Shown in pieces: positions 1-64,000 of a stretch of DNA of 64,000 bases. Origin of the DNA: Propionivibrio soli (lineage in GTDB: Bacteria > Pseudomonadota > Gammaproteobacteria > Burkholderiales > Rhodocyclaceae); NCBI RefSeq assembly GCF_025770765.1, contig NZ_JANZKY010000008.1, forward strand, positions 124,001-188,000. Reading direction: 5' to 3'. A program made the translations under genes and the position numbers. Below the pieces are notes generated by a model, which saw only the letters and a program-made list of their open reading frames with translations, did no database searches and was not told where the DNA came from. Within the stretch, counting starts at the first letter, position 1, and the number at the start of each line of letters is the position of its first letter.

Positions 1-48
1 GACGACTATCTGGAAATGAAATACGTCTGTCTGGCGGGCATTCAATGA
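1..48 (+). CDS. C-terminal end of a gene that begins before the window (product unknown)
   Basis: Frame 1 is open from the first base to a TGA at 46-48 and encodes 15 residues ending in CLAGIQ. This is too short to recognise a family. It is taken as the tail of an upstream gene only because it is open at the window edge and lies on the same strand as the following aminotransferase gene; it could be chance. A short perfect hairpin (TCCGGC-TAC-GCCGGA, 73-87) lies 24 bases behind the stop but has no T-run. Confidence 0.25.
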   Translation, partial: DDYLEMKYVCLAGIQ

Positions 49-174
49 CGCCGACCGGATAAGTCCCGCCCTTCCGGCTACGCCGGACTCTGGACAACCC
101 GATTGCTGACCGTTGGCGATAGCCAGCGTAGGTTCCCTTTTGCCCTTTTTGTCTCTTGATCAGGAGTGATGCAA

Positions 175-1482
175 ATGAATTCGATGACCGATCTGAAGCA
201 ACAAACGAATGCCGGGCTGATGGCGCGGCGCGCCGCGGCCCTGCCCCGCGGCGTCGGCCAGGCGCACGGGGTGTTCGCGGTGCGGGCCGAGAACGCGGAA
301 ATCTGGGACGTCGAGGGACGGCGTTGGATCGATTTCTGCGCCGGCATCGCCGTCGTCAATACCGGGCATTGCCATCCCCGCGTCATGGCAGCAGCACACG
401 AACAGATGGAACGTTTCACGCATACCTGCTTCCAGGTTGTTGCCTACGAATCCTACGTCGAGCTGGCAGAGCGGTTGAATGCTCTCGCCCCGGGCAAGAC
501 ACCGAAGAAGACGTTCTTCATGAACACGGGCGCCGAAGCGATTGAGAACGCGGTCAAGATCGCGCGTGCCGCCACCGGGCGCAGCGGGATCATCGCCTTC
601 AACGGTGCGTTTCACGGCCGTACGATGTTCTCCCTCGCGCTCACCGGCAAGGTCGATCCGTACAAAACAGGCTTCGGACCGTTTCCGTCCGAGGTTTTTC
701 ACGCGCCGTATCCGAATGCACTGCGCGGCATTTCAGTCGACGACGCGCTCGCCGGGCTGGAGCTGATCTTCAAGAACGACATCGAGGCGGCGCGCGTGGC
801 GGCCATTGTTGTCGAGCCGGTCCAGGGCGAAGGCGGCTACATTCCCGCGCCACTGGACTTCATGCGTCGGCTGCGCGCCTTGTGCGACGAAAAGGGCATC
901 GTACTCGTCGTCGATGAAATCCAGACCGGCGCCGCGCGCTGCGGCAAGCTGTTCGCCATCGAACACTACGGCATCGAGCCTGACATCATCACCATGGCGA
1001 AAGGACTCGGCGGCGGACTGACGCTCTCCGCCGTCATCGGCAAGGCTGCAATCATGGACGCCGCGGTACCGGGGGGCTTGGGCTCGACGTATGCCGGCCA
1101 TCCAATCGCCGTGGCGGGCGCGCTGGCTGTACTCGATGTGATCGAGGAGGAAGGGCTTTGTGCGCGCGCCTCCATGCTTGGAGAAAAAACACGCGCCGCT
1201 CTAGCCGATCTGAAAGCACGTTTCGACTGCATTGCCGAAGTGCGCGGTCTCGGCGCGATGACCGCCGTCGAGTTCTGTCACAAGGGAGATCCACGTCGTC
1301 CAGCCGCCGAGATCGCCAACGCCCTGAAGGCCGAGGCGGCCAAGCGTGGCTTGCTGGTCCTCAATTGCGGTTGTCATGGCAATGTGTTGCGCCTAATGCT
1401 GCCGCTGACCATCCCCGACAGCGTGCTCGACGAAGGACTCGCCATTCTCGGCGAAGCGCTTGCCGCCGCGGTTGCCGGATAG
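175..1482 (+). CDS. gabT: 4-aminobutyrate aminotransferase (class III PLP aminotransferase)
   Basis: GabT transfers the amino group of 4-aminobutyrate to 2-oxoglutarate, giving succinate semialdehyde and glutamate, in the cytoplasm. The protein (435 aa from this start) has the usual length for the family. Visible hallmarks are the PLP-phosphate-binding NTGAEAIENAVKIAR segment, the VVDEIQTG segment with the ring-contacting Asp, and the Schiff-base lysine in TMAKGLGGG near residue 276. Starts at 166 (GTG) and 169 (ATG) are in frame, but AGGAG at 162-166 is correctly spaced for the ATG at 175. Related ornithine or 5-aminovalerate aminotransferases share these motifs, so GABA as substrate is likely but not proven. 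No gabD is nearby; the polyamine transporter 50 kb away could feed the same catabolism. Confidence 0.9.
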   Translation: MNSMTDLKQQTNAGLMARRAAALPRGVGQAHGVFAVRAENAEIWDVEGRRWIDFCAGIAVVNTGHCHPRVMAAAHEQMERFTHTCFQVVAYESYVELAERLNALAPGKTPKKTFFMNTGAEAIENAVKIARAATGRSGIIAFNGAFHGRTMFSLALTGKVDPYKTGFGPFPSEVFHAPYPNALRGISVDDALAGLELIFKNDIEAARVAAIVVEPVQGEGGYIPAPLDFMRRLRALCDEKGIVLVVDEIQTGAARCGKLFAIEHYGIEPDIITMAKGLGGGLTLSAVIGKAAIMDAAVPGGLGSTYAGHPIAVAGALAVLDVIEEEGLCARASMLGEKTRAALADLKARFDCIAEVRGLGAMTAVEFCHKGDPRRPAAEIANALKAEAAKRGLLVLNCGCHGNVLRLMLPLTIPDSVLDEGLAILGEALAAAVAG

Positions 1483-1581
1483 GCGTCGTGCAGGAGCGTC
1501 GGCGACGGATCTGAACGACGTCGCCGGTTTGCTCCACGAGCGAACGCTGAAAAGAAGAGTCCCGCGCCAGCGGTACGGAAA

Positions 1582-2751
1582 TCAGGACAGTAGGCCGGCC
1601 GCCGCCCGATAGTGCTCCATCGCCTCGTCGGCCCGTCCGGTCTGTTCCAGCAAGCGCGCGAGTTCGAGCCGCACTTCGCGGCCGTCAGCGAGAGAAAGCG
1701 AAGCGTCCAGATAGTTCTCAGCCTTGCCCCATAGCCGCTGGGCGAAACACATCCGCCCAAGCGCCAAGAGCAGCGCGGCATCATTGCGGTGTGCGGGAAG
1801 CCATTTTTCGGCCCGCGCGATGCAAGCGGTAAGGTCGCTCCCTCGCGTTTTTCCGTAGAGATCCGCGAGCGAGGAATCCCATTCCTTGTCGAGTTGGGCT
1901 TCGATGGCCGCGCGCGCCTCGTCGTCGGCTTCCAATCGCATTAACGCTTCGGCATAGGTATGTGTGAGCCGCGGGCTCGCTTCGAGCGCCGGCATGTTCT
2001 TGCGATAAGCCTGCAGTTGTGCGCGATCGCCCTGGCGTTCGCGGATGTTCTCGCAGTGCGCCTTGAGCTTGATCTCCCGCGCCACCTCGGGAAGCAGCGC
2101 GTTGCGCTTTTCGAGCAGGCGCACGATGCGCAGGACTTCTTCCCAGTTGCCGCACCCTTGCTGCGCGCGCATTTCCAGTCGCAGCGCGGCGATATGCAGA
2201 CCGGATTTCTCGTGCAGCTTGCGGAGTACGGCGATCGCCTCGTCGAAACGTCGCAGTTCGATCAGCATCTCGGCCTCGAGCATCAACGCGGCTGGTTCGA
2301 GTTGCGGGTCCTGTTTGACCGCGTCTTCGAGCCACGTTTTCTGCTGGAAGGGCTCGCGCAGCCGTTGCGCCGCGCGGGCGGCGATCAGCGCGGCGAACGC
2401 CCGCGAATAGCCGGTCGCGTGCGCCAGCGACGCCTGCTTGAGCGCTTGCTTGAAACGCCCTTCGAAGAGCAAGCGCGCCGCATCGTGGAAACGCTGCACT
2501 GTTTTCTCGTGTTGGCGCCGTGAGCGGAATGCGCGTGCACGTCTCGGCAGCGCCGCCGCCAACGCCACACCGCGCAGCAAACCATAAAGCAATACAAAGC
2601 CGCCGAGAAGCAGGACGATGGCCAGATTGAGGGAAATTTCGGCTCGGTACGGCGGATACACCAGAAGGATGTAGCCGTCATTGACGTGCGCCGCCAGCGA
2701 AATCCCTACCGCGAGGGCGAACAGCGCCAGAACCCAGAGCAGGCCCTTCAT
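1582..2751 (-). CDS. hemY: HemY-type TPR membrane protein
   Basis: Inner-membrane protein of the proteobacterial HemY family, found at the end of hemCDXY operons. It is not the protoporphyrinogen oxidase of the same name in Bacillus. Two hydrophobic segments occupy roughly residues 3-21 and 40-66, followed by a basic patch and a long cytoplasmic alpha-helical region of TPR-like repeats (repeated A-LL-LG-M and YLDASLSLADG-type units) to the end at residue 389. The start codon overlaps the stop of hemX by 4 bases (ATGA), so the two are translationally coupled. The role in heme synthesis is inferred from conserved linkage; the biochemical function is unclear. Confidence 0.88.
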   Translation of the reverse strand: MKGLLWVLALFALAVGISLAAHVNDGYILLVYPPYRAEISLNLAIVLLLGGFVLLYGLLRGVALAAALPRRARAFRSRRQHEKTVQRFHDAARLLFEGRFKQALKQASLAHATGYSRAFAALIAARAAQRLREPFQQKTWLEDAVKQDPQLEPAALMLEAEMLIELRRFDEAIAVLRKLHEKSGLHIAALRLEMRAQQGCGNWEEVLRIVRLLEKRNALLPEVAREIKLKAHCENIRERQGDRAQLQAYRKNMPALEASPRLTHTYAEALMRLEADDEARAAIEAQLDKEWDSSLADLYGKTRGSDLTACIARAEKWLPAHRNDAALLLALGRMCFAQRLWGKAENYLDASLSLADGREVRLELARLLEQTGRADEAMEHYRAAAGLLS

Positions 2752-3842
2752 CGGCCTTCCTTGGGTTTCGCGGTTTTGATCGCCGAGAGGCTCTCGTTGA
2801 GCGTCGGCAATTCGATCGCGATCTCGGTGGACGACAGTTGCTTGAGGGTCGTCAGCGCATTATTGACCGACGCCTCACGGCTGTCGAAATAACGCTCGAC
2901 GAACGACTGCGCCTGCCTCAATTCGTTACGGAACGTCCATTGGTCGCGCGCGAGCAGGGCAAGGCGCGCATTGAGCAGGCGCAGCTTGAGGTTCTCACGG
3001 AGGAAGAACGCCTGCCCGGGCGCGAGCAACGCCGGCTCGTCGCGGTCGAAACGCTGAATGCGCACGAGTCCCCGGACTTCGCTCCAGAAATCGGCGGCGA
3101 GCCGCTGCCAAAAACCGGACGCAGAGGCTGCAGCCGCCGGAGGCTGGGCGCCAGCTTTGGTCTCGGAACGCGGGCGCACGTCGACGGCAAAGGGCAACGA
3201 GTCTACAACGGCAATCGCACTCTCGAGGCGCAGGTTCATGCCGGTCAAGTCGACTTGCGGCAACGCGCGCAACTTATTCAGATCATTGGTTACGGCTTTG
3301 CGCAGCGCGGTGTACTGTGGCTTGCCGCTCGCCGCGAGGCGCGCGTCCGCTGTCTGCAACGCCAGCACCGCTCCCTGCACGTTGCCTGCCAGTTGCAACT
3401 GCTGCGCCGCCAGGGTCACGCCCTGCTCGACTTCTGCCAGAGCCCATTCGTCGCGGCTGCGGGCGAGCTCCTTGTACAGCGATTCGAGCGTTTCTTGCTG
3501 GCTCTTCGACTCTGCCAGCTTGCCCTCCATCTCTCCGAGCTTAGCCTGCAGCGTCGCGATCTGCTCTTGTGCTTGCCGGGCCAGCAAGCGGCTCTCCTTG
3601 GCGACCGAATCACTTTCCGCCAGGCGGCGTGCGACCTCCTGCTGTGTATCGGCCAGCCGAAGGCGCGTCTCCACCCACTGCCAGGCGGCCAGAGCTATCG
3701 CAAGCAAGGCGACGACCACCCAGGGGTTGAACCAGGCGGGAGGACCTGATCGGCGCACCGGGGCCGCATGAACCGCCTGTTCCGGCCGCACCGGTTCGTT
3801 CACGGGCAACGCTTCCGCTTGCTGATCGACAGTTTCATTCAT
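2748..3842 (-). CDS. hemX: HemX-like membrane protein with coiled coil
   Basis: HemX family protein (uroporphyrinogen-III C-methyltransferase-like by old annotation, but without an SAM-methyltransferase fold). From the ATG at 3842 it has 364 residues: an acidic, proline-containing N-terminus, one membrane helix near residues 37-56, a Gln/Glu/Ala-rich coiled coil near 60-130, then a helical C-terminal domain. The start is set by an 8-base overlap with the end of hemD; the in-frame start at 3887 would lie deep inside hemD and is less likely. It is third in the hemC-hemD-hemX-hemY series. The enzymatic role is doubtful; scaffolding of heme enzymes at the membrane is a plausible inference. Confidence 0.86.
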   Translation of the reverse strand: MNETVDQQAEALPVNEPVRPEQAVHAAPVRRSGPPAWFNPWVVVALLAIALAAWQWVETRLRLADTQQEVARRLAESDSVAKESRLLARQAQEQIATLQAKLGEMEGKLAESKSQQETLESLYKELARSRDEWALAEVEQGVTLAAQQLQLAGNVQGAVLALQTADARLAASGKPQYTALRKAVTNDLNKLRALPQVDLTGMNLRLESAIAVVDSLPFAVDVRPRSETKAGAQPPAAAASASGFWQRLAADFWSEVRGLVRIQRFDRDEPALLAPGQAFFLRENLKLRLLNARLALLARDQWTFRNELRQAQSFVERYFDSREASVNNALTTLKQLSSTEIAIELPTLNESLSAIKTAKPKEGR

Positions 3843-4620
3843 GTTGAAGCCATTTGTACCTGCACAGACTTTCGACGATTCCCGCATCGCCGGGGGGCGT
3901 CACGACGATCTCGCGCCAGCCCGCCGCGATGGCCGCCTGCTCTATCCGTTGATGCGATACGAATACCGGCAGACACCGTAGCTGCGCGCAAGCCTCAGTA
4001 TCGAGCATTGCCAGAAGGTTGCGCAAACCTTCGCTCGACGAGAGCGTGACCGCGTCGAGTGCTTTGTTGCGCAACAGCGACACAATCTCCGATGCGTCGC
4101 TCGGCGGGGTACGTCGATAGCACGCGATGCAATCGACATCCGCACCGCGCTGGCGCAACGTATCGACCAGCAACTCACGCCCGCCATCACCGCGCAGGAT
4201 CAACACTTTCTTCCCGACGACACGCGCGCTTTGCAACGCCGGCTGATCGAGCAAGGCCTCAGAGTCGAAGCGCTGTGCGGGGACAACGATGCGATCGGAA
4301 TCGAAACCATGCGACACCAGCGCGCTCACCGTCCCCGGGCCGATTGCCGCCGCTTGCGTCGCCTCCGGCCACGGGCCCTGCGCCGCAATCTCCGGTATCG
4401 CGAACGCCACAGCGTTGGGGCTGATAAAAACCACAAGTACGTATTGCGCCAGTCGGGCAGCGACGCCCCTGAGCGGCGCCGCATCGAGCGGTGGCTCGAT
4501 CTCGATGAGCGGAAAACAGAGCGGTTCGCCACCTTCGCCCGCGATCAGGGCCGCCAGCCGAGCGGCTTGCGCGCGCGGGCGGGTGACGAGGATCCGCCGG
4601 CCTTGCAGCAACCGGCCCAT
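3835..4620 (-). CDS. hemD: Uroporphyrinogen-III synthase
   Basis: HemD inverts ring D of hydroxymethylbilane and closes it to uroporphyrinogen III, directly after HemC in tetrapyrrole synthesis. The 261-residue length is standard. The family has poor sequence conservation, but the N-terminal ILVTRPRAQA, the central FISPNAV, the VTLSSSEGLRNLL stretch and the C-terminal VFVSHQRIEQAA are typical. Its ATG shares one base with the hemC stop (TGATG), and it overlaps hemX by 8 bases, so hemC-D-X-Y are one transcript. Identification rests on both motifs and position. Confidence 0.93.
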   Translation of the reverse strand: MGRLLQGRRILVTRPRAQAARLAALIAGEGGEPLCFPLIEIEPPLDAAPLRGVAARLAQYVLVVFISPNAVAFAIPEIAAQGPWPEATQAAAIGPGTVSALVSHGFDSDRIVVPAQRFDSEALLDQPALQSARVVGKKVLILRGDGGRELLVDTLRQRGADVDCIACYRRTPPSDASEIVSLLRNKALDAVTLSSSEGLRNLLAMLDTEACAQLRCLPVFVSHQRIEQAAIAAGWREIVVTPPGDAGIVESLCRYKWLQHE

Positions 4621-5570
4621 CAGTGTGAAGAATGCGCGAGGTCGGCGAGAATGCCCTCTCCACCCTCGGCACGGAGCCGCGCCGCGAGGCCGCCACCGAC
4701 AATCTCTGCTTCGCTCGGCAGACCGCTTGCCTCACCACGAACTACGCGTCGGCCGTCCGTCGTCGCGACGAATCCGCGCAGCCGCAAACGGTTGTCTTCG
4801 ATCACGGCATAGCCACCGAGAGGGACTTGGCAGCTTCCTCCGAGCGCGCGTGAAAAGGCGCGCTCCGCCCGAACACAGTCGCTCGTCGCTGAGTCGTTGA
4901 GCGGCGCCAGCCAAGCCGCCGCTTCGGTGTTGGCGGCAAGTATTTCGATTCCGAGCGCGCCCTGTCCGGGAGCCGGTAGCGACCGTTCCGGAGCGATGAC
5001 GGCACGGATGCGTTGTTCGAGCCCGAGCCGCCGCAAACCGGCGGCGGCGAGAATAATCGCGTCGTAATGGCCCTCGTCGAGCTTGCGTAGTCGCGTGTCG
5101 AGGTTACCGCGCAAAGGCTCTACGTTCAGCGAAGGATAGGCGGCGCGCAGCGTCGCCTCACGCCGCAGACTCGACGTGCCGACCACCGCACCGGGAGGCA
5201 GCGCATCGAGATCCGGATAACGATTGGAAACGAAAGCGTCGCACGGATTCTCACGGGTCAGGATCGCGGTCAATGCGAACCCGTCCGGCATCTCCATCGG
5301 CACGTCCTTGAGCGAATGGACGGCCAAGTCGGCACGGCCTTCCTGCAGCGCGACTTCGAGTTCGCGGATAAAGAGTCCCTTGCCGCCGATGCGCGACAAC
5401 GGCCGGTCGAGAATGCGGTCCCCTTTCGTCGTCATGCCGAGAATCTCGACGAGGGTACTGGGGTAAAGCGCAGACAGCCGCTCCCGCACGTGTTCGGCCT
5501 GCCACAGGGCGAGGCGCGATTCCCGCGAGGCGATGACGATGCGGCGTGGAACAGTGCGAGGAAGGGTCAC
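4620..5570 (-). CDS. hemC: Hydroxymethylbilane synthase (porphobilinogen deaminase)
   Basis: HemC polymerises four porphobilinogens into hydroxymethylbilane using a covalent dipyrromethane cofactor. The protein (316 aa) shows [16 protein letters not shown] near the N-terminus, the substrate-binding [11 protein letters not shown] region, [21 protein letters not shown], and the cofactor-attachment Cys in [11 protein letters not shown]. The start is a GTG (5570-5568) placed where the family normally begins; no strong Shine-Dalgarno is visible. A TAAAAT box on the minus strand at 5614-5619 could be a -10 element of a local promoter, but no good -35 accompanies it. It is the first heme gene of the block and lies 112 bases behind the LytTR regulator gene. 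Confidence 0.95.
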
Positions 5571-5682
5571 GGAGCGTCCGCGAAGCGGCCAAAAACCAAT
5601 GAAAACGGTCGGGATTTTACCATGCGCGACAACGCCGCCGGCACCGCATTCGGCCGGCTCTCTCCGCCTAACCTGCTGACCG

Positions 5683-6456
5683 TCAGGAACTCAAGCGCTT
5701 CGCGTACGACTTTACCAGCGGCCACTGGCGACGGCTGACTGGCAGCTTTTCCGGGACGTTGCGCAAAAGCGCTTGCCACTGCGTTTCAGCGTCCTCAGCG
5801 GCGTTTTTCTCGAAGCCGACAATGGCGTCCTTGGCCGCCAGCACGCTGCGGTGGAGCCGAATGAAGCGTTCGGAAAACTCCTCTTCGAGATGCGTCAACG
5901 ACTCGTCGAGCAGGAATTCGCGATTCGCCGTACGCGCCGTGACGTACTTGAGATCCGCGCGTAGATAAAGGATGTCGGGTACCGGGATCAGCAGTAACCG
6001 GCCGCGTTCGTGGCAGGACAGGTGCGAGCGGGCGCCCTGTTGCAGCCCGGCCAGAACTTCCGGCGAAACGGGGCGGCTGTGCCGCACCTTTTGCAGTGCG
6101 GCGGCGAGGCGCTGCGCACGAACGGGCTTGACGAGATAATCCACCGCATTGAGTTCGAAGGCCTGCACGGCGTAACCGTCGTATGCCGTCACGAAGACGA
6201 TCGCGGGCGGATGTTCCAGCCGGCCAAGATGGCGTGCGAGCTCGATGCCATCCATGCGCGGCATGCGGATGTCGATCAGCGCCACATCGACCGGGTGCGC
6301 TTCGAGCGCGCGTACGGCGAGCAGGCCATCCGCCGCCTCCCCGACTACGGCGTTCGGCACTTCAGCGGCGATATCGGCGAGCAGGTCGCGCAGGCGCGCC
6401 CGCGCCGGCGCTTCGTCGTCGACGATGAGCACTGACAAGGTCGGACCGGCCATCAT
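5683..6456 (-). CDS. algR: LytTR-family response regulator (AlgR type)
   Basis: Two-domain DNA-binding response regulator. The receiver domain (about residues 5-125) has the acidic pair VDDE, the phospho-acceptor Asp62 in [11 protein letters not shown], and the conserved Lys in [11 protein letters not shown]. The C-terminal LytTR domain (about 150-250) contains YLRADLKYV and the [12 protein letters not shown] element typical of AlgR/LytR. The ATG at 6456 overlaps the kinase stop by 4 bases. In Pseudomonas aeruginosa the order algZ-algR-hemC-hemD is the same, with argH divergent, which supports the name; the regulated genes in this organism cannot be deduced. Confidence 0.88.
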
Positions 6457-7487
6457 GATTTGGAACTCCGGCAAGGCAGAACGATTTTGACGAGGTATTC
6501 GCGTCGACCGTCGGCACCGGTTTCCTCGCGCGCCTCCAGCCTCGCTTCGAGGTCGTAGTGCAACGCCAATCGCTCGCGGATGTTATTGAGCGCCATGCGA
6601 TTGCCGTGCTGGCGATCGCTGCCCTGAAAGCAGGGATTGGCAAGATCGATATGCAACTCGTCGCCGTTGCGCGCAAAACGCACGCGGATGGTTCCCATGT
6701 CACCGGACGGCTCGATGCCATGATAGACGGCGTTCTCCAGCAGCGGTTGCAGCATCAGTGGGGGTACCTTAAGGTCGGCGGGCACATCGACGATCTCCCA
6801 TTCGACGTTGAGGCGGTCGCCGAGGCGCAGCTTTTCGACATCGAGGTACTGCCGGCAGAGTGCGATCTCGTCGGCCAGCGGGAGCAGATCGCGGTGATCG
6901 CGCATCAACGCACGGAAGAGTTCGGCGAGTTCCTCGAGCGTGTTCTCGGCGCGCCGCGGGTCGGTACGAATCAGCGAGAGCACGGCGTTCAGGCTGTTGA
7001 ACAGGAAATGCGGTCGAATGCGCGCCGTGAGCGCCTGCAGCCGGGCTTCGGCCAGTGCCGGCGAGAAAGCGCGGGCCCGCAGAGAAAAATAGAAGAGCAT
7101 CGTGCCCGCCGTCGCGCCGGCGAGTACGACTACGCGCACCATGCGCGGCCAGCCGCCTTCATCGAAGCCGAGGAAGCGCCAGAAGTCGAGCAGAACCACG
7201 GCTGAAATCACGGTTAGGCCGACGACGACCACACGGCCGATTTGCGGATCGATCCGCCGCAACACGTCACGCAGCCCGGCGAAAACCGCGAGGTCAAGCA
7301 GCAAGAGCGGCTGCACCCAAGCCGCCAGATCGACGTAGCGACCCACTGTTTCGTTGATCCCTGCGCTTTGCACCAGCGCCGCCGCGAGGGCAAGGAGGTT
7401 CACGCCAAGCAGGATGCGCAGCATGACGCCGAAGTTGCGGAAGTCCGGCAACGGAGGGGCTGCGGGGTTTTGCTTTATACTTGGCAT
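6453..7487 (-). CDS. algZ: Sensor histidine kinase of the LytS/AlgZ (FimS) type
   Basis: Membrane-bound sensor kinase partner of the downstream LytTR regulator. The first 145 residues hold four predicted membrane helices. The H-box [12 protein letters not shown] (His near residue 168) is the His_kinase (HisKA_5-like) signature of the LytS class. The ATPase part has the N-box LLENAVYHG and a glycine motif [13 protein letters not shown]. No periplasmic or PAS sensory domain is evident, as in AlgZ. It is divergent from argH with only 33 bases between the start codons, so both promoters overlap; a TATACT on the plus strand at 7476-7481 lies within the kinase start region. Confidence 0.88.
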
Positions 7488-7520
7488 CAGGCCATTTTAG
7501 CCCATCAATTTGCCTTCATC

Positions 7521-8954
7521 ATGAGCCGATCGCAACCCAAACCGCACCATTCATCGTCCTCGCAGCCAGCCCCCGCCGCCGGTCAATACACTTGGGCCGG
7601 GCGTTTTTCGGAACCGATGTCCGACCTCGTGAAACGCTACACGGCATCGGTCAACTTTGATCGGCGCATGTGGCGCCAGGACATCCGCGGTTCGCTGGCG
7701 CACGCGCGCATGCTCGCGCGCCAAGGCATCATCTCGGTACAGGATCTGTCGGATATCGAACGCGGCATGGCGCAGATCGTCGGCGAGATCGAATCCGGTG
7801 CCTTTGAATGGTCCCTCGACCTGGAAGACGTCCACCTCAATATCGAGAAGCGTCTCACAACGATCGTCGGGGACGCCGGCAAACGCCTGCATACCGGTCG
7901 TTCGCGCAACGATCAGGTGGCAACCGACATCCGGCTCTACCTGCGCGACTCGATCGACGATATCGAGGTCCTCCTCAGGCAATTCCAGAGCAACCTGCTC
8001 GATCTCGCCGAGCGCGAGGCGGCAACGCCCATGCCGGGCTTTACGCACCTGCAGGTGGCCCAGCCGATCACCTTCGGGCACCACTTGCTTGCCTGGTACG
8101 AAATGACGCGCCGCGATGCCGAACGTTTTGCCGACGTACGCAAGCGCACCAACCGCCTGCCGCTCGGCGCCGCCGCGCTCGCCGGTACCACATACCCGAT
8201 CGACCGCGAGTTCGTCGCCGCCGAACTGGGCTTCGAAGGCGTGTGCGAGAACTCGCTGGACGCTGTTTCCGACCGCGACTTTGCGATCGAATTCTGCGCC
8301 GCGGCCGCGTTGCTCATGATGCATGTATCGCGCATGTCCGAAGAACTGGTGCTGTGGATGAACCCGCGCTTTGGCTTCGTACGCATCGCCGACCGGTTCT
8401 GCACGGGCAGTTCGATCATGCCGCAGAAGAAGAACCCCGACGTTCCGGAGCTGGCCCGTGGCAAGACGGGGCGCGTTTATGGTCACCTCAGCGCGCTGCT
8501 GACGTTGATGAAGGGTCAGCCGCTGGCTTACAACAAGGATAACCAGGAAGACAAGGAGCCGCTGTTCGACGCCGTCGACACGGTGACCGACACGCTGCGC
8601 ATCTTCGCCGAGATGATCCGCGGCGTTGAAGCCCGACCTGAGAACATGGCCGATGCCTTGCGCCAGGGGTTCGCCACCGCGACCGATCTCGCCGACTATC
8701 TGACCCGCAAGGGGCTGCCGTTCCGTGACGCGCACGAAGCCGTTGGCCTCGCCGTGCGACGTGCCGAGGAGCTCGGCGTCGACCTGCCGCAGTTGCCGCT
8801 CACCGAATTACAAGCTTTCTCGCCTCTGATCGGAGACGACATCTTCGCTGTTCTCACGGTCGACGGTTCCCTGGCATCGCGCAGCCACATCGGCGGCACG
8901 GCCCCGGAACAGGTACGCGCGGCGATCGACCGGGCGCGTTCGCGCTTTTCATAA
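7521..8954 (+). CDS. argH: Argininosuccinate lyase
   Basis: ArgH splits argininosuccinate into arginine and fumarate, the last step of arginine synthesis. The 477-residue protein from the ATG at 7521 contains [12 protein letters not shown], the substrate-binding [14 protein letters not shown] with the catalytic-site His, and the fumarase/aspartase superfamily signature [12 protein letters not shown]. The first 25 residues are Gln/Ser/Pro-rich and precede the conserved [13 protein letters not shown]. Upstream in-frame codons exist but would lie within the divergent kinase gene. argC is also in the window, 30 kb away, so the arginine genes are scattered. Confidence 0.96.
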
Positions 8955-8993
8955 CCGCAGCCACTCGCCGCGACGGGCAGCGGACTGCCGGGG

Positions 8994-10280
8994 ATGAACA
9001 GGATCGGAAAATACGACGTCGTGCGCGAGGTTGCGCGCGGCACCACGGCCACGGTCTACCTCGCCTTCGACTCCTTCGCCCGACGGGAGGTCGCCGTCAA
9101 GGTCGCTTTCCCCCAAATCCTCAAGGATCCCGAGCGGGGCAAGATCTACACGAATCTCTTCCTCAACGAAGCGTCGCTCGTCGGCAAGCTGTTGCACCCG
9201 CACATTGTGCAGATCTTCGATGCGGTGGTTGCCGAGGAGCTGTCGTACATCGTGATGGAATACGTTGCCGGCGGCACGCTGGAGGAGTTTTGCCGACCGC
9301 GTCGTCTGCTGCCTGTCGAGCGCATCGTCGAGATCGCCTTCAAGTGCACCCGCGCTCTCGACCACGCGTGCCGCCTCGGCATAACGCATCGCGATATTAA
9401 GCCGGCAAACATCCTCTACTCCGGCAAGATGCCCGGCACCGGCACGATCAAGATTTCCGACTTTGGCGCTGCGATCGTTGCTGCACCGGAACGTACGCTC
9501 GTGTCGGGCATCGGCTCGCCTGCTTACATGTCGCCGCAACAGGTGCGTGAACTCCCGCTCGACCACCGGACCGATATCTATTCGCTCGGCGTCGTCATGT
9601 ACCAGCTATTCACCGGGCATCTTCCGTTTGAGGCGCAGACCCAATACGACGTCATCTACCAGATCATTCACGGCACACCGACGCGGCCCTCCAATCTGCG
9701 CAAGGAAATCCCCGAAGTGCTGGACGAAATCGTGGCGCGCGCGATGGCCAAAGATGTGGACGCGCGCTACCAGAATTGGGACGAATTCGGTCGCGATCTC
9801 GCACAGGCTTTCCGCAGCGGGCATCTGAAAACCCCGAAACGCGATTTCGCGGAGTCGGAGAAGTTCGACACATTGCGCCGCCTGGCCTTTTTCGCCGACT
9901 TTTCCGACGCCGAGATATGGGAAGTGGTGGGGTTCTCGGAATGGCGAGCGGCGGTACCCGGCGAAACGGTCATTCGCGACGGCGAAGAGGGTGATTTCTT
10001 CTGCTTTCTCGCCGAGGGCGAACTCAAAGTCATGAAGAACGGGCGCGTCCTGACCCTGCTAGGGAAAGGCGACTGCTTCGGCGAAATGGCGGTCATCGGC
10101 AAACCTTCGCGAACACGCGGCGCCGACATCGTCGCTCTCGCCGATTCGAAAATCATCACCATCCGGGATGCGGCACTCAAGCGAGCTTCCGAGGGATGCC
10201 GCATGCACGTCTACCAGTCGTTCCTCGGCGTGCTGAGCACACGCCTCGAACTAGCCAACGCGCGCCTCGCCGCTTTGTAA
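8994..10280 (+). CDS. Ser/Thr protein kinase with C-terminal cyclic-nucleotide-binding domain
   Basis: Hanks-type kinase domain at about residues 5-265: the ATP-anchoring Lys36 in VAVKVA, the catalytic loop HRDIKPANIL (Asp134), the Mg-binding DFGAA (Asp156), and an APE-like SPAYMSPQQ activation segment. The glycine-rich loop reads ARGTTATVY and lacks two of the usual glycines. A CRP/PKA-type cyclic-nucleotide-binding fold follows (about 300-415), with GEEGDFFCFLAEGEL and a phosphate-cassette-like FGEMAVIG...SRTRGAD. No membrane helix or PASTA repeats are seen, so it is cytoplasmic. The arrangement suggests phosphorylation gated by cAMP or c-di-GMP. It starts 39 bases behind argH. Targets unknown. 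Confidence 0.9.
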   Translation: MNRIGKYDVVREVARGTTATVYLAFDSFARREVAVKVAFPQILKDPERGKIYTNLFLNEASLVGKLLHPHIVQIFDAVVAEELSYIVMEYVAGGTLEEFCRPRRLLPVERIVEIAFKCTRALDHACRLGITHRDIKPANILYSGKMPGTGTIKISDFGAAIVAAPERTLVSGIGSPAYMSPQQVRELPLDHRTDIYSLGVVMYQLFTGHLPFEAQTQYDVIYQIIHGTPTRPSNLRKEIPEVLDEIVARAMAKDVDARYQNWDEFGRDLAQAFRSGHLKTPKRDFAESEKFDTLRRLAFFADFSDAEIWEVVGFSEWRAAVPGETVIRDGEEGDFFCFLAEGELKVMKNGRVLTLLGKGDCFGEMAVIGKPSRTRGADIVALADSKIITIRDAALKRASEGCRMHVYQSFLGVLSTRLELANARLAAL

Positions 10281-10288
10281 CGTCACCG

Positions 10289-10819
10289 TTAGCGGCCGCA
10301 GGTAACGCTCACGTCCTTTCTGCCGTCGATATCAGGACGCTGATAGGTCGTGCGCACAAGCCCGGTGGTGGCATCGAAGAGCACGTCGAACCGCGCCGTT
10401 ACGCTCCAGGCGTCGCAATACCGCCACTCCCAGACGAGCTCATCACGTGCTTTGAAATACGCCGTCCACTGCGGTACGGACGGCCCCAGCAGGCGCAGGA
10501 CTTCTTCCTGCGTGCTCTTGTCGGGACGAATGCGCGCGAAGTGCGCTTCATCGAGCACGCCCTCGATGCGCTCGAGCTTGCCGTCCGGCGCCACAAAGAC
10601 CATGAAGGTTTGGGTGCCCATTGGCCCTCTCGGATAAGCCAGCTGCTCGCGACCATCCGGGTCTTTCCAATGCATTGCCGGCGTGCCCATCGACGTCAGG
10701 ACATCCGCAAGCGTGCTGACGCCCGGCTGGAGGTTGCTGCCCCCGTAGCCGGCACAACCGGCGAGAAACAGCGTTACGACCAGCAAGCTCAGCCTGCCGC
10801 CATGCCTAAGCGACTTCAT
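10289..10819 (-). CDS. Outer-membrane lipoprotein with two SmpA/BamE-like repeats
   Basis: A 176-residue exported lipoprotein: basic N-terminus, hydrophobic core, and lipobox LAGC with the Cys at about residue 22, followed by Ala-Gly, which is compatible with outer-membrane sorting. Two copies of a G/K-S-T-x-x-(D/E)-V-L-x-x-(M/L)-G-x-P motif (LQPGVSTLADVLTSMGTP and PDKSTQEEVLRLLGPS) are the alpha-alpha start of SmpA/BamE-like folds. It is too long and too divergent to be BamE itself. It is convergent with the kinase gene, 8 bases apart. Function unknown; an envelope-assembly role is only a suggestion. Confidence 0.75.
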   Translation of the reverse strand: MKSLRHGGRLSLLVVTLFLAGCAGYGGSNLQPGVSTLADVLTSMGTPAMHWKDPDGREQLAYPRGPMGTQTFMVFVAPDGKLERIEGVLDEAHFARIRPDKSTQEEVLRLLGPSVPQWTAYFKARDELVWEWRYCDAWSVTARFDVLFDATTGLVRTTYQRPDIDGRKDVSVTCGR

Positions 10820-10939
10820 CGCATTCTCCTTGATTCAATCTTTCAATCATTATGGCACGGGCAAAATTGGCATCGTCGAGCCGAGGGAATGTCCTCACCA
10901 ACCGATGCTCGTCACGCTGATACCTCGCAGAAAGCAAAA

Positions 10940-10967
10940 GGCCCGACTTCCATCACGGCGTCGGGCC
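10940..10967 (-). terminator. Rho-independent terminator behind grxD
   Basis: GGCCCGAC (10940-10947) pairs with GTCGGGCC (10960-10967) around a 12-base loop. Read on the minus strand it is followed by TTTTGCTTT. It sits 21 bases behind the grxD stop and would end the hemA-prfA-prmC-grxD transcript. Confidence 0.8.
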
Positions 10968-10988
10968 TCGGTTTCAGTGGGCAGTAGG

Positions 10989-11312
10989 TCAGTCTGGGGC
11001 CGCGATCCCTTCCAGCAGCGTCTTCAATTCGCCGCTCTGGTACATCTCGCGCATGATGTCGCAGCCGCCGACGAATTCACCCCGAATGTAGAGCTGGGGA
11101 ATCGTCGGCCAGTTGGCGTACTGCTTGATGCCCTCGCGGATCGCCTGATCCTCGAGGACGTTGACGCTGAAGAAGAGCGGCAGGTTGAGCGCGCGCAGGA
11201 TCTGCACCGCGGTTGCCGAGAACCCGCACATGGGCTGCTGTGGCGTCCCTTTCATGTAAAGCACCACCGGGTTTGTGGTGACCTGCTCCTTGATCAGTTC
11301 CTGCACATCCAT
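10989..11312 (-). CDS. grxD: Monothiol glutaredoxin, Grx4 type
   Basis: CGFS-type glutaredoxin, 107 residues. These proteins bind a [2Fe-2S] cluster between two monomers with glutathione and deliver it to apo-proteins. The active-site CGFS occurs in MCGFSATAVQIL, preceded by the conserved YMKGTPQQP; the glutathione-binding WPTIPQLYI and GGCDI motifs follow. It is the last gene of the hemA-prfA-prmC-grxD series, 63 bases after prmC, and is followed by a strong terminator. Confidence 0.95.
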   Translation of the reverse strand: MDVQELIKEQVTTNPVVLYMKGTPQQPMCGFSATAVQILRALNLPLFFSVNVLEDQAIREGIKQYANWPTIPQLYIRGEFVGGCDIMREMYQSGELKTLLEGIAAPD

Positions 11313-11375
11313 GAAAAACCTCTTATAGTCGAGTAAAACAATCGGAATTGAGTTTACGGGCGGTACCGGGGAGCG

Positions 11376-12209
11376 TCAAGGCAGATACCCGCCGCTGACG
11401 CGTTCGATGCCCGCCCCGTCGCGCCACGAGGCGACGTCGGCAAACCCCGTCCCCACCAAGCGCTCCCTGACTTTGACCGATTGGTCATAGCCGTGTTCAA
11501 TCAATAGCCACCCACCGGGAACAAGATGCGCTGCCGCTCCGTTGATCAACCGCTCGATGCACGCCATGCCCGAGCCGCCGGCGAGGCCGTCGGTGAGCGC
11601 TATTCGCGGCTCGAACGGCAAGCCGTCACGATCCAGGTGGGGGTCGCCTTCGGCCACATACGGCGGATTCGACACGATGAGTTCGAAGCGCTCCACACCG
11701 AGGGGCGCGTACCAGTCACCGGTGAGGAACCGCACCGATGCTCCGTGCTTTGCCGCATTGGCTCTGGCCACGGCAAGCGCTTCCGGCGAAACATCGACAG
11801 CGCTGACCAATGCCCCCGGGCATAAGCGCGCCACGACGGTGGCAATAATGCCTGACCCGGTCCCCATGTCCACGATGCGCGGTTGCGGCCAAGCACCGGC
11901 GACTCGAACCGCCTGTTCGACAAGCACTTCGGTGTCCGGCCGCGGGATAAGCACGGCCGGGGTCACGGCAAACTCCAGTTCGTGGAAGAACGCGCTTCCG
12001 AGCAGATAAGCGAGCGGCTCGCCCGCCTCGCGCCGCGAAACCAGCTCGTCGAAACGGCTCGTCTGCTCTACCGTCAGTTCGCGCTCGGCGTGCGCGATGA
12101 GATCGGCATGCGAGCACTGCGCGACATGTTGCAGGAGCAGGCGCGCATCGACGCGTTCGATGCGCCGGCTGGCACGCCGCAAAGCATCGCCGATCGGCTC
12201 GCCCGGCAT
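11376..12209 (-). CDS. prmC: Peptide chain release factor N5-glutamine methyltransferase
   Basis: PrmC (HemK) methylates the Gln of the GGQ motif in release factors 1 and 2. The 277-residue protein has the SAM-binding VDMGTGSGIIA and the amide-methyltransferase signature NPPY in LIVSNPPYVAEGD; the N-terminal helical domain carries DARLLLQHV. It lies 3 bases behind prfA, which encodes its substrate RF1, so enzyme and substrate are made from one message. Confidence 0.95.
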   Translation of the reverse strand: MPGEPIGDALRRASRRIERVDARLLLQHVAQCSHADLIAHAERELTVEQTSRFDELVSRREAGEPLAYLLGSAFFHELEFAVTPAVLIPRPDTEVLVEQAVRVAGAWPQPRIVDMGTGSGIIATVVARLCPGALVSAVDVSPEALAVARANAAKHGASVRFLTGDWYAPLGVERFELIVSNPPYVAEGDPHLDRDGLPFEPRIALTDGLAGGSGMACIERLINGAAAHLVPGGWLLIEHGYDQSVKVRERLVGTGFADVASWRDGAGIERVSGGYLP

Positions 12210-12212
12210 TCC

Positions 12213-13295
12213 TTACTCGTTACCGGCCAACGCCGCGAGCTGCTCGGCCTGATGCTCGGTAGACAGCGCGCCGATCAGGTCGTCGAGATCGCCGTCCATG
12301 ATCGAGTCGATCTTGTACAAGGTTAGGTTGATGCGATGGTCGGTAACGCGGCCCTGCGGGAAATTGTAGGTGCGGATGCGTTCGGAGCGGTCGCCGCTGC
12401 CGATCAGGCTCTTGCGTTCGGAAGCGATCTTCGCATGCTGCTCGCGTTCCTGCGCATCGCGGATGCGGGCGACGAGCACGGACATCGCCTGCGCCTTGTT
12501 CTTGTGCTGCGACCGCCCATCCTGGCATTCGACCACGATGCCGGTCGGCAGGTGCACGATACGCACCGCGGAGTCGGTCTTGTTGATGTGCTGACCGCCG
12601 GCGCCCGAAGCGCGGAAGGTGTCGATGCGGATATCGGCCGGGTTGATGTGGACGTCCTCGAGTTCGTCGGCTTCCGGCATCACGGCGACCGTGCACGCCG
12701 AAGTGTGGATGCGGCCCTGCGCTTCTGTTTCCGGTACCCGCTGCACGCGGTGCCCGCCTGACTCGAACTTGAGTTTCGAATACACGCCATTGCCGACAAC
12801 CCGGGCAATGACTTCCTTGTAGCCGCCGATCTCCGACTCGTTCGCGGACACGATTTCCACCTGCCAACGCTGGCGCTCGGCGAAGCGCGTATACATTCGG
12901 AAGAGGTCGCCCGCGAATAGTGCCGATTCGTCACCACCCGTGCCCGCGCGGATTTCCAGGAACACATTGCGGTCGTCGTTCGCGTCTTTCGGCAGCAATA
13001 GACGCTGCAGTTCGTTTTCGAGCTGCGGCAGGCGTTCCTTGATCTCCTTGACCTCGTCTTCTGCCAGGTCCTTCATCTCAGGGTCGGCCATCATCTCCTG
13101 CGCGGCCTTGAGATCCGCCTCGCTCTGCAGCCAGTTCTCATAGAGCGCCACGACCGGCCCGAGTTCGGCATGCTCGCGCGTCAGCTTGCGATACTGATCC
13201 ATATCGCGCGTCGCCTCCTCGCTCGCCAACGTGCGGTCGAGCTCGTCGAGCCGGCCGCGCAGGCTTTCCAGTTTGTCACGAATGCTTTGTTTCAT
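12213..13295 (-). CDS. prfA: Peptide chain release factor 1
   Basis: RF1 recognises UAA and UAG stop codons and triggers peptidyl-tRNA hydrolysis. It has 360 residues from the ATG at 13295, matching the usual start [12 protein letters not shown]; an upstream in-frame start at 13349 lacks family support. The catalytic GGQ is in [15 protein letters not shown]. The codon-recognition tripeptide is in [11 protein letters not shown], so it reads PET rather than the PAT of E. coli. It lies 77 bases behind hemA and directly ahead of prmC. Confidence 0.96.
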
Positions 13296-13372
13296 AGCCC
13301 AAACCCAAAAACGAACCCGCGAGCGAAGGCTGGCGGGAAAAGGCGGCAACGACAGCCGCTATGTCAGTCGTC

Positions 13373-14620
13373 TCAGTCGTGATGCAGATTGAACAGACGG
13401 CTTATCAGCGCCTGCAATTCCGTGCGGTCGCCTTCGCCATGACTGAGCGCCTGCAAAGGAGGATGCAGGAACTTGTTGGTCAGGCGTTGCGAGAGTTCAT
13501 CGAGCACGCGCGCCGGCTCATCACCGCGCGCGAGCAGTTTCAAGGCATGTTCCATCTCATGCCGTCGCACCCGCTCGGCGCTGTCGCGCAACGACCGGAT
13601 CACCGGCACGGCCTGGCGCGTGTGCAACCAATCAAAAAAAGCATCAACGCGCGCGCCGATGATCGCTTCGGCATCGATCACCGCCGCCTGCCGGGACTCA
13701 AGCCCGGATTCGACCACCTGCGCAAGGTCGTCAACCGTGTATAGGAACACATCGTCGAGTTCCCCCACCTCGACCTCGACATCACGAGGCACAGCCAGGT
13801 CGACCATGAACATCGGGCGATGCCGTCGCGCCCGGATGGCGCGCTCGACGAGGCCGAGGCCAATGATCGGCAACTGGCTCGCCGTGCTGGAAACGACGAT
13901 ATCAAACTCGGCGAGGCGTTCCGCCACATCCTCAAGCCGGATGGCCGTTGCACCGAATCGTTCGGCCAACGCCTGACCGCGGTCGAGCGTGCGGTTGGCC
14001 ACAACGATCTGCTTCGGCTTGCGCGCGGCAAAGTGTGCCGCGCACAGCTCGATCATTTCGCCGGCACCGATCAGCAGCAGTTTCTGGTCGGCAATGCTTT
14101 CAAAGATACGTTCTGCGAGTCGCACGGCCGCCGCCGCCATCGACACGATATTGGCGCCGATGGCTGTCGTCGATCGTACATCCTTGGCCACGGCGAACGC
14201 GCTCTGGAACAGCTTGTGCAACGTGGTTCCAAGGGCGCCTTCCTCGCGCGCGATGCGCATGGCGTCCTTCATCTGGCCAAGGATCTGCGGTTCGCCGAGC
14301 ACCATCGAGTCGAGGCCGCTGGCGACGCGAAAGGCATGCCGCACGGCTTCGCGGTCCGGGTACGTGTAAAGAAACGGCTCGATGTCGGATGCACTGATTC
14401 GCCGATAATCCGTCAGCCAGTCCCGGGCAACCGACGGATCGCGGGCCTCGCAGTAAAGCTCCGTGCGGTTGCAGGTCGACAGGATTGCCGCCTCCTGAGC
14501 CCAGCCGCGGCTGATCAGATCGGCAAGCGCCCGCCGCAACTCCTCGGGGTGAAACGCAAGGGGTTCACGAACGGCGAGCGGCGCTGTGCGGTGATTGATA
14601 CCGAGAGTGAAAAGCGCCAT
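13373..14620 (-). CDS. hemA: Glutamyl-tRNA reductase
   Basis: HemA reduces glutamyl-tRNA(Glu) to glutamate-1-semialdehyde, the committed step of C5-pathway heme synthesis. The 415-residue protein shows GINHRTAPL, the catalytic Cys50 in STCNRTELY, the NADPH-binding [11 protein letters not shown], and the [12 protein letters not shown] segment. The family start MALFTLG corresponds to the ATG at 14620; a TTG two codons earlier is less likely. It begins the hemA-prfA-prmC-grxD unit, about 8 kb from the hemC block. An extended -10 box lies upstream at 14668-14673. Confidence 0.96.
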
Positions 14621-14667
14621 GGACAAGCGATTCGCGAGGGTCTGCTGAAAGAGCCGGAAAGCGAATG

Positions 14668-14673
14668 ATTATA
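14668..14673 (-). promoter_or_regulatory. Extended -10 promoter element of hemA
   Basis: The minus strand reads TGGTATAAT, a perfect TATAAT preceded by the extended-10 TGN. No recognisable -35 accompanies it, which extended -10 promoters tolerate. Transcription would start near 14661, about 40 bases ahead of the hemA ATG. Confidence 0.6.
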
Positions 14674-14812
14674 CCATCCGCCTCCCTGCTCCCCGGCAGA
14701 CGGCGAGGCTTAACGTATACCTGGAGCCCCGGCCCCCGCCTAGCTCAAATGAAGCGCGTTGACCGCTACCCAGTCGGAGAAGGAGCTGTAGGCGCAAAGC
14801 GGCGGGGCACCG

Positions 14813-15094
14813 TCAGCTCCCAGCGGGCGCTCCCAGTGAATCGGATACCTGACCGCGCAACCAAGAAACGAAACGGGCAACTTCGACGCGCTGCGCGTAG
14901 CGTTCCGGGTAGACGAGGGAATGCGCTTTGATCGGCAGCGACCAGGCTGGTAAGAACGGGACGCTAATATGCTCCGCCTCGGCATACGGAGCCGCTAATC
15001 GGCCCCTCTCGCGCAACACGCGAACCTTGCACCGCATGCTTAGATCCACCTCGACGCTCGATAGAGATATGGCGCCGACCTTAGCCAAATCCAC
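14813..15094 (-). pseudogene. Remnant of a LysR-type regulator (C-terminal effector domain)
   Basis: An open stretch of about 93 codons whose product resembles only the last third of a LysR regulator of the GcvA/AmpR type. GRLAAPY is followed by LVYPERYAQ, then VARFVSWL, the typical C-terminal run of these proteins. Full regulators have about 300 residues; no helix-turn-helix or first effector lobe is found on the upstream side, and 14621-15135 holds no other gene. The best reading is a decayed regulator left between hemA and the receiver-protein gene. Confidence 0.6.
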
Positions 15095-15135
15095 GCCCCT
15101 CGCTTACAAGCCCGGCCCGTAAGCAAAGGGCGCCG

Positions 15136-16119
15136 TCAGGCCGTGGCTTTGCGTTCTAGCAGCGCAATGATGTGGCTGTGCCGACGCGCTTGCGCCAATT
15201 CACGCAACGTCTTGCCGTCGACAATGACATTCGTATCGACGCCGCCGCCGGCAATAAAGAAACCGATCGCCAACTCGTCCCAGCGATGGATGGCGGACAG
15301 GAACTGATCCTGACTGAAGTACTGCAGCCCCATCGCCGTCAATTGCTTGCGCGCCTCCAGGGACGCCGCGGTGAAGGTGTTTCCTGGGGTGCCGGAAGCA
15401 CTTCCTGCATCGCGCGAAAATATCTTGCGTAAAGGCGGAACGCCGACCGGCGCGGCTCCTGGAACAGCGATCGAATCGCGGGCCGTGGGCAACGGGGTCA
15501 CCGAAGCCGTCGTTGTCGCGGCCGCGCTTCCCGTGTTTGCCGATGAAGCCGCCGCGACTGCGGCACCTTGGGCTGCCGGTCCCAGGTTTGCGGGGGATTC
15601 GGCATTCGGAACCGGGATGCGTTTGAGTTTGCCGCGTTCAATCAATCCTTCGATCCGGGCGAAGACTTCATGACGGGAGAACGGCTTCTTCATGAAATCG
15701 TCGGCGCCGATACGCTTGGCGTAGAACTGCTCGGTCGCTTGTTCATTACCGCTGATCATGATGACGGGAACATCGCGCGACACGGGATCGCGTCGCATTA
15801 AACGCAGGGCGGCGAATCCGTTCATCCCGGGCAGCACGATGTCGAGGAAAACGAGATCCGGTTTCTCGCTCGAGAGAAGCAACAACCCCTTCTCGGCGTC
15901 GGCGGCTTCGATGGCAATACATCCTGCGGAGCGAAGTATTTTCCCCAGCGCCGCCGTGATTGTTGCCGAGTCGTCGATGATCAATACGCGTCGGCCCTTA
16001 TGCGACCCCACTCGCTTCTTCCGCCGTCGCTCGGTCGGTTGCGGCGTTTCGACGACAGGCGCCGCGGGGGCCGCATCCGGCTTGCCGAGAACGGAGAGGA
16101 TATGCTTGAAGACACTCAT
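15136..16119 (-). CDS. Receiver-domain protein with a Pro/Ala linker and C-terminal helical module
   Basis: The CheY-like receiver domain (about residues 42-165) has VLIIDDSATI, the phospho-acceptor Asp in LVFLDIVLPGMNG, and the Lys in DDFMKKPFSR. This resembles PilG/PilH twitching-type receivers. A low-complexity Ala/Pro/Thr linker (about 175-245) follows. The last 75 residues (ARKQLTAMGLQY to ALLERKA) contain a segment, GGGVDTNVIVDGKTLRELAQARRH split by its loop, reminiscent of an ankyrin repeat. No DNA-binding domain is visible, so the output is probably by protein contact. GAGGTG precedes the ATG by 4 bases. Function not assignable. Confidence 0.82.
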   Translation of the reverse strand: MSVFKHILSVLGKPDAAPAAPVVETPQPTERRRKKRVGSHKGRRVLIIDDSATITAALGKILRSAGCIAIEAADAEKGLLLLSSEKPDLVFLDIVLPGMNGFAALRLMRRDPVSRDVPVIMISGNEQATEQFYAKRIGADDFMKKPFSRHEVFARIEGLIERGKLKRIPVPNAESPANLGPAAQGAAVAAASSANTGSAAATTTASVTPLPTARDSIAVPGAAPVGVPPLRKIFSRDAGSASGTPGNTFTAASLEARKQLTAMGLQYFSQDQFLSAIHRWDELAIGFFIAGGGVDTNVIVDGKTLRELAQARRHSHIIALLERKATA

Positions 16120-16218
16120 GGGGCACCTCTAAGCGTCGTGGGCCGCGAACGGGAAAGGAGTGACCGCGCAACACCACCAACAATGGTTGTAGTTTAGTGA
16201 ATAACGGCCCGAATATCG

Positions 16219-16254
16219 AGCGTCGAAAGTCGATTTTCGCGATATTTCGACGCT
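16219..16254 (-). terminator. Inverted repeat between cysA and the receiver gene
   Basis: AGCGTCGAAA (16219-16228) is perfectly complementary to TTTCGACGCT (16245-16254) with a 16-base loop. It lies 100 bases behind the cysA stop on the same strand and could end the sulfate operon, but there is no T-run. It might instead be an operator for the receiver gene. The remainder of 16120-16355 shows nothing recognisable. Confidence 0.4.
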
Positions 16255-16355
16255 ATTCGACGACGGTTGGACACTACGGCCCTGCGCTCGTTTCCCGACA
16301 AACGAAAAAAGGACCGCCGCAGCGCCCGCGGTAGCAGGCATAGAGGGAATGGCGA

Positions 16356-17468
16356 CTAGATGCCCGAGCCGCCTTCTTCGAGTTGACTCGCCGCAACGTT
16401 GAACACCTTGACCTGGCGTGGTTTCAGCCAAACGGCCAAGCCACGGACGAGATTCAGTCCCGCGGCGCGCTCGCGGGTGATTTCGACTTCAATGAGTTCC
16501 GACGCATGGGCGAGTTCGACGCGCACGATGGGGCCGATGGCATGCACATCCTGCACCGTTGCCTCGATGCTTCCCGCCACTGGGCTGCGCTCGATATCGA
16601 TGTCGTGGGGACGGACAAAGGCCAACGCCTCGCCTTTTTTCTCGGCCTGCCCGGACGGCGTAGCGTCTGGTGTATCGGAAGCCTTTTCTTCGTTTTCACC
16701 CCCGCCGACATCCGCCCATTGCCCGTGCACGCGGCTGTGGAAAACGTTCACGTTGCCAAGAAACTGATAGACGAAGGGCGATGCCGGATTGGAGTAAACC
16801 TCGTCCGGCGTACCGATCTGTTCGATCCGCCCGTGATTCATGACGACGACCCGGTCCGCGACTTCGAGTGCTTCTTCCTGATCGTGCGTCACGAACACAC
16901 TGGAAATGTGCACCTCGTCGTGCAGTCGCCGTAGCCAACGGCGGAGCTCCTTGCGCACCTTCGTATCGAGGGCGCCGAACGGTTCGTCGAGGAGCAGAAC
17001 TTTTGGCTCGACGGCCAAGGCGCGCGCCAGCGCGATGCGTTGCCGCTGGCCACCCGAGAGTTGCGAGGGATAGCGATCGGCAAGCCAGTCGAGTTGCACA
17101 AGCTTCAGGAGATCGATCACACGCCGGCGGATCTCGTTTTCGGCCGGTCGTTCCCCGCGCGGTTTGACACGCAGCCCGAAGGCGACGTTCTCGAATACCG
17201 ACATGTGCCGAAACAGCGCGTAATGCTGAAAGACGAAACCCACGTTGCGTTCGCGCGCATGCAGGTGCGTAGCCTCCTCGCCCGCGAACTTCACGTGGCC
17301 GCCATCGGGGGTTTCCATGCCCGCGATGATGCGCAGCAGCGTTGTCTTGCCGCAGCCCGATGGCCCGAGAAGGGCGACGAGTTCGCCGGTCGGAATGCTG
17401 AGGTTGATGTTGTCGAGCGCGACAAAATTGCCGAAGCGCTTGCCGACGCCGCAAATCTCTATGCTCAT
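16356..17468 (-). CDS. cysA: Sulfate/thiosulfate ABC transporter, ATP-binding protein
   Basis: ATPase subunit of the sulfate importer. Walker [12 protein letters not shown], signature [15 protein letters not shown] and Walker [13 protein letters not shown] are intact, followed by the switch His in [10 protein letters not shown]. The 370-residue protein has a C-terminal TOBE-like extension with a Glu/Lys-rich insert (about residues 255-285) not usual in short homologues. Its ATG overlaps the cysW stop by 4 bases. It is last in sbp-cysT-cysW-cysA. Confidence 0.94.
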
Positions 17469-18361
17469 GGTTGTGTTCCGCTAGGCTGGCCGACGTTTTC
17501 GGGGGCGAGGGGTGTATCGAGCATTACCGTCTCGCGTCTCATCTGCCATTCGACCACCGTCTTCGCAACGAGCGTGACGAGAGCCAGCAGTGCGAGGACG
17601 GACGCGGAGGCAAAAGCGCCGACGGCGTTGTACTCGTTGTAAAGAATCTCCACGTGCAGGGGCAGCGTGTTCGTTTCGCCGCGGATATGGCCCGAGACGA
17701 CCGACACGGCGCCGAACTCGCCCATCGCCCGCGCATTGGCAAGAATCACGCCGTAGAGCAGGCCCCACTTGATGTTCGGCAATGTCACGCGGAAGAACAT
17801 CTGCCAAGCACTGGCGCCAAGCGAAATGGCGGCCTCTTCCTCGTCCTTGCCTTGTGCCTGCATCAGCGGGATCAATTCGCGCGCGACGAAAGGAAAGGTG
17901 ATGAACAGCGTGACGATGATCATGCCGGGCAACGCGAAGACGATCTTTACGTCATGCGCCGCCAGCCACGGGCCAAACAGACCTTGGGCACCGAAGATGA
18001 GCAGGAAGACGAGGCCAACGACGACCGGCGAAACGGCAAACGGCAGATCGATCAGCGTGATCAACAGGCTCTTGCCGCGAAAGTCGAACTTGGCGATCGC
18101 CCAAGCCGCCGCGACGCCGACGGCGATATTGAACGGCAGTACGAAGACGGCGATGAAAACCGTGAGCCCGATCGCCGAAAGCGTCTCAGGATGGCGCAAC
18201 GCCTCGACGTAGGCACTCATACCGCCCTGGAACGCTTCGACGAAAACGGCTACCAAGGGCAACGCCAGGAAGAAGAAAAGGAAACCCAAGCCGACGACCA
18301 TCAGCACAGCGCGCAGCCAACGCGGCTCGGCCGTTGCGAGGCGGGTGGTTTGTCCGCTCAT
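17465..18361 (-). CDS. cysW: Sulfate/thiosulfate ABC transporter, permease CysW
   Basis: Inner-membrane permease with six predicted helices and 298 residues from the ATG at 18361. The cytoplasmic EAA loop reads [24 protein letters not shown], shown here in two parts of the family pattern EAA---G. The start is fixed by an ATGA overlap with the cysT stop; an earlier in-frame start lies within cysT. It pairs with CysT to form the channel. Confidence 0.94.
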
Positions 18362-19197
18362 AGGCTTACCTTTTCCCGCCCGTGATGCCGGTTGGCCGAC
18401 CACCACTGCAGCGCGTTGACCGCAAGCAGCATGACAAACGAAATCACGAGCATGACGAGCGCCAGTGCCGTCGCGCCGATGACGTCGTACTGTTCGAGCT
18501 TCGAGATGATGAGCAGCGGCGTGATCTCGGAGATCAGCGGCATGTTGCCGGCGATGAAGATGACCGAGCCGTACTCGCCGATCGCCCGCGAGAACGCCAG
18601 CGTGAACCCAGTGAGCAGCGCAGGAAAAACGCCGGGCAGCAATACACGAAGGAAGGTCTGCAAGCGCGAGGCCCCAAGCGATGCCGCCGCTTCTTCGATT
18701 TCCGGCTCAATATCTTCGATCACCGGCTGCAATGTGCGCACGACGAACGGCAAGCCAATGAAAGTCAGCGCAACGACGATACCGAGCGGCGTGAAGGCCA
18801 CCTTGAGGCCGAGCGGCTCAAGGAAACGCCCGAGCCAGCCATTGCCGGCATATAACGTCGCGAGGGTGATGCCGGCCACCGCCGTCGGCAGAGCGAACGG
18901 CAGATCGACGAGCGAATCGACGAGCCGTTTTCCCGGGAACGGATAGCGCACCAGTACCCAGGCGACGATCAACCCGAACACGGCATTGATCCCCGCCGCC
19001 AACAGCGAGGCGCCAAACGTGACGCGGTACGAAGCGAGTGCGCGTTCGCTGGTCGCCACATTCCACAGCTCGCCGGCACTTAGCGAACTTGCTTTGAAGG
19101 CGAGCCCGGAGAGCGGCAGCAACACAAGCAGCGACAAATAGACGAGCGTGATCCCGAGCGCGAGGCCGAAGCCGGGGAGGACGTGTTTGTTTTTCAT
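18358..19197 (-). CDS. cysT: Sulfate/thiosulfate ABC transporter, permease CysT
   Basis: First permease of the sulfate importer (CysT/CysU), with six predicted helices. The EAA loop begins IEEAAASLGASRLQ and continues FLRVLLPGV. From the ATG at 19197 (MKNKHVLPG) it has 279 residues, the normal length; the frame remains open upstream, but that extension is basic and unconserved. The 181-base gap to sbp holds a hairpin (GGGGTTG-CTAA-CAGCCCC, 19286-19303) with one G-T pair and no T-run. Confidence 0.93.
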   Translation of the reverse strand: MKNKHVLPGFGLALGITLVYLSLLVLLPLSGLAFKASSLSAGELWNVATSERALASYRVTFGASLLAAGINAVFGLIVAWVLVRYPFPGKRLVDSLVDLPFALPTAVAGITLATLYAGNGWLGRFLEPLGLKVAFTPLGIVVALTFIGLPFVVRTLQPVIEDIEPEIEEAAASLGASRLQTFLRVLLPGVFPALLTGFTLAFSRAIGEYGSVIFIAGNMPLISEITPLLIISKLEQYDVIGATALALVMLVISFVMLLAVNALQWWSANRHHGREKVSL

Positions 19198-19378
19198 CGT
19201 TATTGTTGGGCCAAATTTTCGGGCGCCGCGTTCCCCTTGCGGCCGCAGGTCCTGGTTGTTGGTCAATGTACTGACTTGCCGGAGCGGGGTTGCTAACAGC
19301 CCCGGCCCCGGATTGGTCGTCCCCGTATCGGTCGCCGATTCGCTCCGTTGGTACGCCGATGGCGGCAACTAATCGGGG

Positions 19379-20383
19379 TTACTTACTTTGATACACCTGG
19401 TCGAACGTGCCGCCGTCCTTGAAGTGCGCCGGGAAGGCCTTCGCCCAGCCACCGAACACCTCATCCACGGTAAAGGTCTTGATCGCCGGAAACTCCGCGG
19501 CATGCTTCTTCAAGACCTCCGGATCGCGCGGACGCAGGTAATTCTGCGCGGCATTCTCCTGCCCGTCCTTCGACCATAAGTAGTCCAGGTATTCTTGCGC
19601 CAGCTTGCGGGTGCCTTTCTTGTCGACCACTTTGTCCACGATGGCTACCGGGAACTCCGTCAGGATCGACAGTGACGGATACACGACGTCGAAGCTGCCC
19701 TTGCCGAATTCCTTGGCGATCAACTCCGCCTCGCTCTCGAAGGACACCAGCACGTCGCCGATGCCGCGTTGCATGAACGTCGTCGTCGCATCCCGTCCGC
19801 CGGCGGCGAAAAGCGGCGCGTTCTTGAGCAGCTTGCCGACGAACTCCTGCGCCGACTTATTGCTTCCTCCCGGCTGCTTGAGTGCGTAGCCCCATGCGGC
19901 GAGGTAGCTGTAGCGGCCGTTGCCGGTATTCTTGGGATGCGGCAGGATGACTTGCACGCCCGGTTTCACCAGATCGGACCAATCTTGCAAGGCCTTGGGA
20001 TTCCCCTTGCGCACGATGAATACCATCGTCGAGGTATAAGGGGAGGCGTTGTTGGGAAAGCGCTTGGCATAGTCCTTCGCCACCAACCCTTTCTCGGCAA
20101 GGAAATCGACGTCCGACGCCTGGTTCATCGTCACCACGTCGGCCTCCAGACCGTCGGCAACCGCGCGCACCTGCTTGCTCGAACCCGCGTGCGACTGCTT
20201 CAGTTCGACCGTCTCGCCGGTCTTGGCTTTCCAGTATTTCTGGAACAGCGGGTTGTAGTCTTTGTAGAAGTCGCGCGCCACGTCATAGGAAACGTTGAGC
20301 AAGGATGTTTGCGCAACGGCTGGAGCCGCGCCGACCAGAACGATCGCGGCGACGATAGCAATGCGGGATACCCAGCGGGGCAT
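19379..20383 (-). CDS. sbp: Periplasmic sulfate-binding protein
   Basis: Solute-binding protein for sulfate/thiosulfate import, 334 residues. A Sec signal peptide (about 1-24, ending AVAQ) precedes the mature TSLLNVSYDVARDFY, a characteristic Sbp/CysP start. SHAGSSKQVRAV, ILPHPKNTGNGRYSYLAAWG and the C-terminal YLDYLWSKDGQ are typical. It leads sbp-cysT-cysW-cysA. The upstream region is AT-rich, as expected for a CysB-activated promoter, but no site can be defined. Confidence 0.93.
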   Translation of the reverse strand: MPRWVSRIAIVAAIVLVGAAPAVAQTSLLNVSYDVARDFYKDYNPLFQKYWKAKTGETVELKQSHAGSSKQVRAVADGLEADVVTMNQASDVDFLAEKGLVAKDYAKRFPNNASPYTSTMVFIVRKGNPKALQDWSDLVKPGVQVILPHPKNTGNGRYSYLAAWGYALKQPGGSNKSAQEFVGKLLKNAPLFAAGGRDATTTFMQRGIGDVLVSFESEAELIAKEFGKGSFDVVYPSLSILTEFPVAIVDKVVDKKGTRKLAQEYLDYLWSKDGQENAAQNYLRPRDPEVLKKHAAEFPAIKTFTVDEVFGGWAKAFPAHFKDGGTFDQVYQSK

Positions 20384-20725
20384 GTTTTCACTCCTGTTTT
20401 TGCGAACGATTTGGACTATAAAGGCGCGATATAGAACCGCAAAGTCTGTTTATTTATTTATTTATTACATATCGTTATTTACTCACGTGCTTGCAAATCA
20501 GCGCAGCAAACGACGTGCTAGCGTGGTCATTGGAAAGCGGCCGATGCGAGGAACGTTCCACCACCACGCTGTTCAAACGCTGCCCCGAGCGGAGGGGAAA
20601 GACAGGGTTAATCTGCCACGCCATGGAGACGGTAAACTGAACGGCCCTGCCTGCCGCCAACCGTGGACGCCCCATAACTCTCGCCACCGCTCTCGTAGAT
20701 TGCACGCGCAAAAGAACCGCCGAAC
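20384..20725. other. Intergenic region between divergent sbp and yhcC-like genes
   Basis: No gene is seen in these 342 bases. The stretch 20449-20467 is a run of TTTA tetranucleotides in a strikingly AT-rich patch (20440-20485), the likely promoter region of the sulfate operon. The half towards the radical SAM gene is GC-rich and holds no recognisable -35/-10 pair. Confidence 0.5.
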
Positions 20726-21736
20726 ATGACCGATCTTGCCGAAAGCCTCGCCCCCTTCAGTGGATTGCGTTACCACTCGTATAACGAATGGGCCAAGCTC
20801 GCGCACGGCGGCCGCCTGCAAAAGGTGTCCATCGACGCCGGCTTCACCTGCCCTAACCGCGATGGCTCGCGTGGCGTCGGCGGGTGCACGTTCTGTAACA
20901 ATGAGGGATTTACACCAAGCTATCTGCGGCAACACCGCGACATAACCCAGCAGATCGACATCGGTGTCGAGTTCATGCGGCGGCGTTACCCGAGGACCAA
21001 GGCATTCCTGGCTTACTTTCAGAGTTATTCAAATACCTACGACGATCTCGAGGTTCTGAAGGAGCGCTACGCCGTCGCCCTTGCTCATCCCGCCATTGGG
21101 GGACTGGTGGTTGGCACGCGGCCGGACTGTCTGCCGGACGCCACCCTCGACTATCTCGCGGAACTGGCCCAAACCATGCCGGTGGAACTCGAGATCGGTA
21201 TCGAGTCATGCAGCGACGCGGTACTACGCGAATGCCTGCGCGGCCACGATTTTGCCTGTACCCAGGAGGCGATCAATCGCGCGGCACAACGCGGCCTGTT
21301 CATCACTGGCCACCTGCTGCTCGGGCTACCGCTGGAAACACAGGAAAGCCTGATCGAGGGTGCCAAGGCGCTCGCTCGCTTGCCTCTCGATGCTTTGAAG
21401 TTTCATCAGCTTCAGATCGTACGCGGCACTCGGCTCGCCAACCAGTATCGCGCGGCGCCGGAAAGCATCCCTTTGCTCGACCCGGACAGATATTTGAACG
21501 CCGTGGTCGATGTCCTGGAATACCTGCCGCCGCAGATCAAGATTCAGCGCCTCGGCAGCGAGGTTCCGCCGGCGGTGCTCGTTTCTCCCGATTGGGGAAT
21601 GCGGCAGCATGCCTTTCCCGCAAAGCTCGAAGAGCGCTTGAAGGTGCGGGATACATGGCAGAGTCGCCTTTTTGACGACGACGCAAATCAAGATGCTGCC
21701 AACCCCGCGCGGGAGGCTCGACGCGCCACGGGATAA
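20726..21736 (+). CDS. yhcC: Radical SAM protein of the YhcC/TIGR01212 family
   Basis: A 336-residue radical SAM enzyme of the conserved YhcC family, whose substrate is not established. The N-terminal part has FTCPNRDGSRGVGGC and GCTFCNNEGF; the cysteines form the family's C-x(n)-C-x2-C cluster-binding pattern. Further markers are FQSYSNTY, IGTRPDCL-like VVGTRPDCL, and ELEIGIESCSD. It resembles the Elp3-type radical SAM core without an acetyltransferase domain. It stands alone between the sulfate operon and the FHA gene. Confidence 0.85.
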   Translation: MTDLAESLAPFSGLRYHSYNEWAKLAHGGRLQKVSIDAGFTCPNRDGSRGVGGCTFCNNEGFTPSYLRQHRDITQQIDIGVEFMRRRYPRTKAFLAYFQSYSNTYDDLEVLKERYAVALAHPAIGGLVVGTRPDCLPDATLDYLAELAQTMPVELEIGIESCSDAVLRECLRGHDFACTQEAINRAAQRGLFITGHLLLGLPLETQESLIEGAKALARLPLDALKFHQLQIVRGTRLANQYRAAPESIPLLDPDRYLNAVVDVLEYLPPQIKIQRLGSEVPPAVLVSPDWGMRQHAFPAKLEERLKVRDTWQSRLFDDDANQDAANPAREARRATG

Positions 21737-21810
21737 CGGGTATCGTCATATCGCGGCGCACGCATTGAGCATGAAAACTGCGACCTCAGGCTTCAAGCGG
21801 AGCGGCGCGA

Positions 21811-22788
21811 ATGGATGGATCGCGAGTCAGCCATTCCGTACGTTCAAAACTCTGCCAACACTGCCAGAATATCGAAGACCAGAAGAATATCCGCAACGCC
21901 ATGAGCAGCCCACGCAGCCGGTATATTGTTCACGCTGAAGTACACCGCACGGAAAGCGACTCGACGCCCGTAGACGAGGCGAAAGCGGGTTATCCGCTGG
22001 AGCGGCGTCTGAACCGTCTGGAACGGGTTACGGCGGCCTTCCGCGGCCGCATTGAACTGCGCTTCGGAAATGGCGTCTTGAGCACGTTCGACACAGCCGA
22101 TGCCGCATTCCTCGGCGCTTGCGAGATGCAGCATCGCTGTGCGGTCCTACCCCAAGTCTCGGGTTACAAGTTGGCGTTACGCGTTGGCGTCCATCGCGGA
22201 CTCATTCGCCAACGTTCGCGCGATACCCTCGACAACGGCCGTGAGATCGCGTCCTTTCTGGCGATACTCGACGATGGGATCGCCATTTCGGATCTCACGC
22301 TCGCGGAGGTGAATACCGACTTGCGCAAGATCGCGCGGCCCATGCCCGAAGCCTCCGTGCTCGTCGGTGTGGCGGCTCACGCGGTTGACTGGCGCGCCGA
22401 GGTCGGGACGGTCGCCTATGGCGGCGAGTCGTTCTGGCCGAGCCATATGGAGCCTCCACCGGCGAGTCCGTACTTGGTGTTGCACCATGGTCTTAGGACT
22501 CTGGAGCTCAGCGAGGAAAACCCGACGTTGACGATCGGCCGGGACCCGAAGAGCGACCTGATCGTTAACGACAGTCACGTGTCCCGCAACCACTGCCGTA
22601 TCGAGCGTCACCCCGACCGGATCGTACTCACCGATTCGAGTACGAACGGCACCTGCGTCAAGCCGGACAACGGCGAGTCCTTCCTCGTCAAGAACAACTC
22701 GGTCGTCCTCAAAAGCAAGGGAATCCTGCTCTTCGGGCGCCCCTTCACCGGCGAACGCCGTGGCGGTGCCCGCTTCGAGACGCAGTAG
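21811..22788 (+). CDS. FHA-domain protein with a degenerate class III cyclase-like domain
   Basis: Residues about 40-200 follow the class III nucleotide cyclase layout (FGNGVLSTFDTADAAF, then LALRVGVHRGLI), but the metal-binding aspartates and catalytic residues are absent, so no cyclase activity is expected. The C-terminal FHA domain (about 225-310) is canonical: TIGRDPKSDLIVND, HVSRNHCRIE, STNGTCV. FHA domains bind phosphothreonine, which makes the Ser/Thr kinase at 8994-10280 a candidate partner. GGAG at 21795-21798 favours the ATG at 21811; homology alone would favour the ATG at 21901. Function unknown. Confidence 0.8.
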   Translation: MDGSRVSHSVRSKLCQHCQNIEDQKNIRNAMSSPRSRYIVHAEVHRTESDSTPVDEAKAGYPLERRLNRLERVTAAFRGRIELRFGNGVLSTFDTADAAFLGACEMQHRCAVLPQVSGYKLALRVGVHRGLIRQRSRDTLDNGREIASFLAILDDGIAISDLTLAEVNTDLRKIARPMPEASVLVGVAAHAVDWRAEVGTVAYGGESFWPSHMEPPPASPYLVLHHGLRTLELSEENPTLTIGRDPKSDLIVNDSHVSRNHCRIERHPDRIVLTDSSTNGTCVKPDNGESFLVKNNSVVLKSKGILLFGRPFTGERRGGARFETQ

Positions 22789-22890
22789 CATTCTCTACCC
22801 GCGGACACCAGGCAGAGATCGGAACTGACGGCGAGCGTCGAAAAGAAGCCCCGACCAAGGACCGGCCTGAATTGACGCCGCCGCATCGAC

Positions 22891-22918
22891 GGACGCCGGC
22901 GGTTACCGCACGGCGTCC
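22891..22918. terminator. Long hairpin between converging genes (uxaA and the FHA gene)
   Basis: GGACGCCG (22891-22898) pairs with CGGCGTCC (22911-22918), and inside it GCGG pairs with CCGC around a TAA loop with one bulged base, giving about 12 pairs. It begins 22 bases behind the uxaA stop. No T-run follows on either strand, so it is a transcription stop or an mRNA 3' stabiliser. Confidence 0.5.
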
Positions 22919-22939
22919 CGACAACCAGCGGCTAAAGGC

Positions 22940-24454
22940 TTACATCACCGCGCCCACCTGCCATGGCAGAAACTCGTCGTTGCCATAACCGAGTTCCTCA
23001 CTGCGCACCTTTTCGCCGGAAGCATGGCGGATGATCGCATCGAAAATACGCTGACTGATGACGGACATCGGCGTTCCAGTAATCAGATCGCCACAATTCA
23101 CGTCCATGTCGTCGCCCATGCGTTCGTACAGAGCATTGTTCGACGCCAGTTTGATCGTCGGTACGCCAGCACAGCCAAACGCGGAACCGCGCCCAGTGGT
23201 GAAGCAGATAATTTGCGCACCGCCGGCCGCCTGCCCCGTCGCCGACACCGGATCGTATCCCGGCGTGTCCATGAACACGAAGCCTTTCGCACCGACCTGT
23301 TCGGCAAACAGGTAGACGCCGTTCAACTGGCTGGTGCCGCTCTTGGCGACAGCGCCGAGCGATTTTTCCAGGATCGTCGTCAAGCCACCCGCCTTGTTGC
23401 CAACCGACGGGTTGTTGTCCATCTCCGCCCCCGTCCGGCTCGTGTAATCCTTCCACCACGCGATCCGGTCGATCAGCTTCTGCGCAATCTCCGGCGTCGC
23501 GGCACGGCGCGTCAGCAGATGCTCGGCGCCGTAGATTTCGGGCGTCTCCGAGAGGATCGTCGTCCCCCCTTGAGCAATAAGCATGTCCGAGGCTCCGCCG
23601 AGCGCCGGGTTGGCGGTGATGCCGGAATAACCATCCGAGCCGCCGCAATTGAGGCCGACGATCAGGCTGCTTACCGGCGCCTCTTCACGGCGATAGGCAT
23701 TCGCCTTGTCCAGCATGCCTTCGACGATGGCAATGCCCTTGCGGATCGCCGCCGTCGTGCCGCCTTCTTCCTGCATGACCAGGCGTTGCAGCATGCCTTC
23801 CTCGTGCTGGCCGACCATCTCGATCAGCGGCGCGATCTGGTTCTGTTCGCAGCCGAGACCGACGAAAAGCACGCCGGCGAAATTCGGGTGCTTGGCATAA
23901 CCAACGAGCGTGCGGCGCAAGATCTGCATCCCCTCGCCGGCCACGTTGATACCGCATCCGAGCGGGTGCGGGAGTGCGATAACACCGTCGACGTTCGGAT
24001 AAGCCGCCAGCCGCTCACGTGTGAAATGCCCGGCAATCGAGCGTGTCACCGTTGCCGAACAATTCACCGACGAGATGACCGCGATGTAGTTGCGCGTTCC
24101 CACCTTACCGTTCGGACGACGATACCCCTTGAATGTCGCGGGCTTGTCGACAAGTTTCGTCGGGTGCGCGTCCTGGCCAATGCCGTAGTCGCGCTCGAAC
24201 TCACCCATGCCGAGGTTGTGTGCATGCACGTGCTGGCCTGCCGCGATATCCGACTTGGCGAAGCCGATTACCTGGTTGTAGCGGCGAACGCGATCGCCCG
24301 CCTTGATGTCATGTGCGGCCATCTTGTGGCCGGACGGGATCAGATCGCGCACCGTGACGCGCTCGTTATCGATCGTCGTCCCGGGAATCAGTTGCTGGGC
24401 GGCGATCAACACATCGTCGTTGGCATGCAGGCGGATCACCGTGGGTTGGGTCAT
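22940..24454 (-). CDS. uxaA: Altronate dehydratase
   Basis: UxaA dehydrates D-altronate to 2-keto-3-deoxygluconate. The protein has 504 residues. The N-terminal SAF-like domain (about 10-95) with HANDDVLIAAQ and the GHKMA...AGDRV segments precedes the UxaA catalytic part with GTRNYIAVISSVNCSAT, HPLGCGIN, VGLNCGGSDGYSG and GRGSAFGC. GGAG lies 6 bases ahead of the ATG at 24454; an ATG at 24466 is also in frame. It is the last gene of the TRAP-dehydrogenase-uxaB-uxaA unit. Confidence 0.94.
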   Translation of the reverse strand: MTQPTVIRLHANDDVLIAAQQLIPGTTIDNERVTVRDLIPSGHKMAAHDIKAGDRVRRYNQVIGFAKSDIAAGQHVHAHNLGMGEFERDYGIGQDAHPTKLVDKPATFKGYRRPNGKVGTRNYIAVISSVNCSATVTRSIAGHFTRERLAAYPNVDGVIALPHPLGCGINVAGEGMQILRRTLVGYAKHPNFAGVLFVGLGCEQNQIAPLIEMVGQHEEGMLQRLVMQEEGGTTAAIRKGIAIVEGMLDKANAYRREEAPVSSLIVGLNCGGSDGYSGITANPALGGASDMLIAQGGTTILSETPEIYGAEHLLTRRAATPEIAQKLIDRIAWWKDYTSRTGAEMDNNPSVGNKAGGLTTILEKSLGAVAKSGTSQLNGVYLFAEQVGAKGFVFMDTPGYDPVSATGQAAGGAQIICFTTGRGSAFGCAGVPTIKLASNNALYERMGDDMDVNCGDLITGTPMSVISQRIFDAIIRHASGEKVRSEELGYGNDEFLPWQVGAVM

Positions 24455-24566
24455 GTTGGACTCCATCAAGAATCGATTCGTAAGCGGAGAAACACCGGGC
24501 ACGACGACAAACGGTGGTTATGAATCCACCTTGGCGTCACGCCCGTCTTGGCGAAAAGGCCGATGA

Positions 24567-26063
24567 TTACAGCTCACCCATAGCCGCTTTGACCCCGACG
24601 GCCTTGATACGTGCCAACGCGGAGGCCGTCTGCTCGGCCAGTCCTGGAACCTTCGTCAAATCCTCGCCCCACAGGCGCGTATCGGCAAGCAGCATCGTCG
24701 CGACCTTGGTCACGTCGGTTGTGCCGGACCACGCGGCATTCATGATCGTCAGAATGTCGGCGTTGTCCTTGATCGGATAGGCGCCCTTCTCCCGGGTTCC
24801 CTCGTAATCCCCATTAGCGGCCAGCTTGCCATGGTAGAAGTTGAGCAGAGCCGCCAGCGAGAACGATAGACCGGCCGGGGCCGTACCGTGCTTCGCGGCG
24901 AAATCCTTGACCGTCGGCAGTACGCGCACTTGCCACTTCGACACCGAGTTGAGCGCGATCGAAATCAGCTCGTGGCGGATGTGCGGGTTGGCGAAGCGCT
25001 CCATGATCGTCTCGGCATACGCTTTGCGCTCGGCGTCAGGCAGCGGGACGAAGGGGACGATCTCGTCGAACATGACTTTGTTCAGATACTTCGAAACGGT
25101 CGGGTCCTCGGTCATCTCGCGCACCGTATCCAGCCCGGCGCAATACGAGGCGAGCGAACTCGCCGTGTGCGCGCCGTTGAGGATGCGCACTTTGCGCGTG
25201 CGGTAGGGCTGCAGATCGTCCGTCCATACAACGTCCAGACCGGCTTTATGCAACGGCAGTTCTTCGGCAATCTTCGCCGGGCCTTCGATCACCCAGAGCA
25301 GGAACGGCTCGGCGGCGACCGTCAGCGGGTCCTTGTAGCCGAACTCGTCGTAAAGCGCTTCCGCCTCGGCGGCCGGGAAGCCAGGGACGATGCGGTCGAC
25401 CAGCGTGTTGCAGAAAACGTTGTGGTTCTTCACCCAGGCGATGAAATCGGCCGGCAGTTTCCACGCGTCGGCGAACTTCAGCACGTATTGCTTCAGCTTG
25501 GAGCCATTCGCTTCGATCAGTTCGCACGGCAGGAAAACGAGCCCCGATTCCGGCGAGCCGTTAAACGCTTTGAAGCGGGCCAACAAGAGCGCCGTCACCT
25601 TGGCCGGGAAATTCGCCGGGCACTTGCCCTCGACGAGGCTTTCCTCGACGTACGCGATGCCGGCCTCCGTCGTGTTGGAAACGACAAAGCGTAACGCCGG
25701 ATCGCGCATCGTCGCCAGCATCGTGTCCCATTCGGCATATGGATTGACCGTATTCTTGACGCAACTCACCAGCCGCTTCGACTGCACCTGCTGGCCATTC
25801 TGCACGCCACGCAGCAGCACCGTGAACAATTGGTCCTGCGCCTTCATCAACCCGGCGACGCCACGTTCAAGCGGCTGCACCATGGTTACTTCGCCGTTCA
25901 TGAGTCCGGCGCCATTGGCTACGTCCACCATCCAGTCGACGAACGCGCGCAGGAAATTGCCGTCACCGATCTGCAGGATGCGCGTCGGCTTCAGCGACGA
26001 CGGCGCCGCCGATTCGACGGCGAGTTGGCCTTCGGCAAGGCAGGCTCTATTCAGAGTTTTCAT
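24567..26063 (-). CDS. uxaB: Altronate oxidoreductase (tagaturonate reductase)
   Basis: UxaB is an NAD-dependent enzyme of the mannitol dehydrogenase family that interconverts D-tagaturonate and D-altronate. From the ATG at 26063 (498 aa) it shows LQIGDGNFLRAFVDWM, SNTTEAGI, PCELIEANG, the catalytic-lysine region in RKVRILNGAHTA, and VLPTVKDF. GGAGAGG 9 bases ahead fixes the start; an upstream in-frame start at 26135 lacks support. The 278-base gap to the dehydrogenase gene shows no feature I can support. uxaC (uronate isomerase) is absent from the window. Confidence 0.94.
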   Translation of the reverse strand: MKTLNRACLAEGQLAVESAAPSSLKPTRILQIGDGNFLRAFVDWMVDVANGAGLMNGEVTMVQPLERGVAGLMKAQDQLFTVLLRGVQNGQQVQSKRLVSCVKNTVNPYAEWDTMLATMRDPALRFVVSNTTEAGIAYVEESLVEGKCPANFPAKVTALLLARFKAFNGSPESGLVFLPCELIEANGSKLKQYVLKFADAWKLPADFIAWVKNHNVFCNTLVDRIVPGFPAAEAEALYDEFGYKDPLTVAAEPFLLWVIEGPAKIAEELPLHKAGLDVVWTDDLQPYRTRKVRILNGAHTASSLASYCAGLDTVREMTEDPTVSKYLNKVMFDEIVPFVPLPDAERKAYAETIMERFANPHIRHELISIALNSVSKWQVRVLPTVKDFAAKHGTAPAGLSFSLAALLNFYHGKLAANGDYEGTREKGAYPIKDNADILTIMNAAWSGTTDVTKVATMLLADTRLWGEDLTKVPGLAEQTASALARIKAVGVKAAMGEL

Positions 26064-26341
26064 TGAGACCTCTCCAAGGTTCTTGCTTGTAACAGAAAGG
26101 AAAAGGGCGCCAGTCGATCCGATCGGAGACCGCAACCCGAAAACCGACGCAGAAAGTGCGATGGCATCAGGCCGCGAATATCCTATTTGTCCGACCCCCT
26201 GTCCAATGCCTATTCAACATGCACATATGCAAGGCCCGCATGGCGGGAAATGATGCGCATGAAGCGTCGCCTCCCTCCCGCGAGCAGTCAGGAAGCGGGG
26301 TCACCCAAGGGCGACGCCCGGCACCTGCACTACGACGCTGC

Positions 26342-27355
26342 TCACAGAACGCACGTCACTTTCAGATACCGCTCCGGATGCGCCGCGATATCAGCCACCG
26401 TTGCCGGCGTCTCGTCGAGCGACACCGTCTTGGTCAGAAGCGCGGCCACGTTGACCTTGCCCTCGGCGATCAGCTGCAGGCTCTCCGGGAACTGCCCGAC
26501 GCTGTTGCGCGAACCGCGGACGGTGAGTTCTTTCTTGGTGAACAGTGCGGTCGGCAGCGGGATGTCGGCTTTCGGCCACCCCACCAACGATATGTGTCCA
26601 GCATAAGACACATAGTCGATCGCGCCACGAATCGCGCGCGCATCGCCCGACGCTTCGATCACCACTTCGGCCATGCGTCCCTGCGTGATGCTGTGAATCT
26701 CGGCGACGGCATCGCTCGACGTTGGGTTGATCGTATGCGCAACGCCAAGCGAACGCGCGAGTGCGAGACGCTCGTCGACCGGATCGACCACGATCGGTAT
26801 TGCCCCGAAGGTCAGCGCATATTGCGCCGCCAGGAGGCCGATCTGCCCGGCGCCGGTAACCACCACATGCTGCCCCGCTTTTGTCTCCGATTGCTTGATC
26901 GCATGCATGGCTATGACAAGCGGCTCGGCCATGGGTACGAGATTCCACGGAATACCAGCTGGCACTTTATGTACCAGGTGGCGGGGATGCGAGATGAACT
27001 CCGCCATACCACCTTCGATATGCACGCCACGCACCGTCAGGTTTTCGCAGCAATTGGTATGGCCAATCGAGCACGGATAGCATTTGCCGCAATAGACGTA
27101 TGGCTCGATGATGACGCGATCGCCCGGCATGAACTCCACCTCATCATCCGGCACTTCGACCACCTCGCCGGCTATTTCATGGCCGATGATCCGCGGATAG
27201 GACACGAGCGGATTGACGCCCTTGTACGCACCGATGTCAGACCCGCAGATCCCCGCGCTGCGAACCTTGATCAGTATCTGGTCTTTCTCGCGCTTCTGTT
27301 CCGGAATTTCCACCAGCGATATGTCGCCGGGCTGTTTCAAACAAACGGATTTCAT
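26342..27355 (-). CDS. Zinc-dependent medium-chain dehydrogenase, LgoD-like
   Basis: A 337-residue zinc alcohol dehydrogenase. Catalytic zinc ligands sit in GICGSD and GHE; the structural zinc site is CGKCYPCSIGHTNCC; the nucleotide site is VVTGAGQIGLLAAQ. The overall sequence and GSRN motif resemble L-galactonate 5-dehydrogenase (LgoD/YjjN) and related polyol dehydrogenases. LgoD makes D-tagaturonate, exactly the substrate of UxaB encoded next, which supports that activity; idonate or another sugar acid cannot be excluded. GGAG precedes the ATG. It lies 16 bases behind dctM. Confidence 0.8.
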   Translation of the reverse strand: MKSVCLKQPGDISLVEIPEQKREKDQILIKVRSAGICGSDIGAYKGVNPLVSYPRIIGHEIAGEVVEVPDDEVEFMPGDRVIIEPYVYCGKCYPCSIGHTNCCENLTVRGVHIEGGMAEFISHPRHLVHKVPAGIPWNLVPMAEPLVIAMHAIKQSETKAGQHVVVTGAGQIGLLAAQYALTFGAIPIVVDPVDERLALARSLGVAHTINPTSSDAVAEIHSITQGRMAEVVIEASGDARAIRGAIDYVSYAGHISLVGWPKADIPLPTALFTKKELTVRGSRNSVGQFPESLQLIAEGKVNVAALLTKTVSLDETPATVADIAAHPERYLKVTCVL

Positions 27356-27371
27356 GCTTTCTCCAGTTCAA

Positions 27372-28655
27372 TCACATGGGTACCCAATTGGCGAGAACGA
27401 GCGAAAGGGGTGGGTAATACGTGGTGACCGCCAGCGTCACGCCGAGCGCAACATAGAACGGAACGATCTCTTTCATGTATTCGTCAATCTTGACGCCTGT
27501 TAAATTGCAGGTGAGGAACATCGTCGTGCCGAACGGCGGCGTAATGGCGCCGATCGAGAGATTGAAGATCATCATGATCCCGAAATGCACGGGGTCGATC
27601 CCCAGCGCCTGAACCGTCGGCATGAGCAGCGGAGTCAAAACAATGATGGCGGCATTCCCGTCGAGGAACATGCCCACGACGATCAGCAACACGTTGACGA
27701 TCAGAAGGAAGACGGTCGGGCTCGTGGATATTCCCATCAGCAACTCCGTCGCTTCCGCCGCCACACCTTCCCAGGTCAGTATCCAGGCGAAGCCGGCTGA
27801 TGCCATGAGGATCAGCATGATGGAGCCGTTGGCACGCGCCGATTCGGCGAGCGCGGTCTTCACGTCCTTCCACGTTGTCTCCTTATAGGCGAAGCCGACA
27901 GCCAGCGCGTAGATGCAGGTGACGGCCCCGGCTTCGGTCGGCGTGAAAATGCCGTAGCGTATGCCGCCGAGGATCAGGACCATCAGCATCAAGCCCCAGA
28001 ACGCTTCAAGCGAAGCCTTACCCATTTCTTTGAGGCTCGCCATTTTCGGCCGAGTCGCCTTGTAACCGCGCTTGCGCGCGACGTAGTCGACCGCCACCAT
28101 CAGCAGCAAGGTGCACAGGATTCCAGGCCCCATGCCGCCCATGAACAGCTTGCCAATCGAGGTGTCGGAAACGAACCCGTAGATGATGAGGCCGATGCCC
28201 GGCGGCAGAATCGGACCAAGCAAGGCCGAAGCGGAGGTCAGGGCCGCCGCGAACGGACGGCTGTAGCCGTTCTTGCTCATTTCGGGCACGAGCACTTTGC
28301 AGATCATCGCAGCATCGGCCAGCCCCGCGCCCGACGGCCCGCCAATCAATGCACCCAGCACGACATTGGTCTGCGCAAGGCCACCGCGCATATGCCCCGA
28401 CAGGGCATCAGCGAGAACGAGGAGCCGATTCGTGATCCCGGTGTAATTGAGGACCGAACCGAGCATCATGAAGAACGGTATGGCAAGCAACGGCAGATTA
28501 TCCGCGCCACCGATCATTCGTTGCACCACCATCACGGCCGACATATCCTGGGCGATGAAGAAGTAAGCAAAAGTCGCGGCGCAGATGGCAAAGGCCACCG
28601 GAACGTTGATGGCAAACAATGCCAACATAACCAGGAAGGCAATCAGAACACTCAT
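27372..28655 (-). CDS. dctM: TRAP transporter large membrane subunit (DctM type)
   Basis: A 427-residue multi-spanning permease of the DctM family (about 12 helices) that uses the Na+ gradient. Typical segments are IPFFMMLGSVLNYTGI, LIGGPSGAGLADAAMI, ILPPGIGLIIYG and GAITPPFGTTMF. It overlaps dctQ by 4 bases. With DctQ and DctP it would import the sugar acid handled by the downstream dehydrogenase, UxaB and UxaA. Confidence 0.94.
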   Translation of the reverse strand: MSVLIAFLVMLALFAINVPVAFAICAATFAYFFIAQDMSAVMVVQRMIGGADNLPLLAIPFFMMLGSVLNYTGITNRLLVLADALSGHMRGGLAQTNVVLGALIGGPSGAGLADAAMICKVLVPEMSKNGYSRPFAAALTSASALLGPILPPGIGLIIYGFVSDTSIGKLFMGGMGPGILCTLLLMVAVDYVARKRGYKATRPKMASLKEMGKASLEAFWGLMLMVLILGGIRYGIFTPTEAGAVTCIYALAVGFAYKETTWKDVKTALAESARANGSIMLILMASAGFAWILTWEGVAAEATELLMGISTSPTVFLLIVNVLLIVVGMFLDGNAAIIVLTPLLMPTVQALGIDPVHFGIMMIFNLSIGAITPPFGTTMFLTCNLTGVKIDEYMKEIVPFYVALGVTLAVTTYYPPLSLVLANWVPM

Positions 28656-29170
28656 TGCGCGGACTCCTCAGCATCATCATCTAGATTGGTTGTATTTTTC
28701 TTGCCGCGCAGGCTGTTCCAGAACATCCGGCCGTAGTACAGAAGCATCAACGAGCAGGAAACGGGAATCGACGCATCGACATAGCTGTACGGGATCCCGA
28801 GGATCGGCGTGAGCTTGGTTTGTCCTTTGATGGTCAGTACGACGCCGAACCAGATGAGAAGGCAAAGCGTAATGAGAACGACCAGGTCGCCGATAATACT
28901 GATCGAACGTTGCAAGTTGCGCGGAAAGCGGCGAACCAGCACGTCGATCGAGCAATGCCCTTCGACGTGGATGACGGCCGAGGCGCCGAGCATCGTCAGC
29001 CATACAAAAGTAAAGACCGTCACTTCTTCGACCCAGCCCCATGGCTTGCCGACGACATAACGCATGAACACGTTGGCACAGGCGAGCAGAATGATGAACG
29101 CCATGGCCAGCATGCCGAAGAAGTTGTCGACCCTTCGGACAAAATCGTAAAACGCGTGAAAGACCTTCAT
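28652..29170 (-). CDS. dctQ: TRAP transporter small membrane subunit (DctQ type)
   Basis: A 172-residue four-helix subunit of the DctQ family, with FMRYVVGKPWGWVEEV as the family marker. An AGGTGG sequence sets the ATG at 29170; the GTG at 29179 is less likely. The C-terminus is acidic and cytoplasmic. It follows dctP after a terminator-like hairpin and overlaps dctM by 4 bases. Confidence 0.92.
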   Translation of the reverse strand: MKVFHAFYDFVRRVDNFFGMLAMAFIILLACANVFMRYVVGKPWGWVEEVTVFTFVWLTMLGASAVIHVEGHCSIDVLVRRFPRNLQRSISIIGDLVVLITLCLLIWFGVVLTIKGQTKLTPILGIPYSYVDASIPVSCSLMLLYYGRMFWNSLRGKKNTTNLDDDAEESAQ

Positions 29171-29249
29171 AGGATCCACCTGTATCGGGCACAGCCGCCC
29201 TTGACCTCGCGGACGAGACCACCCCTGACTGCCAAGAAAAGAAAACCGA

Positions 29250-29271
29250 CGGGCGCCAGACCCGGCGCCCG
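29250..29271 (-). terminator. Terminator-like hairpin between dctP and dctQ
   Basis: CGGGCGCC-type stem: GGGCGCC (29251-29257) and GGCGCCC (29264-29270) are perfect complements with a 6-base loop and one more closing pair. On the minus strand a TTTTCTTTTCTT tract begins 5 bases after it. It starts 12 bases behind the dctP stop and should end part of the transcripts there or protect the dctP 3' end. Confidence 0.6.
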
Positions 29272-29282
29272 CGCGTCCGTAG

Positions 29283-30281
29283 TTACTTAGATCCGATGAT
29301 CGAGTAAACCTTGTTCATGACCTCCGGCGGGAATTCCTTGTTGAAGCGATTCGGGAAATCCTTCATTGCGGCCTTGAACGCGGCGCGGTCCACTTCGACA
29401 ACTTTCACGCCGGCGGCTTCCATCTTCTTCACGGCGTCCTTGTCGGCGATCTCGTTCTCCTTGTCGAGGAACTTGCCGGCTTCTTCGCCCGTCTCTTTGA
29501 GCATCTGGACGATCTCGGGCGGGAGCTTCTTGATGAAGCTGGTGCCGGCGATCCAGGAGGACAGATTGACCTGGTGGCGGGTCATCAACAGGTACTTGGC
29601 GCCTTCGAACATCTTGCCGCCATAAAGCACCGGAATCGGGTTTTCGGCACCGTTGATCACGCCCTGCATCAGCGCGGGATAGGCTTCAGCCAGCGGCATC
29701 GGCGTCGCCGTAGCGCCCATGGCGTTCATCATTTCGTTGGAGAGACGGATGTTCGGCACGCGGATCTTCAGACCCTTCAGGTCTTCCGGCTTGGTCGCTG
29801 GTTTGGTGGCGAGCATGTTGCGCACACCGTAGATCCACTTGCTATGCACAATGTAAAGGCCCTTGGCCTCGAGCTGCTTGGAAAGGTCCTTGAACAGATC
29901 GCTGTCGACCAGTTTGAAGAGCTGTTCCTTGTTGTCGTAGATGTAGGGCAGATAGGTCACGCCAAAAGCCGGCACGTAATCCATCAGGAAGCCGCCATCA
30001 GAGATCGTGATCACGTTCGATCCGATCGTCAGTTGCTCGGTGACGTCCTTCTGCGAGCCGAGCATTGAGCTCGGGAAATACTGGAATTCGACTTGCCCCT
30101 TGCTACGTTCCTTCATCAGCCGGCCCCACTCGCGCACCGCCTTGTCGTTGGGCTCACCGACGTTGTTGCCGTAGGCAATCTTGATCTTGATTGTCTCCGC
30201 GGCAACGGCGCCACCCGCGGCTACGCACATGGCTGCGCCCACCGCTGCAACCATCAGCTTCTTACTGATCTTTGAGAACAT
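29283..30281 (-). CDS. dctP: TRAP transporter solute-binding protein (DctP type)
   Basis: Periplasmic binding protein, 332 residues, with a Sec signal peptide (about 1-27, ending VAAAE). DctP family markers include GRLMKERSKGQVEF, the ligand-carboxylate arginine in LKIRVPNIRLSNEM, and GVINGAENPI. Context suggests a hexonate or hexuronate ligand. It heads the transporter-dehydrogenase-uxaB-uxaA unit and has a sigma-54 promoter 95 bases upstream. Confidence 0.94.
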   Translation of the reverse strand: MFSKISKKLMVAAVGAAMCVAAGGAVAAETIKIKIAYGNNVGEPNDKAVREWGRLMKERSKGQVEFQYFPSSMLGSQKDVTEQLTIGSNVITISDGGFLMDYVPAFGVTYLPYIYDNKEQLFKLVDSDLFKDLSKQLEAKGLYIVHSKWIYGVRNMLATKPATKPEDLKGLKIRVPNIRLSNEMMNAMGATATPMPLAEAYPALMQGVINGAENPIPVLYGGKMFEGAKYLLMTRHQVNLSSWIAGTSFIKKLPPEIVQMLKETGEEAGKFLDKENEIADKDAVKKMEAAGVKVVEVDRAAFKAAMKDFPNRFNKEFPPEVMNKVYSIIGSK

Positions 30282-30376
30282 AAGTCATCCCTCTCTTAGT
30301 GTTTTGACCCCACGGCACAATGCCGGAGGCACGTCGAAGCCGCACCGATAAACGGGAAGCCTCCTGGACCAATGAG

Positions 30377-30392
30377 AGCAAAGCCCGTGCCA
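30377..30392 (-). promoter_or_regulatory. Sigma-54 (-24/-12) promoter of the TRAP/uxa operon
   Basis: The minus strand reads TGGCACGGGCTTTGCT, a full match to the consensus TGGCACG-N4-TTGC followed by T, with correct -24 GG to -12 GC spacing. Transcription would start near 30366, about 85 bases ahead of the dctP ATG. The divergent neighbour encodes a sigma-54 activator. Confidence 0.88.
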
Positions 30393-30433
30393 TTTCTATC
30401 TCATTGTTTTTATTACCCTCGCCTCTCGCGACA

Positions 30434-30447
30434 TTTCATATCTGAAA
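30434..30447. promoter_or_regulatory. Upstream activator site 1 (TTTCA-N4-TGAAA)
   Basis: Perfect inverted repeat TTTCA-TATC-TGAAA. Its centre is about 75 bases upstream of the predicted sigma-54 start site, a usual distance for an enhancer. It shares its arms with site 2, 23 bases away. Confidence 0.65.
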
Positions 30448-30455
30448 CATGTGTA

Positions 30456-30471
30456 ATTTCAATTGTGAAAT
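30456..30471. promoter_or_regulatory. Upstream activator site 2 (ATTTCA-N4-TGAAAT)
   Basis: Perfect inverted repeat ATTTCA-ATTG-TGAAAT with the same arms and spacing as site 1. The two centres are 23 bases apart, about two helical turns, so dimers would sit on one face. It is 40 bases ahead of the regulator's ATG and could also mediate autorepression. Confidence 0.65.
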
Positions 30472-30510
30472 CCTTGTTACACTCGCAACATCTCGTTACT
30501 CGCCGTCACC

Positions 30511-32370
30511 ATGCGCCCTATCCTCCTCTTGAGCCCCATGCGCAGCATTGCGGACATAGCCCCCCAGATTGCGCGCGACATGGGGATCAACATCCACGTC
30601 GTCGTATCGGACGACGCCAACGCGGTCGAACAGGTTCTTCGCTATCCCGAGGTGGAAGTTGTCGTTACGCGGGGCGGACTGGCCCAACGCGTACGCGCAA
30701 TACCGGGGATCAGCGTCGTCGAAATCTCGATGTCGCTCAACGAATTGCTCGGCATCCTGAGCGAATTAACGAGTCAAGGTCACAAGCGAATCGGTATCGT
30801 CAGCCGGGGCAACCTATTCAGTGGAGCGGCCGGCACCTTCCGCATCATGGACGCCGAGGTCAGTATCCGGCCCCGCGATGATGAAGAAGCAATCGCAGCC
30901 ACTGTCAGGGAACAGGTCAGCGAGGGGTTCGAAGCGATCATCGGTTGTCGGGTTGCCTATAAGACAGCATGCGAATTAGGCATCAAGGCCGTATTCCTTG
31001 AAAGCGGCCCTGTGTCGATCAAGGCCGCGCTTCAGGAAGCCGTGCGCCTGCTCGAAGCCAAAGAGCGCGAAAAGCTGCAGGCGGCGCAACTAACCGCCAT
31101 CATCGACAACATCGATGAAGCCGTCATAGCCGTTACGCCGGAAAATGAAGTGAGCTTCTTCAACCGCCATGCAAAACGGCTTTGTTCGACAGGACCGGCT
31201 TCTCCGCCAGACTTTGCGCATGCGTTGGCTGTCTTTGACTCGGGAGAAAAGGAGCAGATTGCGACGATTAACGGCAACAACGTGTTCGCACGCAGCATCC
31301 CGCTCGAATTCGACCATACAGCACGAGGCAAAGTGGTTACGTTGCACGAAGTCGCGCGAATTCAAGCGTCGGAGACGAAAATCCGGTCCTCTTTCTACCA
31401 GAAGGGGTTGTACGCGCGTTACCACTTCAAGGATGTGATCGGCGAATCCGAAATCATGAGGCAGGTACTCACCCGCGCGAAGACGTTCGCCGGGCATGAC
31501 TCGAATCTGCTGATTTACGGTGAAACCGGGACGGGTAAAGAAGTCTTCGCGCAGAGCATTCACAACCAGAGCAAGCGCCGCAAGGGCCCGTTCGTTTCGG
31601 TCAACATCGCATCCATTCCTCCGACGCTTCTGGAAAGCGAGCTTTTCGGCTATGTCGACGGCGCCTTCACCGGCGCGCGTAAGGGTGGCAAGCCCGGGTT
31701 GTTCGAGTTGGCCCACGAGGGCACGCTTTTCCTCGATGAAATCGGTGAAATGGCCCCGGAGATCCAGAGCCGTTTGCTGCGCGTGCTTCAGGAACGGGAA
31801 ATCATGCGTATCGGTGACGACAAAATCATCCCGGTCGACGTGCGCATCATTTCCGCGACCAATCGCGACCTCTTCAAACAAACGCTTTCTGGCGGCTTCC
31901 GTCAGGACCTCTATTACCGCATCCACGTCGTCGGGCTGCGCATCCCGCCGCTAAGGGCTCGTAGCGAGGACGTTCCCCGAATCTTCGAACACTACCTGCA
32001 ACGTTTCGCCGGGCAGGCTGGACACAACCCAGGACTCACGTCCGCCGCCAGGGACTTCCTAAAGACGTACTCATGGCCAGGCAATATCCGCCAATTGAGA
32101 AACGTCGCCGAGGTCGTTGCCTATAGCGAAACCGAGCTAGTAGATACCTCGCACATCGTGGAAGCTCTTGGCGAACAGGAGCACGCATCGACGACTTCCG
32201 GACTCCTCACCATCCCCGACAGCGGCTCGCTAAAGCAAATGGAGTCGGAGATCATCCGTAATATGCTTGCGCGGCACAGCGCCGACGAGGTCTGCACGCG
32301 CCTCGGCATCAGCCGCGTCACCTTATGGCGCAAGATGAAAAACCTTCCGATCGACATGACGCGTCACTAG
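30511..32370 (+). CDS. Sigma-54-dependent activator with PrpR-type sensor domain
   Basis: Enhancer-binding protein of 619 residues. An N-terminal PrpR_N-like ligand domain (about 1-195) is followed by a short PAS-like segment (about 200-300), an AAA+ domain with Walker A GETGTGKE (337-344), the sigma-54-contacting GAFTGA (384-389) and FLDEIGEM, and a C-terminal Fis-type helix-turn-helix (LGISRVTLWRKM). PrpR itself senses 2-methylcitrate for propionate use, but no prp genes are here. The divergent sugar-acid operon with a consensus sigma-54 promoter is the evident target, so the ligand is probably the imported acid or an intermediate. Confidence 0.9.
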   Translation: MRPILLLSPMRSIADIAPQIARDMGINIHVVVSDDANAVEQVLRYPEVEVVVTRGGLAQRVRAIPGISVVEISMSLNELLGILSELTSQGHKRIGIVSRGNLFSGAAGTFRIMDAEVSIRPRDDEEAIAATVREQVSEGFEAIIGCRVAYKTACELGIKAVFLESGPVSIKAALQEAVRLLEAKEREKLQAAQLTAIIDNIDEAVIAVTPENEVSFFNRHAKRLCSTGPASPPDFAHALAVFDSGEKEQIATINGNNVFARSIPLEFDHTARGKVVTLHEVARIQASETKIRSSFYQKGLYARYHFKDVIGESEIMRQVLTRAKTFAGHDSNLLIYGETGTGKEVFAQSIHNQSKRRKGPFVSVNIASIPPTLLESELFGYVDGAFTGARKGGKPGLFELAHEGTLFLDEIGEMAPEIQSRLLRVLQEREIMRIGDDKIIPVDVRIISATNRDLFKQTLSGGFRQDLYYRIHVVGLRIPPLRARSEDVPRIFEHYLQRFAGQAGHNPGLTSAARDFLKTYSWPGNIRQLRNVAEVVAYSETELVDTSHIVEALGEQEHASTTSGLLTIPDSGSLKQMESEIIRNMLARHSADEVCTRLGISRVTLWRKMKNLPIDMTRH

Positions 32371-32526
32371 CCATGCGATAACGGGACGTGGCCGCCATGG
32401 GCTGCACCGCAGCTGACAGCACCCGCATGTTCTGGTTGTCACGCATGACGGTCGGCCCTCTTCAGTCTACTGCGAGAAGGCGTTACGCCCCCCGCTCCAG
32501 GCGGCACCGAAAGTCGGCCTCCGTCG

Positions 32527-34500
32527 CTACAGCTTCCGCGCCATCTCCTGCAATTGGTTCAGGCGGCCCACCAGGTCGTTGAGCACGACAATGCCTTGCG
32601 TCAACTGGTCGGTGTTCTTCAGATTCCCCGACAAGTGCTCGTGTTCGCGCGCCGCATCGGAGGCCATCACCTGTACCTGTTTCGCCGCTTCTTCGCTGGC
32701 GGCGATTAGCCGGTTCATCGATTCGAGCGTCGTATCGGCCGTCTGGCGAATCGAAGAAATCGTCGTCACCGCCTGCTGGATGCTCGAGCCCGTCCGTTCC
32801 GCCTGATCTTTGGCCGCTTGTGCCAGCTTGCGCACTTCGTCCGCCACGACCGCGAAGCCGCGCCCCGCTTCGCCCGCCCGAGCGGCTTCGATCGCGGCAT
32901 TGAGCGCCAACAGGTTGGTCTGGTCTGCAATCTGCCCGATGCCGCCCGTGATCCCGCTGATGTCCTTGGAGAGCCGTTCCAGGTCGTCGAGCCCGCTGCC
33001 CAGGTTGATCTGGGACGATTGCGATTGCTTCGCCGTCCCGCCGACGTTGCCGATCAAATCCAATGCCTTGAGCATGCTCCCCGATTGTTGTTTGAACCCT
33101 TCGGCCAGCGCCGGCAGCACGTCGATGACCGGCTGGATCGTGCGCTCGTAATCGACCACGCGGTCGACCATCCCACGTTGCATCTCGCTCAGCGTCTCCC
33201 AACGACGTAGCGAGCGTTGCGAGTAATGCGAGGCGAACGACGAGTAATGCACGGGAAAGGCGTCCATGAAGGCGTCCGCGTAACCCGGGCCTTCGGAAAA
33301 GAACACGAGGGCCGACAACGTCTGGTTGATGGGGATGCCGAGCACTTCACCGAACGACGAATAACCCGCCGCCGGCATACCCCTGAAGAACTCCGCTTTC
33401 CCGAGCGCACCGCCGTTGCCCAGACGCCGAAGAATGCAGTCATTGAGCAAGATCGCGATCGGCGCGCCGTGAGAGGCGGCGAACGTTCGCCATTCGTTTT
33501 GCGTCGTTTCAATGAAGTCGGTCTGCCGCAGCAGGTGCAGCCGATCGCCGAACTCGATATCACAGAAGAAAGCCGTGTGGTCTTCTTCGATCGCCGCTAC
33601 TGAACGGATGAACATTTCTTTGCCGACCTGCACCCCGAAGGTGTGCCCCTGCAATCGCCCCGCAACTTCGCCCGCGGAGCAGCCGAAATGTTGCGCCAGC
33701 GCATCGATGAAACGAATCGTCGTTCCGTCCTTGGCGAAAACGGTACGCACGTGGCGCAGGACGGGGTCGGCATCGGCAACCAGCCAGTTTGCCTGTACCG
33801 GCTGGAAATTCTGAGTCTTGAACGGTGAAAAACGCACACCGGGCCGTACCTTGCAGAAAATCAGTACGGCGTGGCCGCTCAGCGTTTGCCCGCGAGCGTG
33901 GATGTAGGTTCCAGAAAAGTCCGTTTTGCCCCCTGCACTACCACCGATCGCGAGACAAGGAAAACGCCCTGACTCGTAATAGGCGCGCATCAGGAAGCCT
34001 TCGGACGCGCTCAAACCATCGATGAACACAAGGCAGAACGTATCCTGCGCGTTGATCTTCATCGTTGGCCGAACGCGCTCAAGTTCGGCGGCGACGGCGC
34101 GCACCCGTTCGGCGACAGTCTTGCCTTCCTTGGGCTTCAGATCGACGGCAAAAACTTCCGTACTTGCAATCAACTCGCCGCCAAGCTGGAGATAACTGCC
34201 TTCGCGGTCCTTTGCGTCGGCGCCGCAGTACGTCGACCCACCCTCTGCGCGACTGCATAGCGCGCCGGACGATGAAACGGCTACAAAGGAAGGCGACGAG
34301 GCCCCTTTCCCGGCCACGGCCATGGCAAGGCGATCGGCCGTCGCTGTGAAGTTGGCGTACGGCGGCACGAACGCTACGAACAGCCCGCCATCGAGGACAT
34401 CTACGGCCGCCGGTGCTTCTGCATCGAAACGTCCGGAAACCGCCGTCCGGGCACTCTTCTGCTCGGTCGCCTGGCCTTTTCTGGAAAGAAACGAGAACAT
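32527..34500 (-). CDS. Soluble chemoreceptor with FIST sensor domains
   Basis: A 657-residue methyl-accepting chemotaxis protein without membrane helices. FIST_N (about 40-235) and FIST_C (about 245-395) domains form the sensor; FIST domains are proposed to bind small ligands such as amino acids. The signalling domain has the highly conserved hairpin tip with [16 protein letters not shown] and [17 protein letters not shown] correctly spaced GGGGAGG sets the ATG at 34500. No other che genes are in the window. It is convergent with the sigma-54 activator gene. Confidence 0.9.
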
Positions 34501-34596
34501 GACGAGCCTCCCCATGAGACAAGAAGAATAGCTATATGGGCCATTCTAGACACGGATCGTCAGGGTGGAAGTTGTTTCGTTTGGGGGCTGGTACCG

Positions 34597-34615
34597 CTGT
34601 CACGATACGTGACAG
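34597..34615. promoter_or_regulatory. Perfect palindrome, likely operator
   Basis: CTGTCACG-ATA-CGTGACAG, 8-base arms around 3 bases, in the 385-base region between the divergent FIST receptor and EIIC-EAL genes. It is about 97 bases upstream of the receptor ATG and ahead of a weak TTCCAC/TAGAAT promoter on the minus strand. It has the size of a dimeric regulator site. No regulator can be assigned. Confidence 0.55.
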
Positions 34616-34799
34616 TTTGCGCCGCACAAGCGTCCCTGCTGCTTTCACGGCAACACCCCTTCCCACGAAAAGCGTAACGATCGCCGAAAATCGGGCCTCG
34701 ATTTGATTCCACGAGCCATTACCGTCGGCATTGGGCCCCAGGGCAAAAGCCGACGGAGTCGGCAACACGCAGCCCCAAGTAGTTTCCAGCAGAGAGCTG

Positions 34800-34827
34800 T
34801 TGTATTACGTGTCCACACGACGATAAT
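34800..34827 (+). promoter_or_regulatory. Putative sigma-70 promoter of the EIIC-EAL gene
   Basis: TTGTAT (34800-34805) and GATAAT (34822-34827) are 16 bases apart. Transcription would start near 34834. The remaining part of 34501-34885 shows only the palindrome at 34597-34615. Confidence 0.45.
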
Positions 34828-34885
34828 GCGGGCATAATGCGTGCACTGTTCGATTAAGCGGCATTGCCGCCCGAAAGCTCCACCG

Positions 34886-37114
34886 ATGAGCAAGGCGTAT
34901 CCGGGTTATGCCAAATTGATCGCGCAGCTCGAGGAGTCTCAGCATCTTTCAGCGGTTCGGCGCGGGTTCCTGCTCTTGCTTCCGCTCGTCATGATTGGGG
35001 CGGTATCGCTTGTGCTCGGAAACCTCGCGCTGCCCGAGAGCCTGATAAGGGGTCCGCTGCACGCGTGGCAGGGCGTGTTCCTGCATGCAGGTGACGCGGT
35101 ATTCGGCCTCGTTTCGCTCTGTCTGACGATGACCGTCAGCCATTCGCTTGCCGCTCAGCGACAGACCGATTGCTGCCACGACGTGCAGCCGATGATGCCG
35201 GCAATCGTTGCCTTGCTCTGTTTCCTGGTACTCGTCGCGCCGTTCGACGGCAATTCGGAAGGCAGTCTCTTCGGACCACACTTCGTCTTTCCTTCGTTGC
35301 TGGTCGCCATCGGCGCCACTGAAATATTCCTTCGGCTCGCGGCCGGCCGACGTTCCCGTTGGGGATGGATCGCACACGATGCCGACCCGATTTTTCCCGG
35401 CATCCTGCATTCGTTCTTCCCGGCATTTTTCACGATCGGCGTTTTTCTTATCGCGCGGCTGATTCTAGGGCTGGCCGACAAACCCCTGATGACGCTCTTC
35501 GAAAATATGTTGTTAGCGCTGTTCGATCCCCTGCAGTCCGGACTCGCGCGCGCGCTGCTTTTCAACTTTATCAGTCAGTTGCTTTGGTTCGTCGGCATCC
35601 ACGGCAATAATGTTCTGGCGCCAATCGAACAGCACTACTTCCAGACGGCCGAAATGGCCAACGCAGCCGTTCTCGCGACAGGAGGGCAGCCGGTCGAGGT
35701 TTTCACCAAGTCGTTTCTCGATATCTATGTCTTTATGGGAGGATCGGGTACGTCGCTCGCATTGCTGGTCGCCATCTTCATTCATTGGCGGGGAAGCAAC
35801 CAGAATCGGCTCGCCCGTGTCGGCCTCGCTCCTGCCCTGTTCAACGTCAGCGAATTGGCCGTCTTCGGCCTTCCCGTAATTTTCAACCCGGCGTTCCTGC
35901 TGCCTTTCATCGTGACGCCGCTTGCCCTGACCATCATCAGCTATTTCGCTTGTGCGTCGGGCTGGATCCCTGTGGTACGCGAATCTCTGAACTGGACGAC
36001 GCCGTTCGGAATCGGCGGTTACCTTGCTGCGCAGTCGTGGCATGGCGCGATCTTGCAGTTCTTCAACCTGTTTGTCGGCGTGCTCATTTATTCGCCTTTC
36101 GTGCGGGCCGCGCAAAAACACACGTTCAAGGAACGGCGGCGCGATTTTCAGCGCTTGCTCGACGCTCTGGAGGAATCCTGCCTCAATCAGCATTCGGGCA
36201 TCCTCGAACGCCGCGATCCCGTCGGATCGCAGGCGCGGCGATTAGCGAACGATTTGCGGTACGCCGTTTCGCGCGGTGAAATACAGCTCATGTATCAACC
36301 GCAGGTTGACCAACGAGGAAGCGTCGTCGGGCTGGAAGCGCTGCTACGCTGGGAATACGGCGCCTTCGGCCGCATTCCTCCGAATATCGTCATCGCGCTC
36401 GCCGAGGAAGCCAACCTGATCTGCCGGCTCGGCGACTGGGTCATCGACGAAGCATGTGGGCAGCTGCGGCAATGGCGCTCCGAGGGCGTCGCGCGCGGCG
36501 TCGTCATGTCGATCAACATATCGCCGACCCAGCTCAATGAACCCGGGTTCGCCGATCGCGTCCTTCTGATCCTCTCGCGCCACGCATTGCCGGCCGGGGC
36601 GATCGAACTCGAGATCACCGAGAGCCGCACCATCGCCCACAACGAGACGACCGCTCAGACACTTGAGCAGTTGGCGCGAAGCGGAATTCGACTGGCAATC
36701 GACGACTTCGGGATGGGCTACAGTTCGCTGCTCTACATGCGCCGGTTCGTCATCCACGGCATCAAGCTCGACGGCTCTCTAACACGCGAGGTCCAGAGCA
36801 ACCCGAGCTGCCAGGAAATCATCCGCACCATCGCCCATCTCTGTCGCAAAAAAAACATCCGGATCATCGCCGAGTTCGTCGAAAACGAAGAGCAGCGTAC
36901 GTTGCTCGAAGCGCTCGGTTGTTCCGAGTTTCAGGGGTTCCTCTTCAGCAAACCGCTGCCGCCGGCCGAATGCGCCGATTTCGTTCGATCCCGCCGTTCG
37001 CAGGCGGTGAGCAAGGCCAGGCAAGGCACCAACGCAGCGAACCAGCGAAGACTCGGCGGTTATCGCGGCGATGGGCTGCGAATCTCAGCCGACCCGATCA
37101 GTAGCCGCGCGTAG
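34886..37114 (+). CDS. PTS EIIC-like membrane domain fused to an EAL phosphodiesterase domain
   Basis: The N-terminal part (about residues 15-420) is a lactose/cellobiose-type PTS EIIC channel with about 10 helices. GIHGNN (His239) and FNVSELAVFG (Glu323) match the substrate-binding His and Glu of ChbC-type EIIC proteins. No EIIA or EIIB domain, and no pts gene, is present. The C-terminal part (about 450-700) is an EAL domain with EAL at 484-486, ELEITES, DDFGMGYSSL, and an IAEFVE motif where IAEGVE is usual; metal-binding residues look intact, so c-di-GMP hydrolysis is plausible. The ATG at 34886 is favoured over 34841, which would be almost at the transcript start. Likely a sugar-sensing c-di-GMP enzyme. 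Confidence 0.88.
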   Translation: MSKAYPGYAKLIAQLEESQHLSAVRRGFLLLLPLVMIGAVSLVLGNLALPESLIRGPLHAWQGVFLHAGDAVFGLVSLCLTMTVSHSLAAQRQTDCCHDVQPMMPAIVALLCFLVLVAPFDGNSEGSLFGPHFVFPSLLVAIGATEIFLRLAAGRRSRWGWIAHDADPIFPGILHSFFPAFFTIGVFLIARLILGLADKPLMTLFENMLLALFDPLQSGLARALLFNFISQLLWFVGIHGNNVLAPIEQHYFQTAEMANAAVLATGGQPVEVFTKSFLDIYVFMGGSGTSLALLVAIFIHWRGSNQNRLARVGLAPALFNVSELAVFGLPVIFNPAFLLPFIVTPLALTIISYFACASGWIPVVRESLNWTTPFGIGGYLAAQSWHGAILQFFNLFVGVLIYSPFVRAAQKHTFKERRRDFQRLLDALEESCLNQHSGILERRDPVGSQARRLANDLRYAVSRGEIQLMYQPQVDQRGSVVGLEALLRWEYGAFGRIPPNIVIALAEEANLICRLGDWVIDEACGQLRQWRSEGVARGVVMSINISPTQLNEPGFADRVLLILSRHALPAGAIELEITESRTIAHNETTAQTLEQLARSGIRLAIDDFGMGYSSLLYMRRFVIHGIKLDGSLTREVQSNPSCQEIIRTIAHLCRKKNIRIIAEFVENEEQRTLLEALGCSEFQGFLFSKPLPPAECADFVRSRRSQAVSKARQGTNAANQRRLGGYRGDGLRISADPISSRA

Positions 37115-37139
37115 ATTGCGCATTACGGAAACTCTCACC

Positions 37140-37910
37140 ATGCTCCTCGATCAACCAGCCAACGTTTCCTTAGAAGATCTGGAGAAAATCGTCCGTCCGC
37201 TGCGCGCAGCGGAGCGAGTCGCGATCATGTCCGGCGCCGGGCTTTCGGCGGAGAGCGGCATCCCGACCTTTCGCGACACCGGAAACGGCTTATGGGCGGA
37301 CGTCGATCCGATGGCCGTGGCCAGCATCGACGGGTTCTACCGCGACCCGGCAAAGGTATGGGCCTGGCACAACGACCTTCGTTCCCGGCTCGCCGGAGCG
37401 ACACCCAATGCCGGTCACCGATGCATCGCGGAACTCGAAGCGCTGCTTGCGCCCGCCGAGGTTCTCGTCATCACACAGAATATCGACGGCTTCCACCAAG
37501 AAGCGGGCAGCCATTCGGTGCTCGAACTGCACGGCACGGTGAAGCGTATCCGTTGCCATCGGCAGTGCGGTTTCGCGGCGCCATGGGAAGATGTCATTCC
37601 GGAACGCTGCCCCTCTTGCGGCGCGCTCGTACGCCCGGACATCGTCTGGTTCGGTGAGGCGCTGGATAGCGAGACCCTGGAACGTGCGGCGGACGCAGCC
37701 CTTGCCGCCGACGTTTTCTTCGTCATCGGCACGTCCGGCGTCGTGCAACCGGCGGCGGGCCTCGCCGTGCTGGCCAAGGATGCCGGCGCGCTGGTCGTTG
37801 AAGTCAATCCCGGCGAGACGAACCTGACGGAATTCGCCGACTACTCAGCGCGGACGTCAGCGTCGGAGTTCCTCGTCGCCTTGTGCCGCGCCCTGCGTTC
37901 CGCTTGCTGA
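37140..37910 (+). CDS. cobB: NAD-dependent protein deacylase (sirtuin)
   Basis: SIR2-family enzyme of 256 residues that removes acyl groups from lysine using NAD+. It has the NAD-binding GAGLSAESGIPTFRD, TQNIDGFHQ, and the catalytic His in LELHGTVKRI. The zinc module has four cysteines (RCHRQCG and RCPSCG), followed by VRPDIVWFGE. The start ATG (37140) is 25 bases behind the EAL gene; an in-frame start at 37071 would overlap that gene. It faces argC, 22 bases apart. Confidence 0.92.
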   Translation: MLLDQPANVSLEDLEKIVRPLRAAERVAIMSGAGLSAESGIPTFRDTGNGLWADVDPMAVASIDGFYRDPAKVWAWHNDLRSRLAGATPNAGHRCIAELEALLAPAEVLVITQNIDGFHQEAGSHSVLELHGTVKRIRCHRQCGFAAPWEDVIPERCPSCGALVRPDIVWFGEALDSETLERAADAALAADVFFVIGTSGVVQPAAGLAVLAKDAGALVVEVNPGETNLTEFADYSARTSASEFLVALCRALRSAC

Positions 37911-37932
37911 TCGTAAGGAACTCGCCTTCCGT

Positions 37933-38871
37933 TCAGACGAGGCCGAGGCTTTCGTCGACGCCCAGATGGACGTTCATCGATTGCACGGCCGCACCCGAAG
38001 CCCCTTTGCCGAGGTTGTCGAGACGCGCGACGACGAGCATGCGTTCGGCGGTGCCGAACACGAACAGGTCGACGCGGTTGGTGTCGTTGTTCGCTTCGAC
38101 ATTGAAAAAACCGCCCTCCGTGTTGGCTTCGAGGTCAGTCGGCGCGACGCGGATGAAAGCTTCCCCCGCGTAATAGTCGGCAAGAATCTTCTGCACGTCG
38201 GCCGGTGTCGCGGTGCGCGCGAACTGCTTCGGATGCAGGAAGGCCGTAACGGCGAGGCCTTTGTAGAACGGACCGACAATCGGCTGGAAGATCGGGGCGA
38301 CGGAAAGCCCGGCGTACGTCTGCATCTCCGGCAAGTGTTTGTGCGTGAGGCCAAGGGCATACGGACGCGGCGCGTCGATGCGTTGCGGGCTCCGGTAGTG
38401 CTCGATCATCTTCTTGCCGCCGCCGGAAAAACCGGTAATCGAATTGGCGGCGACTTGCGTGTCCGCCGGCAGCAGACCGGAAGCGACAAGCGGGCGGAGC
38501 GCGAGAATGAAAGCCGTCGCGTGGCACCCCGGATTCGCGATGCGCTTGCTGGCCCGAATTTTCGCCCGCTGATCCTTCGCCAGTTCTGGCAGCCCGAAGG
38601 TCCAGGACGGATTGACGCGATGCGCGGTCGACGCGTCGATGACGCAGGTGTTCGGGTTATCGACGAGCCTCACCGACTCCTTGGCCGCCTCGTCCGGCAA
38701 GCACAGGAACGTCACGTCGGAAGCATTGATCAACCGCCGGCGTTCGCCCAAATCCTTGCGCTTGTCGGCGTCGATCTTCAACACCTCGATATCGACCCGC
38801 TTCGCGAGGTATTCGTTGATCTGAAGGCCCGTCGTGCCTTCCTGCCCATCCACAAAAACTTTGTACGCCAT
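37933..38871 (-). CDS. argC: N-acetyl-gamma-glutamyl-phosphate reductase, short (type 2) form
   Basis: ArgC reduces N-acetylglutamyl phosphate to the semialdehyde in arginine synthesis. The 312-residue protein is the shorter ArgC class. It begins with [14 protein letters not shown] and has the catalytic Cys in [21 protein letters not shown] and GFSGGGKKM are further markers. It is monocistronic here, with tRNA-Met upstream on the same strand. Confidence 0.94.
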
Positions 38872-39006
38872 GGCAAACCCGCATTGGAAAGTTGTCTATT
38901 GAACGATTCTCTCATACCCAGGCGTTCCGGGAAGCCGAAGGGCTGAGGAGGAGGCGAAACCTCGCCGAATCTGTCGGAAAAAGGCCGCATTCCAGGCCAG
39001 AAATGA

Positions 39007-39034
39007 AAAACCCGCCGACGAATCAGCGGGTTTT
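39007..39034 (-). terminator. Rho-independent terminator behind tRNA-Met
   Basis: AAAACCCGC (39007-39015) pairs with GCGGGTTTT (39026-39034) around a 10-base loop; on the minus strand the stem ends in a T-run. It lies 8 bases behind the tRNA 3' end. Confidence 0.85.
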
Positions 39035-39042
39035 CGTGTTCT

Positions 39043-39119
39043 TGGTGGTGATGGGCAGAATTGAACTGCCGACCTATGGGTTATGAATCCATCGCTCTAA
39101 CCAACTGAGCTACATCACC
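39043..39119 (-). tRNA. tRNA-Met (anticodon CAT)
   Basis: A 77-base cloverleaf with encoded CCA (39043-39045). The acceptor GGTGATG pairs with CATCACC, the D-arm is GCTC/GAGC, the anticodon loop is TTCATAA, and the T-arm is GGCAG/CTGCC around TTCAATT. The anticodon stem closes with an A-C mismatch next to the loop. The first acceptor pair is G-C, unlike initiator tRNA, so it is the elongator; a CAT-anticodon tRNA-Ile modified by TilS is the alternative. Confidence 0.93.
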
Positions 39120-39132
39120 AGTAGGGCGCGGA

Positions 39133-39162
39133 ATTATAGGGTTGGGTCAGGGGGTGGGTCAA
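39133..39162 (-). promoter_or_regulatory. Sigma-70 promoter of tRNA-Met
   Basis: Minus-strand TTGACC (39157-39162) and TATAAT (39133-39138) with an 18-base spacer, ending 14 bases before the tRNA 5' end. Confidence 0.8.
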
Positions 39163-39196
39163 GCACCCCCTTGCCCACAAGGCAGGAAAGCTTGTC

Positions 39197-39202
39197 TATA
39201 AT
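39197..39202 (+). promoter_or_regulatory. -10 box directly ahead of the small gene at 39209
   Basis: Perfect TATAAT ending 6 bases before the ATG at 39209. The nearest -35-like TTGCCC (39171-39176) is 20 bases away, longer than optimal. Transcription would begin at or next to the start codon, suggesting a leaderless mRNA. Confidence 0.5.
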
Positions 39203-39208
39203 GGCGCC

Positions 39209-39559
39209 ATGCCGATACCAGCCTCTCTCGTTGCTTCGATCGTCAGCGCGATCATCGAAACCGCCACCCAAGGAGCGGGCACGACGGCTGCTCAGTACGA
39301 TACGTATATTGCGACACGGCAACTGCCGCCGGAAGCCAAGACGGGCACGATGAATCCGCCCAAAGGCGACGGCTCAATCGTGATCGACAACAAATCGTGG
39401 CGCCTGGCACCCGGTGTGCAGTTTCGGAGCCAGCAGAACCTGATCGTCATGCCGATGACGATTCAGGAGACCAAGAAGGTCGTTTATCTCACCGACATGT
39501 CTGGAGCCGTTTTCCGCGTCTGGATGCTCAATCCCACCGAAGTTTCGGCGCTTCAATAA
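39209..39559 (+). CDS. Small conserved-looking protein of unknown function, upstream of miaB
   Basis: A 116-residue protein I do not recognise. Residues 1-35 are Ala/Ile/Thr-rich and may form a helix; 40-110 look beta-rich (GDGSIVIDNKSWRLAPG, VVYLTDMSGAVFRVWML). There is no clear signal peptide. Its frame has normal codon usage for the region and ends 15 bases ahead of miaB on the same strand. The -10 box lies so close that no Shine-Dalgarno region exists. The next internal ATG would remove a third of the protein. Confidence 0.65.
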   Translation: MPIPASLVASIVSAIIETATQGAGTTAAQYDTYIATRQLPPEAKTGTMNPPKGDGSIVIDNKSWRLAPGVQFRSQQNLIVMPMTIQETKKVVYLTDMSGAVFRVWMLNPTEVSALQ

Positions 39560-39574
39560 AACTGATCTAGCTAC

Positions 39575-40921
39575 ATGGCAAAGAAATTGTTCATCCGCAC
39601 CTTCGGGTGCCAGATGAACGAGTACGATTCGGACAAGATGGCCGACGTGCTCGCGGCTTCCGAAGAGATCGTCAAGACCGACACTCCCGAAGACGCCGAC
39701 ATCATCCTGTTCAATACCTGCTCGGTGCGCGAGAAAGCCCAGGAGCGCGTTTTCCACGACCTCGGCCGCGTACGTCTGCTGAAGAAGGCCAAGCCGGACC
39801 TGGTGATCGGGGTCGGCGGTTGCGTGGCCAGCCAAGAAGGCGCGGCGATCGTTGCCCGCGCGCCGTATGTCGACGTCGTCTTCGGCCCGCAGACGCTACA
39901 CCGCCTGCCGCAATTGATCGCCGAACGCCGGCGCATCGGGAAGTCGCAGGTTGACGTGTCGTTTCCGGAGATTGAGAAGTTTGACAATCTGCCGCCGGCC
40001 AAGGTAGATGGTGCCGCGGCGTTTGTCTCGATCATGGAAGGCTGCAGCAAGTTCTGCTCGTTCTGCATCGTCCCGTACACGCGCGGCGGCGAAGTCTCGC
40101 GACCGTTCGACGATGTGCTGACCGAAGTGGCTGGCCTTGCCGCTCAAGGCGTCGGCGAGGTAACGCTGCTCGGACAGAATGTGAACGCCTACCGTGGTGC
40201 AATGTCCGGCGAAGAGACAGCCGACCTCGCTCTGTTGATCGAATACATTGCCGAGATTCCCGGCATCGAGCGCATCCGCTATACGACGTCCCACCCGCGA
40301 GAGGTTACGCAGCGGTTGATCGACATTTACGCGAAGGTGCCGAAACTGGTGTCCCACCTGCACCTACCCGTGCAATCGGGTTCGGACCGGGTTCTCGCGG
40401 CCATGAAGCGCCGTTACACGGCGATCGAGTACAAGAGTCTCGTGCGCAAGCTGCGCGCCGCGCGGCCGGATATCTCACTGTCCTCTGACTTCATCGTCGG
40501 TTTCCCCGGCGAAACGGCGGAGGATTTCGAGAAGACGATGAAGCTGATTGATGACGTCGGCTTCGACGCGTCGTTCTCGTTTCTGTACAGCCCACGGCCC
40601 GGCACGCCGGCGGCCGAGCTTTCTGACGACACGCCGCGCGAGGTGCATCTGGAGCGCCTAATGCGCCTGCAGCAGCGTATCGAAGAGCTAGCGCAGTCGG
40701 TCTCGCAGTCGATGGTGGGAACCGTCCAGCGCGTGCTGGTCGAAGGTTTATCGCGGAAGGACGACAACGAACTTGCCGGACGTACGGACAATAACCGCGT
40801 CGTTAATTTCGACGGTGGCTCCGCCAACAGCCACCGCCTCATCCATCGTTTCATCGACGTCCGCATCACTGGCGCCATGCCGCATTCGCTGCGCGGCGAA
40901 ATCGTGATCAAGGAAGAATGA
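39575..40921 (+). CDS. miaB: tRNA-2-methylthio-N6-dimethylallyladenosine synthase
   Basis: MiaB methylthiolates i6A37 in tRNAs reading UNN codons. The 448-residue protein has the N-terminal MTTase domain with three cluster cysteines ([30 protein letters not shown]), the radical SAM motif CSKFCSFC, and a C-terminal TRAM domain. It overlaps phoH by 4 bases and opens the miaB-phoH-ybeY-corC-lnt series common in proteobacteria. Confidence 0.97.
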
Positions 40922-41916
40922 ACGCCAAATCCACGGGCACTCCCCGCGGCGTCGAGCTCCTGCTCTCGCCGGTTGATAATACGCAGCTCGCCAACCTGTG
41001 CGGCGTGCTCGACGAGAACCTGCGCCAGATCGAAACAGCGCTCGATGTATCGATCGCTCGCCGCGGAGAACGCTTTACCCTGCGCGGCGAGCGCGAACAG
41101 ACCTCCCGCGCCTCCGAAGCGTTGCAGATGTTTTACGCCCAGGCGAAGGAACCGTTGTCGGTCGACGAAATTCAGCTCGGCCTGATCGAACTGATCAACC
41201 GCCCAGGACGCAAGGAAACGCCATCCGTCGCGCTATCGCCGGCGCTGATGACGCGCAAGACGGAACTGCACGGGCGCACGCCGCGACAGGTCGAGTACCT
41301 CAAGAACATCCAGGAACACGACATCACCTTCGGTACCGGACCGGCCGGCACTGGCAAGACCTATCTCGCCGTAGCGTCTGCCGTCGACGCCTTCGAGCGC
41401 GAACTGGTGCAGCGCATCGTGCTAACCCGCCCCGCCGTCGAAGCGGGCGAGCGGCTGGGTTTCCTGCCCGGCGATCTGGCGCAGAAAGTCGACCCGTACC
41501 TGCGACCGCTGTACGACGCGCTCTATGACCTGATGGGTTTCGACAAGGTTGGCAAGCTCTTCGAACGCGGTGCGATCGAGATCGCCCCACTCGCTTATAT
41601 GCGCGGACGCACGCTCAACCACGCCTTCATCATTCTCGACGAAGCGCAGAACACGACGCCCGAGCAGATGAAGATGTTCCTCACCCGCATCGGCATCGGC
41701 GCTAAGGCGGTGGTGACCGGCGACGTGACGCAGATCGATTTGCAGCGCGGGCAGAAGAGCGGCCTGATCGAAGCGCGGCTGATTCTCAAGGACGTGCGCG
41801 GAATCGCCTTTTCCGAGTTCCAGAAGGAAGACGTGGTTCGCCATCCGCTCGTCGCGCGCATTGTTTCGGCATACGAAGCGCATACCGCGGCACTTGAGAG
41901 TGGTAGTGACAAATGA
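40918..41916 (+). CDS. ybeZ: PhoH-like ATPase (YbeZ)
   Basis: Cytoplasmic ATPase of 332 residues, functionally linked to YbeY in rRNA maturation. Walker A GPAGTGKT is at 141-148 and Walker [11 protein letters not shown] near 240; the N-terminal 110 residues form the usual nucleic-acid-binding KH-like extension. Overlaps miaB and ybeY by 4 bases each. Confidence 0.95.
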
Positions 41917-42374
41917 TCAGCCGTCGCCTTGACCTGTCGGTGCAGTACGCGAGCCATGCCGACCTGCCGGCGCGCCCGCAGATTCGCGCCTGGACGCGTG
42001 CGGCGCTCGATGTCGACGGTCCGCGCGGCGGGCAGATCACCGTGCGTTTCGTCGATGCCGAAGAAGGACAGCAGCTGAATCGCGACTATCGCGGCAAGGA
42101 CTATGCGACCAACGTGCTCTCCTTCCCCTACGACGCCGAGCCGGTGGTCCGAGGCGATCTCTTGGTCTGCGCGCCGGTTGTCGAACGCGAAGCGGCCGAG
42201 CAAGGTAAACCGTTGGAAGCCCACTACGCGCACCTCATCGTTCACGGCGTGTTGCATCTGCAGGGCTACGATCATGAACTTGGCGCGGAACACGCTCGCG
42301 TCATGGAAGATCACGAGCGCCGCATCCTGACCGCGCTGGGCTACGCTGACCCTTATTCGGCGGATCAGGAGTAA
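41913..42374 (+). CDS. ybeY: Endoribonuclease YbeY (rRNA maturation factor)
   Basis: Zinc endoribonuclease of 153 residues needed for 16S rRNA 3'-end maturation and ribosome quality control. The zinc site is [11 protein letters not shown] with a further His in [19 protein letters not shown] is the other family motif. Starts within the end of the PhoH-like gene (ATGA). Confidence 0.95.
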
Positions 42375-42431
42375 GGGGCCACGAATCCCGCTTTGCCGCC
42401 CGATCCTCCGTCTTTGTACTAACCTGCCTTA

Positions 42432-43265
42432 ATGGAAACCGACAGACCAAGCTTTTTTGAACGCCTCTCTTCCCTTCTCCTGCGCGAACCCGAGGACCGG
42501 GAGCAACTCATCGCTCTACTGCACTCGGCTCACGAGCGCAATCTGCTCGACGCGGACGCGCTGTCGATCACCGAAGGCGCACTTGCCGCCTCTGAAGTCA
42601 GTGTCCGCGACGTCATGGTGCCGCGGGCAAAAATGGAAGTCGTCTCGATCGACGATCCGCTCGAAGACATCGTCGCTTACGTAAATGAAACCGGCCACTC
42701 GCGCTTTCCGGTCATCGATGGAGATCGCGAAAACATCATCGGCATCCTGCTCGCCAAGGATCTCCTGCGTATCCAGTCGGAGGACCGGTTCCGCCTGCGC
42801 GAATGGCTGCGCCCAGCGGTTTTCATCCCCGAATCGAAGCGGCTGAATGTCCTTTTGCGCGAGTTTCGCGTTTCGCGCAACCACATGGCGGTCGTCGTCG
42901 ACGAGTATGCCGGCGTATGCGGGTTGATCACGATCGAAGACGTCCTCGAGCAGATCGTCGGTGATATCGAAGACGAATACGATTTCGATGAAGACGAAGG
43001 CAACATCCGCCTCGACCAGACCGGCCGTTACCGCGTCAAGGCTCAGACGGCGATCGAGGATTTCAACGCGGCGTTCGAAACGCACTTTAGCAACGAGGAA
43101 TGCGATACCGTCGGCGGCTTGATCCTGAATCATCTCGGCCGCGTGCCGAAACGCAACGAAACCGTCGAACTCGGCGGTTTGCTCTTCCGCGTACAGCGCG
43201 CCGACAGCCGCCGCCTGTACAGCCTGATCGTCACCATCCTCCCCGCGGCCGATGCAGCGGCCTAA
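42432..43265 (+). CDS. corC: CBS-domain protein CorC/YbeX
   Basis: A 277-residue cytoplasmic protein with two CBS domains (about 65-185, with VRDVMVPRAKMEVV and HMAVVVDEYAGVCGLIT) and a CorC_HlyC domain (about 195-275). In enterobacteria it affects Mg/Co efflux and, with YbeY and YbeZ, ribosome homeostasis. There is no membrane domain. It is 57 bases behind ybeY and overlaps lnt by 14 bases. Confidence 0.93.
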   Translation: METDRPSFFERLSSLLLREPEDREQLIALLHSAHERNLLDADALSITEGALAASEVSVRDVMVPRAKMEVVSIDDPLEDIVAYVNETGHSRFPVIDGDRENIIGILLAKDLLRIQSEDRFRLREWLRPAVFIPESKRLNVLLREFRVSRNHMAVVVDEYAGVCGLITIEDVLEQIVGDIEDEYDFDEDEGNIRLDQTGRYRVKAQTAIEDFNAAFETHFSNEECDTVGGLILNHLGRVPKRNETVELGGLLFRVQRADSRRLYSLIVTILPAADAAA

Positions 43266-44811
43266 GCTGCATTCAGCCGTACCACTTCTTCTTGCCGGTG
43301 GATGCGGCGCGGCCAGCGTCCTTGCTTTTGCCCCCTTTGGCTGGTTTCCGCTGATCGCGATTACGCTCGCTGCTCTTTATGCGCTGCTGATGCGCGATGC
43401 CGAGAGCCTGTCCGAGCGTAGGGAAAATCGGCTGACCTTGGCAAAGAAAGGTGCAGCCATAGGTGGCGCGTTCGGCCTCGGGTTCTTTCTCGCCGGGGTG
43501 TCTTGGGTCTACGTAAGTCTGAGTGTCTTCGGTGGCATGGCCGCGCCGCTCGCGGGGCTGGCGACTCTTCTGTTCTGCGCCTTTCTCTCGCTTTACCCCG
43601 CGCTGGTTGGTGCCGTTTTCGTGCGCTGTCGGCCCCCGGACGCGGTGCAGCGCATAACCCTTTTCGCCGCATTGTGGGCGACGACCGAATGGCTGCGCGG
43701 ATGGATATTCACGGGGTTTCCGTGGCTCGCGGTAGGCTACGCGCAGACGCCGCCCAGCCCGCTCGCCGGTTACGCACCGATCATTGGAGTCTTCGGCCTC
43801 TCGTTCCTAACCGCCGCAACGGCGGCCGCACTTGGCGAGATGACACTTGCCTGGCGTCACAACACAAGGTGCGGAGCCCGTACAACGTACCGTTTCCGCC
43901 TGCTCGGCTTGGCCGCTTTCGTCGTCGTTCTATGGGCCGGTGGCGGCGTCCTGCGTGAAGTTCGGTGGACGCATCCTTCAGGGGAACCCGTCACCGTCGC
44001 GCTCTTGCAGGGCAATGTCGCGCAGGACCTCAAATGGCGCCCGGAACGGTTCTATGAGTCGTTGCGCACTTATTACGAACTCGCGCGCGACAACCCCGCG
44101 CAACTTACGCTGCTTCCGGAAACGGCGCTGCCAGCGTTTCTCGACCAGATCCCGGGCGAGTACATCGAGGCGATGAAGGCACTCGCCGAACGCCCGCGCG
44201 GTGATGTGGTGTTCGGCATTCCGGTACGCGACGAATCGGGTTACACCAACTCGGCCGTGAGCATCGGACACTCGGCGCCGCAACGCTACAACAAGGCCCA
44301 CCTGGTCCCATTCGGGGAGTTTGTCCCGCCGGGGTTCGGCTGGTTCCTCAAACTCGCCAGCATCCCGATGTCGGACTTCACGCCGGGTTCGCTGCCGCAG
44401 AGCCCGATGGCTATCGGCGGGCAGCATCTGGCTCTGAACATCTGCTACGAAGACGCCTTCGGCGAAGAGATCATTCGCGCCTTGCCGGAAGCCACGCTAC
44501 TCGCCAACGTGTCGAATGTCGCCTGGTTCGGCGATTCGTTGGCGCCGCAACAGCATCTGCAGATAGCCCGCCTGCGTGCACTGGAGACAGGCCGCGTCAT
44601 GCTGCGCGCCACGAACACGGGGATGACGGCGATCATTCTCCCCGATGGCCGCGTAAAGACAGCCCTCGCCCCCTTCACACGCGGCGCTCTGCGCGGCGTT
44701 GTTCAAGGGCACACCGGTGCCACACCCTACGTACGTTGGGGTAACTGGTTGGTCGTCGCTTTCGCACTGGTGCTCATCGGGGTTATCCTTCTGCGCGCAA
44801 GGGCCCGGTGA
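43252..44811 (+). CDS. lnt: Apolipoprotein N-acyltransferase
   Basis: Lnt transfers a third acyl chain to the N-terminal Cys of lipoproteins at the periplasmic face of the inner membrane. The 519-residue protein has six to seven helices around a nitrilase-type domain. The catalytic triad is seen as Glu290 (LLPETALPAF), Lys348 (YNKAHLVPFGE) and Cys398 (NICYEDAFG). It serves the lipoproteins of this window, including the SmpA-like protein and PotF. Last gene of the miaB series. Confidence 0.96.
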   Translation: MQRPKLHSAVPLLLAGGCGAASVLAFAPFGWFPLIAITLAALYALLMRDAESLSERRENRLTLAKKGAAIGGAFGLGFFLAGVSWVYVSLSVFGGMAAPLAGLATLLFCAFLSLYPALVGAVFVRCRPPDAVQRITLFAALWATTEWLRGWIFTGFPWLAVGYAQTPPSPLAGYAPIIGVFGLSFLTAATAAALGEMTLAWRHNTRCGARTTYRFRLLGLAAFVVVLWAGGGVLREVRWTHPSGEPVTVALLQGNVAQDLKWRPERFYESLRTYYELARDNPAQLTLLPETALPAFLDQIPGEYIEAMKALAERPRGDVVFGIPVRDESGYTNSAVSIGHSAPQRYNKAHLVPFGEFVPPGFGWFLKLASIPMSDFTPGSLPQSPMAIGGQHLALNICYEDAFGEEIIRALPEATLLANVSNVAWFGDSLAPQQHLQIARLRALETGRVMLRATNTGMTAIILPDGRVKTALAPFTRGALRGVVQGHTGATPYVRWGNWLVVAFALVLIGVILLRARAR

Positions 44812-44879
44812 CCAGACCGGCCACCGCGCGGGCGTTAAACGCCACGCGCCATCTTCCTCATCAGAAAGGAGAAGCACTC

Positions 44880-45788
44880 ATGCCAAGCCAAGCCGATTTT
44901 CAACAACTGCTCGCCAAAGCCGGTCTGAAGGTCGTCAACTCGAAGGAGCTTTACCCGGCCCTGCACGCAGAGACCGACGCTGGCTTGCCCATGCTCGTCG
45001 TCGAAAACGGGTTGGCGCGTGCGGTGATCGCGCTGCAAGGAGCACACGTCATGGCGTTCCGCCCGACCGGGCAACGCGAGATGCTATGGGTTTCCCCGAA
45101 ATGCGTGCTCGCGGACGGAATGCCGATCCGCGGCGGAATACCGCTCTGCCTGCCGTGGTTCGGCCCGGGCCCCGATGGCAAGAGCATGCATGGCTTCGCG
45201 CGCACCCTCCCGTGGACGCTTTCCGACGCCGAAACCCTGCCCACTGGCGCCACCCGCCTGGTGTTCGAACTCGCGGGCGACGAAACGACGAGCCCGCTGT
45301 GGCCCTACGCCTACGCCTTCCGCTTCGAGATGCTGATCGGCGAGGAACTCAAGCTCGATATGACCGTGAATAACCGCAGCGCCCAGACCGCGCCGCTGGC
45401 CTTCGCTTTCCACACCTATTTCTCGGTCAGTGATGTCGCCAAAGTGCGCGTGTCCGGGCTCTCGGGCAATACGTACATCGACAAGACCGACAATTTTGCG
45501 CGCAAATCGCAGCAGGGCGACGTGACGATCAGCGCCGTCACCGATCGCATCTACCTCGACGTCGCCGACCGGCAAACCGTGGAAGCGCCCGAGGGTCGTT
45601 TCCAGATCGACTCGAAGGCGAAGTGCGCCGTGGTCTGGAACGCCTGGTCCAACGACAAGAACGTTCCCGACCTCGGCGAAGGCAACCACGTCGGCTACAT
45701 CTGCGTTGAACGCGGCGACGTTGCAGAACGTGCGCCGCAATTGGCCGCCGGCGGCCAATACCGCACCGCGATGACGCTCTCGTTCTAG
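44880..45788 (+). CDS. Glucose-6-phosphate 1-epimerase-like protein (YeaD family)
   Basis: Aldose-1-epimerase fold of 302 residues, D-hexose-6-phosphate mutarotase type, interconverting the anomers of hexose 6-phosphates. Family markers are VVENGLARAVIALQGAHV, GGIPLCLPWFG, HGFARTLPW with the catalytic His, FHTYFSVSDV with the second His, and WNAWSNDKN. AAGGAG, 9 bases ahead, sets the ATG at 44880. It is 68 bases behind lnt and may be cotranscribed. Confidence 0.88.
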   Translation: MPSQADFQQLLAKAGLKVVNSKELYPALHAETDAGLPMLVVENGLARAVIALQGAHVMAFRPTGQREMLWVSPKCVLADGMPIRGGIPLCLPWFGPGPDGKSMHGFARTLPWTLSDAETLPTGATRLVFELAGDETTSPLWPYAYAFRFEMLIGEELKLDMTVNNRSAQTAPLAFAFHTYFSVSDVAKVRVSGLSGNTYIDKTDNFARKSQQGDVTISAVTDRIYLDVADRQTVEAPEGRFQIDSKAKCAVVWNAWSNDKNVPDLGEGNHVGYICVERGDVAERAPQLAAGGQYRTAMTLSF

Positions 45789-45997
45789 CCCGTTTCAGTT
45801 TTCCGCTGTTTCTTGCGCTTCGGCCGCGCCAATAAGTTGGCCAGCCGAACGCCTTGTCTTGAATCGATCCGGCCGGCACCGGTCGCGTGCCTGACAAACA
45901 CGTCGGTGTAATGCCGCGCGTGGCCTTGCGCTATCTGATCGGCCTCAAAAGCAAGTAAAATCGGCGTTTATTTCTGCTTTTACAAGACCATTCATTC

Positions 45998-46897
45998 ATG
46001 CCCACTTTTCAGGATGTCATTCTGCGTCTCCAGAGCTTCTGGGGCAAACAAGGATGCGCGCTGCTGCAGCCTTACGATATCGAAGTCGGCGCCGGGACGT
46101 TTCATACGGCGACCTTCCTGCGCGCAATCGGTCCCGAGCCGTGGAATGCCGCTTTCGTCCAGCCGTCCCGCCGGCCGAAGGACGGCCGTTACGGCGAAAA
46201 CCCGAATCGTCTGCAGCACTATTACCAATATCAGGTCGTCCTGAAGCCCTCGCCCGACAACATCCAGAATCTTTACCTGCAGTCGCTCGAAGCGCTCGGC
46301 ATCGATCTGAAGGAACACGACGTGCGCTTCGTCGAGGATGACTGGGAATCGCCGACCCTCGGCGCCTGGGGCCTCGGCTGGGAAGTGTGGCTCGATGGCA
46401 TGGAGGTCACGCAGTTCACCTATTTCCAGGAAGTCGGCTCGCTGACCTGTAAGCCGGTCCTCGGTGAGATCACCTACGGATTGGAACGCCTCGCCATGTA
46501 TCTGCAGGGCGTCGAAAACGTCTACGACCTCGTGTGGGCCGAAGGCCCCGGTTATCGCCTGACGTACGGCGACGTCTATCACCAGAATGAGGTCGAGCAG
46601 TCGAAATACAACTTCGAGTATTCGAATGTCGAGATGCTCTTCCGCCACTTCAGCGACCACGAATCCGAAGCCAAGCGGCTGATGGGCCTCGAACTCGCCC
46701 TGCCGGCGTACGAACAGGTCATGAAGTGCTCGCACTGCTTCAATCTGCTCGACGCGCATGGTGCGATCTCGGTCACCGAGCGCGCCGCGTACATTGGCCG
46801 CGTGCGTGCTCTTGCGCGCGAAGTCGCCCAGTCCTACTACAACTCCCGCGAAGCGCTCGGTTTCCCGATGTGCAAGAGCGCCGGGGAGGGAAAATAA
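45998..46897 (+). CDS. glyQ: Glycyl-tRNA synthetase alpha subunit
   Basis: Catalytic class II subunit of the heterotetrameric bacterial glycyl-tRNA synthetase, 299 residues, with [36 protein letters not shown] and [11 protein letters not shown]. One base separates it from glyS. A TAAAAT at 45956-45961 may be its -10 box, without a good -35; the rest of 45789-45997 shows nothing. Confidence 0.97.
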
Positions 46898-46898
46898 C

Positions 46899-48983
46899 AT
46901 GACCACCGCTACCCTTCTTGTCGAACTCCTTACCGAGGAGCTGCCGCCGAAGGCGCTCTCACGGCTCGGCGAAGTCTTCGCTGCCCAGATTCACGCGGGT
47001 CTCGCGGCGCGCAAGCTGCTTTCCGCGGGCGCGGCGTTCAAGTGGTTCGCCACGCCACGCCGCCTCGCGATCCAGATCCCCGGAGTCGTCGCCGTAGCGC
47101 CGGACGCGAAGGTGACGGAGAAGTTGATGCCGGTCAGCGTTGCACTCGATGCCACCGGCCAGCCGACCCAGGCGTTGCTCAAGAAGCTCGAAGCCAAGGG
47201 AATTCCGGCCTCCGAAATCGCCAAGTTCGAAAAGCGCCAGGACGGCAAGGCTGAAGCGCTGTTCTACGAAGCCACCGTGAAAGGCGTTGCGCTCGACGAC
47301 GTGCTCGCCGATATCGTCGGTGACGCGCTGAAGAAGCTGCCCATTCCGAAAGTAATGCGCTGGGGCGACTCCGATCATCAATTCGTGCGCCCGGTACATG
47401 GGCTCGTGTTGTTGCACGGAAGCCGACTCGTGCCGGGCGAAGTCCTCGGCCTGAAGAGCCAGGCGACCACGCTTGGGCACCGGTTTCTGTCGTCGGGCGA
47501 GATTGCTCTCAAGGACGCCGACAGCTACACCGAAACGCTCAAGGTAGAAGGCAAGGTGATCGCCGACTTCGCGCAACGCAAGGCGCAAATCGCCGCACAA
47601 CTCGACGCCAAGGCGGCCGAACTCAAGGCGGCGATCAATCCGTCGGAAGGCTTGCTCGACGAAGTCACCTCGCTCGTCGAATGGCCGGTGGTTTACGTCG
47701 GCGAATTCGAGTCCGAGTATCTCGACGTGCCGCAGGAGTGTCTGATCCTGACAATGCAGCAGAATCAGAAGTACTTCCCGCTGCTCGATGCGTCGAAGAA
47801 GCTGCTCAACAAATTTCTGATCGTCTCCAACATGCAGGTCGACGATCCGAAGCACATCGTCGGCGGCAACGCCCGCGTCGTACGGCCACGACTCTCCGAC
47901 GCCCGCTTCTTCTTCAACCAGGACCGCAAGCATGCGCTCGCCTCGCGCCTCGACAAGCTGGGCGGCGTCGTCTATCACAACAAGCTCGGCTCGGTTCTGC
48001 AACGTGTCGAACGCTTGGAAGAACTCGCTCAGCGCATCGCCGTCCGGCTCGGTGCGAACGCTTCGCTCGCAGGACGCGCGGCGCAACTCGCCAAGGCGGA
48101 CCTCGTTACCGACATGGTTGGTGAGTTCCCCGAGTTGCAGGGCATCATGGGCCGCTACTATGCGCTGCACGACGGCGAGGACAAGCAGGTTGCCGACGCC
48201 GTCCAGAGCCACTACCAGCCCCGTTTCGCCGGCGACGCACTGCCGCAGGGTGAGATTGCCTGCGCGGCGGCTCTCGCCGACAAGCTTGACGCGCTGGCCG
48301 GCTTTTTCGGCATCGGCCAGATCCCGACCGGCGACAAGGACCCATTCGGGCTGCGCCGCGCCGCGCTCGGCGTCCTACGCATTCTGATGGAAACACCGCT
48401 GCCGCTCGACCTTGCGGAACTGATCGCCGACGCGCAAGCGGGTTTTGCCGACGGAGTCCTGAAGCAGCCCGTGGCGGAACCGCTGCTCGACTTCATGCTC
48501 GACCGTCTGCGCGGCTTGCTCAGAGACGCTGGCCACGCCCAGGATGCCATAGAAGCCGTCCTCGCTCAGCGACCGACGCGCATCGACCGGGTACCGGCGA
48601 AGCTGTCAGCCGTCCGCGATTTCCAGGCGCTGCCGGAGGCCGAAGCGCTGGCCGCCGCCAACAAGCGCATCGGCAATATCCTGAAGAAGGCCGAGGGTTC
48701 GTTCGGTGCGCCACAGGAATCGCTCTTCAGCGAAGAGGCGGAAAAAGCGCTCAACGCGCGCGTCAAGGAAATTGCGCCGGTCGTGGGCAAGCGCGTAGCG
48801 GACGAAGCATATACCGAGGCGCTCAAGGCGCTGGCTTCGGTGCGGGCCGAGGTTGACCTTTTCTTTGACAAGGTGATGGTCAACGTCGATGATTCTGCTG
48901 TGCGCGCCAACCGACTCGGATTGCTCAAGGCGCTCTTCGATCAACTCAATGCGGTAGCGGATATCTCGAAGCTCGGCGTATGA
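46899..48983 (+). CDS. glyS: Glycyl-tRNA synthetase beta subunit
   Basis: tRNA-binding subunit of glycyl-tRNA synthetase, 694 residues from the ATG at 46899. It begins with [15 protein letters not shown] and has the HD-like and DALR anticodon-binding regions at the C-terminus ([13 protein letters not shown]). The frame is open further upstream inside glyQ, but the family start is clear. It overlaps gmhB by 4 bases. Confidence 0.97.
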
Positions 48984-49522
48984 AACTCGTCATCCTGGAT
49001 CGCGACGGCGTCATCAACTACGACTCTGAACACTTCATCAAGAGTCCGGCCGAATGGAAGCCCTTGCCGGGCAGCCTTGAGGCCATCGCCAAACTGACCC
49101 AGGCCGGCTATCGCGTCGTGGTCGCCACCAACCAGTCCGGTATCGGGCGTGGCCTGTTCGACATGGACACGCTCAATGCGATGCACGGGAAAATGCACCG
49201 GGCGGTGCAGGAACTCGGCGGCCGTATCGAAGCGATTTTCTATTGCCCGCATTCAGCCGACTCGAATTGCAACTGCCGTAAGCCCAAGCCGGGGATGATG
49301 GAACGCATCGCCGGCTGCTTCAACATCAGTCTGCTCGGTGTCCCGGCGATCGGTGACTCTCTCCGCGATCTGGAAGCAGCTGTCGCCGTCGGTGCAATGC
49401 CGATCCTGGTGCTCACCGGAAAAGGCGAAAAGACGCGGGCGACCGAGGAACTGCCGCCGGACACCCTTGTTTTCGCCGATCTCGCGGCTGCTGTCGAGCA
49501 TATCCTGAACAAGAAACCATGA
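48980..49522 (+). CDS. gmhB: D-glycero-beta-D-manno-heptose 1,7-bisphosphate 7-phosphatase
   Basis: HAD phosphatase of 180 residues in ADP-heptose synthesis for the lipopolysaccharide core. Motif I is ILDRDGVIN, motif II is VVATNQSGI, and the zinc loop reads [18 protein letters not shown]; motif IV is [11 protein letters not shown]. Overlaps glyS and plsC by 4 bases each. Confidence 0.94.
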
Positions 49523-50265
49523 CGGCGTTCATTCGTTCGACCGTTTTTCTTCTGCTCGCCACCCTGATTACCGCCCCCGCCGGCTTGCTCGTCACGCTGG
49601 CGGTCGTCCTCCCGATGTCCTGGCGTTTCCGTATCATCGCCGTCTGGCGCGCCGGCTTCATGGCTCTTTGCAAGTATGTGCTCGGCCTCGACTATCGGGT
49701 CATCGGACGCGAGAACATTCCCACCGTCCCGTCGGTCGTCCTCGCGAAGCATCAGTCGGCGTGGGAAACGATCGGGCTACAGGCGATTTTCCCGCCGCTC
49801 GTCTTCGTGCTGAAGAAGTCGCTACTTCTGATTCCCTTCCTCGGCTGGGCCTTCGCTGCGATCAAGATGATTTCGATCGACCGCAGTGCCGGCAAGAATG
49901 CGCTGCGGCAGGTGGTCAAGCAGGGTCGGGACCGTCTCCGTGCCGGCTACTGGGTTATCGTCTTTCCGGAAGGAACGCGGATGGCGCCCGGCGAAACGCG
50001 GCGCTTCAAGAGTGGAGGCTCGCAACTGGCGGTCAGCGCGGCCGTTCCAGCCGTTCCAGTTGCGCACAACGCGGGCGAATTCTGGGCGCGCAACGCCTTC
50101 GTCAAGAAGCCCGGGTTGATCACCGTGAGCATCGGCCCGGCCATCGATACCGCCGGGAAAAGCGCTGAAGAAGTGACATTGCTTGCCGAACAATGGATCG
50201 AAGGCGAAATGCGCCGCCTCTCACCGCACCGCTACGCTGCCGCAGAGAATGTCGTGGCAACTTGA
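49519..50265 (+). CDS. plsC: 1-acyl-sn-glycerol-3-phosphate acyltransferase
   Basis: Makes phosphatidic acid from lysophosphatidic acid at the inner membrane. 248 residues with an N-terminal hydrophobic helix (about 5-30), the catalytic His in LAKHQSAWET (H-x4-E here in place of the common H-x4-D), and FPEGTRMAPGE. It overlaps gmhB by 4 and the metallopeptidase gene by 17 bases. Confidence 0.93.
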   Translation: MTAFIRSTVFLLLATLITAPAGLLVTLAVVLPMSWRFRIIAVWRAGFMALCKYVLGLDYRVIGRENIPTVPSVVLAKHQSAWETIGLQAIFPPLVFVLKKSLLLIPFLGWAFAAIKMISIDRSAGKNALRQVVKQGRDRLRAGYWVIVFPEGTRMAPGETRRFKSGGSQLAVSAAVPAVPVAHNAGEFWARNAFVKKPGLITVSIGPAIDTAGKSAEEVTLLAEQWIEGEMRRLSPHRYAAAENVVAT

Positions 50266-51016
50266 TCTGCCGCTGGCCGAGGAAAAGCCGCTCGCGGCCG
50301 ACGAATCGCGGCGCACGATTACTCTTGATGACCGCATCGTCCCCTATGTGCTGCGGCGCGCCCGGAGGCGTACGATCGGCTTGACGATCGACCACCGCGG
50401 TCTGCGGGTCGGCGCCCCACGCTCCGCCTCGTTTTCCGAAGTCGAATCGCTGATCCGGCAACATGCCGACTGGGTCGCGCAGAAACTGGATGAATGGCGC
50501 AGCCGGCGGGTGCCTCAGAAGCTGCGCATCGCCGACGGCGCCCGGCTGCCCTTCCTCGGAGAACCACTCGAGCTTCGCCTCGCGTTCGGGCGCAACAGTG
50601 CCTTCTGGAATGAGCACGCCGGCCGCATCCTGACGCTCTGCCTGCGTGATCCGACCGATGCCACGCGTGCCGGCCAGTTGCTCGAAAAGGCGCTGCGAAC
50701 ACGCGCCATGGCGCTCTTCGCCGAGCGCCTCAGTTTTCACGCCCCCAGACTCGGCGTCACCGTACCGAGGCTCTCGTTGACATCGGCACGTACACGATGG
50801 GGAAGTTGCAGCCTGAGAACGGGCATCCGGCTCAACTGGCGGCTGATTCACTTTCCGCCGCACGTCATCGACTACGTCGTCGCCCACGAACTCGCGCATC
50901 TGCGCGAGATGAACCACGGACCGCGCTTCTGGGCGCTGGTCGGTCGGCTTTTCCCGGACTATCTGGCCGCGCGCAACGAGTTGAAGACGCTCGCGGCACA
51001 GTGTCCGCACTGGTAG
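50249..51016 (+). CDS. YgjP-like metallopeptidase (M48-type, DUF45)
   Basis: A 255-residue cytoplasmic protein with the zinc motif HELAHLREMNHGPRFW, in which HExxH and a downstream His bind the metal. RWGSCS and INWRLI-like LNWRLIHFP are further DUF45 markers. The start ATG (50249) lies inside the plsC end. Substrate unknown for the family. Confidence 0.88.
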   Translation: MSWQLDLPLAEEKPLAADESRRTITLDDRIVPYVLRRARRRTIGLTIDHRGLRVGAPRSASFSEVESLIRQHADWVAQKLDEWRSRRVPQKLRIADGARLPFLGEPLELRLAFGRNSAFWNEHAGRILTLCLRDPTDATRAGQLLEKALRTRAMALFAERLSFHAPRLGVTVPRLSLTSARTRWGSCSLRTGIRLNWRLIHFPPHVIDYVVAHELAHLREMNHGPRFWALVGRLFPDYLAARNELKTLAAQCPHW

Positions 51017-51059
51017 CCACATTAGGCATTTAGTAGACAGGCCTGCCGGCCTCGGCGGC

Positions 51060-51956
51060 TTAGGCCGTCCCCACATTCTCCTCGACCGAACGAATCTCGG
51101 CTAGAACGGCCGCTTGCGCATCCCGCTCGCGACGGCGTTGTGCGCGCATGGTGAGAATGCTGTAGGCAATAATGCCTGTCGATACGGTGAGGATCAGGAT
51201 GGTCGCCGCTGCATAGATCGAGGGATTAACGCCTCGCCGCGCGTAGCCGAAGATGACCTGCGGCAAAGTCGTGACGCCGGGCCCGGAAAGGAATTCGGAA
51301 ATGACCACGTCGTCGAACGAGAGCGTGAAGGTCAGCATCCACGCGGCAACCAGCGACGGCAGGATGTTGGGCAATGTGACCAGGAAGAAAACCTGCAGAG
51401 GGCGGCAGCCGAGGTCCATCGCCGCCTCCTCGATCGTCCGGTCCATTTCTCGCAGCCGCGCGGCGACGACGACGGTGGCATACGCCATGCCGAGCAAGGT
51501 GTGGCCAAGCACGATCGTCGTTGCGCCGCGCTCCGGCCAGCCAATCGCGTGCTGGACGGCAACCATCAGCAAGAGCAACGAGAGCCCGATGATGACTTCA
51601 GGCATGACGAGTGGCGCGCTGACCAGTCCCGAGAATAACGACCGGCCGCGAAAACGTTGATAGCGCACGAGCACGAAGGCGGCGAACGTGCCGAGGATCG
51701 TCGACAGCGTGCCGGTGATTACCGCGACTTTGAGCGAGAGGAAGAAGCCGCCGACCAAACGTGAATCGTTGAGCAAGGCCTCATACCAGCGCGTCGAAAA
51801 GCCTGTAAATACGGCATCCTGCCGCGTGCTGTTGAAGGAAAAGAGGATCAGGAAAAGCAGCGGCCCATAGAGGAACAGGTAAACGACAAGCAGCCACAGC
51901 TTACCGAAATGCGCCTGAAGTAAACGCAAGAGCGCCTGGCTCGAGGAGGTCTTCAT
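51060..51956 (-). CDS. potI: Putrescine/spermidine ABC transporter permease PotI
   Basis: Six-helix permease of 298 residues with the EAA loop IEEAAMDLGCRPLQVFFLVT. The ATG at 51956 follows the potH stop by one base; an earlier in-frame start is inside potH. Last gene of potF-G-H-I. Confidence 0.92.
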   Translation of the reverse strand: MKTSSSQALLRLLQAHFGKLWLLVVYLFLYGPLLFLILFSFNSTRQDAVFTGFSTRWYEALLNDSRLVGGFFLSLKVAVITGTLSTILGTFAAFVLVRYQRFRGRSLFSGLVSAPLVMPEVIIGLSLLLLMVAVQHAIGWPERGATTIVLGHTLLGMAYATVVVAARLREMDRTIEEAAMDLGCRPLQVFFLVTLPNILPSLVAAWMLTFTLSFDDVVISEFLSGPGVTTLPQVIFGYARRGVNPSIYAAATILILTVSTGIIAYSILTMRAQRRRERDAQAAVLAEIRSVEENVGTA

Positions 51957-51957
51957 A

Positions 51958-52902
51958 TTATTCCTTCCCGGCAGCTTCGCGTTCCGCGCCATAGTGGTTG
52001 TAGACGGCCATCGGAACCAGAATGAAGAGGATCATCACCACGGCGAGCGCCGACGCGCGCGGCCAGTTGTTGCTGCTGAACATCTCGTCCCAGACGACAC
52101 GGCCGATCATGATGTTCTCAGCGCCACCGAGCAGCGACGGGATGACGAACTCGCCGACGCACGGGATGAACACCAGCATCGAACCGGCGATGATCCCGGC
52201 CTTGCTCAGCGGTACGGTAATCAGCCAGAACGCCTTCCACGGACTTGCGCCAAGGTCATACGCTGCTTCAAGCAAACGGAAGTCGAGTTTCACGAGCGTC
52301 GCGTAAAGCGGCAGGATCATGAACGGGCAGTACACATAGGTCATTCCGACGAGCATCGACACGTCGGAATACAGCAGTTGCAGTGGCTCCTGGATGAAAC
52401 CCGCCCATACCAGCACATTGTTCACGACCCCCTGGTCCGCCAGGATGCCCTTCCAGGCATAAACCCGCAGCAGGAACGAGGTCCAGAACGGCAGCATGAC
52501 GAGCATCAGCAGGGCCGGTTGAACGCTCTTCTTCGCGCGCGCGATGAAGTAGGCGAACGGGTAACCGATGACGAGGCATAGGATCGTCGTCAAACAGGCG
52601 TACTTGAGCGAGGTCAGGTAGGCTTCAAGATAGATCGTCTGCCCCCATGCCTTGGCGCCGCTGCCCTTGTCCACCTCTTCGAAGATTGAGAGGTAGTTCT
52701 GGTACTTGAGCATGATATGCAGTGAGCCGTCTACGGCCTGCATGAGCGGCGCGAAGGGATTCACGCCGTTGCCCATGTCGGTGACACTGATGCGCAGCAG
52801 GATCAGGAACGGTACGACAAAAAAGATGAGCAGCCAGACGAAAGGCACACCGATAACGAAACGCCGGCCCGGATGCACGTGCAACCATCGTTGGATATTC
52901 AT
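51958..52902 (-). CDS. potH: Putrescine/spermidine ABC transporter permease PotH
   Basis: Permease of 314 residues with six helices and the EAA loop LLEAAYDLGASPWKAFWLIT; GEFVIPSLLGG is typical of PotB/PotH. It lies 12 bases behind potG and pairs with PotI. Confidence 0.92.
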   Translation of the reverse strand: MNIQRWLHVHPGRRFVIGVPFVWLLIFFVVPFLILLRISVTDMGNGVNPFAPLMQAVDGSLHIMLKYQNYLSIFEEVDKGSGAKAWGQTIYLEAYLTSLKYACLTTILCLVIGYPFAYFIARAKKSVQPALLMLVMLPFWTSFLLRVYAWKGILADQGVVNNVLVWAGFIQEPLQLLYSDVSMLVGMTYVYCPFMILPLYATLVKLDFRLLEAAYDLGASPWKAFWLITVPLSKAGIIAGSMLVFIPCVGEFVIPSLLGGAENIMIGRVVWDEMFSSNNWPRASALAVVMILFILVPMAVYNHYGAEREAAGKE

Positions 52903-52914
52903 GACGCAGCGTTC

Positions 52915-54018
52915 CTAGTGCGTGAGTACGACAGGGTCGGCCTCGTCCCACCAAAAAAAGACTCGGTCGTCCCACGTGATGTCGATGTTTTCCAGACGGC
53001 TGCCGTTCGGCTCGGTGACGACCACCGTGCGCCCATCCTGCATTTCCACGATGAACGAACTGTAGCTCCCGAAATAACCGATCTCGCGCACCTTGCCGCT
53101 GAAGAGATTCACGTTGACGTTCGGGCGGGTCTTCGAAATGTAGATCTTCTCCGGTCGCACGGCGATCGTCAGCGGCATCCCGATCGAACCGCCAATGCCA
53201 TGATCGATATGCACGACGCCCTGGTCGATCGTAATCTCACTCCGATCATGCTCATCCACGCTGAGCTGACCATCAAACAGGTTGATGTTGCCAATGAAGT
53301 CGGCGACGAAGCGGTTGGTCGGGCACTCGTAGATCTCCTGCGGCGTCCCCACCTGTAACACCCGGCCATGACTCATGACGGCAATCCGTGACGCCATCGT
53401 CATCGCCTCTTCCTGATCGTGCGTCACCATGACCACCGTAACACCGACGGATTCGATAATGTGCACGAGCTCGAACTGCGTACGTTGCCGCAGTTTCTTG
53501 TCGAGCGCACCCAAAGGTTCGTCGAGCAGCAGAAGTTGGGGCTTCTTGGCCAAGCTGCGTGCCAGCGCCACCCGTTGCTGCTGGCCGCCCGATAGCTGAT
53601 GCGGCTTGCGTTTGGCGTACGCCGTGAGCTGCACAAGTTCGAGCATTTCCTCGACGCGTGTCTTGATCTGCGCGGGCGGCATGCCTTCACGCTTCAACCC
53701 GAAAGCGACGTTGTCCCAAATATTAAGGTGAGGAAACAATGCGTACGACTGGAACATCATATTGATCGGCCGCTCGTAGGGCGGGAACGATGCAATGTCC
53801 AGGCCGTTCAGCAACACCCTCCCCGCAGTGGGCTTTTCGAACCCGGCGAGGATACGCAGCAGTGTGGACTTGCCGCACCCGGAACTGCCGAGAAGCGCAA
53901 ATATTTCACCCTTCTGAATGGAGATGGAGACGTCGTCCACGGCGACGACATCATCGAACCGCTTGACCAGATTCTCTGTCAGCAAGAAGCCGGACGGGTG
54001 CGAGTCATGTTGATTCAT
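52915..54018 (-). CDS. potG: Putrescine/spermidine ABC transporter ATP-binding protein PotG
   Basis: ATPase of 367 residues. Walker A GSSGCGKSTLL, signature LSGGQQQRVALARSL, Walker B LLLLDEPLGALD, and [13 protein letters not shown] are intact; the C-terminal TOBE domain follows (about 290-365). It is separated from potF by 122 bases that contain a strong hairpin. Confidence 0.93.
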   Translation of the reverse strand: MNQHDSHPSGFLLTENLVKRFDDVVAVDDVSISIQKGEIFALLGSSGCGKSTLLRILAGFEKPTAGRVLLNGLDIASFPPYERPINMMFQSYALFPHLNIWDNVAFGLKREGMPPAQIKTRVEEMLELVQLTAYAKRKPHQLSGGQQQRVALARSLAKKPQLLLLDEPLGALDKKLRQRTQFELVHIIESVGVTVVMVTHDQEEAMTMASRIAVMSHGRVLQVGTPQEIYECPTNRFVADFIGNINLFDGQLSVDEHDRSEITIDQGVVHIDHGIGGSIGMPLTIAVRPEKIYISKTRPNVNVNLFSGKVREIGYFGSYSSFIVEMQDGRTVVVTEPNGSRLENIDITWDDRVFFWWDEADPVVLTH

Positions 54019-54065
54019 GACGGTTATGTGCTCACGCTAAGGAAAGAAGTACGGCCCAAAAGAAA

Positions 54066-54096
54066 GCTGTGCATCACCCCCACGATAATGCACAGC
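54066..54096 (-). terminator. Terminator-like hairpin between potF and potG
   Basis: GCTGTGCAT (54066-54074) and ATGCACAGC (54088-54096) are perfect complements with a 13-base loop. On the minus strand the stem is followed by TTTCTTTTGGG. It lies 45 bases behind the potF stop and should end a share of the transcripts there. Confidence 0.7.
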
Positions 54097-54140
54097 CGTT
54101 TACATTTCGACGATTGTAAGAGAAGCGGGTTTGTCCGGCG

Positions 54141-55295
54141 CTACTGGCCTTTCTTAAACAACGTGTAGACGTTGCTCATCGACTCGCGTGCCTCGTTGCT
54201 GAAACTCGACGGCGAGACCATCTTCTCCATGTTGGCAGCGTCCACGAAAACCGTCCTGTTCTCGGCGATCTCCGGCTTCACCTTGGCGATGCTCGCCTTG
54301 TTCGCCGTGGCGTACGAGAGTTCGTTGGTCAGCGAAGCGGACACCTCAGGACGCAGGAAATAGTCGATGAACGCATGCGCGTTGTTCGGATGCTTGGCGT
54401 CCTTCGGAATGGCAAGCGAGTCGAAGAAGATCAAGCCGCCCGTCTTCGGCAGCAAAACTTCGATCTGGTTATCGCTCTTGTTCTCGATCGCCCGACTACG
54501 CGCGATGTTCATGTCCCCCGCCCAACCAAGCGCAACGCAGGCTTTGCCCCCGGCCAAGTCGTCGATCATCGTACTCGTGAATAGCCGAATGTGCGGGCGA
54601 ACCTTGGCCAGCATTTCTCCCGCAGCTTTGTGATCCGCTGGGTCGTTTGAATACGCATTCTTGCCGAGGTAATGCATGGCCGGCGGTATCACCTCGGTTG
54701 GCGAGTCGAGATAGGCAATGCCGCAGGACTTCAGTTTCTCGGTATACGTTGGATTGAAGACGAGATCCCAGGCGTTCTCCGGCATGGGCGTCGAACCAAG
54801 AGCCTTGGTGACCTTGGCCTTATTGATGCCTACCGTCGTGTAGCTCCAGGCCCACGGAACGAGATATTCGTTACCCGCGTCCACCGAAGCCAGCTTGCTC
54901 ATGATCGCCGAATCGAGGTTTCCATAGTTGCTGATCTTCGATTTATCCAGCTTCATCAGCAGGCCACCGTCGATCTGCGACTTGGCGAAAACAGCGCCCG
55001 GAACGACGAGGTCGAATCCGCTATTGCCTGCCACCAACTTCGCATGCAGGCCCTCGTTGTTCTCGAATGTCTGATAGTTGACCTTGATGCCGGTTTCTTT
55101 TTCGAAATCGGCCACCATGTTGGACGAAATGTAGTCGGCCCAGTTATAGATATTGAGGACCTTCTCTTCCGCATTCGCCGGTGCGGCTGCCACCGGAGCG
55201 CTGGTTGCGGGTGCGGCGGGTGCCGCTTCCTCCTTTTTCCCACACCCTGCCAAAGCGGCCAAGGACAGTGCAAGAACCAGGATATTTCGTTTCAT
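54141..55295 (-). CDS. potF: Polyamine-binding lipoprotein PotF
   Basis: Solute-binding component of the polyamine importer, 384 residues from the ATG at 55295. The signal peptide ends in the lipobox LAGC (Cys about residue 20), followed by [10 protein letters not shown] and an Ala/Pro-rich linker, so it is a membrane-tethered lipoprotein, unlike the soluble PotF of E. coli. The mature part starts [10 protein letters not shown], typical of PotD/PotF. The frame is open to 55424 but the signal peptide fixes the start. Confidence 0.92.
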
Positions 55296-55367
55296 AGTTG
55301 TCGATTGCTCCAGGAAATGAGGCGAAATAAAGATCGGTTGCGGTCTGGTGATAAGACCTGGCAGGCG

Positions 55368-55389
55368 AACAATTTTATCCCGAATTGTT
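55368..55389 (-). promoter_or_regulatory. Inverted repeat over a possible potF -10 box
   Basis: AACAATT (55368-55374) and AATTGTT (55383-55389) are perfect complements 8 bases apart. A minus-strand TAAAAT (55372-55377) overlaps the repeat. A bound repressor would block this promoter. The -35 is weak. Confidence 0.4.
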
Positions 55390-55577
55390 TGACGGATGAG
55401 CAAGGGAATCCCGATCCTTGCCACAAAATGAGACGAAACGTCTCCGCGATCATACTTTGGTCGAAAGAGGGATTCGTCGAAACCCTGACGTCTGGTTCCT
55501 TGAGACGAAGGCGCGATAGAATCTCTTGGTCACTCAGGCGCGCCATGCGCCCGAACGCTCACAGAAAGGAAAAGCCC

Positions 55578-55961
55578 GTGAGAATCCTACATACGATGAT
55601 CCGTGTCGGCGACCTCGACCGATCCATCAAGTTTTACACCGAAGTTCTCGGCATGCGCGTCCTGCGCCGCCAGGACTATCCCGAAGGGAAATTTACGCTG
55701 GCCTTCGTCGGCTTTGGCGAAGAGAGCGAAGGCGCGGTCATTGAGTTGACGCATAACTGGGACACGCCGTCCTACGAACTAGGCAACGGCTTCGGTCATA
55801 TCGCGCTGGCGGTCGACGACGCTTACGCCACCTGCGACCTGATCAAGAAACGCGGGGGGAAAGTCACCCGGGAAGCAGGCCCAATGAAACACGGGACGAC
55901 AGTGATAGCATTTGTCGAAGATCCGGACGGCTACAAGATCGAGCTGATCGAGAGGAAATAA
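55578..55961 (+). CDS. gloA: Lactoylglutathione lyase (glyoxalase I)
   Basis: GloA converts the methylglyoxal-glutathione hemithioacetal to S-lactoylglutathione. 127 residues, the usual size. Metal ligands appear as His in LHTMIRVGD, Glu in AVIELTHN, His in GFGHIALAV and Glu in YKIELIERK. The start is a GTG at 55578 with AAGGA 9 bases ahead; the open frame reaches much further upstream into the divergent potF gene but is not coding there. Confidence 0.93.
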
Positions 55962-56169
55962 GTCGATCGCGGTCAGCGGGTGGCGGGGCAGCCGCGCCAC
56001 GGCCCGAGCGAGTTCATGGAACGTGGTTTGCCTCAACAGCAACCAGGCGCAAGAGACCAGGACTGCGCAAAAGTGCCGGTTATCGACTGCCTAAGCGGGT
56101 CAGTGCGAGGCCGCAAATGACGGGCCGACACGCCGCAGGATGCCGAGTCCATAGCGGGGGAGAGATCAG

Positions 56170-57063
56170 GTGGATGTTCGCCGGCTGAAGTATTTCATTG
56201 CCATCGCGGAGGAGCGCAGCATCAGCCGCGCAGCGGAACGCCTACATATTACGCAACCGCCGCTCACCCGGCACATCCAATCCCTTGAGGAAGAACTGGG
56301 CGTTCAGCTCTTCATTCGCAACAGTGCGGGCGTTGAACTCACGCAGGCCGGCACGGCGCTGCTTGCCCATGCCCACAACATCAGCGCCCACGTTGAACTC
56401 GCGACGGAACAGATCCGGCGAGTGGCCGTCGGGCAGGCCGGCCGGATTGATATCGGCGTTTTTGGTTCGGCAATGCTCAACATCGTGCCGCGTATATTGA
56501 GCGCATTCACCGCCAGCCATCCCGACGTCAAGGTCGTACTGCACAACGCGGCCAAACAAAGGCAGGTCGGCGCCCTGCATCAAGGAAGAATCCTGATCGC
56601 GTTCGACCGCTATTTCCCTGACTCGCCGGACATCGAGACAGAGCTCATCTGCCGCGAACCGCTGTGGGTAGCACTCAACGCCAATCATCCGCTGAGCCGT
56701 CAGCATGAGATAACGCTGGATGATCTGCGCGACCAACCGCTGATCGGCGAGCAAGACCAGAGCGTATTCATCGCCGGGCACGCGCTATTCGAGCATCACC
56801 GCTTCGAACCCATGGTCGTTCAGAAGGCTACCGACCTCATCGCCGCGGCCGTCATGGTGGCCGGGGGATTTGGTTGCGCCTTGATCCCGGAATCCGTACT
56901 GAGTCTGCAGCTTCCTCAAGTGGTTTATCGGCCATTGAAAGCAACCGTCGAGTGCTCGATCGCCGTGCACTGTGCCTATCGAAAAGGAGAGGAATCCCCG
57001 CTCCTCAGGGAGATGCTCGATGTCGTTCATGCGTATCGGCACGAAAACCGCCTTCCCGGCTAA
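56170..57063 (+). CDS. LysR-family transcriptional regulator (CatR/BenM-like)
   Basis: A 297-residue LysR protein. The winged helix-turn-helix occupies about residues 1-60 (YFIAIAEERSISRAAERLHITQ split: RAAERLHITQPPLTRHIQ). The effector domain follows, with the VGQAGRIDIGVFGSAM hinge reminiscent of CatR/BenM-type regulators. The start is a GTG (56170) with no clear Shine-Dalgarno. The next gene downstream, on the same strand, is a TRAP binding protein; control of that transporter is plausible. Confidence 0.88.
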   Translation: MDVRRLKYFIAIAEERSISRAAERLHITQPPLTRHIQSLEEELGVQLFIRNSAGVELTQAGTALLAHAHNISAHVELATEQIRRVAVGQAGRIDIGVFGSAMLNIVPRILSAFTASHPDVKVVLHNAAKQRQVGALHQGRILIAFDRYFPDSPDIETELICREPLWVALNANHPLSRQHEITLDDLRDQPLIGEQDQSVFIAGHALFEHHRFEPMVVQKATDLIAAAVMVAGGFGCALIPESVLSLQLPQVVYRPLKATVECSIAVHCAYRKGEESPLLREMLDVVHAYRHENRLPG

Positions 57064-58426
<1,363 letters not shown>

Positions 58427-58455
58427 TCTGATCGTCGCTGTCGATGCCATAAAGT

Positions 58456-58490
58456 CCGAAGGTGTGAGATTTCCACCTTCGGCTTTTTTT
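58456..58490 (+). terminator. Terminator-like hairpin between the second dctP and dctQ
   Basis: CCGAAGGTG (58456-58464) and CACCTTCGG (58474-58482) are perfect complements with a 9-base loop, followed by C and seven T (58484-58490). It is 29 bases behind dctP and 11 bases ahead of dctQ. Confidence 0.85.
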
Positions 58491-58501
58491 GGAGTGAAGT
58501 A

Positions 58502-58996
58502 ATGGATTGGCTAACAAACCTTAACGCTCGGCTATCGCGCTGGGCGATGTATATTGCAGTCGCCTGCCTGCTGAGCATTGTGGCAGTTGTCGTTGGGTCT
58601 GTTATCTGGCGCTACATACTCAACGATGCCCCCGCGTGGTCGGAGCAAGTCGCACTCATCCTGGTTATCAACGTCGCTATGTTCGGTGCGGCGGCGGGTG
58701 TGCGTGACGAGGGGCATATCGGAATGGAGTCTTTGATTGGTCTCCTGCCGAAAAGCGTTCAATTCTGGGTCGGAAACCTGGTTGGTGTAATCACCATTTG
58801 CTTCGGTATATCGCTCGTGCTCGGATGCACCGCGATGGCCATTTCCGTGTGGTCAAACCTGATACCGACGCTTGGGATTTCAGAGGCCTACCGCTACATA
58901 CCGTGTATCGTCGCTGGCGTTCTCATCATCATGTTCTCGGTCGAGCATCTGATTGCTATGTCGACCGATAAGGAAGTGGTCCCATCATGGCACTGA
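58502..58996 (+). CDS. dctQ: TRAP transporter small membrane subunit (second system)
   Basis: Four-helix DctQ subunit of 164 residues, with VIWRYILNDAPAWSEQ as the family marker. A GGAG precedes the ATG, only 11 bases from the T-run of the upstream hairpin. It overlaps dctM by 10 bases. Confidence 0.92.
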   Translation: MDWLTNLNARLSRWAMYIAVACLLSIVAVVVGSVIWRYILNDAPAWSEQVALILVINVAMFGAAAGVRDEGHIGMESLIGLLPKSVQFWVGNLVGVITICFGISLVLGCTAMAISVWSNLIPTLGISEAYRYIPCIVAGVLIIMFSVEHLIAMSTDKEVVPSWH

Positions 58997-60345
58997 CCGT
59001 ACTTTGCATTAGCTTCACCCTTTTTCTGCTGCTCGGGGTTCCGGTAGCGTTTTCGATTGCCCTGAGCTGCCTGGCGACGTACTGGGTTGAGGGCTTCCCT
59101 CTGGAACTCGCGTTCCAGAACATGATTTCCGGGATGAACGTGTTTTCGTTCCTCGCCATTCCGTTCTTCGTGTTTTCGGGCGAATTGATGCTGCATGGCG
59201 GCATCGCCGACAAGATTGTCAATTTCGCCCGTAATCTGGTGGGCCATTGGCGCGGCGGTTTGGGCATGGCAAACGTCGTCGCCTGCACGCTGTTCGGCGG
59301 TGTCTCGGGCTCCCCGGTGGCGGACGTCTCGGCCATGGGCGGTGTCATGATCCCGATGATGAAGAAGGAAGGTTACAGCGCCGACTACGCGGTCAACGTG
59401 ACCACACACGCTGCCTTGTGCGGTGCTCTGATGCCAACCTCGCACAACATGATCATCTATGCGTTCGCCGCATCGAGCACGGCCGGCATGCTGGCCGGCC
59501 CGAACATCATGGTCAAGGGCGCCTCCATCGGCGAATTGATGTTCGCTGGCCTGCTGCCGGTTCTGGTCCTGATGGTCTGCATGCTGCTCGCCGCCTACTG
59601 GGTAGCGAAAAAGGAAGGCTACCCGCGCCGTCCCGATGGATCGAGCCAACTCGACAAGTTTGCCGGCTGGCATGCGGTCTTCACGTCGTTCATCTCTGCC
59701 ATCCCCGGCATGCTGGTCGTCATCATCATTCTCGGTTGCATCATCGCCGGAGTGACGACAGCAACGGAGGCGGCCGGCATCGCGGTGACGTATTCCTTGC
59801 TGCTCACCTTCGTCGCCTACCGTACGATGGATTGGCACAAGCTGATGAAGGCGGCGGCTAAAGCCGCCAAGACCACCGGCGTCGTGCTGCTGCTGATCGG
59901 CGTGTCGACGATGTTCCAGTACATCATGGCGATTCTGGAGATCCCGGATAAAACGGCGCAGGCGCTGCTCTCCGCGACCGATAACCCGTACGTGATGTTC
60001 TTCCTCATCAACCTGATTCTGTTCCTGCTCGGCACCTTCATGGACATGGCGTCCACGATCCTGATCTGCACGCCGCTCTTCCTGCCCTTGTCTCTGCAAA
60101 TGGGTATGGGGCCGGTCCAGTTCGGCATGGTCATGCTCCTCAACTGCGCGTTGGGACTGAACACCCCGCCAGTGGGAACGACGCAGTTTGTCGGATGCGC
60201 CATTGGGGAGGTTTCAGTCGAACAGGTGATGAAGAGCATTCTGCCGTTCTACGGCGCACTGTTCGCGGTCATGGCGGTGGTTACGTACGTGCCGGCTTTC
60301 TCGACCTGGCTTCCGAGCCTGATCAAGGGCGCACCGGTTTACTGA
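58987..60345 (+). CDS. dctM: TRAP transporter large membrane subunit (second system)
   Basis: DctM-family permease of 452 residues with about 12 helices: IPFFVFSGELMLHGG, FGGVSGSPVADVSAMGG, MPTSHNMIIYA, and LGLNTPPVGTTQFVG. The HN in place of the usual PS-type motif hints at a specificity unlike the first system. Ends the operon, with a terminator 22 bases behind. Confidence 0.94.
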   Translation: MALTVLCISFTLFLLLGVPVAFSIALSCLATYWVEGFPLELAFQNMISGMNVFSFLAIPFFVFSGELMLHGGIADKIVNFARNLVGHWRGGLGMANVVACTLFGGVSGSPVADVSAMGGVMIPMMKKEGYSADYAVNVTTHAALCGALMPTSHNMIIYAFAASSTAGMLAGPNIMVKGASIGELMFAGLLPVLVLMVCMLLAAYWVAKKEGYPRRPDGSSQLDKFAGWHAVFTSFISAIPGMLVVIIILGCIIAGVTTATEAAGIAVTYSLLLTFVAYRTMDWHKLMKAAAKAAKTTGVVLLLIGVSTMFQYIMAILEIPDKTAQALLSATDNPYVMFFLINLILFLLGTFMDMASTILICTPLFLPLSLQMGMGPVQFGMVMLLNCALGLNTPPVGTTQFVGCAIGEVSVEQVMKSILPFYGALFAVMAVVTYVPAFSTWLPSLIKGAPVY

Positions 60346-60367
60346 GCAAAGTCCTTGGTAAGCAAGA

Positions 60368-60397
60368 AACGGGACCTTCGGGTTCCGTTTTTTTTTG
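60368..60397 (+). terminator. Rho-independent terminator of the second TRAP operon
   Basis: AACGGGACC-TTCG-GGTTCCGTT (60368-60389) with one G-T pair and a stable TTCG loop, followed by an uninterrupted T-run to about 60397. Confidence 0.92.
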
Positions 60398-60496
60398 CCC
60401 TTGTTCTCTAAAACCTCTTCTCGCAGTCTCGCGGTTCGCGTCCTATACTGGATTGCCCGCGCACCTTCTGCGGGCTCTTTATTAGGAGACTGAGAA

Positions 60497-60628
60497 ATGG
60501 GGAAATCGAAAGAAAGCACGAAGGAAACCAAGAAACAACCCACCAAGACCCCGAAGGAGAAAAAGGCCGCCAAGCTGGCCAAGAAGCATGCGGGGGCAGC
60601 TACACCGCTGGTCCCGAGTCATTCTTAG
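60497..60628 (+). CDS. Small basic protein, 43 residues
   Basis: The ATG at 60497 is preceded by AGGAG with 8 bases spacing. The product is 43 residues, starting MGKSKESTKETKK and with a Lys/Ala-rich middle (EKKAAKLAKKHAG); about one third is lysine. No Cys and no membrane segment. A TATACT (60444-60449) could be the -10 of its own promoter, and GCCCGC/GCGGGC (60455-60475) forms a leader hairpin ahead of the Shine-Dalgarno. It resembles lysine-rich nucleic-acid-associated small proteins, but I do not recognise the family. Confidence 0.65.
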   Translation: MGKSKESTKETKKQPTKTPKEKKAAKLAKKHAGAATPLVPSHS

Positions 60629-60790
60629 TCGTTCTCATGCGGCGAACGTTCGGTTCGCCGCATCCTTCATCCGGAGCCGGTTAAAGCAATTTGAATTGAA
60701 GCCACTTTTCGGCGGTGACGTTTCCGTCCTAAGCAGGTCACCGAACGAAACCGCGACCCATCGGGCTTCCGTGTCGCGCCCCAATCGGCC

Positions 60791-61312
60791 TTACTTCACT
60801 TCGTATTCGAAACTCGCCGCCAACTGCCCCTCGACGATGACCTCGAGGTGCCTGCGCCCTGCAGGTTCGTTCGGCCCAATGGCCCATTCGCCGAAAATCT
60901 TGCCGTCAACGGGTACGAGCTGACGCTGGCTGACCTGGTTGCGTCTTGGCCAGTCGATTTCGACGGTTTCAAAGCCTGGTCGTTCCACCTTGCGAGCTTC
61001 GGCCGACTTCTCGGCTTTCGCGACGTTGGGCACGAGATACTCTTCGCGTACGCTCACGCTTCGTCTCGTCGTCCGCAGTTCGAGCACCCAGCCGTAACGT
61101 TGGCCTTCGCGATGCGGCACAACACGCGTCGACCGGAACTGGACTTCATCCTTCTCTTTGGTATCGAAGAGGCCGAAGTCGGCCGCGACGATCTCAACGG
61201 CAGGCGGAGGCGGCGGAGCCGCTCCCAGCGCACCGGAGGAAAACGCGAGCACGGCACCAAACATCGCCGCCGAGCGAAGCATTCGGAATCCGAAACGCGA
61301 CTGGCTATGCAT
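60791..61312 (-). CDS. Exported protein of unknown function
   Basis: A 173-residue protein with a signal peptide (about 1-31, ending ALGA) followed by a proline run and a beta-rich mature part. Markers are VVPHREGQRYGWVLEL, a Lys/Glu-rich central stretch, and GEWAIGPNEPAGRRHLEV. The composition suggests a periplasmic beta-sandwich. Its ATG shares a base with the stop of the RcnB-like gene (TAATG), so both are cotranslated. Confidence 0.7.
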   Translation of the reverse strand: MHSQSRFGFRMLRSAAMFGAVLAFSSGALGAAPPPPPAVEIVAADFGLFDTKEKDEVQFRSTRVVPHREGQRYGWVLELRTTRRSVSVREEYLVPNVAKAEKSAEARKVERPGFETVEIDWPRRNQVSQRQLVPVDGKIFGEWAIGPNEPAGRRHLEVIVEGQLAASFEYEVK

Positions 61313-61794
61313 TAGCGAACGATATCCTGAATCGCATCGATGACCATCGAGCTGCCCACGGCAATCAGCAGGATGTCGCCGGCCACCTGGACATAACGAT
61401 GCCCAGGTGGAGGCGGCGGCATATGCACGACGAGATCGCGCGGAAGTTCGTAGTAGCGCACATCACGCGGAAGCGGTCTGCCGACGGCCCATTTCTTTGC
61501 CTGCCCGGGGGGCAGGCAGCCGTTGCGCTTTTTTGCCAAGCCGGGCGGGCAGTTCCCACGCCCCATTTCGGCGGAGTAATAGTCGCGTGCAACGGTACGG
61601 TCGTGATCCCCGAACCAGGCTTCGACACGCACGTCCGGCCCTCCAGGTCCACGGTCGCGATGCTCTTCGACATGCTGAGGACGTTCCTGATTGCCCCGTC
61701 CGTGCTTGTTCCCACCCTTCTCAGCAAGCGCCGTCGCAGGCGACAGTGCGAGCGCGGCAAGCAGAATGACGATTGTTTTCTTGTCGAAGAACAT
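61312..61794 (-). CDS. RcnB-like periplasmic protein
   Basis: A 160-residue exported protein with a signal peptide (about 1-24, ending ALAE), an Asn/His/Arg/Gly-rich segment, then NCPPGLAKKRNGCLPPGQAKKW and the RcnB-family end with LPRDVRYYELP and PPPPPGHRYVQVAGD...LLIAV. RcnB of E. coli takes part in Ni/Co homeostasis, but most members are uncharacterised. GAGGTG precedes the ATG at 61794. Followed by the coupled exported protein gene. Confidence 0.8.
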   Translation of the reverse strand: MFFDKKTIVILLAALALSPATALAEKGGNKHGRGNQERPQHVEEHRDRGPGGPDVRVEAWFGDHDRTVARDYYSAEMGRGNCPPGLAKKRNGCLPPGQAKKWAVGRPLPRDVRYYELPRDLVVHMPPPPPGHRYVQVAGDILLIAVGSSMVIDAIQDIVR

Positions 61795-62100
61795 GGCGAG
61801 CACCTCTTTATTTGGGTCTATTGTCAATGCCCTGAGCGACAGGACAGCCCGATTCTATACGACGCACCGCCCAGCCTCGGCGCGAATAGGTAACAAAATG
61901 CTACGCTGGCCGCGATGCGCTTGGATTCGTAATTGATGCCACGTCTGTGGCCCTGCCCCCGACGGGGGATGCTTAGTCTCGTCGTGCAACCCGCCCATCC
62001 CCGCCCAGGAGGCACGCCCTCTAGGGAATAGCCCGGCCGCTCTCCGCGCTTGCGATACCGCACAAGTCACGGCCGGGGAGCACCGATGTCGGCGGTTACT
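61795..62100. other. Intergenic region between the ggt 3' end and the RcnB-like gene
   Basis: 306 bases with no convincing gene, RNA or repeat. It contains the promoter region of the RcnB-like gene, without a clear -35/-10 pair. Confidence 0.4.
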
Positions 62101-63870
62101 CTAGTAGCCGACCGCCGCCCCGGACGGACGCCGGCCGTCATTTGCACCGTAGAAAAAACCGGAGCGGACGCGACCAGACACGGCCGCATCGTTACCCGAG
62201 CTGGCCGGTGAGACACCCGCGGCTCCCGGCAGACCGATAAGGATCAGTTCCGCGGCGCCCCAGGGCGTCTGTTCCGTCATCTTGTAGCCCATGTCCTTTA
62301 GGACTTTCAACGTGTCGGCGGACAAGCCGCGGGTCTCGTAATACACCTCGTCCGGTAGCCATTGATGGTGAATGCGCGGCGCATCGACCGCCTCCTGCGG
62401 GGTCATGCCGTGATCGATGATGTTGAGAGCCGTCTCCAGCGTGATCGTAATGATGCGTGAACCGCCCGGTGAGCCGAGCACCATGAAGGTCTTGCCGTCC
62501 TTCGTCACCAGCGTCGGCGACATCGAGGACAAAGGCCGCTTGCCGGGAACGATCGCGTTGGTCGCGCCCTGCACGAGACCGTACAGATTCTTTACGCCAG
62601 GCTTGACGGTAAAGTCGTCCATCTCGTTATTCAGGAAGAAGCCGGTTCCCGGCGCAATGACGACGGCGCCGAAGCGACCGTTGACGGTGTAAGTGGTCGA
62701 CACCGCGTTCCCATCCTTATCGACGATCGAATAGTGCGTCGTCTCGGTCTTCTCGTGCGGGGGCATTCCGGGCTGGACTTCAGATGACGGCGTCGCCTTG
62801 TCCGGCAGGATGCGAGCGCGAATGGCCGCCGCGTAATCGTCGCTGAGCAGGCGGTCGAGCGGATTGGTTACGAACGCCGGGTCGCCGAGAAAGGTATTGC
62901 GATCCATGAAGGCATGCCGCATCGCCTCGGCCATTACATGAATGGTGGCCGCCGAATTGAAGCCCATCGACTTGAGATCGTAGCCTTCGAGCGTGTTCAG
63001 AATCTGGCACATCGTCGTGCCACCCGAACTGGGCGGCGGCGCCGAGAGGAAGACGTAACCGCGGTACTCGCACGATACCGGCTTACTCTCGCTGATCGCA
63101 TAGTCGGCAAAGTCAGCCGCCGTCAAAAGTCCTCCGCCGAGCTTTGCCGCGGCTTCCACGACTTGCGGGATCTTGCCGTGGTAGAACGCGTCCGGTCCGC
63201 GCTTGGCGATCGCTTCCAACGCACGTGCGAGGTCCTTCTGCACGAGACGGTCGCCGGGTTGCAATGGTGTTCCGTCACGGCGCAGGAATAGGCGGGCGGA
63301 TTCCGGGTCCTGTTTGAAGCGCTCGATCGTCGTGTCCAGAATGTCGGTATCGCCGCGGTTGAGAATGAAACCTTCCCGGGCGAGCTTGATGGCCGGCTTC
63401 ATCACTCGTGCGCGGCTCATCGTTCCGTACTTCTGCAACGCCGTATCGAGACCAAGTACCGTACCCGGTACGCCCGCCGCGAGAAAGCCATACAGGCTCG
63501 CATCCTTCACCGGGTTGCCGGCGGCATCGAGGTACATGTTCGCCGTCGCCGCCGCCGGAGCCTTCTCGCGGAAGTTGATGAACACATCGCGTCCATCGGC
63601 CAGATGGATGGTCATGAAGCCGCCGCCGCCGATGTTTCCGCAGCAAGGATTCACCACCGCCTGGGCGTATCCGACCGCCACCGCCGCGTCGACCGCGTTA
63701 CCTCCAGCCTTCAGGATATCGACACCGACTTTGGAGGCGAGATGTTGCGAGGTAACCACCATTCCGTTTTTCGCCTCGGCCGCCGGCAGCGATGCCGCCT
63801 GAGTAACGCCAACGGATGAGAGCAACGAAACGGAAAGCACCAGATATCCGACGCATCGACGAACGCTCAT
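62101..63870 (-). CDS. ggt: Gamma-glutamyltranspeptidase
   Basis: Periplasmic Ntn-hydrolase of 589 residues that cleaves glutathione and other gamma-glutamyl compounds. A signal peptide (about 1-26, ending TQAA) starts at the ATG 63870. Autocleavage is expected ahead of Thr378 in ETTHYSIVD, giving large and small subunits; the glycine loop LSSMSPTLV and GSPGGSRII are intact. ASKVGVDILKAGGNAVDAAVA is the N-terminal family hallmark. The C-terminus after about 555 is a Gly/Ser-rich extension. Confidence 0.95.
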   Translation of the reverse strand: MSVRRCVGYLVLSVSLLSSVGVTQAASLPAAEAKNGMVVTSQHLASKVGVDILKAGGNAVDAAVAVGYAQAVVNPCCGNIGGGGFMTIHLADGRDVFINFREKAPAAATANMYLDAAGNPVKDASLYGFLAAGVPGTVLGLDTALQKYGTMSRARVMKPAIKLAREGFILNRGDTDILDTTIERFKQDPESARLFLRRDGTPLQPGDRLVQKDLARALEAIAKRGPDAFYHGKIPQVVEAAAKLGGGLLTAADFADYAISESKPVSCEYRGYVFLSAPPPSSGGTTMCQILNTLEGYDLKSMGFNSAATIHVMAEAMRHAFMDRNTFLGDPAFVTNPLDRLLSDDYAAAIRARILPDKATPSSEVQPGMPPHEKTETTHYSIVDKDGNAVSTTYTVNGRFGAVVIAPGTGFFLNNEMDDFTVKPGVKNLYGLVQGATNAIVPGKRPLSSMSPTLVTKDGKTFMVLGSPGGSRIITITLETALNIIDHGMTPQEAVDAPRIHHQWLPDEVYYETRGLSADTLKVLKDMGYKMTEQTPWGAAELILIGLPGAAGVSPASSGNDAAVSGRVRSGFFYGANDGRRPSGAAVGY

Positions 63871-64000
63871 TGTTTTCTCCTTGTAGAGGTGACCCGCCAG
63901 CACTCAGACGAGGGCCAGCGGAGTAACGTTCCCTGCCATCGAAGGCGGGGGCGCTACGTGGAGCGGCGGCAGACCGGATTCGTCATGCGCAGCCATTCCT

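Follow-up and report, generated by a model that had tools for sequence, protein, structure and literature searches.

L-galactonate is an intermediate of fungal pectin use, and the question raised by this locus of Propionivibrio soli is whether the import and breakdown of this acid have been placed under a sigma-54 activator carrying a PrpR_N domain. In this study, the locus was investigated within a window of 64,000 nucleotides (the whole stretch of DNA that was analysed), together with the rest of the genome and the corresponding loci of relatives. With a probability of roughly three in four, we read it as an operon for the uptake and breakdown of L-galactonate that is controlled by a sigma-54 activator of its own; the substrate, transporter specificity, enzyme activities and inducer of this system we infer from sequence.

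Gene content and genomic setting

Six genes form a minus-strand operon in the order DctP, DctQ, DctM, LgoD-like dehydrogenase, UxaB and UxaA, from which the gene of the PrpR_N-domain activator diverges. Open frames were confirmed in the window for all seven genes (7/7), and these frames together with the family profiles bear out the gene set named in the original prediction, namely a TRAP importer, an LgoD-like enzyme, UxaB, UxaA and a PrpR-type activator.

22940 to 24454, minus strand: UxaA-like altronate dehydratase (GD_AH_C, 331 bits)
24567 to 26063, minus strand: UxaB, tagaturonate reductase (NF002969, 612.8 bits, above the cut-off of 359)
26342 to 27355, minus strand: LgoD/RspB-like zinc dehydrogenase, predicted L-galactonate 5-dehydrogenase (best NCBIfam match PRK10083, 212.6, below the cut-off of 376)
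27372 to 28655, minus strand: DctM, large TRAP permease (TIGR00786, 414.3 bits against an NCBIfam cut-off of 268)
28652 to 29179, minus strand: DctQ, small TRAP permease (Pfam DctQ, PF04290, 122.2 bits)
29283 to 30281, minus strand: DctP, TRAP solute-binding protein (TIGR00787, 187.8 bits against an NCBIfam cut-off of 175)
30377 to 30392, minus strand: sigma-54 promoter, -24/-12 element TGGCACGGGCTTTGCT, facing dctP (kept across divergent regions)
30397 to 30409, plus strand: IHF-like site lying between the promoter and the activator sites (a weak match in the window, with 2 mismatches)
30434 to 30447, no strand: dyad 1, probable activator site, TTTCATATCTGAAA (judged by its spacing to the -24 element)
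30457 to 30470, no strand: dyad 2, probable activator site, TTTCAATTGTGAAA (23 bp from dyad 1)
30511 to 32370, plus strand: PrpR_N-domain sigma-54 activator (Pfam PrpR_N 96.7 bits, Sigma54_activat 225.9 bits, HTH_8 29.2 bits)

The UxaA-like gene may start at an ATG at 24454 or 24466 (its longest frame reaches 24502, and the scans took 22940-24463), and UxaB probably starts at the ATG at 26063 (the scans took 24567-26072). The locus had also been called an island, which as a recent insertion is unsupported: its GC content (0.57-0.63 in 2-kb steps) lies in the range of the window (0.56-0.64), the sole tRNA of the window is 6.7 kb away, and the FHA-domain gene adjoining uxaA keeps the same position in loci L033, L034 and L044, as revealed by ORF clustering of the window and 29 of the 78 named loci. 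Behind the regulator gene lie a gene for a FIST-MCP protein and then one for a PTS_EIIC-EAL protein.

Regulator, promoter and tandem dyads

The regulator displays Walker A, Walker B and GAFTGA motifs, the last at residue 384, and thus shows the features of the wider family of PrpR_N-domain sigma-54 activators (PrpR_N, AAA+ with GAFTGA, HTH_8). It scored 348.8 bits on the model of the propionate regulator PrpR (TIGR02329) versus an equivalog cut-off of 499.2, and no 2-methylcitrate cycle genes were found among the adjacent genes, the divergent neighbour being the TRAP operon. It is also the only PrpR_N match of the genome, which harbors two rpoN-type genes.

Between the divergent genes we observed the arrangement of a sigma-54-dependent operon, with a -24/-12 promoter and, upstream of it, two activator-type TTTCAN4TGAAA dyads. 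The comparison covered 16 divergent intergenic regions, i.e. the window and 15 relatives, leaving out L042, where the contig ends and no TRAP gene was seen, and L046, whose layout is co-directional and which is given separately below. The promoter was found in all 16 regions, 13 of them exact and three with one mismatch, the exact count being partly built in because the promoter string was composed after the regions had been viewed; a dyad pair with at most four mismatches was detected in 13 of the 16. L034 is almost a duplicate of L036, and L003 of L038, so that neither of these two pairs of loci gives independent rows. Markov controls yielded the promoter in 29 of 1600 cases and the dyad pair in none (0/1600). 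The distance from dyad 1 to the -24 element was 40-42 bp in 15 of the 16 regions, the values for L041 and L055 being based on weak pairs with 6 and 7 mismatches, respectively. The exception is L040, with another weak pair (5 mismatches), where the best promoter lies 108 bp from the dyad pair and a one-mismatch alternative, GGGCACGTCGATTGCT, lies about 41 bp away as computed from the positions. A conserved TAAGTCATTG(A/T)TT block in an alignment (A3) of 11 regions was read as IHF-like. A scan for sigma-70 promoters stayed at chance level, with one found versus a shuffle mean of 3.7.

We propose that the PrpR_N protein would occupy the two tandem dyads, which precede the -24 element by about 40-80 bp, and, once a small acid is bound to it, would remodel the sigma-54 polymerase at the TGGCACGGGCTTTGCT promoter, with probable DNA bending, perhaps by IHF, between the dyads and the promoter. 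The PrpR-type circuit foreseen in the original prediction is strongly supported by the conserved promoter and the conserved activator-type sites; as for the new ligand foreseen with it, we infer that L-galactonate or D-tagaturonate is the most likely inducer to bind PrpR_N here.

The tandem site occurs at a single place in the whole genome (at most three mismatches; reversed control 0), and among 28 genomes of the genus it was detected in 10, again once per genome, with the reversed control in none. Since the site occurs only once in the genome, the regulon is probably limited to this operon. A close lgoD was found in 11 of the 28 genomes, and site and lgoD occur together in eight (Fisher p 0.0018); G133 and G139 harbor the tandem site and no close lgoD match, and in G131 a close LgoD occurs that has neither the regulator nor a TRAP gene nor the site in its vicinity. 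It could be argued that the activator controls another target and stands beside the operon by coincidence; L051 does have a regulator of 43% identity with none of these genes nearby. We regard this as highly improbable, given the retained divergent layout, the -24/-12 element facing dctP, the near-fixed dyad spacing and the one site per genome in 10 genomes. Among 20 more distant loci examined out of the 78 named, the dyad and sigma-54 promoter track the regulator in five (L045, L046, L048, L049 and L050), and the remaining 15 have no dyad-plus-promoter.

Substrate and proposed pathway

In the pathway that we propose, DctPQM would import L-galactonate, the zinc dehydrogenase would oxidize it at C5 to D-tagaturonate, UxaB would reduce D-tagaturonate to D-altronate, and UxaA would dehydrate D-altronate to 2-keto-3-deoxygluconate, the final steps presumably being taken by a kinase and a KDPG aldolase whose genes lie outside the operon; the genome holds aldolase and PfkB candidates. 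The solved structures closest to DctP are 4ovt (E 7.6e-81) and 4o8m (E 1e-75), and both also rank first by fold; their ligands we take to be L-fuconate and L-galactonate. The predicted model of DctP was mediocre (mean pLDDT 69.7).

Comparatively, the three enzymes differ in how closely they match the known families. UxaB passes its cut-off, and it is the only tagaturonate-reductase-type protein among the three Mannitol_dh_C proteins of the genome. The dehydrogenase, in which zinc-site motifs were found, is LgoD-like and falls under the PRK10083 cut-off, sharing 36% identity across 286 residues with LgoD of E. coli and 33% with RspB. The dehydratase (Pfam GD_AH_C, GD_AH_second and SAF) lies outside the E. 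coli UxaA and GarD groups: it shares 37% identity with E. coli UxaA and 38% with the GarD of its own genome, and a tree of 18 rows, lacking E. coli GarD, placed it in a group separate from both of these proteins and gave no confirmation of an E. coli-type UxaA identity. That it is itself a galactarate dehydratase was ruled out by score, as it reached 389.5 on the GarD model (TIGR03248), under the cut-off of 730.85, versus 935 for the GarD encoded elsewhere in the genome. The three-step reading of the original prediction is the best fit and gains from the neighbour genes of relatives, but an LgoD-like enzyme just 36% identical to E. coli LgoD and a dehydratase equally near GarD and E. coli UxaA count against it at the level of sequence.

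Neighbour genes were counted in 16 of the 78 named loci, those with a regulator identity of at least 55%, and included DctP in 14, a close LgoD in 12, UxaB in eight and UxaA in seven; the family-level search drew evenly on 121 genomes. The Succinivibrio loci L053 and L054 display the regulator, DctPQM, LgoD, UxaB and UxaA, followed by a PfkB kinase and an Eda aldolase; in L053, the only locus where kinase and aldolase were scanned, the best model of the kinase was a KDG/KDGal kinase, below cut-off. In L040, LgoD is followed by the tagaturonate epimerase UxaE, with no UxaB or UxaA in the stretch examined, as expected if the dehydrogenase yields a 5-ketouronate. (An 839-residue frame there, tried as a DctM-LgoD fusion, was rejected, as the part of it that precedes LgoD is read in a frame other than that of DctM.) L035 and L041 have a close regulator but another dehydrogenase, and no UxaB or UxaA in the stretch examined; both were likewise absent from L046 (5.9 kb further examined) and L055 (1.0 kb further). 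In general, the neighbour genes of relatives appear to fit L-galactonate.

An unlikely alternative is that the same circuit serves a different hexonate, for instance L-gulonate, L-gluconate, L-fuconate or even altronate. Related systems do use other C5 epimers, as in the L-gulonate pathway of H. influenzae with TRAP, dehydrogenase, UxuB and UxuA, in the part of PMC5788505 concerned, and Luteolibacter LguD is described in PMC12632266, in part, as taking L-gluconate and L-galactonate nearly equally. Among our loci, L041 places a regulator of like type and a TRAP importer beside an enolase-superfamily dehydratase and an SDR, and since UxaE links tagaturonate and fructuronate, L040 alone is compatible with a fructuronate product as well. 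However, L-gulonate needs UxuB and UxuA, and the neighbour is UxaB (41% identical to E. coli UxaB versus 26% to UxuB); L-gluconate needs an epimerase (LguG in Luteolibacter), with none among the seven genes; and if altronate alone were imported, the dehydrogenase would go unexplained.

The absence of uxaC claimed in the original prediction is true of the locus and not of the genome, where a copy lies at G000:C32:259199-260596 (E 5.1e-198; glucuronate isomerase model 601.6 bits), on a contig other than that of the operon, adjoining KduI, KduD and a KdgR-like regulator. As a result, tagaturonate derived from galacturonate could also enter this UxaB and UxaA. One could go further and regard the operon as chiefly serving D-galacturonate, with UxaC supplied from its own locus beside the Kdu genes, the window UxaB as the sole reductase of its kind, and the dehydrogenase as a side activity. 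We consider this quite improbable: UxaC stands on a different contig, close to a separate regulator gene, the tandem site does not occur there, and the dehydrogenase is retained more widely than UxaB and UxaA (12 versus 8 and 7 of 16).

Comparison with known systems

The enzyme set, the TRAP importer and the chemistry are already known. Loci with TRAP, lgoD and uxaA/uxaB for L-galactonate were described in 2017, and those of Halomonas and Chromohalobacter salexigens (lgoD, uxaA, uxaB or uxaF, TRAP) share the enzyme chain and TRAP import with the window, the Chromohalobacter importer being reported with dual specificity for L-fuconate and L-galactonate; they differ in that FucR sites appear in the figure legend and section 12 of that paper mentions no sigma-54 activator (PMC5507952, in the parts concerned). 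H. influenzae GulPQM-GulD-UxuB-UxuA follows the same logic of TRAP, C5 dehydrogenase, reductase and dehydratase, but through the fructuronate/mannonate branch (PMC5788505, pathway part). In a survey of sigma-54 regulons, the targets predicted for Bacillota include altronate dehydratase (COG2721) and MFS permeases, at COG level only, and the terms PrpR, galactonate, Rhodocycl and Propionivibrio are absent from its main text (PMC12316311, in the parts concerned).

E. coli shares the three reactions through lgoT-lgoR-lgoD together with uxaCA, uxaB, exuT and exuR, but by annotation its genes lie at three places, LgoT is a symporter and not a TRAP system, and control is assigned to LgoR, a putative regulator, and the repressor ExuR. 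LgoR and ExuR belong to the GntR family. With E. coli PrpR, the window regulator shares sigma-54 activation, 40% identity over 338 residues and an N-terminal fold (its model resembles PrpR domain 2pju), and the prpR-prpB intergenic region likewise has TTTCA/TGAAA half-sites and an TGGCACACCCCTTGC element. The differences are a half-site arrangement unlike that of the window, a divergent neighbour that is not prpB, a score short of the PrpR equivalog cut-off, and N-terminal domains only 16% identical in the structural match. We lean slightly towards the view that PrpR_N may sense small hydroxy and sugar acids in general and not be a propionate domain, with an L-galactonate/tagaturonate clade (TTTCAN4TGAAA sites) in Rhodocyclaceae, Rhodoferax, Negativicutes and, with diverged sites, Succinivibrio, and sister clades for galactarate-pathway acids beside GarD in Sporomusa, Pelosinus and Lucifera.

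For the use of L-galactonate and hexuronates, the regulators that appear in the records and parts of the literature compared are FucR, LgoR, ExuR, UxuR and LguR. PrpR-type control of L-galactonate use appears in none of the parts considered of PMC5507952, PMC5788505, PMC6615313, PMC12316311 and PMC12632266, and control of such a locus by a PrpR_N/sigma-54 activator was not found in the open-access literature, a scope that gives no proof of absence. Against these known systems, the PrpR_N/sigma-54 switch for L-galactonate use looks new; if true, it would offer a positive, tight switch and a second ligand class for PrpR_N, and the single genomic site with its conserved promoter anatomy would provide a clean model and possibly an L-galactonate biosensor.

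Gene layout and control region

The seven genes of the original prediction were borne out, at their predicted positions, by the reading frames in the window. The minus-strand operon is transcribed from DctP through DctQ, DctM, the zinc dehydrogenase and UxaB to UxaA. Divergent from it, on the plus strand, lies a sigma-54 activator of 619 residues, in which profile scans detect PrpR_N, AAA+ and HTH_8 domains; it is the sole PrpR_N match in the genome. The functional motifs required for activity are present in the regulator and the dehydrogenase, and two rpoN-type genes occur in the genome. Three features lie between dctP and the regulator, the promoter among them being absent from the original prediction:

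30392-30377, minus strand: -24/-12 element TGGCACGGGCTTTGCT, facing dctP
30434-30447: perfect dyad TTTCAN4TGAAA, first of the pair
30457-30470: perfect dyad TTTCAN4TGAAA, second of the pair

This promoter with tandem upstream dyads is a classical sigma-54 architecture. Sixteen intergenic regions between a regulator and its divergent operon were compared (the window's own and those of the relatives' loci L003, L032-L041, L043, L044, L047 and L055); the promoter on the operon-ward strand was exact in 13, by a string composed after the regions had been viewed, and had one mismatch in the other three. The dyad pair at its 23-bp spacing was present with at most one mismatch in 11 of the 16 regions, with three mismatches in L033 and L039, and in weaker form in L040, L041 and L055 (5, 6 and 7 mismatches). 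In first-order Markov versions of the same regions, the promoter with at most one mismatch appeared in 29 of 1600, and the pair with at most four mismatches in none of 1600. In 15 of the 16 regions, two of them with weak pairs, 40-42 bp separate the -24 element from the start of the pair; in L040 the distance is about 41 bp when measured to its second promoter, which has one mismatch. An alignment of 11 regions also revealed a kept TAAGTCATTG(A/T)TT block between dyads and promoter, which resembles an IHF site; the window has a weak version, with 2 mismatches.

Two neighbouring genes were also observed. Directly behind the regulator, the two genes end to end, lies a protein that combines FIST and MCP signalling domains (32527-34515, minus strand), possibly a small-ligand receptor. 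A 757-residue protein (34841-37114, plus strand) fuses a sugar-transporter domain (PTS_EIIC) to a c-di-GMP phosphodiesterase domain (EAL), and looks like an unusual coupling of sugar transport with second-messenger signalling.

Distribution of the site and the locus

Allowing up to three mismatches, the tandem site has one occurrence in the genome (4.76 Mb) and its reversed control none, so the operon is probably the regulator's one target; the single exact dyad occurs at four places, two of them the window's pair, against one for its reversed control. Within the genus (28 genomes), 10 carry an extended version of the site, at one place each (control, 0), and 11 carry lgoD (E up to 1e-90); both occur together in eight (Fisher p 0.0018, the genomes of one genus being non-independent). 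Three genomes have lgoD without the site: in G142 the contig stops ahead of the region where it would be, in G140 (same sequence as L040) the regulator is present and the site diverged, and in G131 lgoD has a different setting. There (L171, 4751-8598), a close LgoD (77%) has another dehydrogenase and a UxaA-like protein (56%) as neighbours, with regulator, TRAP and site absent, which is an alternative gene arrangement around LgoD. Conversely, G133 and G139 have the site but no lgoD at this threshold; their sites are letter-identical to those of L035, which has another dehydrogenase, and L037, whose contig ends within the operon. Across 121 genomes of the family, a close regulator was found only in the window's genome and in G105 (72%), the next best match being 39%; the distribution in the family is patchy.

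With each species represented by one genome, the scan yielded 78 named loci, of which 16 have a regulator at least 55% identical. Near these, DctP was found in 14, a close LgoD in 12, UxaB in eight and UxaA in seven; since the stretches of L032, L036, L037, L042 and L047 break off within the operon or ahead of it, these counts are lower bounds. In L043, UxaA lies 6 kb past the regulator on the opposite side. The stretch continues without UxaB and UxaA in L035 (with a dehydrogenase of a different kind, 31%), L040 (with the tagaturonate epimerase UxaE after LgoD), L041, L046 and L055. In L041 the dehydrogenase is of another kind and is accompanied by an enolase-superfamily dehydratase and an SDR, possibly an L-fuconate-like route; the regulator-TRAP pair of this locus (2215-10364) is the second in a MAG that also has the L-galactonate-type locus L033. 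L046 (9667-13575; Anaerospora hongkongensis, Negativicutes) encodes DctP, DctM and LgoD with 76%, 80% and 63% identity to those of the window, has dyad and sigma-54 promoter, and is a probable transfer between phyla.

Of 20 more distant loci, scanned up to 500 bp from the regulator, five combine it with the N4 dyad and a sigma-54 promoter (L045, L046, L048, L049, L050). From dyad end to promoter there are 41 bp in L046, where the spacing is kept, and 130-170 bp in L048-L050. The Succinivibrio loci L053 and L054 (regulator about 40%) keep the promoter, the exact dyad being absent, and carry, in this order, regulator, DctPQM, LgoD, UxaB, UxaA, a PfkB kinase and an Eda aldolase; in L053, the one scanned, the kinase scored 185.5 bits by the KDG/KDGal kinase model, below the cut-off of 400, and the aldolase 228.4 bits, above 156. 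L053 also has a second regulator paralogue divergent from a second UxaB-UxaA pair (1398-6893). No dyad was detected within 500 bp of the regulator in L051, where the regulator stands alone with no operon genes near, or in L052, which like L050 (both Pectinatus) has LgoD, UxaB and UxaA without TRAP. The other 11 loci gave no N4 dyad, and two (L069, L074) the five-base-gap version; in the named loci taken together (1.41 Mb), the background count of dyads with gaps of 3-5 is 47. In Sporomusa L069 (3806-11908), as in L077 and L080, a related PrpR_N regulator is divergent from GarD (898 bits in L069, the one domain-scanned), a protein of the DHDPS family, an MFS transporter and GarR. A sigma-54 promoter is present there, but no TTTCAN4TGAAA dyad lies upstream; the arrangement is probably a galactarate switch.

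Substrate and product fate

The window's UxaB resembles E. coli UxaB (41% identity) more than UxuB (26%), and therefore tagaturonate is the likely intermediate. A C5 dehydrogenase yielding tagaturonate acts on L-galactonate. The UxaE of L040 fits such an intermediate, yet UxaE also joins fructuronate. Among solved binding proteins, the two closest to DctP in sequence and also in fold are 4ovt (Ochrobactrum) and 4o8m (Actinobacillus), with the reported ligands L-fuconate and L-galactonate. The dehydrogenase shares only 36% identity with E. coli LgoD. For the dehydratase the values are 37% against UxaA and 38% against GarD, and it forms a group separate from both in the tree; the names LgoD and UxaA rest on gene context.

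That uxaC is missing holds for the locus but not for the genome, where UxaC lies on another contig (C32), with KduI, KduD and a regulator resembling KdgR (259.8 bits against a cut-off of 275) as neighbours. Of three Mannitol_dh_C proteins in the genome, only the window's exceeds the tagaturonate reductase cut-off, so UxaB and UxaA could serve galacturonate as well, though under separate control. The genome has four KDPG/KHG-aldolase-family and 13 PfkB matches, with two pairs of these side by side on contig C34; the PfkB matches are candidates for a KDG kinase.

Inducer and comparison with known systems

Identity of the regulator with PrpR, the propionate regulator, was ruled out (348.8 bits against a cut-off of 499.2, with a TRAP operon as divergent neighbour). 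The model of its N-terminal domain (mean pLDDT 89.4) best matched E. coli PrpR 2pju and 2q5c, and the E. coli prpR-prpB region has the same TTTCA/TGAAA half-sites but arranged otherwise; DNA half-site and fold therefore seem kept, and the ligand has presumably changed. Because close relatives retain LgoD more often than UxaB or UxaA, altronate or KDG would be a less likely inducer than L-galactonate or tagaturonate; L035 and L041 indicate that this is no strict rule.

The enzyme set with TRAP import is already known: L-galactonate loci with TRAP, lgoD and uxaA/uxaB are described in Halomonas and Chromohalobacter (PMC5507952). In two sigma-54 surveys, altronate dehydratase is listed among targets in Bacillota (PMC12316311) and PrpR_N among sensor domains of activators in Clostridiales (PMC6615313). 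In the open-access literature searched, no report of PrpR-type control of the L-galactonate pathway was found, and such sigma-54 control appears new.
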